Positions 1 through 64,000 of a stretch of DNA of 64,000 nt are shown here, piece after piece; within the stretch, counting starts at the first letter, position 1; the number at the start of each line of letters is the position of its first letter. The stretch is from Hymenolepis diminuta (lineage: Eukaryota > Platyhelminthes > Cestoda > Cyclophyllidea > Hymenolepididae), in assembly GCA_900708905.1 (NCBI GenBank), contig CAADRB010000004.1:2669685-2733684 (forward strand), written 5' to 3'. The notes under the pieces are model-generated. The model ran no database searches, was not told the origin of the DNA, and was given only the letters and a program-made list of their open reading frames with translations. The position numbers and the translations under genes were made by a program.

Positions 1-3000
1 GAAACTGGGTTCCTAAAAGCAAGTCTGGAGAAATCAAATTCCGCTATTAATGAACTCCAGGGAGAGAAACACGATCTTACAATGAAGGTATATTAAATGA
101 AGATTTATTTTTTTGAGAGTAAGAGATGACCAAATTATCAAGGTTGATCAGCTTTGATCTAGATAGAACTGTGTGCGCATTGTAGCTTATCGTTCACATT
201 AAAGAACTCATGCCGGGAGTAGTATAAAATAAGTGTAGCGGTCAACTTACACGTCTACTTATTCGGAGGTTACAGGTTCGACATCCGTAGGTGCTCATCC
301 AGTGAACAGTGTGACCAACTGTGCTTGTAAATATTGGTCAAAAGAGGGATATCAGAATGCGATTTTCTCATCAGAGAGATTTCAGGATGTTATTCTCCTG
401 TCCAAGACGAAATCAGTGTTGAAAAGAGCCTTCTTCAATGGAGAGTATATTTATTAAGAGAACGGGTATTGAATAAGTGAAATTCGGAAATTGTGTTGGT
501 TGGTCGCACCTTAGTCAGAAAAGGATGACAATTCTTCGATCCTCCATTTCGACATCGAGGGTGTGTTCATAAGTGGCCGTTGCTCTCATGTTGATGCCTC
601 TAATTCTCCGATGAAGTATTTCCGATGCCAGTGTGAATTTTGTTCTAGACTGAAGAAAAATTTTTGATAGAAATCTGTCGTAATATGGTCTTATTTGAAA
701 GGATTTTTTAAATCTGTGATATTTTTTAAAGATTTCTGCGCTTTCGTCGGTAGTCGAGGCAAAAAAACAACAAATCGAGAACCTCACCCATTCTCTCGCG
801 GAAATCCAAGAAGCAATCAAACAGAAGAACTCAAGTATAGAAGTGAGTTCAGTCATTCATGTTTCTTTTCTCAAGAAGTAGAAAACTGATTGATAGTCTT
901 ATCCATGATGCAGGGCATATAAGTGAATTTGCCAATAGTAATTTATTTATAACTAGCCAAAGCTGAATTAAGATGTGTGTGAAATTCACGGGTGATTCTT
1001 CCTTTCATATCTTGCTAGCCCTTATTATCTTGGATCCCTATCTCAGCGACCGTTTTGGTTCTTGAGATCCATCCTGATTCGGAGTGCGGAAGATGAGGTT
1101 GAATGATTGATAGTGGAAGTATCTATATACGGGAGGCCGATTAATTCACCCTTTATTTACAAGAAATATAGTTATTTGTAAGTTGGAAATACGGATGAAT
1201 GTATGAAACAGAGACCAGTTACTGTGGCGATATTTGCAATCCTCTTGATTATGACAATCAGCAATATCTGCACTTGTCACGTTCTCGTCAACTTTGATGG
1301 CTCAGCTACAGATTAGGAGAACAGCAGACTCCTATATTAGCTAGGTTATCAGATCAAGAACTTTGTTAGACTAATAATAAGTTTCATTTTGCATTCGGTC
1401 TTCGTTTCAGGTAAATTGAAGCCATACTATTTGAAATCAAAATAGACATCGTCTTCCAAGTTTGCTTGACTGATTATCGTCNNNNNNNNNNNNNNNNNNN
1501 NNNNNNNNNNNGGGGATTTCTTTCCGTAAACAATAAATTTGGAACAACAATGCGAGGGCATTTGGACTAAAAAGCCGGATTGCCTCAAATACGATCTTAA
1601 TTGGCTCCCATTATGGCAAATTGGGCTTCATTACATTGCCTTCTTACAAGATTGTGGTTAATCTTTCGGCCCGCTAGTCAAAATCCAGTGATTTCAATAG
1701 GATACAAAGTACTTAATAAATATTATTCCTTGTTTACTTACTTGATTTCCTGTTTTCTACAGACCTTAAACAATGAGGTGAAGAAGTGTTTGAGTAATTT
1801 TGAGGTCAAATCGAAGGAATGCTATCAACTAACGGAACAGATTGAATCCCTCAATGCGACCATCACCCAACTCATCGAAAAAGTAGTAAGTGTTTTTTAA
1901 TGTCCTTCAGGTTGAGGTTTCATTTCGATTAATTCTGGGTTAGTCAGTTCTCTAGAATAGGCCTTTAGTTTAGATCATTCTGACAATAATATTAGTATAA
2001 CGCTGCGAAGTTATCTTGTAGTTCAGTCTCACACTTCCATAAGTAAAACGATACGGAGGTGGCTTAGCTTTGATTGACCGTATTAGTGTTGTCTACGTTA
2101 TAACGGGTGAAAGTCACCGCGCATCTCTGAACCATAGTCCAAGTAAGGGCTTTCAGCTCTAGTGATGATCGTTTCCGCCACCTGATCTCCAAGTAGCCAG
2201 ATTATAGGAACACGCCACTAAGCCCGTACTAAGATGATTCCTCGTGGTTATAACGTGTTTTCGCTTTCTCATGGTTAATACTAGCGCAAGTAGGTACACA
2301 TTCACTTAAAATTTAGTGAATATATTTACGTATTTATGGACGTATGGTACCAATGTTTGACTAGTTCTGCTGCTATATGAATATCAGTACAATTAGGTTT
2401 GTATTGGCCACTTTGAGGCAACTTTAGGGGGCTCTGCTACGTTTATAAGGCTAGTTTTATCTCTCTGCTCATGACTATATTAAGATAGAAATGAATCACA
2501 GTGATATGATCAAATTCTCATTTAAATCAACCTGTCAACAAGCTCTGAGCACCACGAGCGTGAACTCACTCCCATACCCGGATATCAAATCACTAAAACT
2601 GAACTTCGAAATATGTGGGTACTTTAAAATGAATTATACTCCTTATGAGAAGGTGAACAACTCAGTGCTTTCAGATTTAAAATAAGGTAGGACTCTTCAC
2701 ACCCTGACTTCACTTTATACACCTTTTCGATTCTCCTCCTATCCATAAGTAGACTATTTTGCAATCTCACAATAAAAATTTTGCACTGCCATGGTAATAT
2801 AATATAATATCCGAGATTGATGATTGTTGTCATCAATTTTACAGCCGTAAAACTCAATACCTTCGTTACTCCTCACCACCAATTATGAGAGTATTCTATT
2901 TTAACTCAAAGAACTCATTTAGCTGAACGTATTGTCAATAGCATTGCACTACTATTTAGAAGATATGCTGTCTCGAAATTAGGTTATTGTTTTTTAAGCA

Positions 3001-6000
3001 ATAGATTGTCTGTCTTCATGCCACGTTTAAATCTCTTCGTTAGATCACCGTCGTTTTCATATTTTCCAAATTTTATTTTGGACTACTGGGTTACTTCTTT
3101 GCCTTATTTTAGGGTCATCCATCTCCCATTCATATTTTTCGAAAGCATGGCGTTCGTCATGAGGAAAGAGTTAAGCAGTTTACTCTACAATTTAAGTCTC
3201 TTGGAATGGTATACATGTCCCATTTAAATTATCCTTTGAGAAATGGTGACTGGGATACGATTGACTTCTCCCTTTCGTCAAGTGTATCTCGTTTGTCTAT
3301 CTAAATGGCTGTAATTGACACAATATTACTTCTCTCTGGGGCCTTGTAAGTCACAATTACAATCTAGTTTGAGTAACAAACGAACAACAGTGTTCTATTT
3401 TCGGAACGCTGTATAGAATTTGATTCACCTTTTCTGATTTGTAGAAGCCATTATAATGACTTATCCAACCATTTACTTCTTACCCATTTCTCCCTCCCCT
3501 TCTCTTCCTCTTTTCATCCACCTAGACACTCTAGTAGTGTAGATTAATAACGCGCAAGGAAAAGAAAGAACAGATAATAGTTATTGACGTGCTGTAATCT
3601 CTGCTCGCCAATCAATCCTTCCTGCACTTTATCCCATTCTCTCTCTCTCTCTCCCTCTCCACGCATACAAATACACGCAATTACCATTTAACGCTCTTTT
3701 TATCTTGATGTTTCTCTCTATTCTCTCACCACGACCGTGGCGCCGGTACCTTGCCCATCAATATTAACCTCTTTCTCATGGATTGTATCTCGATCGAAGG
3801 AGAGTTGGGTTACGCGCATATACGAAGGAATTTATTGTAACCAGATGCCTATATTTTAGTGTTTAGAAAAGGCGTTATTTGTATTTGGTCCTTCAGGAGA
3901 CTTATTTTACTGCAATGTCATTTGTGTTATTGTATCCGTCAGAATATTAGGAGCTGCTTGTATAAGCCCCTAATTAATGGTAAATTTATCAATCGTTCCG
4001 ATAGAGTCTCTGAATAGTAAAGAAGAAGAGAGTCATTGTTGACATTCTATTCCATTAGTGGCTGTTTCTTTTTTAAATATTTGATGGTAAGAATAGCACG
4101 AACTCATTCATATTGAATTGGAATGCTCCGATTGTAGCAAAAGAACTCCATAGATAACAATCATACAGTCCTCACAAGCCTTATCTTTTGTATAACGTGT
4201 GTGTGCGAAAATTTGATCTCTTATGAATCTAACATTTACCTAGTTTCAGCAGAAACTTATTTATCACCAATGATCATTTATCCCAGCAAATGGGATTTTT
4301 ATGACAGTTTTTGTTGGCAAGAAAGGTCCATTATACCTAATTTTATAAAAGAAGCTTGTTGCAAGAGCTCGGATCAAGAAAGACCTATTTGATTTTATAT
4401 CTGTTAGGACCAGCAGTCTAAATACCGAGCGAATCTAATGGGATATTTGCACACCCACCTACCGTCTAATGCGAACCAGCACTGCTTGTCATGACGATCA
4501 CTAGGCGTATTGAACTCAAGACATCTGGCTTTGCATATATGCACGTTGGCCGTTACGCCACTAGAATTTTGTATAGTTCAATAAGCAGGTTCAGCTGACA
4601 AGGAAAATGCCGAATTCTAATACTCTCATTATCTAACCCCGTTTGTTCAATCCCAATTTCAGCAAGATACCGAAACCCGTCTGACGAGTTCTCTGGAATC
4701 AGAAAAGGCCCTCAAAACGAAGCTGATTGAGATAGAAGGTATTCTCATTACTCAACGTTCAACACTTGAAACCCACGAGGATACAGTCGCTGAACTTGAA
4801 GCCAAATTGGCCAGTGCTCTAGCCGAAAACCAGACTCTGGTCGATCAGATTATCGAAGGCCAAAATAAGTCTGAGCAGTTGGAGTCTGTTCTACAAACGA
4901 CACACCAGGAAATGGACGGATTTCAACGAATTGTCCTTGATCTGGGACGGCAGAATCAAGCTCTTCAGGTAAGGATTATCTCCCCATCCCCACATTTATG
5001 ACCAAATTCGTTTGTTTTAGATCCAATTAGAACGGTGGACTAATCGGCAGTGGGTGTCTGATGACTCGGCTGTGACTTGCACTAGCTGCAACAAGGAATT
5101 TACGATCAGCATTCGAAAGGTATGATCATTGAATCTTTCAAATGTAACAGTGTTTCCTCAAACCGCCACTAATTAAGTAAAACTGTTAAATAAAGAAGTA
5201 ATTTGAAAGGAAACCTATGGAAAAAACAATTTGTAGATTTAAATAACTCGTGTATTTTAAGTCTGTCGAGAGAAGTCATGAAATAATTTTCGTCGAAAAA
5301 CGGTCTATCAGGTTGTAACAGAAGTTCTGTCCATTTATTTAATTTGGATTTAAGTGAAAGTTTTGTCAAAAATATATTTTTTGGTGTTCAACATAGTCAC
5401 CATTTTTATTAATTACATCTTCCCATCTTGCCATAGGCTTTCTGATTCCTTCTTCACAGAATTTAGCCGGTTTAGATTTAAAAAAAAAGAAACTAGTTTC
5501 TTCATTTCGACCTCTTCTCTTGAAGTAAGCCTTTAAAGTTCCATTAAATGATTCTGTAAGCTCCTGACAAGATGCAAATCGGTTGGTGCAAGATGGGGAG
5601 AATATGGTGGGTGATTCATGACTTCCCAGCCAAATTCTTCAAAGGGGTGTTTGGTTGCTCTTGAAGTGTAGGGTCTGCCATTGGCATGGTACAGAATCAC
5701 TCCTTTTTGATTGATAAAAGAAGGCCGTTTTTCCTGCTTTTAAACGAGCTAGCTGCTGACAGTAAACTTCAAATGTTATTGTTTGATCGTCACCCATTAG
5801 TTCATAATAACCGATTCCCATCATATCCTACCATACACACAAAAGAATTTGTTTCGGATGCAGTCAGGTTCTCGGTTTGGAAGTGGAATTGGCTTTGAAT
5901 CACGGCTTAGCCACTGTCTTTTGCGTTTAACACTGTTGTTAAAGATCCACTTCTCGTCGCTGTCAGTTATGATTCAGTCTAAAAAAAGTGCCTGAAGTTC

Positions 6001-7369
6001 GGTTCACGAGAACGCAGTGAAACACAACAGGTAACACATTGTTGCTTGTTGATTTTCGACAAATTGTGTGGGACCCATTTGCCAGCCTTTGAGACTTTTC
6101 CGGTCAAGTCTTTTCACTTCCCCATATATGGTCATATGGCTTACGTTAAAGGTGTCTGTTCAGTTCTCTAGTAGTTCTCGGTTCGTCTTTCAGGCTGAAG
6201 TCATCTCTTTTGAAAGCACCTGCAGAAAACCATCTTCTACAGGTCTTTTCAATTACAACATCAAATGCGTAAGTGTCTCTGAGTGTCTTCGCTGCTGAGC
6301 TTGCGATATTTCCTTGATGAAATTTAAACAGTAAAATATGCCTGATATGCTCTTTATTTGGAGTGTACATTAGGGCTATAAATAGTTATTAATAACGATA
6401 AGTATCGCACAATCTGAAGGAAGAAATATTATTTTATTAATTACTATAGATAAGCATACAACATTAACAAGCTAAATTGAAGTAATTGTGCCCTAGACAC
6501 ACAGCTCAAAATTGGACAGAACTTCTGTTACAGCCCGATAATATTCATTTCGAATCTGACAAATAAATCCACTTCCATATCTGAAATTTCTAGCTTCTAG
6601 AAGGCAGTCTAAGAGGTGAATTGGTTTTCTCGATCAGCACCAACATTAACCTTTTGTCACCGTGTAATTGAGCCGTTTTGAGTAAAATTGTCTATTTTGG
6701 CAATCTTGCTAATTTTTGAACTTTAGTTTTGTACGCCTTTTTAGAAACTTAAGAACTCTTACCAGCTAAGTAGCAATAATTTGTCTGCAACTTAGTCCCA
6801 CAACCGTTATTTACATTTAAGAGGGGTTCAAGCTCATGAAAAAGGCATCATATTTCAGTGAATAGAAGATTTTTAGGGGCTTCCTGACTAATTCGTATCA
6901 ACTAAATTTTAAGGTAGAATCTTCTAAACTCTTTTAGGTGAGCGTTTTCTTGGGTTGAGGTGTAGCACTATGGAACATCATTGGAGAGAAACTCGAATTC
7001 TGCCACAACCAATGTAGTTGGCTAATCTGCTCACTAGATGTATCCCAATGGACATCATGGCCATGACCTCTGCATAAATTGGAAGGAACTCTATTTAAGA
7101 ACAAATAGGAATTTATGAGAATTGATTATTCAAGATATTGATTACCATAAACCACGGCAACTACTGAGAGCGTTTTAGATTCTAATGATTTTGTCTTGCT
7201 TAAATAATATTGTCTTTTCTAGTGAGTTCTTTTTATGTAGCATCATTGTCGCCACTGTGGAAAAGTGTTCTGTAATGCCTGTTCATCCAAAAAGACTGCA
7301 ACGACAGCTTCCAAGGATCCACAACGAGTCTGCGATGCATGTTTCACCGAGCTCACTGGTTCTCGGTAG
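1..7369 (+). CDS. EEA1: EEA1-like early endosome antigen 1, C-terminal part (FYVE zinc finger), 5' end outside window
   Basis: Early-endosome tether that binds PI3P through a C-terminal FYVE domain (family knowledge). Exons read by eye: 1-87, 732-842, 1763-1885, 4663-4968, 5021-5119 and 7241-7369, all phase 0 with GT/AG borders, giving 284 residues that run off the left edge. The first four exons are Gln/Glu/Leu-rich coiled coil. The last two give a full FYVE finger: WVSD (the WxxD motif), the pair CTSC, then RKHHCRHCG made across the final splice junction (the R+HHC+xCG lipid-binding patch), CNAC, RVCDAC and a stop 10 residues later. A C-terminal FYVE directly after a coiled coil is the EEA1 layout rather than RUFY or HRS. 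The last intron (5120-7240) holds a mariner relic; the intron at 1886-4662 is repeat-rich. An exon could be hidden by the assembly gap at 1482-1511. The identity of the finger is secure; orthology is very likely. Confidence 0.87.
227..292 (+). repeat. tRNA-derived SINE-like fragment
   Basis: A B-box-like GGTTCGACATCC at 275-286 follows an A-box-like TAGCGGTCAAC at 236 with tRNA-like spacing. No cloverleaf can be folded convincingly, so I read it as a SINE head and not a tRNA gene. It lies in an EEA1 intron. Confidence 0.45.
1482..1511. other. assembly gap (30 Ns)
   Basis: A run of 30 undetermined bases inside the EEA1 intron 843-1762. True length is unknown, so that intron's size and any exon in it cannot be judged. 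Confidence 0.99.
3639..3660. repeat. CT-rich microsatellite
   Basis: Short run of CT dinucleotides with two interruptions inside an EEA1 intron. Confidence 0.85.
4495..4568 (-). repeat. tRNA-derived SINE-like fragment
   Basis: On the minus strand an A-box-like TGGCGTAACGG (from 4560) is followed by a B-box-like GAGTTCAATACGCC (4517-4504). The flank TAGTGGCGTA also opens the copy near 7.8 kb, which argues for one repeat family rather than chance. Confidence 0.45.
5330..6375 (-). mobile_element. Degenerate mariner-family transposase relic in the last EEA1 intron
   Basis: Mariner DNA transposons move by cut-and-paste using a DDD-type transposase. The minus strand keeps the N-terminal part at 6370-6146 (PNKEHIRHILLFKFHQGN, then RRWFSAG and DFSLKDEPR), the middle at about 6110-5840 (KVSKAGKWVPHNLS, DEKWIFNN, VKRKRQW), a third piece at 5824-5639 (YYELMGDDQTITFEVYCQQL) and the end at about 5480-5360 (SKPAKFCEEGIRK, RWEDVIN, NGDY). 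These follow the usual order of a mariner transposase of about 345 residues, but stops and frame changes separate them, so it is inactive. No convincing terminal inverted repeats or TA duplication were found. It is antisense to EEA1. Confidence 0.85.
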
Positions 7370-7803
7370 AAATTCTGTGGGTAATTCCTCATCGGTCGTT
7401 TTTTTACCTCGCTAACTCGTGCTGAAATACAATCATCTTGGAGAATGCTTTTGATTTGTAATTAATGATCGAGCTGTTAAATTAATGTTGAGATTGACCT
7501 GACTCTTTTTGTATGTGTGAAATGTGGGCGAAGAGGAAAGAATTTCATGTCCTCCTTGAATGACTACTTTTTATTCAGCCACGATTTTGAATGCCAGCTT
7601 TAACTAGTGTAATTGAATTTTGATTTGATTAAATTGCCTATTTCGAATCTGTATCATTTAATGATCTATACCTTGCGTTTTTCCGGATATACGGCATGTT
7701 GGTAATTGAGACCACTATTCACCCGGTCAAGTGAAGAAAAAATTTAGAATTTCGACCCCAAAATACTGCCCCTCCTCATAAGATGAGCGCTAGAGAGTTT
7801 TTT

Positions 7804-7880
7804 CTAGTGGCGTAGGGGTCAACAACTACATTTATCAAGTTAGAGATCACGAGGTCAGTGCTCATTGGTGCACACCTAAT
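7804..7880 (+). repeat. tRNA-derived SINE-like fragment
   Basis: Starts with CTAGTGGCGTAGGGGTCAAC, an A-box-like stretch shared with the minus-strand fragment at 4.5 kb, and about 30 bases later has GAGGTCAGTGCTC, a decayed B box. Confidence 0.4.
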
Positions 7881-9489
7881 TTATAACTGTACTTACCAAT
7901 TCAGATAGACAAGAGGGGTAGCAGTATACGGCTTTGTCCTCAGAACGGCTCCAGGATGTATTCGCTCTAGCTCTTTCATGGGAGAATTTTTTTCCTCTAA
8001 CGGACTTTGAATTATCCAAAATCAAAAGGTATGTTGATACGTCGCAGAAGCATCTCAGAATATGGGTTGAAAATCCGGAAGAATAAAAGTCGAATAGCTG
8101 ACTACCTATTTTTTTATTTCATTTTTGAATAGAGTATTAAGGGAAATGGATTTTGATTAGCCGAAAATTGGACAGATGGGCACATAAATTCAACTTAACA
8201 ACGTGTTAGGGTTGAAGTGTTCGATCCTGGACAGTGCAGTTTTTTATTTTGAGTAGCGAATTGGACGTTTTGTTCAAGAGACCTATTTTAGTCGAGGTAT
8301 CTTTGTCCACCATGTTACGCTGAATCTCAGCTTTGGTGACGCTTTCTAATTAACTGAAGACGTTATCATTAACCGTGGCAATGCAATTATCGTGCAAGTT
8401 TTTATCGTTGGAAGGCATCTGAGTTTTCAAAGTAGATAAATAGTTTAGTAAGGGATAAATGGATGGGAGAAGGTAGTAGGAGTATTTAATAAAGTTGAGA
8501 TTTAAATTTTGTTATAGTTGAATTATGGAGGCGTTAAGGCATCTACTTTTCCACGAGAGATATAATTCACCTCAGGAATTGATTCTCGAGTAACTGTACG
8601 GAGTTCGTATCTGCGATGCTCAGAGCACGTTGCTTATTTGATTTAACTGCATGATTAAATTTTAAATTTGGGAGAGCTCACTAGTGCTTGCTTAGAATGA
8701 ATGTTTTGAATTTTAGTAAAGAGGAGCGATATTGGTGGTTAAAAGTTTGAATCGAAATTGTCCGTAGAAAATTTTCCAGACAATGCAAAACGTCAGTCAA
8801 ACTTTTAAGGGGGGAGGGGGGAGTAGATGAAATTTAAGCTAACTTATTCCAGCTACTTATTTAATTACCTTTCCTTTAAATAAACAACTGAACAAGTTCA
8901 ATCCCAGTTCAGAGACTCCATTGAAGTTACAATTAAACGTCTTATATTAGGTTCATGAGATGACTCAGTAAATACTAAGTTGGCTCGACACCCGTTTTTT
9001 CTTAACACCTGATCGTTTACTTATTACTTTAAATAACCATGGTCTTGAAAATTGTGATGTATCATCTAAACCTGTGAAATAGCAGAATAATCCTATTAAG
9101 GATGAAATGGGGGTCGAATGGGCAAGAGTTTATTTTGAAATCTGGACACATTGATTGGTCTACTTTCGTATAAGGGCTGTAATCCGCTTTGTGATAGCCC
9201 AAATTTGCAAATCTCAATTTTCATAATTTGACTCCTGGATGTCAGGATATGACCAGTTGATTTGATTAGTAACTGGTTAGTCAAAACACAGCTAAGTGCG
9301 TGCCGTTGAGAGTAGCAAGGACGTTTCAAACATATCAGAACTTATCCAAGACGATCTCTAATGGTAAAGGGTAAATGTTATAACAATCTAACTACGTTAA
9401 CTATATGTTTTTTTATTTTATTTAGCCATAGTAAGGCGAGAATATTTACAATTTTTAATTATATGAAGCAACTGAAATGATTTGAGAAA

Positions 9490-9575
9490 GTCGATCAAAG
9501 GATAAAGGTAAGGGGACCAAAAAGATGCTTAGAGCAACGTCAAGTTGTCAAAGAGTCTTACTTGCAAAATTCAAA
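9490..9575 (+). repeat. Dispersed repeat A, short copy
   Basis: Contains AGAGCAACGTCAAG followed by TCAAAGAGTCTTAC, the core also seen at 43.2 and 59.1 kb (plus) and 61.4 kb (minus). The upstream GATAAAGG and GGGACCAAAAAGATG also match. Confidence 0.6.
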
Positions 9576-10804
9576 TTTCATGATGCATTGCCTGAATTAC
9601 AGCAAATTTTTGTCAATAATTTTCAGTGATTATTGAATGCTTTAATCATTATGGTCGGTCTCGCCACTTCACTTCATTTTCTTCACGTCGCTGAGAAGCC
9701 GAAATGCTCTAACATGATTTTCAGTAGCTTCCAGTTTTAAAACAACAGAGATGGGAAAGCAAAGCTTCGTGTAATAAAGCCAAAATGAGCTGAACGGACA
9801 CGGAAAGAATTCCGTCTCTTCATGGAATCGCTGACGATTATGCAGTGCAGTTCAAAATGTTGTGTAAAATTTGAATATATTGTGCCATCGTAATTCACCT
9901 TTAATGAACTTTACTATGTTGAAACATTTTGGCTAGTATTACCAAGCTGTTCTTATCACAATAGGAGTTAAATTAATCGACAACTCAATTCAGTCAACTG
10001 TCAAGTACATATTACAGAACCTAAAGCGTTAAATTACTATAAAAATATTAAGAAGCTAGTGAAATAAGACAATTTCAATACTCTCAATTTAATTTTTTCA
10101 CTTTTTTATTTCTACACTTTTTATTGGCCTATTTTAGATTTTACCGCGGTCAAAATTTATCCGTTGGTTAAAACTCTTAAAATGTTTGCTTTTCTACGGG
10201 TAATAATAATGAACCATACATTTTCTTACATGCTTTCTCCCTTTTTCCGTCTTTTCAATTTCTCTACCAGTACGCTTATTATCTATGCTATAATATCTAT
10301 ATTTTTAAGTTTCCCTCCGATTTATTACAAATGCACTATCCACAAGATGATACCAGAAATAGTTCAAAACCGTTGCATTTGAATACGATACTTTATCTGA
10401 AATCATAATTTCCAAGTCTTTGCAGTTTTAACCTCATTTTTATGCTGTCTATTACCAATGTAGGATAGAGAACATAGCCCTCATAACTCCCACAAACATA
10501 AAGAGATCAAGGTAGAAAAGGGACAACGTGTATGACAAAGAAGACAGAGAAAAGCTCGAAACGCAGGTGCTAGATAATTAAGACAAGTTAAAAAGAAAAT
10601 GGAGTGAGAGAGACTGACTAGAGTTCGGAGGAAGTAAAATTAAATATGAAGTGAGGAGAAAAGTGAGCCGCGATTGCTATTCGCTTATCGATTTTAATCT
10701 ATTTTCTACATCTTTTAACCTTTAAGCAGTTTACCCCAGTTTTTACCTGTGTTTTTAACATTGCTCTAAAATTGAGCTATCTTTTCTCCCCCTTCTATTC
10801 TCTC

Positions 10805-10826
10805 ATTATTATTATTATTATTATTT
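10805..10826. repeat. ATT microsatellite
   Basis: About seven uninterrupted ATT units. Confidence 0.9.
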
Positions 10827-11334
10827 TCCACGGTAGCACAAACAATTTTAATTATAGAAAAAATCTGATTAAGACATATAACGAGGAAGGGGATTAAGAA
10901 GGTGCAGAAGGTGTCTCATTATGTTTGAATTAGTCAAACACTGAGTTCTCCAATGTTATCATAGGGAGTAAGCATCACTTAGTATTATCCTATTATTCAC
11001 ATTTCATTAACTGACTCCCAAATTCAGGGGTGAGATTGTGTTCACAATATTCAGAACTCATTGATAACTGGTTTCATCCTGTGATTAGTCATGCCAATTT
11101 ACTGCGGTTTTCTTGCAGCCAAGAACAAATAGATGGTATAAACAAAGGTTTTTAACATGGTGTTGTTCAGTTGAATACGCTGACTAGTTGTCTCCAGATT
11201 TTATCAATCTATTTCTTAAACCAGAGCTCTTTAGCTGCAGGGGACTTAACAGACGGTAAGGTATCCAGAGTTTTCCTCGTGCTATATTGATGGTCATAAA
11301 GCACTCTTGTGGTTTTCAGTGAACTTCATTCTTT

Positions 11335-11718
11335 TTAAATACCTTTTTTTATCATAAATACTAAGATCAAGTGCATAGGAGCGAAATCCCACAAAAATAA
11401 CGGCACCGATACTCCAAAAACGATGCAATATATAAACGAGGTAATATTTATGCCCCTGAGGTTAAAATTCGTGGGAAAAATTGCGCACTTCTCCAACAGC
11501 AGCCCCAGAAAATAATTTAAATGAGTAAATATGAGGCAGAGATAGGGTGTACCCAAACCTCGCAGCAGCAATACTACCCATATCTCCTTGTACTTTTTTA
11601 CGAACGAAAATTTTGGGGTATGCACACCCATCAAAATAACGCGAGAAATAAAATAAGCATTTAGATTACCGCATTGCGCAATCTCTTTGGTTGAGTAGAC
11701 TATCATTTGCCCTCGAGT
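11335..11718 (-). pseudogene. Sideroflexin-like exon or fragment, divergent
   Basis: A 128-codon open frame on the minus strand that starts right after a strong acceptor (TTTCTTCTTTAG, phase 0) and ends in a stop at 11335. Two blocks recall the C-terminal half of sideroflexins (mitochondrial serine/amino-acid carriers): YSTKEIAQ...ISRVILM resembles the family's SK/ANAA...SRxxLM helix, and LLEKCAIFP...FGVSVPLFLWDFAP resembles LEKxAF...FGxxxPLxxxLFPQ. The spacer between them is about 30 residues longer than usual and several conserved prolines are missing. No upstream exon or methionine-led start is visible. It is either a decayed paralogue or a chance resemblance; a comparison with full-length sideroflexins would decide. 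Confidence 0.3.
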
Positions 11719-13506
11719 CTAAAGAAGAAACTTAGCGTGCACTAACAAAATTCACAATAAGTTTAATCCGTAAGTATCAAGAAGCGTTTGCCATTTGCTC
11801 TGGGAGAGATTTCCAAATAATCATTTCTAAAATCCCCCGAAATGTCAACAAGTTCTGCGAACTGGAAAATAATCTCCCCTGGTGTTCATATCGTCACCAG
11901 TCAGGTTGCCATTGTCTATACTTGGCACAAGGGAAATTTGCTTCCTCAAACCTATTAAAGCAGTTCAGAAAATTGAACTAACAAACAAACATCCAAAAAT
12001 AACAAGAAAACCAGTTGATCATATTTCCTTCCTCTCCTAACCCTAATTCAAAATTCGGAATCTAGGCATTCGGTTAATCAACGGTTGGCAAGAATAGCTG
12101 TTTTTTCTCAATTAATTAAGTTCGTTAAATGAATAAATTGTATTATAGTTACAGTTTAGACAGTGGGTGTAAAATTCACTGAGAAGATCTAGGTGAAAAT
12201 GGAGATCAGGAGATTTCTGCAAAACGCAGGTTGCTATTGACACGGATTTGTCCTTATAGCCTTTTAAATCGCCTTTTATTTGCAGCCCAACTTTAAAGGC
12301 TCCTGAGAAACATTTTCAGATGTGTTATTTTTTGAAATTCAACATCTCGCAAACGAGCTCACATTCGTCCGATAATGAAAGAGGGCACAGACCCGAACTG
12401 ACCAGTTTGAAAGATTGGATGGTGGTTCTACTTTAAATTATTGGGCTCAGCTTCTATTTGCAGACATTATAAGTCAATTTATTGACCAATCAATCATACC
12501 TAATGGTTAGAAAAGTCATTTAAACTAATTTTACCTCTAATAGAGATCCTGATTGCAAGAAAACCAGCCAGAATCCTTTGTTATGTCCTATTTCAGAGAC
12601 TTTCAAGCAATATGTGACTTCCAACTTTTATTCTACCCTTTTTTAAATTCTTGAACTGGCAATAATTACCTGAGACAGAAAAATAGACACCAAAAAATGT
12701 TCAAAGGATGAATAAATCACCAATTATCCAATCGTTTGTAGGATCCTTTACGGATGAAAATCATGATTGATCTTTTTGTCAGCACACTTTATCGATTCCG
12801 AGAACAAAAACTCCTTAAATAATTTGTCATCTTGAGTAGAACAATGATTAAGATCCAAAAGTAGCCCTAAAAATTAATATTATTACTTTATTTTTCCCTT
12901 CCTAACTCAAAATTTAAGGCTATAAATATACATGAATTTGATTGTCCAACTAGTATGATCCATTCCACCTTTATAAATAATTAATAATAAAATCCACTTC
13001 ATCTACATAAATCCTCTATTTTTAAATTTGTATAAATAAATATTTTGCCACTGAGTCCTTATGATCAATAAAAACAAAAAGGTAATGTTCCTATGACAAA
13101 TACGATTTGAAAATAAAGATGTATAGCTTTAAACATCTTCGTTGAATACATTATGCGAAGACTATTTACTTTCTGAGAGAAAGTCTCTGATGGATAATCT
13201 TCTGTTACCGGAAGAAATAGATATACTACGATATCCTGATCAAACTATCAGATCAATTCACCTCTAGACACCGCAATAGGAACTATCATGAAGAAGGTTG
13301 GGCGACTGATCATGTCGTCTAAACTTTTGAATGTCAATTTGCAGTAAACTGCTCCTATTGAATAAAGTGCAGAAAACCTCTTGAATCCATGGCGTATGGT
13401 GTGGTGATGCCTAACTTCTCTCTAATCTCCTGTTTTTCATTGTATAGTTTTGCTTTGGCAAGGGTAATAAAAATCCGTAAAGAACCGCTTACTCAAGCAA
13501 TTGTCT

Positions 13507-13512
13507 TTTATT
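13507..13512 (-). terminator. Probable polyadenylation signal of PKNOX
   Basis: AATAAA on the minus strand, about 200 bases after the PKNOX stop codon; a plausible distance for a short 3' UTR. Confidence 0.5.
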
Positions 13513-13710
13513 TACAACTCACAAAAAAAACAAGTTTTCCACGTACATAATCTGTACACCCATACATGAGCGCGAGAGAACTCATCAACATGTTAGTTTT
13601 GTTTAATTGGATGTGAAAACAAGGTCATGTAATAAAGTGGAGTTGGGGAGTGCAGAAAAGATGATGAAGATGATGAAATTCGGTAGGGGAATGTGCGAGG
13701 TTTTCGCTGA

Positions 13711-16700
13711 TCATAAAACAGATCTTTCCGCTTCCACAGGAAATGAGGAAGTTGGATAAGAACTAGAGTTAACTTGAGGCCAATTAGATTCGGCTTGAAC
13801 ATCTAACCTAACATCTGTTGAAATGCCTCCACTCAGCGTGGCTGAAGAGACAGTCTGATTCGAGCTGGTATTGTAACTCCATGAATGTGGCTGTCCACTG
13901 AAATAGATCCCATCTTCTGGGCGAGGATATTGAATAGCTGAACCAACAGATGGGACTCCATATTCAGCATGTTGTGCAGCGTTTCTGTCCTCCAGAAAGT
14001 GTGACCAGTTGTTGTAGTTTTGTGCAGCTGAGGGCAGGGAATGCGAAGGTTTGACATCAACTCCATTTGGATGTTGATGCTGCTGCAGGACTGCCTGTTG
14101 AAGGAATGATTGATAGGTACTCGCTGAGTTCAAAGCTCTTGAATCGTAGGACAAATCGTGTTCTAAAAAGCAAATAACGTATTAACTTCACAAGCCCCTT
14201 TATCTGAATTTTATTAAAAATTAAATTTTATAATCTTATTTGGTACATGAGAACGAGATAAACATCAATCAAGAACTATTAACACTAAAATCTTAGTAAT
14301 TATTAAATGAGAAGTCAATACAGATTTAGCACGAGGTTCGAACTTATTGCAATAAAATTTCGCACACTAAGCGACTTAATGATTGACATCTCTAAGAAGC
14401 TATCGCAGTCAAATTTTAGAAAAAAGTTAGCGGTAATGTGTGTCTTTCAACACGGTAACTTCAATTATGAATAAATAACGAATAGGAAGTGGAACCACAA
14501 AATATCGAACGTTTTTTTGAGTGTCTGGGTAAAAATTTTTTCATTCGATAATATATGTCTTGAATAATGTAACAGTGGAACACCTGCATAACCACTATCA
14601 GATTAAATCACTCTCATCGCTAACCTGATTTCTTAACAGCAAAACTTTTTAATAGACCTTCAAATTTATATCGCGCACCAGTTTCCTAATTGTTTGATGC
14701 GCAAAACAATTCCCACTTTGATTATTTAAATCTAATTTAGTCATAAAATAATTAAAGTAAACACAGAAACAGTGAAAATTTTGTAATGTTAGGTCAACAA
14801 AAAGGCATTATTCAGTGACATATTTAACTTTTGGAACTCCTAGTCTATTCCAACACTTTCCGGTCATGCATTCCGTAAATTACCGTAAAAATAATGGTAT
14901 TGTTATGGTTCTGAAATTATGAGAAAATTTATTATTTAAGGTTAACACGTTTTAGCCAAAAATAACAGCTTATGACAATCAGAAAAGGTTGAAAGTGGGG
15001 GAATGATTGAATGGCCTCTTAATTTTGTCTTAATTGCCAATCAGCACTGAGTGTCATTGATATAACTAGATAGATTTTGAAACCTGGGACCTTAAGTCAC
15101 AATGTATCGAAGTATGTCTACCAACATGAAATGAGGCAAACGGTTGAAGTAGGGCATTTTGATATTCTGCTCCCAACACTCCCCACTTCGTCCCTTATTT
15201 AAATTAATCTAATTTTCCACATGTTTATGTGTAAACTGATAAAAATTTGTACAACTGTTCTTTATTTCGTTGAGAGTAGTAATAACAGTATTCCGGTTAA
15301 CTGCTCAAAAAAAAATTTACTAGTTACTCATTCAATTTCTTAAACCGTAAGAAACTCGCAAAAAAATCACGACGCGTAAGCAGTGAATTGTTTGAATGAT
15401 CCATATTTTTGTCATTAAAATCAGCTTTTTAGACTTTGAGATCAAATTTAATAAGATTAATTACTTGAAATTTGTGCAGCACTACCATCTTGACCATACG
15501 GATAAGAACTGAATCGACCTAGCGCAAAATCGGCATAGACTCCTCCGTCGTGACGCATATCTTTGCATTCAATGGAGGAGAGTTTTCTAGATCGAGATTT
15601 CATAGATGAAGAGCTCGATTCCCCATCTCCAGCGCTTTCACTTGGACTTCCTTCATTTTGAATTCCACTTCGAACCGATTCGGGAAGAGTGCCTGAGGGG
15701 TTACTCTGTGATTTAGCCCACACCAAGGTCGTTTCTGTATTTCGGTTTGAACTAGCCGCTGAAATCACTCCTCCTGCGTTTGGTAACAATGCGGCTGCGG
15801 CTGCGAGACTAGCTGGCCAAAATCGATTGTTTGATGGTCTGCATTAAAATAAATAAAGAATATTTATTACATAATTAGAATAGAAAAAAGTACTTTTTTT
15901 AGGCGGATTTAAAGCTGTTGTTTAGCTACTAAACATGGGACAATTCACCTTAAATTAACCGTAATGTACTGTGCTAAGTTATACGTAGCGATACCAGTCT
16001 TATCTATGTGTTTTCGACTGTGAAAATGAAATAAACTGAAGTGGCCCGACCAACCACGGAATCCGAACAACCCTTCAATGTGCTCCAAATATAATGAACA
16101 TATTCCCATAAATGAATCTGGGGGTCAAATAATAAAGATTGTACATTAGGATATCACAAAGAAGAACTCTTCCTCTTTTGAAAATATGGATAGTTCAGTG
16201 CTTCCTAATTCAAACGAAGTGGGTCTTGTGACCTCCGGATTTCATTACTATCCTATTATTGGCCTCTTAGCCAGTTAAATACCTTGTTTGACTCGTATGA
16301 TACCTCCTTCATTAAGGTGCTTTTTTCATGATTAAAATTTGTTGTTTCTTTCTCTTACAAAGTCAATAATAATATGGAGTTGTAAAATGGGCCAAAAACA
16401 AATTTCCTGGTTAAGTACGTTAATCTTGACCAAGAACTCAATGACGGTTATTTCACTTTTTAAAAATGTTAAAGCTCAAAGCTTTTTCATTACTAATTGA
16501 AATGTATCCAATCGCTTATGCGAGTAACTCGGGATTAGATATTCTCAATTAACCATCCTGAAATCTATAACGGTTATTTCGATTTGAACGTCTCAAGTAA
16601 TAACAGTTGTCAGAATATGCCTTTCACAAATGAGTGAGAACAAACGGACTTTCATGCATTTAAATAGGGGAAGTCTACTTCTATGCTTATTATGTAGTTC

Positions 16701-19700
16701 ATAATCAAATGGAAGGAACCAAGTTAGAAAAACAAGAAATTTAATGTCCCATCTAATAGTAATAAATTTTTCATTTTAATATTTTTAACCATTTTATTTT
16801 AACTCGAATTAAGTTTAAATATATTGCGTTAAATGTTGAGCCATTAAACTCTGGCTTCTGACTGAAACATGATTTAATCTTAATTTATTAAAATTAATTT
16901 AGAAATTGAGCATTTTTAAATGCATGTAATAATACATGTTTTATTAAATTAATTTAATAGCAATCATTTTAACTATTTTAATAAACTACCTAGTGGTTGC
17001 AGCCTTTTTCTTTTTATTAACCAGAGGTTGGTCGCCATTTCTGCTTTTGTGCCCACCCCAACCGCAGACCCCTTCTCCCGAACCTGATCTACCAGAGGAA
17101 CTGTAGGGACCCGTGGTCTCCAACATGGGTTGTAGAATCCGACGTCGAGCGTTGATAAACCAGTTATTGACCTGTAGAAGGGTCAAGTTTGTCTGACTGG
17201 CTATCTGTCGCTTCTCGTCTTCCGTTGGATAGGGGTGCTAAAAAGGGAAATATGCTGGATTTAGACAGGTTGAGGTTATTACAGTAATTTCTCGCGCTTT
17301 AGCAAGATATTTTGTATTCAAAACTTGGTAAAACATAGAATCTGTACGGTCATTGAAAATTAGTTTAACATTACTTAATTATCGTGAGATTGAATTGGAT
17401 TGACACATTTACTTTTATATTTCAGATCATGTTTGGGTTTTTCTTCAAGGAGAATGGATGGAATTTTAGGTCACTCTCACTTTGTATGAACTTTTAATAC
17501 ATAACAGCTAAAGTAATGACTCAGTGGGTTTGTTGCCAAATCGTTCAAACAGTTCGAGTCGCATAAGAAAAAGGACAGTTAGACTTTCATCAATTGGGTT
17601 GTAATTTAATATTTAGGGGCATCTATTTACATGTGAAGAAAAGCGTGATCGATTCTGTTGTATTTAAATGAATGACTTCAATAACTTCTCGAAAATAAAT
17701 GGAAAGTCACAAAAGATGTTCTCCTAGTTAAAAATATATAATGAAAAGATGACAAGCTTCCCTTATCCCTTTATTGTACTCTGTGTCCTGATGCTTTTCC
17801 ATGATGCAAAATAAAATATATAACCTTCTCTGAATCCACTTGTCCGCTTTACATAATGTATGTTAACTTTATAAATAAACCAAGTTACTGTGTTGTCCTA
17901 TCTAAAAATAGTAAATAATACCGAAAATCAGCTCAAATATGCGCTTTCCAAGCCTAACTAGCATTTTTAGATGCGAATTATAACCCTAAAAATTGAGGCT
18001 GAATACATGTTTCGTCATTTCATCAGTTTGATCTCTGCGTGTATCTATCGATAACTTAAATATCAGCAATTTACTTCTGATACATCACTCATTCTCGTTC
18101 TTAGACGGCAGACGTATTATCGAATATCTCATCAACAAATTCCCATAATAAAATAATTTTCCTGTTGATCACGTAATGTAAGATGCCAGCGTGTCCAAAA
18201 ATGATACTAGATGACCGTTGGGACATTCTTTATCGCTTCGCTTCACTTCTTCTCCTCCTCCCTTTTCGGTATAACAATAATGGTTTCGCCCTATTCGAAA
18301 ACAAGCGAAACGCTGGTCCTATTTCAAAGACCGAAAATTGAGAAAACCATTGGCTAGCGGTGAAGGGGTTTTGTTTAACAAATTTACCAGACGAAACTAT
18401 CAGCGTGTGATTGTGATGATTGCAATTTAGAGAGATGGTTAGCTAGCGTGTGTGAGATTGTAATGGACAGGCTCACGGGGGCATAAGTAGAGATGACTGA
18501 CAGGGTCTAACGGATGTGGGACACAAGTATGCATGGTCACTCCGCCTGCCTGCGTACATTCTACTTCTCGGCCATGTGTGGACCATTCTCAAATTGTGAG
18601 CGCTCCGTTCAGGATGTCAATCATTGAAAATCATCAGCAGCAATATCATAACCATCTCGCTGGGCGTATGCGAACTAGTTTTGCTTTACTTCTCTCTCTA
18701 TCGTAATTCAAGCCTTTTTCCAGCCCTGAGTATTTAACTATTACTCACTTATGATCTATTTCAAATTAATAAGGGAATTCAAATATCTGAGATATTGGAT
18801 ATGTGATTTTTAGACCGAAATGAGATTAACTGAAGCAACGGCCACCGACAAAATCAAAGCTCGTTTGCAGAGATTTGAAAACACCTGTTTTGAGACCCTG
18901 TCGATGGTAGTAAACAAGAAGAGACCAGGTATGGTATGAGGGTTTCCAAAAGTGAGAGCAGCCATGAAACCGTGGTAAGATAATATACAATGACAGTCGA
19001 TAGACGATTAAGAAGATAACGATTTTTACGATAAAATGTTTAATACAATAACAAATATGTTGAATCATTAGGAGGATACCAGTGAAATAGTATAATAAAA
19101 ACTATTCATTGAGGAGTAGCTGTATCAGATCGGATTAAAGTACAACGGACAGCTGAAGCGATTAAAAGTTTAAATAGAATGATGAAAAGGAGATTGCTTG
19201 GAATTTCACCTGATAATCTCTAAATTATTCAAACCGACGAGAAGACTAGCTAATGTTCCCTGGTTCAAATTTCTTGTAAGATCCTGAATGACTTCAATTC
19301 CACGACGTTCAAGGAAATTTGGTCATGACTTTTCGTAAGATTTAGTTCTAATAGCAATGTAGCTAACAATAGTACATCAGCTTCAGTTTGAAACACCCCG
19401 TATTGTGTATTGAGGAAAAAGGTGTGATCCTACTCATATCTTTATTCAAATTTGATTTACATTTATGCTCGAGACTGAGAAACGCCAACCAAAATGCCTT
19501 AAAATGAGGTGTGATTAGGTATATACTACTAAATCTTATTAAATTCAAAAGTAGGTTATGATAGAAGCTGAGAACCCAGAACGTCTATCGTGGAAATTGC
19601 GTCGCCAAATCGCAAATACAGCTCTTAGAAAACCTTCACATTTCACTCTCATTTGTCGTCTAATTAAGGAAAAACGTTCACTACAAAATAATGAAGATGG

Positions 19701-22700
19701 AATGAATTGGAGTTAGCTTTAGTAAAGCGACCCAAATTTAACTTTAATTATATTATAGCTGAAATATCGAATAAACCACAAATTTCATCATTTTTTTCAT
19801 TTTTCTTTGCATTTAACTTAAAGTATTAATCATACACTGTAGGAAACGTGATTGTAAATTTCAACTAAGAAATATGACTCTGCTGAAATATATAATTTTA
19901 ATTAGTTTTATCATATTTTTCCTTTTATAAATAAATTTTGGAATAATATTCCAAAAGCGCAAAACTGATTTTTATGAAATTTGCCGTGGATTTTCAAAAG
20001 ATATTTAAAGTGTTTAAGCAGGAATCGCTCTAAAAATGAAAAGCTTTTTCTTATAAAGTGGAAAATGATTAATATTATTAATGTTTTAGACTGGATGTTT
20101 GATGGGCCCAATAGCGACTCGTCCTGGTTGGGTTTTCCTTAATTAAGAGGAGGGTTTCTCACCTGGGGATTACAAAATTCTATCCCTTTGCCCAAGCTAG
20201 AATTGTGAAGCTATCTCTTTGGGAATTATTAAGACCCTAAAAGCGAGCTATTGATATTACTGTTATTGATTATTAGGGAAAAAAGTTAGGATAGGTATTC
20301 TCTCATAATTAAATGAAAAGATCTATTTTTATTGCTATTTCCCATTGAGCAAAAATGAATCATTCAAAATTAGATTGATTAAATAAATTATGAGATTTCT
20401 CACTTATCAACCAAAATTGTCTTTCTTAATTTTGTCACTGGAAAACTTATAAATTCCCAAATACGTAACGAAATTGAAAAACGGAGCAGAAGGTGAACTC
20501 ACAAATCTAATATCTATCTCCATTTAGTTATTCTGCCGCACCTCTAACTTTTTCTTTTAAAATATCTAATTAGAATTGCTAAAAAAACTACCACCTTCAT
20601 GCGCGAAAACTGATAACAAAAATTACAATTTTCATCCGAACCTTGCTTAATTCAAATATGAGCTAATAAATTTCATTATTGGTATGCATTATATTACGTT
20701 GTTTACCTCAGATTAATATATTATATATTTCCTGCAACAACGGCACACATTGTGACCCATATTAGTGCCAACATTGAAGCAACCATGTCAAATTAAATAA
20801 AGTGCAATTAAGAAGTATATACTAATGCTAGAGGTTAATTTGAGAGAAAGTCTATTTGGCAACCTAGATTTCGATAACCCCATGAGGCGTCATTCTTGTT
20901 GATTCTCGTTCGACTTCATGGATGATGGTGATAATCAGATTGACCGGAGCTTCCAAAAACCAGAGTCAATTGCGACGGCGGGTAATAGTAGGGGAGGGGT
21001 ATTAAATTGGGGAGGAGGAGGGGTGGGGGAGACGATAAGTCACAAGACACAATTCCTGTTGACACCCGCAATCGCAAAATAATGACGCACTGTGTGTTTG
21101 TGCAGTTGCGAGTTGGTCGGAGTTTCAAAAACCATGAACAAAGTAAAATCATCAAGACTCCTTCATATAGCGCGAAAGTTGAAGGAAAAACATCTGCACG
21201 CAAGACAGTATTCTCATGCATAAACAAACAAGCCTACTATGACTCAGAAATAGCGGCTTCTCCCTTACTTAGACCCTTATTTAATTTCTAATGAGGTTAA
21301 TGTACAACCATTGTCGACAAGTAAAGGGAGTTCAATTTATTCCACATTAAACCGAATTAATGAAAGTGAAAAAAGAATGGGACTAACAGAACTAGGTCGA
21401 CTCTTTGGGACGATGTTGTACTCATGATGTCCACTCTGCTCTAGTAAGCGGACTACCCATTGAAGCGGAGTTAAAAAGAGGATAGTGTTGCGCGTTTGAT
21501 AGCCCCAGTGTATTGCGTAGTAAAATTGCGAATACAGAGAAATGAATGTGAGACTTTATTGGTCGATAGAGGCAACATGAGTAAGTGAATAATAACTCTT
21601 TCTTCAAAGTCAAATTCAGCATTAAGATGCGTTACTTCTCAAACATAAGCGAGTTATTATACTATGAATAAAATCCTGTACATATTATGTAAATGGGAGT
21701 CAAATTTTCAGATAGTATATTTATTCTTCCAGCATTTTTGAGTATGAACAAAAGTGACCATCATTTGATCTACGAAGCTGGCAGTAACTGAAGTTTTCCT
21801 AGAACTATTAGTAAACTCATGTTAACTCATGCTGCATTGGCTATTAGAAAGCAAAATTTCACAAACTTAAATTAGTTGACGGCTCCATAACTCTAGAGAC
21901 AGGAGTGGCGTCACCACCCAGTGTAATTTTAATCTAATGAAGTCGGGAGTACACTATCTTCCGCATTCCGACGAATTTGATTTCAAATGAATGCAGATTC
22001 TCACTCATAAAAATCGACATCTACTACAATTTTCATCCATTTTCCTTAAAGGCTATGCTCAAAACCGAGAGAAATGAGGTTATAAGATCGAAGAGGCTCT
22101 AACCGCAACAGGTATCTTTGACGTCTGAAAGTCTTCTGTTTATTTTAACTCTTCCTTAGTAAATATCGAAAGCTGTATACCCTCTTTACAATTCGTATGC
22201 TTGATATAATCTCTCATTCAAAGTGACTAAAAAGGATTTTCTATAATTAGTTCTTCATTTTTTTATTTTAAATAAATAGCAATACGCTTACTCATGCATA
22301 CCATGCACGATAAAATAATTAATAACCTAAATTTAGCTGTTTTAATCAACTTTATGATCTCTTAAGTTTGAAGTACACTTTTTATTCGAGCCGTTTAGTT
22401 CAAATGCAACGGAACTGTTGAAAGTTTGCCATTAGTACACCCATATGTAGAAAGCCATCAAAGTATTACATAATAGCATGATTGTGAGAATTGGAAATTT
22501 TTATGAGTTCCTAATGAGAAGTACTGACTGCTCACATAAGGGAAATTTTCCTTCTTTGTTTAAATAAAATCACTTTTATTCCTGTTCACTCTTTCTACTA
22601 ACTACTGATACATTTTTTAGTCTATTTTAGCGTGGAAACTTAGAGCAACTTACCACAAGATGTTGGAATAGCCACTGTTTCATAACTTGGGTTGCTCGTT

Positions 22701-25700
22701 TCGGGAGAACTCCCCTCTTTGTCCTTGAAGAATTAGGACCTCCGTCCATTCCATTGAGGGAGTTCGCGACTCGATTTGAGAAATAGGAAGCCCCGGGTGC
22801 TCCTGGTGATATAAAGCCTCCAGAGCCGTTCATTTTCAACTCGTTTATATAGCCAGGCTGATAGCCAGCAGCCTCTGAATTCTCTGAACACGCTGCGTCC
22901 CCAAATGTACCTCCTGGACCATATGCATCTCCCTCTCCGCTTCCTACTCCATTATCTGCACTACCATTATATGCCTACAACAAAAATATCGGACTTTATG
23001 TCTGTTTGAAATCATTGCACACCGTACGATGCATTTAAACGACGGAATAATGGTTTTCTTAAAAAAATTCTATTTTCAAAACACGAATCGACTATAATGG
23101 TTTGTCAATTCCAGGGAAAAATTTACCAACAATCCTCCCAAGCTGTATCTGGAATATTCTCCAGGCCCTGATGGAAATCGTGCTGAATAGCATCCAGTTC
23201 CAAATGGTGATGTTCCTTCTGATCCTGTTGGCGATGAAGGTTCCGAATCTATAATCAATGAATGAAAAATTCAATATCTTAATCAGTTTACCTTGAATGA
23301 GCTTTAATGAGTGTGCAGGGTTAAATGTATCACAATTAATCTCATCTACTTGCTCTTGGCTGCAAAATGATGCAAACAAATTGAGTGGCATGACCAACCA
23401 CGGAAATAAACCAAGCGGTCAATGAGCTCTGAGCTTAGAGGGCACTTGGTGTCGAGTGATGAAGGTTAAATGTTACGACATCACAATGCTAATTCTCCTC
23501 CTTTTAAAAATACACACAACTCTGTGCTACTGATTCCAAGTAAAACAAGACTAGAGTATCCTAACTTCATTATCCGCATGTTTATTGAGCCCCTCCGATC
23601 ATCCCCTGACTGGTATGTTTGTTATTCCCCCAATTCAGATGCTTTTGTGATAACATTTTATTATTATTATCTGAATACCCCAGTTAAAAATTAACGAAGA
23701 ATATTGAAATTGAACCATTTTAAAATATAAGATTTCATTGAAAAGCATCTTGTCTAGTTTTAGTAAAGATGTCACGATTTTCCTAGGCCATGATATGCCT
23801 ACCTAATTTGGTAACACTCAATCTTCTAACTGGAAGCCTGACATTTATAGAAACTGGGAAGAAATATGTATTTAAAAAATGAATTAAATAAATCACTCGG
23901 TGAGATCCAGCGGAAGTACCCAATGAAGCAAGTTCCAGAATCCTGGGGAATGTATTTCAAGAAAAGGAAATAGCAATTTGCTAACCTCAGTTACTTGCTA
24001 TGAATGTAACTACATTTCAATAAATTGAAAACAACAGAATTAAATCAAGAAGCTTTAAATATTGTGGACTTAATCAACTCATGAAACTGAAAGTCCGACT
24101 CTAAATTTTAATTTCAGAATATTACGCAGTAATCGTGTTTCATACGAAATTATGAATGACTCAATACTTCCAGAATTATAATAAAGTAAAACTTGTGATG
24201 CCCCGACTTCAGTACCCACTGTTTCTTGATCCCTCACCTTTCTCAGTCTTAGCACTATCGTGGGCACATTAAAAAAACAGCAACGAATTTAAATACATAC
24301 AAATGAAGAACTGTAATATATTTGAATGGATCACTACATAGAAAATGCTAATATTTTCTATTTTTTAAAATTTTCAAGTGGCTGTGTTTATCAGAGTCAT
24401 CTCTCTGTATCTCTGATGAAGTAAGACCGTATGATTTTACGAGTTGGCAATGGGTTATGCCCTTATCAACTACCTCTTTTTCATTAGCTGCAAAATGTAT
24501 TCTTTTGAAGTTCCATCCTCACCCTTACCCCTCTCTCTTCCTTTTCTGCCATGGAAACAGACTTTTGATATGTGTATATGAATGACGATTCGCTTTCATG
24601 AGTCCACAGTTTGACAATACCAGTGAAACGAAGGAAAGAGAAAAAATATACATGCGGACGTTGAGTAAAATTAGCTTGAAAAACTGCATACATTCATACA
24701 TTGAGCTGCTTCAAATAATTTTTTTCTGCCACTGCTTTTACATTGTACTTCATTGTCGCTACTCGTCCAAGCGTGTTAACTGGCTGGTTCTGAATAAGTG
24801 GCGTTTGTTTAAATACACAGGAATAGTGCACATCTCTCGATTAAAGAGAAGGAGGAAAAAGATAATGCATAAATACAGGCTATCAAGGACTGTCTATAAG
24901 AGAAAGCATTGTTTTAAGTGGAAATTTTTTGTATTAGCTGATAATATAAAACTTTGGATAGGTATTTGTTAGAATATGGTTTTTCTTAATAAGTATGTTA
25001 TGAAAAGTGAAGAAAGTACGCTCATCTACTCCGCGGTAGCCCACTTTTGAATACTTTCTATTAAATGGGTTTGAATTCAATCGGTTATATAGTATTTGAG
25101 ACTGAAATATGAAATGCCAACAAATTATAGACTCTAGAAATAAGAAAGTAATACACTCAATCCGAAACAAGGTCACTAGAGGACGTAGAAGAATGTAGAT
25201 TATGGGATTAAAACAGCAAAACTCTGCTTATATTAACCAAACGCTCTTCACCTTTTTGAAGGTGACAGTTGATGAACGCTTTCTTCGGATGTCTACCAAA
25301 TTAGAACTGGTTTATGGATTACAGAGTTTGGTTTATAAAAGCGACAGTCAACTCTCAAAACTAATTTTTAACCAGAATTAGTGTTTTAAAAGTATTCTTA
25401 AGATGTAAAGTACAAAGAGGCACCACAGGCATTTTTCTTTCCCCTTTCTTTGATAAATGGAACTTTGATCGTCATAACCTCCTCCTGTTCAAGTAGTTTT
25501 CAACAGAGAACTTAATGAATCAGTTTTCGATCAATTTGGTTTAACATATTTTAACGGATTACCAAACTTCTTCAAGTGACTTTCGTCAACTTAGAATTTA
25601 CTGAGGATGAAAGCATTCTGCCTGATCTAAAAAGGAATGACTAATCTACCAGGTGAAAATATATAGTTAAAAATTTGAAAATGCAAAAAAAACATCATTA

Positions 25701-28700
25701 ATTTTATTTTCCCTTAGAATTTACTTGCTTGTCTCCTCCGCTACCTAATGACTAAATTTAAATACAACCAAATCGAAATGGGACGGATTATCATTCAATG
25801 AAAACAATTGGTCAGCAACATTTGTATGTCGTGAATTGCGTTCTGGAATAATGGAATTACAAGGTACATTATATTCACTATGAGAAGTTGAACAATGCTT
25901 TGTCTCCCTCCCTTCCCCTCACGATATCATTCTTTGTTGGGCTATTTTTTTCCCATAATATGAAAAAAAGGTTGTAAATTTGTTAACACTATTGTGAATA
26001 ATAATGATTACATTCTTCTCTTGTAATTTAGCGTACTCAGAACTTTCAATTTTATAGCACACTTTTAGAGAACTATCATTCATAGGCGAAAAAGAGATTT
26101 TCATATAAGTATCCCTTGAATTGTGTTGGTCAGTTTAATTCGCAATGAAGATACTACTTTAGGAGAAAATACTTCAACACTTCGTTTAGCGAATGTGTCA
26201 CAGCACACAAAAGTGTTTGTGAGCGTAAACACACGTTAGACATCGAACAGAGTTAGAGGGAGTCACGAGTCTGAAATCGCAACACACAAACTTCAAGCTT
26301 TGATTGACAGGCTCAACATTTATGACGTCATTTTAAAGCGCACGTGAACCAGGGTGCTTTAGATGAATCATTTTAATTATAGAAAGAGAATTTTACGAAC
26401 TTTTGAATACGAAGAATTCTCTCCCCTCCCTCTACCAGATTTATTAATGAAACCAGTCTCAATCGTGAAGGATTTTCAAAGACTACACGCTATGCTACAG
26501 AGCCCCCCCTCCTCCCTAGACTCTGAGAGAACAATAAAAATTTTCGCTGCAAGAACTCAAAATATTAATGCATAATGATTGGAAGGATTGGGGAGGCGTG
26601 GTGTACCAGTAGATGAATTCTTGATTAAGTGACTGAGAGAGACGAGTAGAGATAAAAGGTAGCAACGCGAGGCTTTGTCAATCGCGTGCTTTAGCCCCTG
26701 CCTCTCATATTCACTCTGCCAGAGAGAGGCATATTGCGTGTCGTGTTTGATGGCAGACGTACCATCATGCAAGATTAGAATATTTAACTAACTAGAGGGG
26801 GGAATAGAAAACTATTTCCTCCTCCTACTTATCCCGCCACTCACCTTGAAATCGAAGTAAATCAGACTGGAATTTAGTCTTCAAACTTGTAATGTATCGT
26901 GAGCAAAAATCCTTCGAAAGTTCATTCACTTTGTGAAGCTCCTGAAGATGAATCCGCAGAACTTTAACAGCTAGAAATATCTATGCAAGAAAATCAATCG
27001 TTAAGTACTTTTCGAAGCTCTGGTATATCCCATCTAAACACAGTACTTCTTACTAATTCATTTAATTCCGGATCTGCCATAAAAACATTTAGAGGAACTT
27101 CCCGGTTGGCATCATCATTATGGGATTTTGATTTATCATCTGAAGAGCTAGTTTGAAGATGGCTCAGTCGAGATTGTTGAGGGGATTGGGACCTTTTAAT
27201 TGGTTGATTATTCACTAAGGATGAGGTCGTGCGATCGATAAATATACGCAGTTCTTCATTGAATAGATCCAGTGCTGGAGGTGAACAAGGCCGGACAGTT
27301 CCAGCTTCGCATTGTCGAAATAAGACAGCAAGAAGGGGATAGAGAGGATGCCTAAAATAATAAATTAACATATAATTATTTTAAGAAAAATAAATACTTT
27401 GGACAGGATTTCAGATGACAAGAAGGAGGAGGAGAATTGCTAAGAGTAAGGACTTTCGTGACTGGCAATTGATAAGGTACATGGAAAACCATGACAACTA
27501 ATGGGTTCTCCTACTGTTTGCTGTGCTCCTTGGTATTGAGCATAATGCATGTCTCAGGCTAGGGAATAGGGGCAAAACTTCCCCCGTCTTCCCTCTTCTA
27601 CTCCGCCCCATTTCTTTTGCTCCCTCCACCCTACTAACTGAGTTCTATCTACTAACGCCCATCACTGATAGCCTAGTCAGTCAAAATTGATAAATAATTA
27701 TCAACAGATTAAAATTTATTCGCTGGAAAATAAATACTCACTCTTTAATCATTCTCTTCTGGGCATCCAGGGATTGGTTGCTATTTTGGACGAATAAATT
27801 GTTCATTGCAGAAATTCTAGAAAGAAAACAGAGAATGAAATAAGTTGAGTGTATAGGCAAATGAATGCTTGCTATAATTTGATCTTGTGACCTCTTTCTA
27901 TAATGATTGCTCAATAACCTACAAAGTTTAGTGCAGAAAACATGCCACATCAGTACTTATATGCGGCTTATTATTCAAAATGTATAGGCTACTGATTTCC
28001 CCTACACCCATATTCAGTAATATCTACCCTGAATGATGAGATTTAACTTCCTCGATCAGAAAATGTTTAGGGAGAGGAACAAAATAAACCTTTAATTTCC
28101 ATCTGGTGTTAATTGGTAGTAACTTAGGTACAGTAGATGTTTACAATTTTAGCCTCCCTGCACGCAATCTCTAGGTCGATAACATCTCTAAAGTTGGCCT
28201 CCTGTGTGAGTAAGAAAGAAAAACAACACACGCCATCCACTCCACTGATTGACATCTCGTCCTGACGACTCGGAAGTCCTTCCGTCCGTCTGTACGTCAA
28301 TCATCCCCCAAGTGTCGCTTTAACTTCCCGCTGTCGACATTAGGTGTGCGCAAGAGCCAGAAAACAGTTTGTATAGAACCTTTTCATTAGACGGACAAAT
28401 TACTTTTCTAATTGCCCACAATCTGCGCAAAAAATTTCAACCATTAAATTTCTAAATAAATAAAATGCAAGCTTTTCTATCAGCATTACTAGATACTTTA
28501 TTGAATCAATGAGTACTGATTTCTACCAACTCGAGAAAAATTGATTATATACTTCTATTTCGCGCTTTTATAGACTCATGCGATTTCAATAAAATCGAAT
28601 ATTCTGGTTCTAAATTTCATTGGGAAACTCGAGTGAAAAAATCGAGATTCGCAGGGAACTTAAATTGGTCAGGTCTTTTACAATAAATAAGGGACTAAAA

Positions 28701-30092
28701 TGAATTGATAGATCATACTGATTGAGAGAGCTTTTAATCAGCTTCGCAGTTCACAGAAAAGTTGAGCAGTTCCTGACGGAAGTGATTCAGAAAGCACGAT
28801 AAGTTAGATCAGCCAGATCTACTTAAAGGAATGATAAAATAGTACAATTATTTTGATGTCAAATGATATCTGAACGCTTTTGGGCACAGACCGGCGAAAA
28901 CTGGTTTGAAGTGACAAAAAGTCAGGCGTGTTTCCAAGTGCCAATGCGAGCTCTACCCCCCATCTAAGTACCCTCTTCGCGAATTCACCTGGTTGTCTAG
29001 ACATGACCAAACATGGTTCACCAACCAACTCTCAACTGTCAATCACGACAATATTCATGTGCGAGCTTGAGTGTCGACTTTCTAAAAAGAAGGCTCTTAC
29101 TAATTCATGAGTATTTTACTTTGGCCTTGACTTCTAATTGGTGCCTAGGTTTTCTATTGAATGGAATTGTCATCTCTTGGAGAGTATTTTCGGAGAAGTG
29201 TTTATATGAATCCTTGGCTGATAAACAAGTGGATGTAAACACGAACAGAGAAAACCTAATTTCTGACCATGCTCATTTGTTTAGATGACTAAACATACGG
29301 TACTTAAAAAACTTCCTTTCGGAGTAGAGATCTCAATTTAAACAAAATCATTGACAAGCTCGACAACTTCCGGCAGAGTCTGTCAATCCCACATAATTTC
29401 TCCTATCAGAGTGACAAGGTGTATTTCTTATAGAGGTCCATCAGTTGTTGGAGAATATGTTGTCACCGACCACAAGGGTCATTAACAAATAAGAATCTAC
29501 CAAAATAAGGAAGTTCATGTTTAATAAACATTTTTGGGCTCCTATGAAACATGGGTATAGCCCAGGTGTCATTAGGCTTTCCACACGTGTAATGATCTAA
29601 TTTTTTGTCAACACATCTGTTAGCCATCCCTATAATAATTTTCTTCGATAGATTGGGTGAATTGTGGTTGGGTCGAGAGTCAGTCATTTTGTCGGCTTAG
29701 TGGGAAACATGGGGACAGTAAAAAAGGGAAGGCACACAAATGACAGAAGTGGTATTGTTACACAATTCCGAAAGCCCAAGTCTCCTTTCTGGGCCCGTTC
29801 TAAAGTTCCGCACCATTAATAAGATATGGGAAAATGAACAGGACAAAAAGTTGAAATCAGCTATTTTTTTCAAAATAGGGTGAACTTACCCAGTGAGGTC
29901 TTGCATTGAAGTGGCAGAATTCATATGAATATCCTGAGGGTCTGAGACTTCATTTACGTTTGGAGAATAGCAACTAGGATTACTTGTGCTGTTATTACTA
30001 GTATTACTGCAGGCGTAGGTTAGGGGGGAATTTTGTTGGTGGTGGCAACTCGGAACGCAATTCATAGTAATAATTTGACGTTCCTCGTCCAT
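13711..30092 (-). CDS. PKNOX: PKNOX/PREP TALE-class homeobox transcription factor, nine coding exons
   Basis: Nuclear factor that pairs with PBX and binds TGACAG-type DNA (family knowledge). Exons: 30092-29890, 27816-27742, 27351-27054, 26980-26845, 23248-23127, 22974-22654, 17237-16990, 15838-15465, 14162-13711; GT/AG sites and phases agree throughout, giving 742 residues. The Meis/PKNOX N domain spans about residues 85-230 ([39 protein letters not shown]). The homeodomain covers about 363-425: [20 protein letters not shown], then [12 protein letters not shown] with the TALE loop PYP, and [16 protein letters not shown]. The ILQPML end and the downstream RFWPASL favour PREP over MEIS. Linkers and the 320-residue tail are Ser/Gln/Gly-rich; the protein is longer than vertebrate PREP1 (about 436). 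A 5.4-kb intron cuts the homeodomain before HPYP. A second ATG lies ten codons in. Confidence 0.93.
16041..16061. repeat. Copy 1 of a 21-base motif shared by two PKNOX introns
   Basis: GTGGC followed two bases later by GACCAACCACGGAA; nearly the same 21 bases recur at 23385-23405 (19 of 21 identical by eye). Flanks do not obviously match. Confidence 0.5.
18180..18700. promoter_or_regulatory. GC-richer intronic island, candidate regulatory element
   Basis: Inside the 5.4-kb PKNOX intron (17238-22653), this stretch is clearly less AT-rich than its surroundings and holds CpGs, a TGACAG half-site (ACTGACAGG near 18500) and GTCAATCA at 18616-18623, the reverse complement of TGATTGAC. Regulatory function is inferred from composition and these sites only. 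Confidence 0.3.
20991..21031 (+). other. G-rich tract with quadruplex potential in a PKNOX intron
   Basis: Runs of four or five G (GGGGAGGGG, then GGGGAGGAGGAGGGGTGGGGG) on the strand that is template for PKNOX, so the transcript would be C-rich here. Loop lengths of 1, 9 and 7 permit a quadruplex but are not tight. Confidence 0.45.
23385..23405. repeat. Copy 2 of a 21-base motif shared by two PKNOX introns
   Basis: Matches 16041-16061 at 19 of 21 bases. It lies in the intron 23249-26844. Confidence 0.5.
26280..26350. promoter_or_regulatory. Intronic PBX-PREP site with CRE and E-box, candidate PKNOX autoregulatory enhancer
   Basis: TGATTGACAG at 26301-26310 is exactly the decamer known for PBX with PREP/MEIS. 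Thirteen bases on is the palindromic CRE TGACGTCA (26323-26330), and ten bases further the E-box CACGTG (26341-26346). All three sit within 46 bases in the PKNOX intron 23249-26844. The sites are directly visible; enhancer activity and autoregulation are inference. Confidence 0.45.
28190..28370. promoter_or_regulatory. GC-richer island in the first PKNOX intron with two PBX/PREP-type cores
   Basis: TGATTGAC at 28246-28253 and its reverse complement at 28296-28303 lie 50 bases apart in a CpG-containing stretch within the 2.1-kb first coding intron. Could be an enhancer or part of an alternative promoter. Confidence 0.3.
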
Positions 30093-30149
30093 ATACTCAC
30101 ACAGGCACTAAAAATTTCTCACGACAGAAGGATGGATCGAGTCGAAAAA

Positions 30150-30400
30150 AGCTACTCCAAGCTACTGGCGTTTTTACTAATGGGCTTGTCAATCATGGCT
30201 TCAGCCTGGGCGCGTACATCGCGTGCGTGCCTCGCGCATTAACCAATCCTTGGTCACATCGACAATTGCCGGCAGTTCACTGGTTAATGTAGTCTGCACT
30301 AGTTGTCAAGATCTCAAGTTGATTGGTAGATGGTGCTAGAGCGAGCGCGTGCCAATGAAGCCAATTAACCAATCATTAAAAAGGCATTTTTAAGCATACG
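30150..30400 (-). promoter_or_regulatory. Probable PKNOX promoter region with five CCAAT boxes
   Basis: Just upstream of the PKNOX start codon the sequence turns CpG-rich (GGGCGCGTACATCGCGTGCG) and carries CCAAT at 30243, 30352, 30361 and 30369 on the plus strand and at 30326-30322 on the minus strand, plus GTCAATCA at 30188-30195. No TATA box is evident. CCAAT clusters of this sort bind NF-Y in animals (family knowledge). The transcription start cannot be placed from sequence alone. Confidence 0.5.
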
Positions 30401-32188
30401 CAGATATGGTTCAGCTTGATTAGAAGCCTTGCTATCAACAATGAATAGACAATTTTTATTTCTGGATTATGGTGGACGTATCTTTAAATCAATTGCTTAA
30501 TTTCTTTTTGAATACAAATATTTTGAAAATAGTTTTTAATGAAGAAATCTCTATTACATTGAAGTTCATATTCTGTTATTTTAGTTAATAGTAAACGCGG
30601 TACGATCATATAAGATTACTGTTAGTTAACAAATATTAAATATTTAAACATTTTTAAAATGCTAAAATCCAATTATTAAATTAATATTATCTGCTAATTT
30701 ATGTATATGTTAGTCTTTTTGTTAATTTAAGCTAAATCTAATTGAAAATAATTTTGTATTTTATATTTTTTTTAAAACCAGTCCGTTTGGAACCGTAAAG
30801 CTTACACTGTAGACAGTTAGGTGAAGTCTTAAAAAAAACTAACTTGAGTAAAGGAAAGGTGTCTTGGAGCTGGTCTAATGAGTAACCTACATTCTTTCAC
30901 TCAGAATTAACGAGAGCGGTTGATCAACCATACCACTAGAAGTGCAGTAACGGACGTTAATCTCCTGACCTTTAAGCACATCAACCACTGCGTCACCGGT
31001 GCACGTGCTCTAATTGTACTGATTACCCATGAAAATACCAAAAAAACGCTAGTCAGTTTTAAGCGTGAAATAGCATCTGAGCGCATGCAATAGAACATGA
31101 TCCAGCAGGGAATGGAATTGGAATGTTCCATAGGAACATATCTTAAAGTGTGAATGTTAAGCGCCTTACTTTATTTGAATTCTGAAAGTATTGAGCTATC
31201 CACTTTCTCTAGGGAGAATTAATCACTGTAGGATGTCGAAATCACAATCTTTATTATTTCAACTCTGCGTTTCAGTGAGTTTCTGCCTGAGATATTCACA
31301 GATTGGGCTTCAGTTGGTCATACCACTTTGGCTCATTTTTAGCTCAGACATGCATCAGCATTAGCAGCGGTATTTTAAATAAATCAAAGCTTGCTAGATT
31401 TAACTCAGGCCTTTTTTAAACTGTCATCTTTGTTAGGGAAGCCGCATTCTGGAGTCTCTCTGATGAATTAACCGCATATTCATATCTACCTCTTAATCAG
31501 TTTTCTCGCACCATTATTGACCATCCACCTTTGAGAATCTAATCCATGACCTCAGGTCAGACGGAGGTACAAACTAATCGATATATTGTCTTACCCTTTT
31601 TAATGATTTAGTAAAAATAGCGAATAAATTATTAACTAATTATTAACTATCAAAGGAGACAGACAACTGCAAGATAGCACATCAATAACAACACTTCCGT
31701 ATCAATTGTTATGAGTTCAAAAGTCATAGAATAATGAACATGGGTGTATAAGTGAACGGAATAGCCAGTCAAATTGCGTTCAACAAATTGGAGCAGACCA
31801 TGTAGAGATTTCTTTTCTTATATTTCTTAAATACATAATTGGTCCATTGAGATTTTTATATTTATAAACCGTAACATAGATTCGTGGTAACCGTATTTCC
31901 AATCTACTTTATCTGTTATCATGATTCGCGCTTATTGATATCTTAATCCACCTTATTACCGTCTTCGAAAAGTTGTGTATATGACTCACCCTTCTGGGTC
32001 TTTAAGCAGGTTATCACTTTCCTACTTTACTTAACGCATGCCACAGAACCACAATTGACAGTCGACTCTTAAATGCAGCATTCCCTCACCGACACTGTCT
32101 CATTCCTATTCGGAGAGTTTGGAAGGAAATTAGTTTTATAAGTTCACTCAATCTTATATTAAAATCTTCTGAATTAAGACATTTCTAG
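30400..32188. other. Very AT-rich interval, no gene seen
   Basis: After the PKNOX promoter the sequence is strongly AT-rich to about 30.8 kb, then a SINE-like fragment at 30.9-31.0 kb. No supported coding exon. Confidence 0.6.
30935..31005 (-). repeat. tRNA-derived SINE-like fragment
   Basis: On the minus strand GGTGACGCAGTGGTTGATGT (from 30999) resembles a tRNA A box; the B-box position is eroded. Confidence 0.35.
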
Positions 32189-35100
32189 CTGTACTTTGTG
32201 ATCAGAACCCAGGTCTGCCAAGTTAGCGATTTTGGGCTCGATATTCATAGGTGTACGCCCAGAGAGACACATAAACAAGCATACTGGTTAAAACTTGTGC
32301 AAGAGATGTCTAGCAGAATACGACAGGTTTCAGGATGCTCCTCCTCTGCTCAAGATAAAAAAGCTCTATTCAGCAGGTTTGTTATTATATAATGTTTCAA
32401 ATGACATTATTATTTGATAATTACAACTGAACCTATTTCTATATGTTTGAATTTTTTGGAATTCACAGAGATTCAGGACTCGCAGATTAGGTTGAGTATG
32501 TATGGGTTTCGGATCCACACCATATCATACACTGAGCAATTCAAATACGTAAAATATTTTATTTTAATACTGATTCCACTTTTTCTATCCTTGAAAGAGA
32601 AAATGAATTTAAGTTGGAAGACCGACCATCACAATTGTAGAACCGGTTATTAAATACTGGAAATCGTAGATAAAAATTTGCTCATCAGTCCAGGAATCAA
32701 ATTTTGAAATACGTATTTTAGAACGTAAATCATTGTGCAATCCGGATCCAAAAAATGAATTAGGACACATTGATACCTTCAATTTACCCTCAAGACATTT
32801 TGATCCACTCTCCCTTATCATTTATTTGACTTAATGTTAACCGGCTTCAATTGCTTCCTCCAATAAAAAATTTTACTCATTTGCCTTGCTGTTATAATCT
32901 AATAATATTATAATTAAACCATGATTAATTTAACTCTTATATCAAAACTAAATTCAAGTTTAATTTAAAATCAAATCGATAAAATATATAAATGAACGCA
33001 TCCAACTACAGATATCGATTTCTAGTCATAAGTCATTCTACAATTTGCAAATATGTACTTATTTTTTTTTTAAAAACTAAGCTGCATCAACCACATCTAC
33101 TTCGAGGTAAACTGCTTGATAACAAGTTTCCGCGCACGCGTCAACTTCAAAATCTTACTTCAGCGTGCTTACAGGTAGAGAAAATGTGCAAGAGAGCAAA
33201 TCAGCAATTCTGCAACTTTCCCAGTAGCTTTATCATTTTATGGTAATATTGAGTAGGTAGAGAGCTTATCGAGTTTATTAGTATGCGTAGTAATCAACGA
33301 ATGCACAGCTGAGCTACCTTTTATGCAATATCCCCCTCTCTCCCTCCCCCCAATCTAACTCAACTGATTCGCGACAGCACAATACCCCCGCCAGTTTAAC
33401 CAATTCCTGACTTTAAGCGTTATATTTTAAATTTTTACATTTTAAAATTTGTCATTAGACTATTAACTTAAACAACTAAATAATCCACAATTGTTGGAGA
33501 TTATTTGAGACAAGAGAGAGAGTAGGAATGCCCTGCCATGAATGATTTATGCAAAAGACAAATTTCGGAAGAAGGAATTGTTTAATGCTTATAGCGTTTT
33601 ACGCACACTTCATGCTGACTTATTCATCTGGTGTATTTGCCGCATCTGAACAATACTCTCTCATTAAAATAAAATATTCTAATAAACAATTTGTAATCAA
33701 TGAATGTTGGAGACTGGTTCAAACATCTGAATAATTCTCTATAGGATAAGTCCTAGCATGAAAGATGCCAATGCAAGATGGGGAACTCTAACTGAAGTAC
33801 TGCAAGCTAGATCTTTAATGACCGTAGGATGCGTCATAGGCGCAATTTCGCGAATAAGATAATAAATAGTATAAAAATTAATTTGAGAATCATGATGACA
33901 GATGACTCCGATCAGGAATAAAGTCACAGACTAATCGATAACTAAAATCCGGCAAGAATATACGAGCCAAGTGAAAACCACTCACATTAAATCAAATCAG
34001 TCTCTAATAGGAGTGGCTAAAAAAAATCAATAAGCGAATCACAGTAGCAAATAGCGTAGACGAAAAAGTCACAACATCTTCTTTAATACAGATTTTGCAC
34101 GGAAAGGAGCCTACCTTGAGTGAAAAATTCATTTCCGGTTGGTTATAATGTACCATTTTTCCAAAGGCTCGATTTCAGAATTTACTTACTTCCTATCATT
34201 TTGTTCATAGGTTCAATATTAATGCGATCATATCTCTATTTATTCAACTGATAAGTAATGGTAAGATGTGTTTGCGTTTTAATCGCCTATTTTCCTTAGT
34301 CAAGCATACACTACTACTGGAACTTTATAAGTACAACAGATTTATGCAACTGTCAATAATATAAGCTGATAACACTTCCCAAACTCATTAAGAAAAGTAC
34401 TCTTATCACTTGATTTGGATAGAGGAAATATCTCCTGCAATAGAGCCGATGGGAAACTCCTCCTACTGACTAGATCTAATCAGTGTAATTGGTCATTCGT
34501 GGTAGTGGATGAGTACCTGAGTTTCAATCTAGTAACTTTTGACTTAACAGACGAGCATTTTGGCATCCGCATAATTCGCGCAACAGAAATCGATAAGATA
34601 TTATGTTCATTTAGTTTATTTGTACAAAAGTTCACGTCAAACCTACTGTTTGGACAGAAAGTAAGTATTTATCGAGAAGAAAAGGGAGATGCCTTGAAAA
34701 TTTAACCATAGCTCCTATTGCGGATAGGACCTTCATTCATATAGATTTTTGGGAGAGCTTTGTAAGTGCCAAAAAGTTTAAGGCAAATGCGTGAAAATTG
34801 TTGTAGATGTTGGTATTCAAGATCAAAGGTTTGAGTTCATTTGATTTTTTTAATCTAACTTTTCATCAAGTTCAAATTCGTTTGAGTTCAGGAAGCATAC
34901 ACCCAATTCGACTAAGCATAAACGATTGGGTGATGGTGTCACTCTCAGTTTTAGGATTACAGAGCCGTTGGCTTTTATTCGAATGACTACCACGGCAGGA
35001 GGAAATTGATTTAATTTCACCATAACAGAGATCCCTAAGTAAATTCTAATAATATAAAGGAAATAAAAAATCCATTAGCTCTTCCTTTATTATTACCAAA

Positions 35101-35377
35101 ATAGCCTCTGCAAATGTATGATTTGTTACTTTTTTAAATTCCCAGCACCAATGGAATATCTCGCAAATGAGATTTAAATTAATGGAAAATATTTGCTACT
35201 TTTTTCGGTTATTTATAGTCAACAGCTGGAGTAAAATGATGATTTTCATTTCTACAGATTGCCGATGATAATATTGAAGATCTCCAAAATTCAAAGAATA
35301 TTTCTTCGCAAACTTTAAAACTTCGCAAATCGACTATTAAATTTTGTGGCATAATATTATCTCATAGTAACGTTTAG
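32189..35377 (+). CDS. Tentative three-exon gene fragment, possible secreted or CUB-like protein
   Basis: Exons 32189-32376, 34423-34660 and 35258-35377 join in frame (phases 2 then 0) and end in a stop; the 5' end is not found. Exon 3 follows a strong acceptor (TTTTCATTTCTACAG) and exon 2 ends at a strong donor (AAA-GTAAGTATT); the donor of exon 1 (AG-GTTTGT) is weak. Exon 2 encodes CNWSFVV followed by YLSFNLVTFDLTD, recalling the C-x-W and FDL core of CUB domains, but the remaining CUB cysteines are not placed. I do not recognise the protein. Exon 1 could belong elsewhere. It lies on the strand opposite one possible far 3' end of the 42-kb gene, so not all models here can be right. Confidence 0.35.
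32665..32875 (-). repeat. Dispersed repeat A, minus copy
   Basis: Shares GCAATCCGG, the conserved tail (GGCTTCAATTGCTTCC) and the TTTTGATCC block with the copy at 35.5-35.8 kb. Strongly diverged. Confidence 0.45.
33549..33734 (+). CDS. Possible small secreted protein, single exon
   Basis: A 61-residue frame beginning with ATG and a signal-peptide-like start: basic residues in KTNFGRRN, a hydrophobic stretch CLMLIAFYAHFMLTYSSG, then VFAAS as a likely cleavage site. The rest is unremarkable and no family is recognised. It might instead be the first exon of a longer gene. It ends four bases before an opposite-strand frame considered as a distant exon of the 42-kb gene. Confidence 0.28.
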   Translation: MQKTNFGRRNCLMLIAFYAHFMLTYSSGVFAASEQYSLIKIKYSNKQFVINECWRLVQTSE

Positions 35378-35489
35378 TCATCTCATCCCTAAGAAGTTAA
35401 AACTATGAGCTGCTAAATATAACGTAAGATCATTTTCCCTTTTCGTTCAATGGAAGAAAAATTAATCGATGCATTAAGATAGATCCTTC

Positions 35490-35790
35490 TTGATTTAGAA
35501 AAAACCGGCCAATAGGCACTTGACGTCGTAGACAAGCATTTGCTGCAATCCGGGGAACAATTTGTGAAATTCGACTTTTGGTACGTGAGCTTCCCATTTA
35601 GTAAATATAATACAACCGAATTCAAAAATCAAATAAAGTAAGACCCGAATGCCCTGAAGTTATCTTCATAATTCCTTTGATTTCATCCACGTTATCATTT
35701 TAAGGCTTTTTAATGACCAACTTCAGTTGCTTCCCACAGTTAAAAATTGTAAATTTTGTATCTTACTGTGAGTAATAATAAGATTAAATA
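35490..35790 (-). repeat. Dispersed repeat A, minus copy
   Basis: GCTGCAATCCGGGG, TTTAGTAAATATAATACAACC and CTTCAGTTGCTTCCCACAGT match, in order and orientation, blocks of the copy at 61.3-61.5 kb and the reverse complement of 43.2-43.3 kb. It ends near TACTGTGAGTAATAATA. Confidence 0.6.
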
Positions 35791-36339
35791 TGAAATGCAT
35801 AGATGAGTACAAAGAGTAAAATAATTTGCAAAGACATTTGAAACTTTTCCAGACGTCTAGATGTGCTCTGTGAGCATTGGACTCAACAGATGTCCAAATA
35901 ACAAATACAGGTTTTTGTAACTATGCTTCGGGGAACTCAATTAGCTCATGAAAATCAATGTCCATTTTCCAGGTGTCATTTGCCCAGTTGAAGGAACCGT
36001 CTAGGAATTCTATTATGGGAATGAATTTATGCTAGCTGCATTCTCAAAAGGCGGCTAATTAATATAGATTATAAAGGGTTCTGAGATGGAGAAAAACATC
36101 TGGTAGAGAATTGCCTTAGTAACAAAATCCTTGAGTGGTGCACTTTATCTCAAGTTGGTCTGCTCCTGACTCTAATTAAATAACGGTTCGACTCACAGAT
36201 GTTGAGCCGGTGCTGATACATGTAAAAGGAGTTTTATGAAGTATCTGCCGCCGAGGGAAAGCATTTCATATTTAGTAATATAATGACCTGCAACAAAGTG
36301 AAAATTACACTTTTTCTGTGTGAAAAAGAGATTCAAATC

Positions 36340-36480
36340 GGTCAACAGTGAGTCCATTAAATGGAAAAAAGGTTGGGGGTCGAAAAGACCCCTAATTCAT
36401 TTGATTTCTGGGTTCTGGTGAAAAATTGGACATTCCCAAATGTAAATTTTTGAATCGTCACCTGAATTACCGAACGAATT
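36340..36480 (+). repeat. Dispersed repeat A, partial plus copy
   Basis: CAAATCGGTCAACAG followed by ATTAAATGGAAAAAAGG parallels GAAATCGGTCGACAG...CAAATGATAATGAGG at 43.1 kb. Fragmentary. Confidence 0.35.
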
Positions 36481-37124
36481 CCGATGTACATTGCCTAGGT
36501 GATTAAAAAATGCCCCTTCAACTGATTTTTTCCTCTATGGTTGAGAAAACAGAATGATCAAATATGGTGCTAAAGAGTTTATATGATCTTAACAAAGCAG
36601 AACTAAGACAGCCGAAGGTTTATAGTGTTCACTCCAAGAGAAACATAATTATTTTGTCGATTGCCGTATCTGTATTGCGCTCAGGTCTCGGATCGATTAA
36701 CAAAGATGAGAGAAAATAACGGAATTGACTGGTAGCAGAAACAGATTTTTAATGGCATTACACCGCCCACTTCCCCAAACCGAAGGTAGAGGACCTACAG
36801 ATTGACACTTCATGGTAAGTGATGGCTTAAAGAACCCAAGTGGTCGTAGCTGGGCAGCAATTTCATACAGAGAGTTTAATAACAAGTTTACTGTGAGTAG
36901 TAATAGTTATCTTGTCAGCGAGAAGGGTTACAAAGTCGCATGTAATCGAATGAGTAGCGGTAAGAAATGAAGTCACACATTAACAAAAAATATTTATAAA
37001 TTCATTAAGGACAGTGCCGTTAATTTTAAAATTTTCTCAGTCTTTATCCCTTTTAAACTTAAACAACTCTGAAATGCTTAAAATAGGAATAAAGGAAGCA
37101 TAGCTTTTCAAACAATGAGAGACC

Positions 37125-37285
37125 ATTTGAAAGATCTTTTCATGCTCTCGTCTTATATTTTTAAATATTTTTCAACTATTACTTTTACTGCTTCCTTTTG
37201 AAGGTCATAATCGTATAAGAACTTTCCCTTCATTTCGAATCCCACAGATCAGTCTTGATTTTGGCAGGATTATAAGAAAGAAATT
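37125..37285 (+). repeat. Dispersed repeat B, copy 1
   Basis: GAAGGTCAT, TTTCCCTTCA and AGTCTTGATTT occur here in the same order and spacing as at 47.4-47.5 kb. Confidence 0.5.
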
Positions 37286-37599
37286 CCGTTATCCAACAAG
37301 AATTTTCATTTAGCCAATGGAGTTCACTTGTTGCACAATAAATAATTAGCGATAGAAACTATTTGGTCACCTTATGGGTAAATAAAGTCAGAATGCCACT
37401 GGAACTTAATTTTTTGGCAAAAATTTTGAAGTAGATGGTTTGTTTTAATGCAAATGAAAAAGAGATCAAGCAAGACAGTCATACATATACAATTGGGCCA
37501 TCTCAGCGGTGCATTTGCTTGATCTATTACAAATAAATGCCTAGATTTTGGAAAAATGAGTGAGTTATAGTAGTATACAGCCATTTCGAGATATTTTAA

Positions 37600-39400
37600 T
37601 ATTCAGCCGCGCATTTAAATTCCGCTTTACTTAATAATGTCAGTTTAAAGTAATATTACTTCTAAAATGTGGTGCGCTTTTCTGCTCGGTGGCAAAATCA
37701 ACTCGCTTAAATCATTTCGAGATTTCAGCAGCAGTCTTCATTGATCTAACTTAGCTTCAGAGTAGACCTTAATTAAGCAAACTTCTCTCACTATGAAACA
37801 CCCAGAAGGTGGTTATTCTTATGTGAAAATTTGAGTTACCTCTTAATCTTATATCACAACTTACAAGTACTGGAAGTCAGATTTGTTTCTGGTTTTCTTA
37901 AAGTGGTAGTTATGGAAGGTGACAGACCTCCTGGAAGATCTAAATTTGGATATAGTAATGCAGTAGCAAAGTCATGAAGACCTCCATAAAATTAAGAGAA
38001 CTTAAAAGACAAACTTTATTAAATTTATTATCCAAATGATGGTTAAAAGGATGCTGTTAAATTATCTCTAGACATGGGAAATAGAGCAGAGAAGACTGTT
38101 CAGTTTTATAAACCTATGAGGTCCCAGATGCACCATTTTTTCCCATCGATAATAGTTCGTAAAATGTGCCATTAAGAATGTCGAGGGGAACAATTATAAA
38201 TTCTTGCGAAAAAGTCTTCTAATAAATACTTTTAATAGCTTTTCATGAAAGGAGACTTCAAACTAGACATTCTCAACCATCTAAAACAAAGAAGATCACA
38301 AAGATAAACTGATGTTTTTAATTTTAGGAGTTCTCTTACATCATTTGGACAAACCAAGAATCTGAGTGAGTGGAATAACCTATGAAGATTTGGACGTCAG
38401 ATTATCGAGACCTTCAGGATTCGAATGATCGTGGGGTTATCTTGAAATGCATATGGCCCGTGCATTTTCATCCTGTCGATTGGGCAAGTGGAATTGCCAC
38501 TTTAAAGGCTTAACATATCCTTGAAGATCGTATAATGGAAAAGACATGACATACGTCGGTGTGGATCTGGATCAAATATCTCTCCAAAAAAGTATCACAA
38601 GGTTAATCGAGTGAGCAGGAAAGGTATCTCCTAAAAGCATTTCTGCATAACTACAAAGACGGAGACTAAGTCTATGGGCTAGGCTTTACAGAGAAGGTGA
38701 AACATTAGCAAAAGTGGTATTAAACTCCTATTGATTAAAAGTGAGTAAATCTGAACTCATTAATAGGCGGTTAAGATAACTTCAAGCTGATGTTAAACAG
38801 ATGTTCAGGAAGAATGAATGCCAAAGTTAGAGGATAAAACGTTATGAGAATTCTATTCCTCAAATGAGTGAGCATCAATCACTTCTGACTGGAAAAAGAG
38901 GAACTATGTAGGGTGGCTTCTCAGTATCATCGACTTTGTGTAACTAGTCTCCCTTGTCCACTGGATGAGTGTTATAAGAACCATATGACATAAGGATGGC
39001 TGCCAAATCAAATGAAAGCATGTTGAACAGATTTTCCTATGAAGAGGAAGATGATGAAAGGAAAGGATTAGTCTGAATATCTACAACTTGATAATTCTGA
39101 GGCTCAAACGGAGTAGAGTTCTCCTGATTTCGTGACTTGAATTTCTCCTATCTAAATACTCTACAACTCCCTCTTCAAATGTGGCCATACATCTCCTTTA
39201 TGAATTTTCACTTTCTGAGAGTTTAGATATTTCTCCAGGATGAGAAATTGTAAAGTTTTTTCGCTCTGTCAAGACAAATATAAAAATATATCATTCAAGT
39301 TAAATATCCGCTGATATTTAAACGAATTTAGCTTATTCTAGCTATTGTTGCAACGTATTTGTCACTACTCTATGCTAAATATCTTTTTAATGGCAAATAA
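37600..39400. other. No gene recognised
   Basis: A 1.8-kb stretch with no supported coding exon on either strand; it may be old transposon matter, but I could not assign it. Confidence 0.5.
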
Positions 39401-39499
39401 CATTTTAAAATCTATGACGAGGTGGATTAAAGAAGTCATTTTCAAAGTCCGAAAATAAACAGAGGAAGTGATTGAATAATCACATTGGGGCAAAAGAGA

Positions 39500-39890
39500 C
39501 GCACATTATTATCACGAAGAACTTTCCAGATCTTTCTTGTTTCCATGTCTCGTACAGTTTTCTGATTAGAGTAAACACTGCTTATTGATCTCTGCTATGG
39601 TAAGATGATACCAAAAAAGATCATACAATTCTGTACTGCTCTTTTGGTGCTGAAAGAGGAAATGACGGTCAATTAGCGCCACAGATTGTGGATAGCAATT
39701 TGATCAGTACTTGAGGTAGCGGATTATGAAAGGTGAATTTTGGAACTTGAAGCAGCGAACTCCCCATTAAGAGACTATTCTGCAACCTGAGACTGAAAAT
39801 CAAATGAGGAAACTCTTTTGACATTCTCTTTTCAACCCTCTCCCATAATTCGCAACTGAACTTTACTTTCCCGACTTTCATTGGTTTTAC
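39500..39890 (-). repeat. Dispersed repeat A, diverged minus copy
   Basis: GAGTAAACACTGCTTATTGA...CTCTGCTATGG mirrors the end of the 59-kb copy (ATAGCAGAGATG...TCAATAAGCTGTG). Confidence 0.4.
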
Positions 39891-40208
39891 GCTCTAAAAA
39901 ATTTTATAACGTCTCGGAATTGATGTACTTAAAGATAATGCACATTAAGCGTTTCAGAAATGTGGACACAGGCATAAAAGTACATTTTAGTAAAAGGATA
40001 GAAAGACTCGGTCGACGGGTTTCATTATTTTTTTCTTCATCTCTTCTCTATTCAGCTGATAAGAAGACATGCTGTTGTTTTCAATAAATTTTTACAATGA
40101 GAAATGTAAATAAAATATTTGTGAGAGGATAGAAAAAGCAAATATGGTAAACAATTGCGACTGATTGACTAGAGGTCCGAAGATTAATATAAATTAAGTT
40201 GAACTTAC

Positions 40209-42683
40209 GTTGACTACATAGGCGGCTAGGAATACTGCAAGGCCAAGTTTTAATTTCGAGACAGGTTTCGACACATAAAATACCATATCATATGCAACGT
40301 GAATGACAGAGCAAGAGTCCTCAGGAAGTTTTGAGCTGCATTTATACTTGAGACCCGACTTTCTCTCGCAGTGACAGCATGTTTACATATGCCGACCATA
40401 TTTTGAGAGTGTCTCCAAGATACTAAAACAGACACCTGCTATCCAAAGCAAGCTCCTTAGCATAGAGCCTAAACCAATAAAATTAAAGAGTAAAGATTAA
40501 TAGAAATTATCTTATCGATAAAGAGAAGACAATCTTACTTTCAAGAAGAGTCACAGGGATTTCGCAGCTTTTTTGGATAATGGCGAACATTCGGAAGTCA
40601 ACACAGACCTCATGCATCTGCATCGGATTCGGAGTTTGAATTAAACAAAAGTCAACTGTAGGCAAGCCAAAACAGGAATAATCTTCTATTTCGTTTACAG
40701 ATCAACGCCTGCTACTGGTTTCATTTATTCGACTTTGGAAACTAAGTGAAATATAAATAATTCAAATACTAGAATTAAAAATATTCAATAAGTTATTAAA
40801 ATGTATTAGTTAAAAAATACGACTCACCCTTCGACCCACCCTGAAATGAAATTAATGTTATCATTAACGAATAAAATTGTTTAAAAATGTTGCTGGATTA
40901 AATTTAAACAATGTTAAATTTTTTAAATAAATATTAAGATGTGTGCTTACTCTTTATATTCCGTAAGAGCTAAAGTAAGATAAATTGCCGGGGTTTTAAG
41001 CTCATTTTCCTATTTCACTAAGTGTTTAAAGTTGCCAGTTATTTACCCTTCTCAAGCCACTTCGAAGACTGAAAAATGCAATTTCACTTATCTCATTGTC
41101 AAAAAAATATACTATTATGCTACTTAGTAAACCCAGTCTACAAAATTCGCCATTCAAAGGTATAAATTTTATGATAAATTAAAAGAGATGACCATATCAG
41201 TAAATTTTTATTAGTGAAACAAATAATTTTATTGTACCTGCACTCATTGACTCTTATGTCTATTCCGTCTCTATTGCTGAATGACACAACTAAATGTCAG
41301 CTGGTGACTTTTGAGTGGCTACTCATTCTATAATCACAAATGACTCGCATTGGATAAAATTAGTTATACTTAGTCTGTTTATCGAAGTCCTGGTTGTCCT
41401 CGCCTAGTACTGACGTCTTTGTCTTTGTTCCAATTCCTCTTCCTACTTCTTTATAATTCACTTCCAATCGACCGATATACAAGGAGTCCTACTTAACTTT
41501 AGGTGTTCTCAACCCATTAGCCTTACGAAGGATTATTAGTTCTTGGAGAGGACGCCTAGCCTAATTTGAACTGTCCACTAAAATAGTTATACTATCGGGA
41601 TTAGGGCTACTTTACCATAACAGAACGCTCTTATAAGCTAAGGTTAAAGAGACCGTAATCACAACTGAAGCTATATTTGAATCTCAGTTTCAAAACTGGA
41701 ATCCTCCAGTTCTCCTTTCGCATTCCTACAATAGATATTATATTAGAAGCTATATAATCCTCCCCAAATTGTATTCATAGTACGGCCTTTTGTTTATGTA
41801 GACAAATTAAGTTTAACAGATGAGGACTCTTGTTTTTAGCTTCGAAGACTATAAAATTCCTCCTCAGATTCTACAAACAAACAAAGAACAAATTGGCTAT
41901 TCAACCATTTTGCGCTGCCGGTCGTGTACTTTCATATATTTATTCCGAATTAAAGACTGCTTAACGAAATGAAGATAGGATTTTTCCTTGACTATAATCA
42001 TCAGAACCAAAGATTACAGTTAAATCATTATTAAAAGCCGGAGATGAATGCCTTTGTTCTTTTTTAAATTACTAGAATTTGAAAGCTCTGCATCCTATTG
42101 TCCAATTCGTATCCTCAATAGGACTTTATTTATGGTGCTAGTTATAAGTAAATTAAAATTAATTCTCAGGCTCTAGGAACAATTAAGATAAAAAGGGAAT
42201 AGAATATGCTCAAAACTTTAATATGTTCTAAGTTATTAATTACTGTTAATTATTTCCAGTATTTTTTAGATCTCATCAGTCGAAGAATTCAAAACTGGTG
42301 AAATTAACTCAGTGAATCAGGAAAAACAACGATTAAAATTATTTAATTTAGAAAAAAATTTATTATATTGAGTGCTTGCGTATGAAAATTTGAAATTAAT
42401 TTTGATGGATTATTGGAAACAATTTTTAATACATTTGTAATGCTCTGATAATTTGATATTTTACGAGTTTATATTCATTTGGTTAATGTTTTTTTAACTA
42501 TAATTAAAGGTTGAAAAACGCTATAGAATATTTTATACAATTCATATTATAGTGATAAAATTAGTAAATTATAACTCACTTACCGCTACAGTCAGGCATT
42601 CTAAAATGAAAATATTACACTCAAATCTTGTTAAAAACTCACTTTAGTTGATCAAAATCCGCGTAAAAGCTAAGAAGCGCCAT
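40209..42683 (-). CDS. Micro-exon gene encoding a putative membrane protein, 3' end uncertain
   Basis: Model: 42683-42643 (starts ATG), 42600-42584 (17 nt), 41289-41238 (52 nt), 41068-41047 (22 nt), one of 40969-40951 (19 nt) or 40840-40828 (13 nt), 40655-40539, 40468-40387, 40335-40209. All have GT/AG borders and phases agree, giving 157 codons with the 13-nt exon. A 51-nt intron (40386-40336) removes an in-frame TAA. The protein starts MALLSFYADFDQL, is cysteine-containing, and has hydrophobic stretches at SLLWIAGVCFSILETL and LKLGLAVFLAAYVV, so it is probably membrane-bound. The 3' end is open: read-through gives NVSST and a stop; phase-compatible last exons exist at 37540-37466 and about 33926-33739. 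I recognise no family. Short exons of odd length recall flatworm micro-exon genes, but no homology is claimed. Confidence 0.5.
40828..40840 (-). other. 13-nt micro-exon, alternative to the 19-nt one
   Basis: Acceptor TTTCATTTCAG and donor GTGAGT enclose 13 bases. Used alone between 41047 and 40655 it reads GGSK and completes a valine codon with the next exon. Confidence 0.45.
40951..40969 (-). other. 19-nt micro-exon, alternative to the 13-nt one
   Basis: Acceptor TTATCTTACTTTAG and donor GTAAGC enclose 19 bases. Used alone it reads LLRNIK and completes an isoleucine codon. Using both, or neither, micro-exons creates a stop at the start of exon 40655. Confidence 0.4.
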
Positions 42684-42699
42684 ACTGTGCAGTTTGTGA

Positions 42700-45320
42700 T
42701 GAGAAATGTGCAGAAAAAGGAATAAATCGGCGAATGGTACGATCGCCAGACAGCTGACAATCAATTTTTGTGAGCTTAACAACAAGAATGACGAAGGCGA
42801 CCATGATTGACTAAAAGATATCGATTATGTGCTATGGAAATACTTAATGATTTTTCACAATTGAAATGAAGTACTTAAATATGAGTTCTACGAGAATGAA
42901 GGATACATCACTTGAATTTTCAGCATGAAATTTCAAGAACTTTCTCATGGATGTCGAAGAGCAGAACTTCGTACTATTATTAGTAAAGAGAACGAAGTCA
43001 AAGATGGACGTCTGCAAAGTAGGTAACTAAACTTAATTGTGAAAATAATTCCCACTAAACGGAAAGCATGCAGGGACTTTTTATTATCCACAGTAGTACA
43101 AAAAGTTGTGTTATTTTTCATCGAGGAAAGCGACTGAAATCGGTCGACAGAATACCCACCAAATGATAATGAGGAGGGGATTTAAAAGATGTTGAGAGCA
43201 ACGTCTGGGTATCAGAGTCTTGCTCCATTTGATTGTTTGGATTTGGGTTGTATAGTATTTACTAAATGGATGATTCAGATTCCAAAACTATGATTTATCC
43301 CCTGGATTGCAGCAAATACTCATCTACGATGATTAGTGCCTACTGACTGTTTTTTAATCCTGATGCAGTTTTCATCATTTTTTCTTCCGAAGACTGAGAG
43401 GACAAAATGATTATATCTGATATTAAACTACTTGCATGATCTTAACAATTGAGAGGTGAGATAATTAAAAATTTTACGCTAACGGAGCTCCAAAAGTTGT
43501 ACTCACTCAAGGTGAACGTGGGTGAATACGAAATGGATATTTTTGTTCCCTTCAATATCAGTATCAAAGGGAAGAGAATTGGGAGAAGATTTTTCAGTTC
43601 AAAAGCTTGCAAAACCGCGTCACTTTGACTACACTTTCTTATAAATAGTAATTTATGACGCGTTTTGAAGTGTTCATAAAGTTGCACTATTTGACGCTCT
43701 GGAGCACTCACTTCTTTCAGAAATAGATAACTGACGACTCTCAGGGGAAGTATGTGTCATTCATGTTGATAAATTTAAGGCAATTTTAGTCTACTGATAC
43801 CGAAATTGTTTGAAGTCCTGTGCTTTAAAAGGAACTTATAGAGAATTTGTGCTAATTTCAGTAATTTAAAAATGGTAGTTTTCAATAAGTTATTTAAACT
43901 ATTAAGTTTGTCAAAAATTATGAAATAAAAACGAGCTTATAACAAAAATTCAAAAAGTTGAATACTACCACATGAAGGAAAATAATTTGCGAGATTATTT
44001 GATTAGCCTAAATTGGAAGAGTTAATAAAATTATTTATCAGGCACGGATACTGAAAATGCCATATTTTGAATAAATTTCTGCAATGATTCATGAAATGTC
44101 TCTCTCTAGAAGAATTATTAGTAGCTATGTTTACTAATTTTTTCCTATCTATTCCGGAGCTAAACCTTTACCTTCTACTGCCTTCGCTGCAGCAGCAGGA
44201 CAGAGGTGAAGATAGTTGCATTCCATAAGTTTTATTCATAGCCAACTTCGAAACGAGAAGTCAGATAGACCTGGGAGGCGGACTGGTCACTGAGGTCGTT
44301 GGGTGCGGAGGCTGTGGAGGGCTAGAGTAGAGTACAGAGGAAAGTGAATGTGTGTATAGACGCTCGTAGTGTAGTCCGTGCGATTAAAACTACCTATATA
44401 ATATGATGAGTAATTATTCAAAAGGAGAGTATTTTATCAGAAAAAATTTTAAACTTGAAAATAAGCGAAATATTACTTTTCCTCTCATAATTTGCGCATA
44501 TTCGTAAGGTTATGAAGAAGAATTATTTTTTAAATTAGCCAACAGCAACTTATCCTTACCGTATTAGATTAGATTCAGTCAGTCTCGATAAATTACTTAA
44601 ATGCCTGACTGTAATCAATTCATAACTTTTTCAAAACCCAATTTTAACATTAATTTAATTTCCAACGCAGGCATTAGATTCCCACCTTATTCAACTGGAA
44701 GTTAGCTAGGAATTATAAGTCTCTGGCCAAACACGGTGCTACTGATACTTTATAAGTACAATATATTTATTAAAACTAATATAAATCGGTAAAATATCTC
44801 AGTTGGAAATCGATAGGTTTTTCTATAATCCCTTCCAAAATAGCCTCCAAAAGTATATTCATAAGAATTAATTATAATATCGTTTTAATAATAATATGCG
44901 ACTTTGGCTGTTCCCAGTCAATGGCTAATGTTATAATATGAGAGAACGAAATAGTTTTAGATAACATTGAAAATTTAAAAATTTCAAATTGTAGTTTTAT
45001 ACAATCCCTATTTACATTTAGAATTAGTATCCTACAAATCAAAGTTTTTGCTGCCCTAACTCTGCTATGTTAAAATAATGTGACCTATTAAAATTCATAT
45101 CAGATAATTTTATTTTCCCAACCCTTGAATGAAAAATTGAAGTGAAGTGACAGAAATACCTTACCTTCAACTCAATAACAGTACAAGAGTAAGCAAAGTC
45201 CAGCAATTTATTCAAAGAACAAAGAACAATAGTTTTGGTACATTTTAACAAACTGTAAATTTTATGAATAATTAACGGCAAATTGTTAATTTAATTTTCC
45301 TTGGATAAAAGTTATTCATT
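42700..45320. other. Intergenic, repeat A copy and no gene
   Basis: Upstream side of the micro-exon gene. Contains a repeat A copy at 43.1-43.35 kb and a GC-richer patch at about 44.15-44.4 kb (CTGCAGCAGCAGG, GGAGGCGG) that could be regulatory. No supported exon. Confidence 0.5.
43125..43350 (+). repeat. Dispersed repeat A, plus copy
   Basis: One of the fuller copies: GAAATCGGTCGACAG, CCACCAAATGATAATGAGG, GAGAGCAACGTC, TATCAGAGTCTTGCTCCATTT, GGATTTGGGTTGTA and GGATTGCAGCAAATAC appear in the order seen at 59.1 kb and 48.6 kb. Confidence 0.7.
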
Positions 45321-47797
45321 TTATCTAACACCTCCCGGCGAAAGCTGTTTATTTATAAGTTTGAGCGTTGGATCAAACTTGAGTTTTCTTCGAGGTCTTC
45401 TGAATCGTCCAAAATAACCGTCCGGCCGATAGTTGCGTGGGATCTCAGGAGTTTCCAAATTCCTAGGTGGAGGAAGGCAAATCTCTGCTGGACCAAATTT
45501 CGGTTTGAAAATTAGGGCTACCAACCGAGAAATTAGTTTTGAGGTCAAACCTTAATCCTGGACCACTGTTATTTACATGAACGCATTTCACTGTTTGGTA
45601 ATTTAAGTAGTCGAAGTCTCTTCAATTAAAATTCGCGATAAATAATAAAATGTCGCTACTGAATTAAATGAGTAGTTGAAGTCTTGGCACAGCATGAAGG
45701 AAAGAGAAAAATTTTGTGCTTTCTTGATAACAATATTTTTCAATTTCATTTAGAAAAGGGCTTTTTAAAAGTCCTAAACGTGGAAGAGTATTTGAACGCG
45801 AGAAATAGTACAATAGTAAAATAAGGACAGAAATTATTGTGGTGGTCAAATGAAAGTATACAACAATGTCAAAATATTCAGTCTTTATTATTTTAATTCT
45901 GGAAGTATTGAACTGTCTACCCTCTCATAAGGAAGATTATCTGCTTTGCAGTACTCAAATTTTCTAGAGGTCAATATTTATTATTTGATCTATGGGGTTT
46001 TTGCGTGACTTCATGTCCACGAGAATCAGAATTTGTGGCCCAGTTGATTTAATTGAGTGGTTTCCGTGCTAATTTGACTCATTTGTTCACTTAGATGAGA
46101 CTCACACAATCATTTAAACAAAACTGTGAATTCTTATAATGATTGTTAAGCAACATTCTAATATGTATCTTTAGAGATGATTAATTCAGACAGGCGTTTA
46201 TCTTTCCCCTTGATCGAATTGCTCCTATTTTCATACAAATTGTCAGATCGTTTGTTCATCCTAATAAGAGATTGTCTATTTTACCATTTCCATCCAGGTC
46301 ATCTTTATATATGTATATATGTATAGTTCTTTTTTTATGAATAAACAACTTTAAATACATTTTTACAAACCAGTTTTTAGCTCTTCCCTCTATACAACTA
46401 TTGATTCCTTACCTGCTCAGTAAATTACTGTATCTAACTGACAAAATGCTCAAAATTCGTTACACTAGAGACATTATTACATCCATTCACTCCAAGATAT
46501 TCTGTTTTGATCTTGTGAATTATGCTCATTGCTCAAGAAGTAGTCGAACAGAGAACGTTTATTAATTAGGGTCATCCCTAATGTAGTGTTTAAATCGTAT
46601 TATTGCGTAATTCGATCTTCCACCAAATGGGTGCCAACGTTCATTTATGTCATTAAAATTTAGGTCATCTCCACAATTGCATACTTTAATATCACAATTT
46701 AGTACAAGATTTTCGTTGTATTTCATTTAACTCTTAAAGTAGAACAGTTAAATTTATGCTATATCGAACAGTCTCAAATCTAAGACCTCTCGATGGTGTT
46801 TTAAGAAAATTCTGGCAGAAATTCGCCATACAAAATTCTATTCTAATGCCTTTCCATAATATTTAAGTCATAAGCTCATTAAATTAACTTCATCCAATAA
46901 TTTTGTCGGATATTCTGGAATGCTACTCATTAAACTAATAAGAATTTTGTCATCCATTTAGAACGAGGAAACTATTTGCTTATTTGTCTGCTAAAACCAT
47001 GTGGAACAGACTCCCGAAACACAGCCTTTTTGTCCTCTAATTGAATAGACGCATTCAGTTACTCACTTTAGTGGAGCTGACAATTTCGTGGACTGGGATG
47101 ATGGACTATAGACATCTCAAGTCTTCAACACTGGTGACCCTGCGAGGAGATGCCTTCCCATTTTTCTACACTTGCCGCTCACAGAAATTCAAAATGAAAT
47201 AGTAGGGCTGCTAAGGTTTCATCAGAATGTAATTGATAGGTCAATGAGCTGAATTGTACTAGTTTCTTAAATACAATAAGTCAATTAAATTAAACATCAA
47301 TTGATGGCACGAATGGCCAATAAGATGCGTGGCTCTCAAATTTTAGCACTTTTAATTAAAAGCATGTCGGGACTTCATGATTATCGTTTCTGTATTTCGA
47401 GGTCCTTTTCCATCTTTATTCCATTATTTGGTTCTGAAGGTCATGGAAGCATTTTCCCTTCACTTCGTTGGATAGTCTTGATTTCGGAAGAGTTATATGA
47501 AGATGCACATCTGGCGGCGCAGAAAAGTAAAAAGTGTGGTTGCGTAACCAATTTCTTACCTACATCTCGTTTGCATCCTAGACATTCTTTCGTATAACTT
47601 TTGATCTTCCGAAAGGCCAACAGGATATAACAGCATCTTCTGAGTGGGAGTAGTAAGAGTTTAGCAATACCACATGTATAACTGGTAAAGAGCAGCAGTT
47701 GTAGGGAGTGGGGGCGACTGGGCTTTTGGGAAAGAGATAATATTGGGTACGAAAATGCGGTTGACAGATTTCGCATTATTCGTTTGTTGATGAACAA
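45321..47797 (-). CDS. Tentative two-exon gene of unknown function
   Basis: Exon 1, 47797-47560, ends at a strong donor (GTAAGAA) in phase 1; exon 2, 45484-45321, follows CCAGCAG and ends in a stop; together 133 residues. Exon 1 has a hydrophobic stretch (LLLFTSYTCGIAKLLLLPL), then KECLGCKRDV; exon 2 opens EICLPPPRN and is rich in Arg/Pro/Tyr (NYRPDGYFGRFRRPRRK). Its CpG-bearing codons differ from the AT-rich surroundings. The reading frame is open upstream of the ATG (through CPNC and CLPC), so the true start may be earlier. Exon 2 is the firmer half. The 2.1-kb intron and the join are inferred from phase alone. Confidence 0.35.
47345..47500 (+). repeat. Dispersed repeat B, copy 2
   Basis: Pairs with 37.1-37.3 kb through GAAGGTCAT, TTTTCCCTTCA and AGTCTTGATTT in order. 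The open frames crossing it are therefore probably not coding here. Confidence 0.5.
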
Positions 47798-48539
47798 GTG
47801 ACAATTGGGACATTGATATAAATCAGTAGGTGCGCAATGAATAGATGGACAGGGCAGACACTTGAGTCAGAATGAGTACGTCCTACATATTTCCATTTTA
47901 ATATAATCGGATCGCCGCCTATTTATCTCGAACAAGGCTTACGAACTGCATGATTTTAATTACCGCAGATAAAAGTTTAAGAGATGCATAATTTGAAGTA
48001 CTTCGCCAAACACTAAATGCAGAAATATTTCGAGAAAAGTAGTCAAAAGTTAACATTAATAGTAGAACTTGCAAGCATCTCCAACATTAATATTGGGAAT
48101 TAACTAGTACTGGAAGTGCACCTAATAACATCGAAACCATGACCTCTAACCTCGCCACAGTGATAATTATTTATTGATTCTATTTAATACACACATAAAT
48201 GGTGCCCACTTTGTACCACTGACCTAATTATAGAACATCAGGTTAATAGATAAGCTGGATGTTACATAGCTGCAGTAAATCAATTCACCTATATCTGTTC
48301 AAATTTAGAAAGGCTATTTGTTAATACTTTAAATTTTTCCTAGCTTATGACAGGGAGAATATTCTCAAACTGGAAGCTTCTTTCTTGGCAATAATTCCGA
48401 TGTCATACTATCGACAGATTTATGCAATTCAATGATAGTTTAGTGGCAAATAACATAAGGACAATTTATTAATATTACCCCAAGTAATACAAAATATTTA
48501 GCTTTTTTAATTTTGTGAAGTAATTAAAATGCGTAAACA

Positions 48540-48715
48540 GAAATTCCCACAAGTGATAAAGGGGATCGAAAACGGTCAAGGGATCATGGATATTGGATCT
48601 AGGTTGTACAATTTTTATTAAGTGGGTTCTTCATATTTCAAAACACAATTTCATTTCTGGTTCCCCGGATTGCAGTGAATGCTTGTCTAAAATGTCAAGT
48701 GTTTATTAATCATGA
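48540..48715 (+). repeat. Dispersed repeat A, plus copy
   Basis: CCACAAGTGATAAAGG, TTGTACAATTTTTATTAAGTGGG, CCCCGGATTGCAGTGAATGCTTGTCT and GTCAAGTGTTTATTA match the family in order. Confidence 0.6.
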
Positions 48716-49521
48716 TGGGCGGCACTGTAACCTCAATTCAAAATTTTATCTCTATACCATTCTTCACTATTCATATCTGATCAATGGATGATTTAATAAG
48801 TCAATAATAAATAAGTTCGGTTGCATAGCATATAAAAGGTCAAATTTGCAATACCTCCTTCCTCAGTAATTTATTTTTAATTTGACGGACATGGCCACTG
48901 CTAATAGACAATCACAGTTTCCAGATGAATAATGTAGTCAAGAATGAAAAAGAACGTTTTGAACGATCAAAATTCGAGAGAATTAAAGAGAGGTGGAAAG
49001 ACGACGTGTAGGAGAGAGGAAGATCGGCAACAGAAAATGCGAATAAGAACGAGAGGGTGAGAGAACCGAACATTTGCTCCATGAGTCTCTATTTCGATTT
49101 AAATGCTCCTGATTTCATAGCCATTCAGAGTTATATATTTCGACAGACAAGTTCTGAAGTCAGTTAAAGTTTATGATAAATACAAAACTATAGTCGACTT
49201 AATGAAGCATAAGTTTAATGAGAGAGTTTCCAGAAAAAATGTTATGATATTTACTGTAATAACTGGTACATAGCAAGGTCCGGTGTCTGATGCTGTAATT
49301 TAGGTGCTTAAGTAACCAAGGTCTAGAGAACGAGAAGGCACGAGTGTAGTCACTCAAAGGAAATAAATTGAATTTGCCGGAGACTTTGTATAGTTTCAAA
49401 GTGGAAATTTGAGGAAAGTATTTTTTTAAATATGTCTGCCATATTTCTCATGAACCTTAATTTATATTACTGGCTCGTTTGTATATTTCTAGGTCTTAGT
49501 TAAACTTCATATTGTGTCTAG

Positions 49522-49837
49522 CTAATGTGTGTGCGTTCTGCCTCTCTTCTTTATCTGAAAAGCCGAGTTATCGGGCTTGAATAAACACTCGTCGATTAAC
49601 CTACCGCCGAAGCGATAACGGTTTCTGTCCTGGTCAACTACCATGGTTTCCGAGCTGCTTTCCCCACATTGTGAAAAGAATGGCTGTCGATCGCATACGG
49701 AATGTGAGCTATTCATATCGAGACAAAGTCAAGACTCTATTTGTCATTTCTTGTCTGCCATGTTTGACTTCTGCCTTAGATGCTTCTTCATCTGCAACGT
49801 ATATTCCACTGATTTGGTAAGTATTGCTGTATCATGA
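49522..49837. other. Exon-like GC-richer stretch with open frames on both strands
   Basis: Minus strand: ATG at 49716, 64 codons, with a possible phase-1 donor (GGCG-GTAGGT) after RYRFG. Plus strand: ATG at 49643 with stop 24 bases upstream, 58 codons up to a strong donor (GATTTG-GTAAGTATT). Only one is likely real and I cannot choose; the minus frame has the more typical protein composition, the plus frame the better donor. Confidence 0.3.
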
Positions 49838-50130
49838 AAGCTGTAATCCTAAATGGACTCTAAATATGCGACTAAGTGAGAAACGTCATGCGAAACATTA
49901 ATATTTAATTTAACAAAATCTAAAGTAATAGTTAGTATAACATGAGGCTCCAATATTTCATTGCAGATTTCAAATCTTATTTGCATTACTTTGATCACAA
50001 TTAATGGGTAGACTATTTGTGGTTGACTGACCTCATTTTTGATTGGTTCATGCATTTTACTTACCCACCCGAGTTATATATATACAATGATTCGAGTGAT
50101 CAAATTCAATAGTAAAGCGATTGAAGAATC

Positions 50131-50908
50131 ATGATCTCAAACGAGTATTATCAAAAGCTATTACAAGAACGTAAGTTAGATTATATTTTATAATTGATTT
50201 TCCTTCTTTAAAATCACTAAACGTCATTTATCATTGGGCTTTAACAACATTTTCTGCAGAAAATTGGAAATAAAGTTATCGTTAGGATAATATTAAGGTC
50301 CTTATATGTTCTCTGAAGAAAGCGGTGTTCTACCACCAATCTTAATTACGCCATCTATCTATTAACCAGCTGCTAGCTTAATGCCGCTGAACAGTCAGAC
50401 TTAGTTATCTAAACTTAGGAGAAGAATAGCTGAATCAATCTCTTGAATATATGGAAAGAGACTGTTCCCCTGTTAAGATAGCTGTCCTAATCGGGTAACC
50501 AATGAGTCCAAAATTAACTGTAAAAACAACTGAGGGGTCAGTAGAAAGCAGGAGGAATTCAACTGTTACCATTCATCGGAATATGATATACTAAATTCTT
50601 AATGCCAGTGCGTGAAATTAGGTTTACTGTAGGTTTCATATCAATTCTTCTGAGAAAAGCAGTAAGACTGATTATTATGTGAAGGATATTAATCCAAAAT
50701 ATTCATTTTAGTTTCCTATGTAGTTGTGCCACCACCAATGCCACCAATATCTTCAAGTGCTGAATGCTCCGTTGTAAACTCTTTACCTAGTAGGCCAATT
50801 ATGACAACAACGGTACAATCATCTTTTTATCTACCAACAGACCTACTATTCGAATTGCTGCAAATCAATGACGATTCAGAAGAGGAACAAGAACCTGATC
50901 TTCATTGA
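50131..50908 (+). CDS. Small two-exon gene, paralogue of the gene at 61823-62702
   Basis: Exon 1, 50131-50170, begins ATG directly after an in-frame TGA and ends GAAC-GTAAGTTAG in phase 1. Exon 2, 50724-50908, follows CTATGTAG (an acceptor 12 bases earlier is also in frame) and ends in a stop, giving 74 residues. Exon 2 starts VPPPMPPISSSAECSVV, then SLPSRPIMTTTVQSS, and ends in an acidic tail DDSEEEQEPD. The equivalent exon of the 62-kb gene aligns without gaps at 18 of 38 residues, with the same intron phase and similar splice sites, which argues strongly that both are coding. No signal peptide or known domain is seen; function unknown. Confidence 0.6.
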
Positions 50909-52089
50909 CCTTGATAAATTATAAAAGGTAATTTGATTAGGAGTGCAGAAATATGATGCAAAATTTAATTCAACTTTCTTTTTACCATTTTAGATTGGAT
51001 TTTATTGTCACTGGAATCAATTAGAAATGTATTTTTTTCAGAATTGATGCCTTCTTTTGTTGAGTAATTGAAACTAGGATGAATGTATGGCCTACTGATT
51101 GAAGATAGATGGTTGAAAGACGCTTTATCAATTGACCAGCATTAATTTGTGGCAGACTGATAAAAAAAGGAGAGAAAAGCTATAGATAGGTAAGAGTTGA
51201 CACAGCGGGTTAACGCAAATTACCAGCCGGCTTTAATCACCAATCCTATGTAAATAGTTTTTGAACAGAACATGACCGAACGAATATATTTGATTTCTAC
51301 ATCCCCTAAGTTTCCACCATCCATATCAATATACTAGCCCACACCGCTCCTGAGAGCTTACTAGTTATTTAGAACACAAACTGCATTTAGTTTGGCTGTG
51401 TTTTGTCCTCTGAACATCAGGAGCGTAGAGACGACTTCCACTAATTTATATTATAGCATTTGTTGAGTTAATAAGGTGTCTTAGAGCAACTGCACTTAGC
51501 TCTCTCTCCCCGGGTGAGTCTGTGGACACCTGTGGACAATTAGATAAATGAGGAAGAAACTAAATTTCCTAATCTGACAATAGCGCAGAAAAGCTGTACT
51601 TGACCAAGATTTTTCGTCGCATTAACGTCAGCCCATTAGGTGGATAATATTAATAAAAGGCAGCCTAAATAAAATGAAATTTAGGTAGTTATTAATGTAC
51701 ATTTAATTAAAATTGGAATTAAGTCTGCCGTCTGATAGGAAAGCTTTGCATTGATGTCCACAAATTTAGTCGTTCCTAATAAATTAAGCTGATCCAAATT
51801 CAAGCAACGAAAAGCGTTTGTTATATTAGAACGAAAATATATATTATATTGTTAATTTTGCGCACACTGATACTGAGAAGTGACCTTTTGACCTAGCAAG
51901 TAGTGAAATGTAGAGGATTTCAGTAATGGTATTAATTTCCAAGCCTATTTAGAAAAGAGTTCGGCAAAACCCTTACTTTGGCCTAGAGACTGGAGTTATT
52001 GAACCTCCCCGATTAGGAACTCAAATTCTTTCAGCTCCTTTGGTAGCCAGACTTAACCAGTGCGGTTTGCTATTCCGCTCACTAAGCGT

Positions 52090-52155
52090 ACGCCAATAGG
52101 TGTTGAACCCGTAACTTCCGACTTGTAGACGAGTACGTTAATTACTGCACGACGC
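52090..52155 (-). repeat. tRNA-derived SINE-like element
   Basis: The clearest of its kind: on the minus strand GTGCAGTAATTAACGTAC (A-box side, 52150-52133) and GGGTTCAACACC (a near-perfect B box, 52110-52099). The acceptor stem does not pair well, so it is probably a SINE or tRNA pseudogene and not a working tRNA. Confidence 0.5.
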
Positions 52156-52199
52156 ACAGAGTTTTGATGTAGTAATGCTTAAATAATAAGTTAATATAC

Positions 52200-55100
52200 A
52201 ATTAATAGGCGAAGAGTCTGAAAAATCTAATAAGTATCTGTAAAATATCTGACCTTCCATGAAATCAGTTCAATTACCCCCAAAATTCTTGAAAATAATC
52301 ATCCGAAATGAACATCTGATGTGTCCTGAAGATAAAACAGTGGGTGTGAAATGTTTAGGTTTCTAGAATAATTTCTTCAAATATAGCACTTTTTCAATTT
52401 TGGTGAATGGATTTTTGGAAGCCTTGCATCTTCATCAAAATCGTCTTTAATACGAACATTGACTCCGCGTTATGCCGGTCATACATTAAATATTATGTGT
52501 TGATTATACCGCGGAATTCTGAAGAGAGTAAATCGGAAGGATTCTGCGCTTGAGGAAACAACAAGACATTAAAGAGAAGATTGCGATAAACACTTAGTAC
52601 GACAAAGTCAAGACCCCAAAGGAATGATTTGTTTATTCGAAACAACTTATCAAAATTTAAATTTTCTGAAACCAGTTTGCCATGTATGAAGTCTCTGAAA
52701 AAATTACAATCTTAACATTATCCGAGACATTAGAAAGCCAAGCTAAGATTGAATTTTACAGCTTCCAAGCCTTTAGACACCAGAATCTTGAAGAGTAAGA
52801 GTCCCCGCTTCTAACTGACCCAACGTACATCTGTATGCCTTACATCACCAATTTCTATATAATTTTTATGTCGTCCGCTTTCAACCGAAAGACACACGTG
52901 AGCTCGTATGGATTTTGAAGTGTTAGTAGAGTAGGAAGCGTGATCTAAATAAATATTTTTAAAGCGTACCCTATAGATAAGACTAGGTGAATATGAAAAG
53001 GCATAAAGTCTAGAAGATCAATTTTGTCTGCTCCAGCAGGAACAATGGCGGCAAGTGGCCATAAATCTAGTTTTGTCAGGGGTCATTCTGACCTAACCTT
53101 TACGCCTCTTCGTATTTCCTTTCCGCCTGTAGGTTGCCAGCTGGAGGCTTATAACATTCATCTAGACTGCAGGCATGATTCAAAATTTGATATAATTTGA
53201 GTTTGAATTGAATAACTCTAGTGAATAAGGCATCTTTATATAGACCCTTTTTTGTTCCAATCCTGCTTAAATTCAGGCTTCTATGAGCAGATAAGTACTG
53301 TGGATGTTTCTGTTAACGGTGGGAAGCCCTAATCGTGTGCGATGCCAGCGAGTTTCGTACACAGAGACAGCACTTGCTTTTTTATTTATATTCGTCACTT
53401 TCTTGAAATATTTGAAGTACGAGTTTCGCAAAATATGACGATTTCCAATCTAAAAATAAAGTACGCTTAAAGTGTTAATTTAAACCTCAATTGTGCTGAA
53501 ATCCTGAGAGTTACGTCGAAATCTATTAGAAGAAAGTTCATTTTGATGATTCGACATTTTTCGAGATATTTTTTACAAACTAGACATTTTGACTTTTGAG
53601 AATTGTATTCCTCGCTTACGTTTGGAGAAGTAAATGGCCATGATTAAAAATGAATAGCATTTCTTTAATATTTATTACTTAGTGCGTTCTCTTTATAATT
53701 GTCGTAGAGGCTGTGCTACAGCCCATTGCTAACAACTAGTGACAGACAACCATCTTTTCAAAAGCAGAACACCAAGTGTTAAATAAAGACTGAATTCCAG
53801 CGTATAAGATCAAAAAATACTCAGAATAGTGTGGGAGAGAGGGAGATGAGAGGAAAGAAACAAAGATGGAAACCTGAAGAAAGGGAATGAGAAGGCTTTT
53901 GTGATTTGAGCTATAAGCGAATGTACAAGAGCTTTTGTGAAACAAAGATACCGTAAGTCACAAAGCACGTTAGAAGTTGGCTCACGACCTGGCTAGCCAA
54001 ACTAAAGCATACGCCTGCATGTAGAATGAACTAAAGATGAAGCTGATCTGGAAGCCCAGCGTGGTCATTGGCTAGATCAAGCAATATAGTCACCTGTCGC
54101 TGGAAGTCTGTGGTAATAAGAAAGATGACTGCCGTCTCTCTCCCTGTTTATAATAATCGATTTCTGGTCCCTGTTTCTATTTTTCATTCATCTAATAGTC
54201 TATATGCCCCTTTATATTTAACCGCCTTATATGTCTGATACGCTCTAATAAAGACCACACTTCCTACAAAAACTTAGATGAATCAGCTACAAAGATGAAT
54301 CAGTAAATATTAAATGTGCGTGTGGGCATATACGGGTGGGGTACTTTTAAAGAGAGTGCGGTTTGAAAATAATTGCGAAACGAAGGTTAATAATCCACCA
54401 ATATAATTTCGATTACAATAAAAAAATATCCGCTTTTATTTCAAATGCATTCATTTGTTATTTTGAATGAATTGCACACCTGGTTTAGAGGTTACATATA
54501 TTATTGAATACAATATGTCGTGATTTAAGGCGAGTTTATTATACCATCTTAATGGAAAGGTATCAAAGAGTCCGCATCGAGTCGATTCCATACTTCTGCT
54601 GTTGTTTCCACTGCTGAAAATCAATCGCTCTGACCCTTCGGCTTCCGTCATATTCGTACTTGGATTCCTTATATCAATTGGTCGACCAAATATTCCTCAT
54701 CTGAATGCTCTTATGGAAACGTATTCGAAAGTACAAGCAAATGAGCAGTTTCCTGCTGATAATAATTTTTACCATCTTATTGCCCATTTTCAGTGGCGGT
54801 TTAAATTCTCGTTTCCAACCTACATTTTGAAGGGTGAGTCCTATTGGCATTCGTTTAAATTTGCACTCTTGGTTTTAACTCATTTGGTTGCAAGTGCCAC
54901 TAGAGTTTCAACATCATTTGGCGCTAAAAAGACCAAAGCAGCCGTTTTCCCAAACATGAAACATTGTGGCAAGAGATTCTAATTCATTTTACTTCAATGT
55001 TAAGCGATTTGTCTTCTTTTTTCCTTACTTGACATTAATTTTAGACTTTTTAGGGTTAAGATAACAACTAACTACTGACAGCTAACACCAATTCTAGAGC

Positions 55101-56041
55101 AGAAGACCAGGAGCTGTTCTGGACAAAATGTATTGATCAAGTCACAGTGAGGATTTGAGTGGGCAAGAGAGAAATAAGGAACAAAGGCGATGAGAGAACA
55201 GCGTAAAAGCAGGTGTATGACAATCATGTCTGCCCGCGCGTCTCAGACGAAATACTCAGACAGTTTATATGAGTCACTTGGGCAAGGGCGAGAATGAGAT
55301 ACGAGTGCCGATGTACTTTCAAATGAAACAGGACAGTTAAAGAAAAAGGAGAGTCGGTAAACTTGTCTAGATATGACGGATAGGGGTTTGAGTCATAAAG
55401 ATATCACTGCGGCTTCGTGGAGGAAAAACGGATATATGTAATTTTGAAAATACATGGAGGGTCCCACTTCAACTTGCATGAGTTCAGATTAACTTGATTT
55501 ATGCCAACGCATCTCTTAAATAAAGGCAGTATATCACAACCGTAAGAAGAAATAATAACCATTTTGCTCCGCTTCCAACAATAAAAATGCAATTTCCTTT
55601 TTAATTCTGCCATTGATAAAAGACACTTTGTAATTATAACCATTTGTTTAAACCGATACCGATCGAGATTGAGTTTCCTTAGTACACTCGTGTGTACTAA
55701 TATGATAATGGGTCCTAGTTACTGTCATCATAATTAAACCTTGATTAATGATTACATTATTGTTTTAACTGTTTAAAAAATGACTAAAATTATATATTTT
55801 TAATTATATATTACGAATATTAATTAATTTAATAATTTAATTAATTAATTTAAATAACCCGTCGTTTTCTGAATATAGAAATATAATTTTACTTTTTAAC
55901 CGCGATACAAAGAGTTACGGGTTTTGCCATTTAGTACATCAACAAAATGACTGTTTTAAATTAGTTGAAATACCTTTCGTTTGTTTATGGACCGGTACAC
56001 TTGGTTTTATTATGCTATTTTGTTATTAAAATTCGCCTCGA
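52200..56041. other. No supported gene
   Basis: Mostly AT-rich unassigned sequence. The longest frame, 54602-54982 on the plus strand, has neither an ATG start nor recognisable motifs. An AT-only tract lies at 55789-55856. Confidence 0.5.
55789..55856. repeat. AT-rich low-complexity tract
   Basis: Almost pure A/T with TAATTAAT-type repetition. Confidence 0.85.
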
Positions 56042-56429
56042 TTACGCTCTTGTAAGCTCTGACATATTTAAGATGTCTTTGTTAGCCTCAAGTGCCTGGT
56101 GATGGTTGTAGGAGGTATGAATTATTCTAGATGGTATGCTCATCAATTCAGTTAAATTGTGACAATTCAGTAAGCCCCGAATATCGCGGACAAGAGCTAA
56201 TCCAGAAATCAAAGCATAGGTAGCCGCCACATGCGGGATCATACGTGTGCTCAGAGTAATTCACAAAGAAGACAAAACCGACAGCCTATCTAAGCACACT
56301 TCATTTCACCCTTTACATACGAATTAGAAGCGTAGCTAACTCTCCTTCTTACAACTCTTTTTCCACCCTCTCCTATACACCATTAGCCTACCTCAGTTCT
56401 TTCTTCCGATGTAAGAAAGGTTGTTGCAT
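56042..56429 (-). CDS. Tentative small two-exon gene of unknown function
   Basis: Exon 1, 56429-56392, reads ATG then QQPFLHRKKEL and ends AG-GTAGGC in phase 2; exon 2, 56249-56042, follows a pyrimidine-rich tract ending CTCTGAG and closes with a stop; 81 residues in all with a 142-nt intron. The protein has a mildly hydrophobic segment (AATYALISGLALV) and a His/Asn-rich end. Start context is ordinary and no family is recognised. An in-frame alternative acceptor inside exon 2 (GGATTAG) would suit a phase-1 exon. Evidence is splice-site and phase agreement only. Confidence 0.35.
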
Positions 56430-56473
56430 CTTGTCGGCTTTAAGATTACTAGATTATAAAGGGGTTAACAATA

Positions 56474-56992
56474 GCGGATGCTGCACCAATAAGTTTGCTT
56501 GCTAATCCTCAGTAATCTCAAGAAGTTTAACTAGTTGCTAACACATACAACTCGCCCCTAGCGGAGTCCTCTAGTATAAATTTACTCCCACAGTTAGCTA
56601 GGCTATGCCCGAAGTAGCAAGAACAAAGAAGGTATCGAGTGGAGAGCGTTTATTGCTCAATTATGGCTCGTTGCCAAAAACTTAGTCATTAAATATAATC
56701 AACGCTACGCTGCAGGGATATTCATCACTGATGAAGTCATTTGAACCTGTAGCAGATGCTACACAAACAAGCCTTCTTGCTAAACCACAGTAATCTTTTT
56801 AGGAGTTCAACTAGTTGCTAACCCACAACCATCCTCTAGCAGGGTCCTCTAGTATAAATTTGCTACGTCTACAGTAGCGAGAACAAAGAGGTGTCTTGTA
56901 AAGAGAATTTGTTACCGTTTTATTTAAACTATCAATATATTAGTCATTAAATATGTTCAACCCCACGCTGTAGGAATGGTGACCGCTGACTG
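56474..56992. repeat. Diverged direct tandem duplication, period about 278 bases
   Basis: Unit 1 starts GCGGATGCTGCAC at 56474 and unit 2 GCAGATGCTACAC at 56752. Both continue with CTTGCTAA, CAGTAATCT, CAACTAGTTGCTAAC, CTCTAGTATAAATTT, GAACAAAGA, TAGTCATTAAATAT and ACGCTG in the same order. Non-coding; two copies only. Confidence 0.85.
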
Positions 56993-58337
56993 GCAGGGAA
57001 GAAATCTGCACGTACGTCCGCACTTTTGAGAATGTCCTAGCGCACGCAAGGTTCTCATGATCAGCTAATTTTATAGATAAGTATTACTTGAGGTCGTCAT
57101 ATGCTTCTATTGAATGACTACCCCTTCTCCACATAAGTATTAGTCCTTATGGTGCTATCTATTCCTCTTACACGTTCAAAAGTTTTAGTGTAATTAAATT
57201 TGTGAAAGTTTTCTTTTCCCAAGATAGGCTATTAATTGCAGTCATTATAAGTAGTAATTTGATGAATAGTTCCATTACAATAAATTGACAAATCGAGACT
57301 TGTATAATTAATTATTTTATTTAAAAGTTGATGGAAGGCCAATATCACGTGTTTTAGCAAGTGTGGTTTGAATTGACCTGCCTAGTTCCCATTAAATATT
57401 TTTCGAATAATTATTTAATTAATACTCATGCTCCGAGTTGCAAATATATGTCTTTTAATATGGAGCTCTTAAGTTAAACTTAAAAATACTTCTTTGACCT
57501 AATAAATAAACATAATTATCTGTTAAAATGGCCTGGTACTCAAACAAAATTTTGATGTTTTGACCTCGAAGTGGACTCAAATGTTGTACGTTTCACACAA
57601 AACCGTTTTAATAAACAGATTTACTACGTTGATATCGTGTTAGCCTTTACCATCCTGAAAGTATCTTAGCGATTAGGTGAAAAATTCATTTAAATGTGTC
57701 AATCAGGCACTTAAATTAGACACCAATTCAAAAAAGTTCTCGATTCCGTAAAAATGAATTCAGTGAAAAAATAGTGGGTGAATCTTGACATTTGAAGTTC
57801 GTAACATTAATGTATGAAGTAATGGACTATATTCAAGAAGTAAATAATATGATTTGAAACTGATTTCCTTCCCTCAATATTCCCCTAATTCGGTTGCTTT
57901 TTCAAGATGGACATTGTCAGTTTTGCGTTGCTATGGAAAATAAATGACTAAATAGCAGTTATTTTGCTACTTTTTACAAAAGATATCATTTACATATGTT
58001 TTCTATTCGTTGCCTTGCAAAAGATCCTCTTTTAAATAGAAAATAATTAATTATTACAACGGTGAATAGTAAAATAGAAATTAAAGACCTATAAAGTGGA
58101 TGTATTTTGAAAAAATTCCCTTGACATTTTTGCTATCAAATCCGCTGATCAATGAATCAGGAATTAAAATAAACAATTCGATTGATCCATTGGAGTTCCC
58201 GATTGATTTGAAGAATCAGCCAACCAGGTATGATTTGGTACGGCATTTCGTAAGTCTCCTTCGTTTGTATCATTTATCAGACAACCTTGAAATAAGGTAA
58301 TGCATTAATAAATTAATGAAAGATTAATAAAGTTGGG

Positions 58338-58929
58338 CTAGATTAATTGTAGATGAGACAAACCTTGACCATTAGAATTGGCTTCGCATTCTCTTTCAGA
58401 CGTTTGGGAATTATTCAACTTATAGTTAGTGTTAAAAGAAAATGTACGTAGACCGTGTTGTGTTTCTTTAACTTCTCGTTCTTTTTCGAATTCAACAGGC
58501 TCGTTGATGCTACTAGTTTTAGAATGACGTAACCTATTAATTTCCTGCTTCAACATCTCGTCGGCTCTGCAAACCATTATTGAATCGCTAGCCCACCTGG
58601 CAGCATTCAATGCTTCTTGCCGTCCTTGTTCGCCTGTCGGTGTATCGGAAAGCTCTGTCGTAGAAGCATGAATCGAGACATCTTGGCTCAATGATTCTTC
58701 CTTATGCACCGGTTGCACTTTAAAAGACTTACCTAAAAGAAAAAAACCATACCGGTTCAGCACATTCAATACAAAATCGATTAAACTTTAAACAGAGCAT
58801 CGGTTTTAAAATAGATATTGCGCAACTATCTTAAGGAACGAAAATGATACCAAATTTGAATACAAGAAGCTCACATTTATCGATGCTTTTTTCCATATCT
58901 TTCGTACAAGTTATTATACTAATATTCAT
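58338..58929 (-). CDS. Tentative two-exon gene, hydrophilic protein of unknown function
   Basis: Exon 2, 58732-58338, follows a very strong acceptor (TTTTTTTCTTTTAG) and is open for 131 codons to its stop. A matching phase-1 exon lies 142 bases upstream: 58929-58875 (ATG, NISIITCTKDMEKSIDK, then T-GTGAGC); a shorter start at 58896 is possible. Total 149 residues. The body is polar, with a Gln/Glu/Arg helical centre (GRQEALNAARWASDSIMV, ADEMLKQEINRLR) and an Asn/Ser-rich tail; no membrane segment. Exon 2 could instead splice on at CAAG-GTTTGT. I recognise no family. Confidence 0.45.
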
Positions 58930-59084
58930 TATTAATGACTGTTGGTTAACATTGACTAGCGAAAAACAAAACAACCTATTAATCTCGATTTGACCTTTAA
59001 TTAGTTCACGCGACCAATTAATATCCAATGCTGATTGGCACTATTTATTATAATCCATATTAATACGAAAAATTCATAGTTTTA

Positions 59085-59490
59085 ATCGACTGACATCCAA
59101 CAAATGATAAAGGCAATAGGATCAAAATGCTACAGAGAGCAACGTCAAGGTATCAAAGAGTCCTCCTCCATTTGACATTCGGATTTGGGTTGTACAATAT
59201 TTAATAAATGAGAATTTCACATTCACGACATTCAGTGCTAATTAGGCAGTATTTCACGTTCGCAAAATGTTTCAGTAGCATTTCAGAAAATGCATGTTTG
59301 AGATGTTCAGTGCTTATTGACCAGTATTACTTAATCATCCTGATCGTTCTTACAGCTTCAGTTCAATTTTTCAGTGCTTGAGGAAGCAAATGGTCTTTCG
59401 TGATATTCTGCTGCTTCAAATTTTGACATAGCAGAGATGAGAAATAAAATAAGCTCAATAAGCTGTGTTCAATCAAAGGAAATTCGCAAG
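59085..59490 (+). repeat. Dispersed repeat A, long plus copy
   Basis: Runs from CGACTGACATCCAACAAATG through GAGAGCAACGTCAAGG, TATCAAAGAGTC, GGATTTGGGTTGTACAATA and CATAGCAGAGATG to CAATAAGCTGTGTTCAATCA. It is in inverted orientation to the copy at 61.04-61.5 kb. Confidence 0.75.
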
Positions 59491-59583
59491 AAATCGATGC
59501 TGATAAGGGGACCAATCAAGATGAGGTCAGCATAGGTCGTAATGGGATCATCGGTAATTAATATGTTGATATTTGAAGTTTAA

Positions 59584-59642
59584 TTTATAATATAATATAT
59601 ATAATATATAATAATATATAACATAATATAATGCATATATAA
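59584..59642. repeat. AT microsatellite-like tract
   Basis: Nearly pure TA/ATA repetition. Confidence 0.9.
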
Positions 59643-60402
59643 TGAAATTTTTTAAGATTTTATCAAGTAGGAAGGAGAAAGATGAATGCCAAGCATACTC
59701 AGATTATTGAAACTCAATTTGTCATTGAGGCTAAGTTTGATACATAGAATTTCGCGTGCTTAGAATTAAACTTCGTGGTTGTTTATATCATTCTGTCTGT
59801 ATCTTGACTATGAGAAGTAAATACATGCATAAGAAAATGTACAAAATGCTTAAATAACTGTTGATATACTGAAGTTGCACAATCACTTTCTATTCTTTTG
59901 AAATCAAAAATGAAATGACATTTTAAATGAGGGTAAAAGATGCCTCCATCGAGTGCGTTCGAGTAGATTGCTCTTAAATTATTCCGAGGTGTGAAATTTT
60001 TTTCGTTGGCAAAATGGAAACAATCACAACTGTATCTGGGGTTCAGGGTGGAATTCTCCAAATTTGAATACCTCCTCTCCTTAGCAAGTATATTGTTGAA
60101 AGCTATGCACCATTCTCTATCGAAATCGCATCTTTGATTAAATCTTTACTAAAAATGACAATAGCCTAAAAACAATTTCCGAGGAGAAGTACGGCTGACA
60201 TCTTCGTATAAGATTCTGAACATAGTTGTATTTTATTCATTTTCCATGGCGGGGTTAAAAGTCTTGACAGCTTTTCGTAATGAAAAGCTAACAAAGTTCA
60301 TAGAGAGCATGTCCATCATAAAGAGAGCACAATAACAGTGTTAAGGGGGAATTTTAGAGTGGGTAGCGGAATTGAGCGTCAGGAAGTCAGCAGAACACTA
60401 CT

Positions 60403-60537
60403 TCATCTAAGTTCCTGAGTTATTATTTCAACTTGTGCTTTCTTTTCATCATCATCGTAAGGAAAAACTGAGTGATATACTTTCATTTGATTTCGGAGCC
60501 ATTTGACACAATTTTTGTAGCATCCATCTAAAAGACA
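60403..60537 (-). CDS. Candidate terminal coding exon, gene unknown
   Basis: After TTTTGTCTTTTAG the minus strand reads GCYKNCVKWLRNQMK, then VYHSVFPYDDDEKK and AQVEIITQEL to a stop; the exon begins in phase 1. The composition is protein-like. The same frame is open up to 60612, so the exon may be longer. No partner exon upstream could be fixed, and no family is recognised. Confidence 0.35.
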   Translation of the reverse strand, partial: CLLDGCYKNCVKWLRNQMKVYHSVFPYDDDEKKAQVEIITQELR

Positions 60538-61039
60538 AAATCTACTAGTTGGCAGACGACACAAGGTTTTAGTACCTACTGAAATCAATTTGACTAATGT
60601 GCGCTTATCCAGTTAATTTTCTTCTTCATAGTTTTTATTACAACTTATTCCCACTCTTGAAATATTTTGGCAATTTTCTATATTAACTAACAACTGCATT
60701 GTTAGTTCTGTCTCCCCTCCCTTCTGATCAGATCAACAGGTGAACGAGCTCTGAATAGAGTGGACATAATCTAACTCTTGAATCCCAGAATTAAATGGCG
60801 AAAATTGAATATTGTGAATTTATTTTCTTGAAGCTATGAATAACTCAATGCTCCCAATTTCAAGCAAAGATCGGTAATATTACTCGCTTATGTTTGACCC
60901 TCTCTCTCTTTTTCGTTTCCTCTTCCCCTTACTCAGATGCCTTCCCTCAAACTTGGCCTTGACATCAATGAGAATATATTTCTGATTCCCTCTACTTCAG
61001 TCAGTACCGAAATTTATAATTACTCGATATCGCGATAAA

Positions 61040-61530
61040 AATTGTACTATACAAAATTATTCATCTTTGATAAACACAGCTTATTGAACTCTGTTAGCTT
61101 AAATTTTCAGCTGTCTCATCTCTTCAATGTAGGAATATCGTATAAAATCATTTGCCTCCTCAACCATTGAAAAAATTGAATTGAAGTTGCAAGATCGACC
61201 GAACTGTAAGTTGTTGAATCTCACAGAAGACCATTTGCTAACTCAGCCAGTGGAAGCGGCAAGACTGGTCCTTCTTGATTAAACAATACTGCCTAATTAA
61301 CTCTGACTGTCGTGAACGTGAAATTCTCATTTAGTAAATATTGTACAACCCAAATCTGAGTGTCAAATTGGTCAAGACTCTTTGATACCTTGACCTTGCT
61401 CTATGTATCATTTTGATCCCCTCATCTTTGCCATCTATTGCATTTTCTGTCAGTCCATTTCAGTTACTTTCCCACAATCAAGACTCGCGATTTTTTATTA
61501 CTGAAGGTAATAATAGTGCTATAATATAAC
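61040..61530 (-). repeat. Dispersed repeat A, long minus copy
   Basis: Reverse complement of the 59.1-kb copy: AACACAGCTTATTGAACTC, TTTAGTAAATATTGTACAACC, GGTCAAGACTCTTTGATACC, TTGACCTTGCTCT and CAGTTACTTTCCCACA all match in order. Confidence 0.75.
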
Positions 61531-61822
61531 AAATATTTACTAGATTTAGTTGCAAGAACTTAAGTTGGAAAAGGATATTAAAAGCAAAAGTAAATATTTT
61601 GTCTACGTTAGATTCCAAACATTGCATTTCGGGGTAATACTTAAACTAAATTGAACAAAATCATGTGGAATAAATTTATTATTTTATTAAAATTAACATT
61701 TGAAAAAGGTTCCTTTTATGTTGCACTAACTGCTCAGTACTTATGGCATCTTTTAAACTCGTGGTGAGAAGATAATTACATTACCGTTCGAAATATAAAA
61801 AAATCTGGAAAGTGGGTTGAAA

Positions 61823-62702
61823 TTAGCTTTCTATTCCCCAATACACCGGTAAACCGAAATTTTCCAATTGAGATCTTCTATTACCATAAAATTGCGGATG
61901 GTAGACAGATGGTTGCATGCGTATTGTCATTGTTGGATTTCTTGGCAGAGAATATACTACGGTGCATGGAGCCTTCCAAGTCATTGATGGCATTGATGGT
62001 GGCCTGACTACATAGAAAAGTAAAAGCCAAATTATTAGATTGTGAGTGAACATAATTACCAATTGTACTACTTTACTATGAATAATTTTCATAAGATAAC
62101 TAAAAGAAATGAGCCCGACTTCACGAGGTATTTGTAGAAGCGCTTTAACTTTATTTAAGAATTTAGTACACCGTATTCTAATGATTTCGTAGGAAAATGC
62201 TCAATCACACTTGAATTAGTAATCTTCATCAGTGACAATCTCCTTAATAAGCAAACATCCTCCCCTCATTGTCTACTTGATCTGTCTTTTTATTCTATCA
62301 TTAACCTTGGATCACTAGCTGACCTCAACCTAATTCGACTATCTGTTAACACTTATGCCTTAGATTAAACACAGTCCCTTCTATAAGATGGACATTTAAC
62401 CAAACCAGATATATTGTTAGTAGTCTAAAACCATGGACTTCTCAGTTTACAAGAAAAAGCCAAAAGTCGCAATACCGGTTAATATGTGATGTTGTTGGGA
62501 TAGTTTTCATTTGAGAAAATTTAAGAAATAACACATTTTAGCACTAATCTGTTTCAATTTGAATACCAAATTGATTTTACTTGCCAAAAATGAATGAAAA
62601 ATATTCACAAATGCAATCTCTATTTTTTAACTTACATATTGGCTGTACTTGCTCTTCCTGTGGAAACTGTCCACCAAATCCGTTGAAAACTTGCCAGAAC
62701 AT
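61823..62702 (-). CDS. Small two-exon gene, paralogue of the gene at 50131-50908
   Basis: Exon 1, 62702-62636, starts ATG and encodes MFWQVFNGFGGQF and a Gln/Glu stretch, ending CCAATAT-GTAAGTTAA in phase 1. Exon 2, 62007-61823, follows TTTTACTTTTCTATGTAG and ends in a stop, giving 83 residues. Exon 2 reads RPPSMPSMTWKAPCTVV, then SLPRNPTMTIRMQPS, and closes with GLPVYWG. It aligns without gaps to exon 2 of the 50-kb gene (shared P-P-x-M-P, A-x-C-x-V-V, S-L-P-x-x-P-x-M-T, Q-x-S-x-Y-x-P). The first exons are unalike and the C-termini differ (aromatic here, acidic there). Function unknown; no signal peptide or known domain is evident. Confidence 0.6.
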
Positions 62703-64000
62703 AATTTGCCAACCAGTTTATTATTGAATTAGATTATTCGAATCAACAACGTGTGCTCGGAACAAATCTATCGAAAATGAGTTAAATGTGTTAAATTGTC
62801 AAGGCTGGTTTAATTTGAATGAACAATAATAAAATTAATATCTTTTGAATTTGGATTAACCTGATGTAAGGTCATGATGGCTTGAAGTCTGTTTGCAATA
62901 ATTACGCAATTGTTTGTTTTATCACTGAAATATAGTCAAAAGTTGGATGCCCTGATTATTAGTCAGTTTAAATCGTCCTATTTAATTCAATAATGACACT
63001 TTTCCTAGAATCACTCCTGTGATTCAATTTGTAGATGTGTGGAGAACCTTCAATAGATTTTTGTTCGAAGTAACATCTAAATTAGAATAGTGATTTGATA
63101 GTACGTCAACAAACAAACAGAGCTCATGCTTCGATTGGGAGGAAAAATCTACTCCCGCGATCGTCACTTTTATCAATATGCAGCGGAAGAATATTGAAAT
63201 AAAGACGCCTAACTTAGCAGATATTTTGCATTAGGCATTAGTTATCAGTAAATGTCGTTGCTAAAGACAAAGATCGATTAACACTCATATAGTGATCTTG
63301 AAGAATGGGATTTAATTCTTGCAAGGTAAAGATTTCTATTGAACTTGAGTGGTGATTTTCGTCTCTTTGTACTTAAGACCTCTCTGATCCGAAATATCTG
63401 GAGAATTTTAACTGGAAACTGTTTGGTGAATAATTTTACCGGATTTCAGCATGTGACGCACAATGATTGATATTCTTTTCCCTCTTTTTAAATCACTTAT
63501 TTCATAAGTGGTCTTTTGGCCTCTTGATCATCCATCAGTTCCACTCACAGTGTGTTGACGCTAGCTATACTTGCTAGCTTACTTTTCTCTCTTTCTCATT
63601 ACATACGGTACTTCAATTTATCTTTCCCGTCCCACTAAACCCTTTTTTCTGATTTTAAAATGGCTCCTTTTTCCTGTTAGTCCTTAGGAAGATCATTAGG
63701 CTTGTAACGAGATATTCCGAAGCCTAAGTTGGTCAATCCAGCACAAAGAGCTTTACTTTAACTTCTTTTTGCTCGAAACTGCATCTCCATAGCTTAATAT
63801 AGATTACACTAACTTTCCTTCAATATCTCTCAAATTTTTAACACTTAAAACGATTTTACCTAAAGGAGGTTTGAATGCTATCCTCCTTTTAGTCATCCGT
63901 AAAAATTGGGCAGATCAAATTATTGAATATTTGACCATCTTTAGGGTGCATTAATTCAACAACCATAATTTAGCATTATTTATTTTCTCTTTGAAGGAAA
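62703..64000. other. Right-hand flank, no gene seen
   Basis: Upstream of the 62.7-kb gene. No exon with acceptable splice borders and motif support on either strand; no long repeat recognised. Confidence 0.55.

What the first reader, a model, noticed from the sequence alone, without database searches (positions are those of the whole stretch)
50131..62702. An undescribed pair of small paralogous genes in opposite orientations
Seen: 50131-50908 (plus) and 62702-61823 (minus) both have a short first exon, a phase-1 intron with GTAAGTTA donor and CTATGTAG acceptor, and a second exon aligning gap-free at 18 of 38 residues around P-P-x-M-P, A-x-C-x-V-V and S-L-P-x-x-P-x-M-T. Protein-level similarity with divergent third positions indicates selected coding sequence. 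The first exons and C-termini differ. I know of no family with this motif.
Basis: partly seen in the sequence, partly recalled or inferred. Interest (0 to 1): 0.75.

Follow-up and report, generated by a model that had tools for sequence, protein, structure and literature searches.

The report
Two duplicated small tapeworm genes
In the rat tapeworm genome two small, already predicted but unnamed genes are diverged copies of each other lying face to face about 12 kb apart; the duplication is real, but whether their protein products matter is not shown.

Summary
The pair is real and correctly placed. Each unit has a short exon 1, a 553- or 628-nt phase-1 intron and a 185-nt exon 2; 18 of 37 codons after the split codon encode the same residue. 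Both are already deposited predicted proteins of Hymenolepis diminuta, 'unnamed protein product': undescribed in function, not in existence. The deposited A model uses an acceptor 12 nt upstream of the shared CTATGTAG. Our searches found no third copy in the 170.6-Mb assembly, no other match in 5.8 billion proteins and no Pfam family; the units are not a repeat.

The inference of selected coding is weak: dN 0.39, dS 0.60, with 18% of bootstraps showing no excess. Third positions are not significantly more divergent (p = 0.14); an antisense frame, with one stop, scores higher. The last 111 intron nt match at 73 of 107, the first 111 exon nt at 78 of 109. The tightest islands are noncoding: 25 of 29 before the ATG, 25 of 30 inside the intron. 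Exon 1 and the exon-2 tails show no similarity beyond random.

Best reading: local inverted duplication of a small, apparently lineage-restricted gene. Function is inferred only.

The parts
50088..50116 (+). Gene A: conserved 5' element (TGATTCGA..ATTCAATA.TAAA), presumed core promoter / 5' UTR; a TATATATATA run lies just upstream
   Evidence: 25 of 29 identical to B, 0 of 300 random pairs reach the score; 2 places in the genome at up to 3 mismatches, 0 for the control pattern; sequence
50131..50170 (+). Gene A exon 1 (coding, phase 1)
   Evidence: not similar to B exon 1 beyond random
50171..50723 (+). Gene A intron (553 nt) if the shared CTATGTAG acceptor is used; the deposited model ends it at 50711
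50573..50602 (+). Gene A: conserved island inside the intron
   Evidence: 25 of 30 identical to B; 2 places in the genome at up to 3 mismatches, 0 for the control
50724..50908 (+). Gene A exon 2: shared 37-residue segment, then an acidic tail (whole 74-aa protein pI 4.05)
62717..62745 (-). Gene B: conserved 5' element
62636..62702 (-). Gene B exon 1 (coding, phase 1)
62008..62635 (-). Gene B intron (628 nt); agrees with the deposited protein
62155..62184 (-). Gene B: conserved island inside the intron
61823..62007 (-). Gene B exon 2: shared 37-residue segment, then an unlike tail (whole 83-aa protein pI 9.03)

Best explanation
The two units are paralogous small protein-coding genes of the rat tapeworm, made by a local inverted duplication of one two-exon ancestor that included its start region and intron. 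Shown: paralogy, frames open from start to stop, shared 5' element, two copies found, deposited gene models. Inferred: each is transcribed from its own copy of the short start-site element, spliced once, and translated into an 8-10 kDa non-secreted, mostly disordered protein. The shared segment P-P-x-M-P ... A-x-C-x-V-V-x-S-L-P-x-x-P-x-M-T would act as a short binding segment, while the tails have become unlike (acidic in A, and B's whole protein basic), as in loosely constrained, quickly diverging lineage-restricted genes.
For: Homology of the units. Both proteins are deposited as H. diminuta predicted proteins: B identical over 83 aa, A differing only by the upstream acceptor. The published annotation of this species used RNA-seq with STAR, BRAKER2 and MAKER2 (PMC6890685, passages); that these two models come from it is inferred. 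Codon usage of A exon 2 is reached by 1.1% of 618 presumed non-coding open windows. No stop arose among 37 codons despite 37 nucleotide differences: no stop together with the observed BLOSUM score is reached by 5.2% (A to B) and 4.0% (B to A) of 50,000 random placements. The exon alignment scores higher than an equal length of intron end (43 against 13). No further copy found by protein search, which does find A from B and B from A (E = 0.013 and 0.0017).
Against: The dS-dN excess is not significant (pS does not exceed pN in 18% of 2000 bootstraps); identity test p = 0.21, BLOSUM p = 0.09. An antisense frame scores 96 against 86 for the sense frame, with one stop in each copy. Intron end 73 of 107 against exon 78 of 109 identical. 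B's codon usage is like non-coding windows (26% of 618 reach it) and at the 7th percentile of 30 coding windows; the training set had only 2,039 codons. No orthologue found to test conservation. AlphaFold2 is of low confidence for both (pLDDT 57.4 and 59.7) and neither supports nor excludes a protein function.
Confidence: 0.6

Rival explanations
1. A duplicated noncoding unit: a transcription start or regulatory module, perhaps giving a noncoding RNA, was copied in inverted orientation; the open frames and gene models are incidental.
For: The tightest pieces are noncoding (25 of 29 before the ATG, 25 of 30 in the intron); there is only a small step in identity at the splice acceptor; the coding tests are weak. 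A Meis/PKNOX-type homeobox gene lies on the minus strand at about 27 kb, so regulatory DNA nearby is conceivable.
Against: Both frames are open to a stop and share an acceptor, gene models are deposited, A's codon usage is coding-like. Exon 2's first 111 nt align without any gap at 74 of 111, and the exon scores 43 against 13 for the intron end.
Confidence: 0.22
2. One living gene and one decaying copy: A is a functional coding gene and B a relic whose frame happens to be open.
For: A's codon usage is coding-like, B's is not; the exon-2 tails are unlike (1 of 23 codons give the same residue).
Against: B keeps start, donor, acceptor and stop, and its model is deposited.
Confidence: 0.13
3. Ends or relics of a mobile element.
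For: Inverted placement about 12 kb apart; dispersed repeats lie nearby.
Against: Each unit finds only itself by DNA search at E up to 1; three patterns drawn from the pair find exactly the two copies; no Pfam match.
Confidence: 0.02

Closest known systems
Species-restricted predicted proteins of tapeworms; the H. diminuta genome paper counts 1,152 of 15,169 proteins as unique to this species among the cestodes compared (PMC6890685, passage)
   Same: Short predicted proteins with no relative found elsewhere and no domain
   Different: A retained local pair with a shared start-site element; whether these two are among the 1,152 was not checked
Micro-exon genes (MEGs) of flatworms (recalled)
   Same: Small flatworm-specific proteins
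   Different: Two exons with a 185-nt second exon and no hydrophobic leader by inspection; not a run of tiny symmetrical exons

Membership tests
Lineage-restricted (orphan) gene pair | No homologue outside the lineage | tested here: inconclusive
   Only the two own entries in 5.8 billion proteins in three searches, but that search needs shared 5-residue words and did not list B from A or A from B; other tapeworm genomes could not be searched as DNA
Lineage-restricted (orphan) gene pair | Copies homologous beyond chance | tested here: met
Lineage-restricted (orphan) gene pair | Selection on the encoded protein | tested here: inconclusive
Lineage-restricted (orphan) gene pair | Transcription and splicing | not testable with these tools
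   No reads held; only deposited models
Transposable element | Repeated copies in the genome | tested here: not met
   Two places per pattern at up to 3 mismatches; whole units find only themselves, at a sensitivity that also misses the partner unit
Any Pfam family | Match above cut-off | tested here: not met
   0 families at E up to 10 for both proteins
Micro-exon gene (MEG) | Many tiny symmetrical exons | tested here: not met
   Two exons in the models; definition recalled
Micro-exon gene (MEG) | Signal peptide | not tested
   No predictor was run; no hydrophobic leader seen by inspection of exon 1

The most novel reading that the evidence does not exclude
A two-member gene family born within the Hymenolepis lineage, whose start-site element and intron island are under stronger constraint than its protein, so that the pair is kept chiefly for how it is expressed (or for its RNA) while the two proteins diverge to opposite charge.
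Probability: 0.15. Interest if true: 0.4.

Novelty: new member of a known kind. Interest (0 to 1): 0.17.

Why it matters
Local duplication of small lineage-restricted genes is common in animal genomes (recalled). If both are translated, the pair is a small case of fast divergence after duplication in a laboratory tapeworm for which RNAi and in situ hybridisation have been used (PMC12582415, passages). On present evidence it is ordinary.

Tried and rejected
Mobile-element reading: rejected, the units are not repeated. Larger inverted duplication: other matches between the two flanks (A side 43125, 48470, 47405, 45855) also match elsewhere in the 264 kb or the genome, i.e. they behave as dispersed repeats, whereas the three islands of the pair have their best partner in each other and only E >= 0.09 matches elsewhere in the 264 kb. 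The weaker flank matches were not followed. Third paralogue: none found. The only further protein hit, on contig C1, had E = 1.89 at 28% identity; of that locus I read bases 1-1200, not the match itself at 1501-1638. The pattern searches allow 3 mismatches from the pair, so a third copy as diverged as A is from B could be missed by them; the protein search can see that divergence. A profile scan of the window plus 100 kb on each side gave the next best hit at E = 0.55. Frame-shifted C-terminus: the other frames printed show no agreement that I could see; no score was computed. Solved structures: nothing below E = 1 for A or for the A+B profile. Rfam at gathering thresholds and tRNA: nothing in the window. 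The bacterial promoter scan does not bear on a eukaryote. Six paper searches (listings only) showed no paper on these two genes; I had no locus tag to search by. For PMC6890685 and PMC12582415 I saw passages only.

Full report
Source. The window lies at C4:2669685-2733684 of a 170.6-Mb assembly in 203 contigs. The protein predicted for B is identical over 83 aa to a deposited 'unnamed protein product [Hymenolepis diminuta]', and A matches a second one. Contig C1 here is 6,937,183 bases and the longest published scaffold is 6,937 kb (PMC6890685, passage). I take the window to be H. diminuta, the rat tapeworm. Two figures do not agree exactly: the deposited proteins are listed on a contig of 5,178,434 bases while C4 has 5,164,437, and the paper gives 177 Mb in 719 scaffolds; another version or a filtered copy of the assembly may explain this.

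Observation. A: exon 1 50131-50170, intron 50171-50723, exon 2 50724-50908. B: exon 1 62702-62636, intron 62635-62008, exon 2 62007-61823. Proteins of 74 and 83 aa result. The 37 gap-free codons after the split codon give 18 identical residues. The deposited A protein has 78 aa because its model uses the acceptor ending at 50711 (TTTTAG), 12 nt upstream; B reads TTTTAC at the aligned place and so lacks that site.

Anatomy of the similarity. Segment by segment against 300 first-order random pairs each: 5' element 25 of 29 (0 of 300 reach the score); exon 1 no better than random (170 of 300); 5' half of the intron no better (120 of 300); 3' half of the intron best piece 25 of 30 (1 of 300); whole intron 3 of 300; exon 2 first part 72 of 95 (0 of 300); exon-2 tail with 3' flank no better (196 of 300); upstream 200 nt and 1 kb no better (199 and 260 of 300). 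With fixed flanks and global alignment, against 500 base shuffles: the last 111 nt of the introns give 73 of 107 identical and score 13, the first 111 nt of exon 2 give 78 of 109 and score 43, and 0 of 500 reach either; the first 100 nt of the introns give 62 of 89, reached by 45 of 500; the 50 nt before the ATG give 34 of 47, reached by 0 of 500. So the recognisable duplicated unit runs from just before the ATG into exon 2; identity changes little at the splice acceptor, while the score, which counts gaps, is higher in the exon.

Is it selected as protein? NG86 over 37 codons: dS 0.60, dN 0.39; pS does not exceed pN in 18% of 2000 bootstraps. Codon-position identities are 25, 28 and 21 of 37; third against the others, Fisher p = 0.14. 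Random placement of the same differences reaches the observed identity in 21% and the BLOSUM score in 9% of 20,000 trials; requiring also no stop, the BLOSUM score is reached in 5.2% and 4.0% of 50,000 by direction, the identity count in 9.4% and 3.3%. Antisense frame 1 scores 96 against 86 for the sense frame, with one stop in each copy; the other four frames score 27 to 70. Codon usage, trained on only six long open frames with 2,039 codons, is reached by 1.1% (A) and 26% (B) of 618 presumed non-coding open windows; against 30 coding windows A lies at the 83rd and B at the 7th percentile. Together this is compatible with coding, mildly favours it, and does not establish it.

Copy number. Protein searches of the genome found the two loci and one chance-level place; a consensus of both found only the two; DNA patterns for the exon-2 start, the 5' element and the intron island each found exactly two places at up to 3 mismatches and no control match. 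The plain DNA searches with the whole units found only themselves, which shows that this search would miss a copy as diverged as A is from B; the protein search does find one from the other (E = 0.013 and 0.0017). No third copy at E below 0.55 within 100 kb of either side of the window.

Relatives. Three searches of 5.8 billion proteins gave only the two own entries. That search needs shared five-residue words and did not list B from A, so orthologues in other tapeworms are not excluded. Pfam: none. The genome paper states that 1,152 of 15,169 predicted proteins were unique to H. diminuta among the cestodes compared, and that its RNA came from three adult worms (passages), so a pair of this sort is not unusual there.

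Structure. With a two-row alignment AlphaFold2 gives mean pLDDT 57.4 and no reported secondary structure for B, and 59.7 with two short helices for A. This fits disorder but so shallow an alignment cannot show it. A (74 aa) has pI 4.05, B pI 9.03. By inspection neither has a hydrophobic leader; no signal-peptide predictor was run.

Verdict. A real local inverted duplication of a small gene, with two copies found, already in the databases without a name. Interest is low unless expression or orthologues show otherwise.

Noticed in passing
59119-59253 (+), 61285-61419 (-), 43125-43268: A short dispersed repeat of about 140 bp; with the 59119 copy as query, 763 candidates in the genome, 40 scored and all 40 matching, itself included. 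The copies at 59119 and 61285 are inverted to each other and 89% alike; the other 38 scored are 78-86% alike over shorter stretches.
   Followed up: partly
48470-48571: A second, more diverged repeat; 16 of 16 scored candidates match in the genome, itself included.
   Followed up: partly
26997-27380 (-): N-terminal Meis/PKNOX domain at the Pfam cut-off (27.2 against 27 bits); an open frame at 22627-22974 (-) holds a stretch that looks like the start of a TALE homeodomain (by eye, recalled; no Pfam match). Likely a Meis-type homeobox gene.
   Followed up: partly
58338-58787 (-): A 149-codon open frame between the two genes with a hydrophilic translation; no Pfam match.
   Followed up: no
56472-56583 and 56750-56861: A direct repeat, 79% identical over 114 columns.
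   Followed up: no
1482-1511: A run of 30 N in the window.
   Followed up: no
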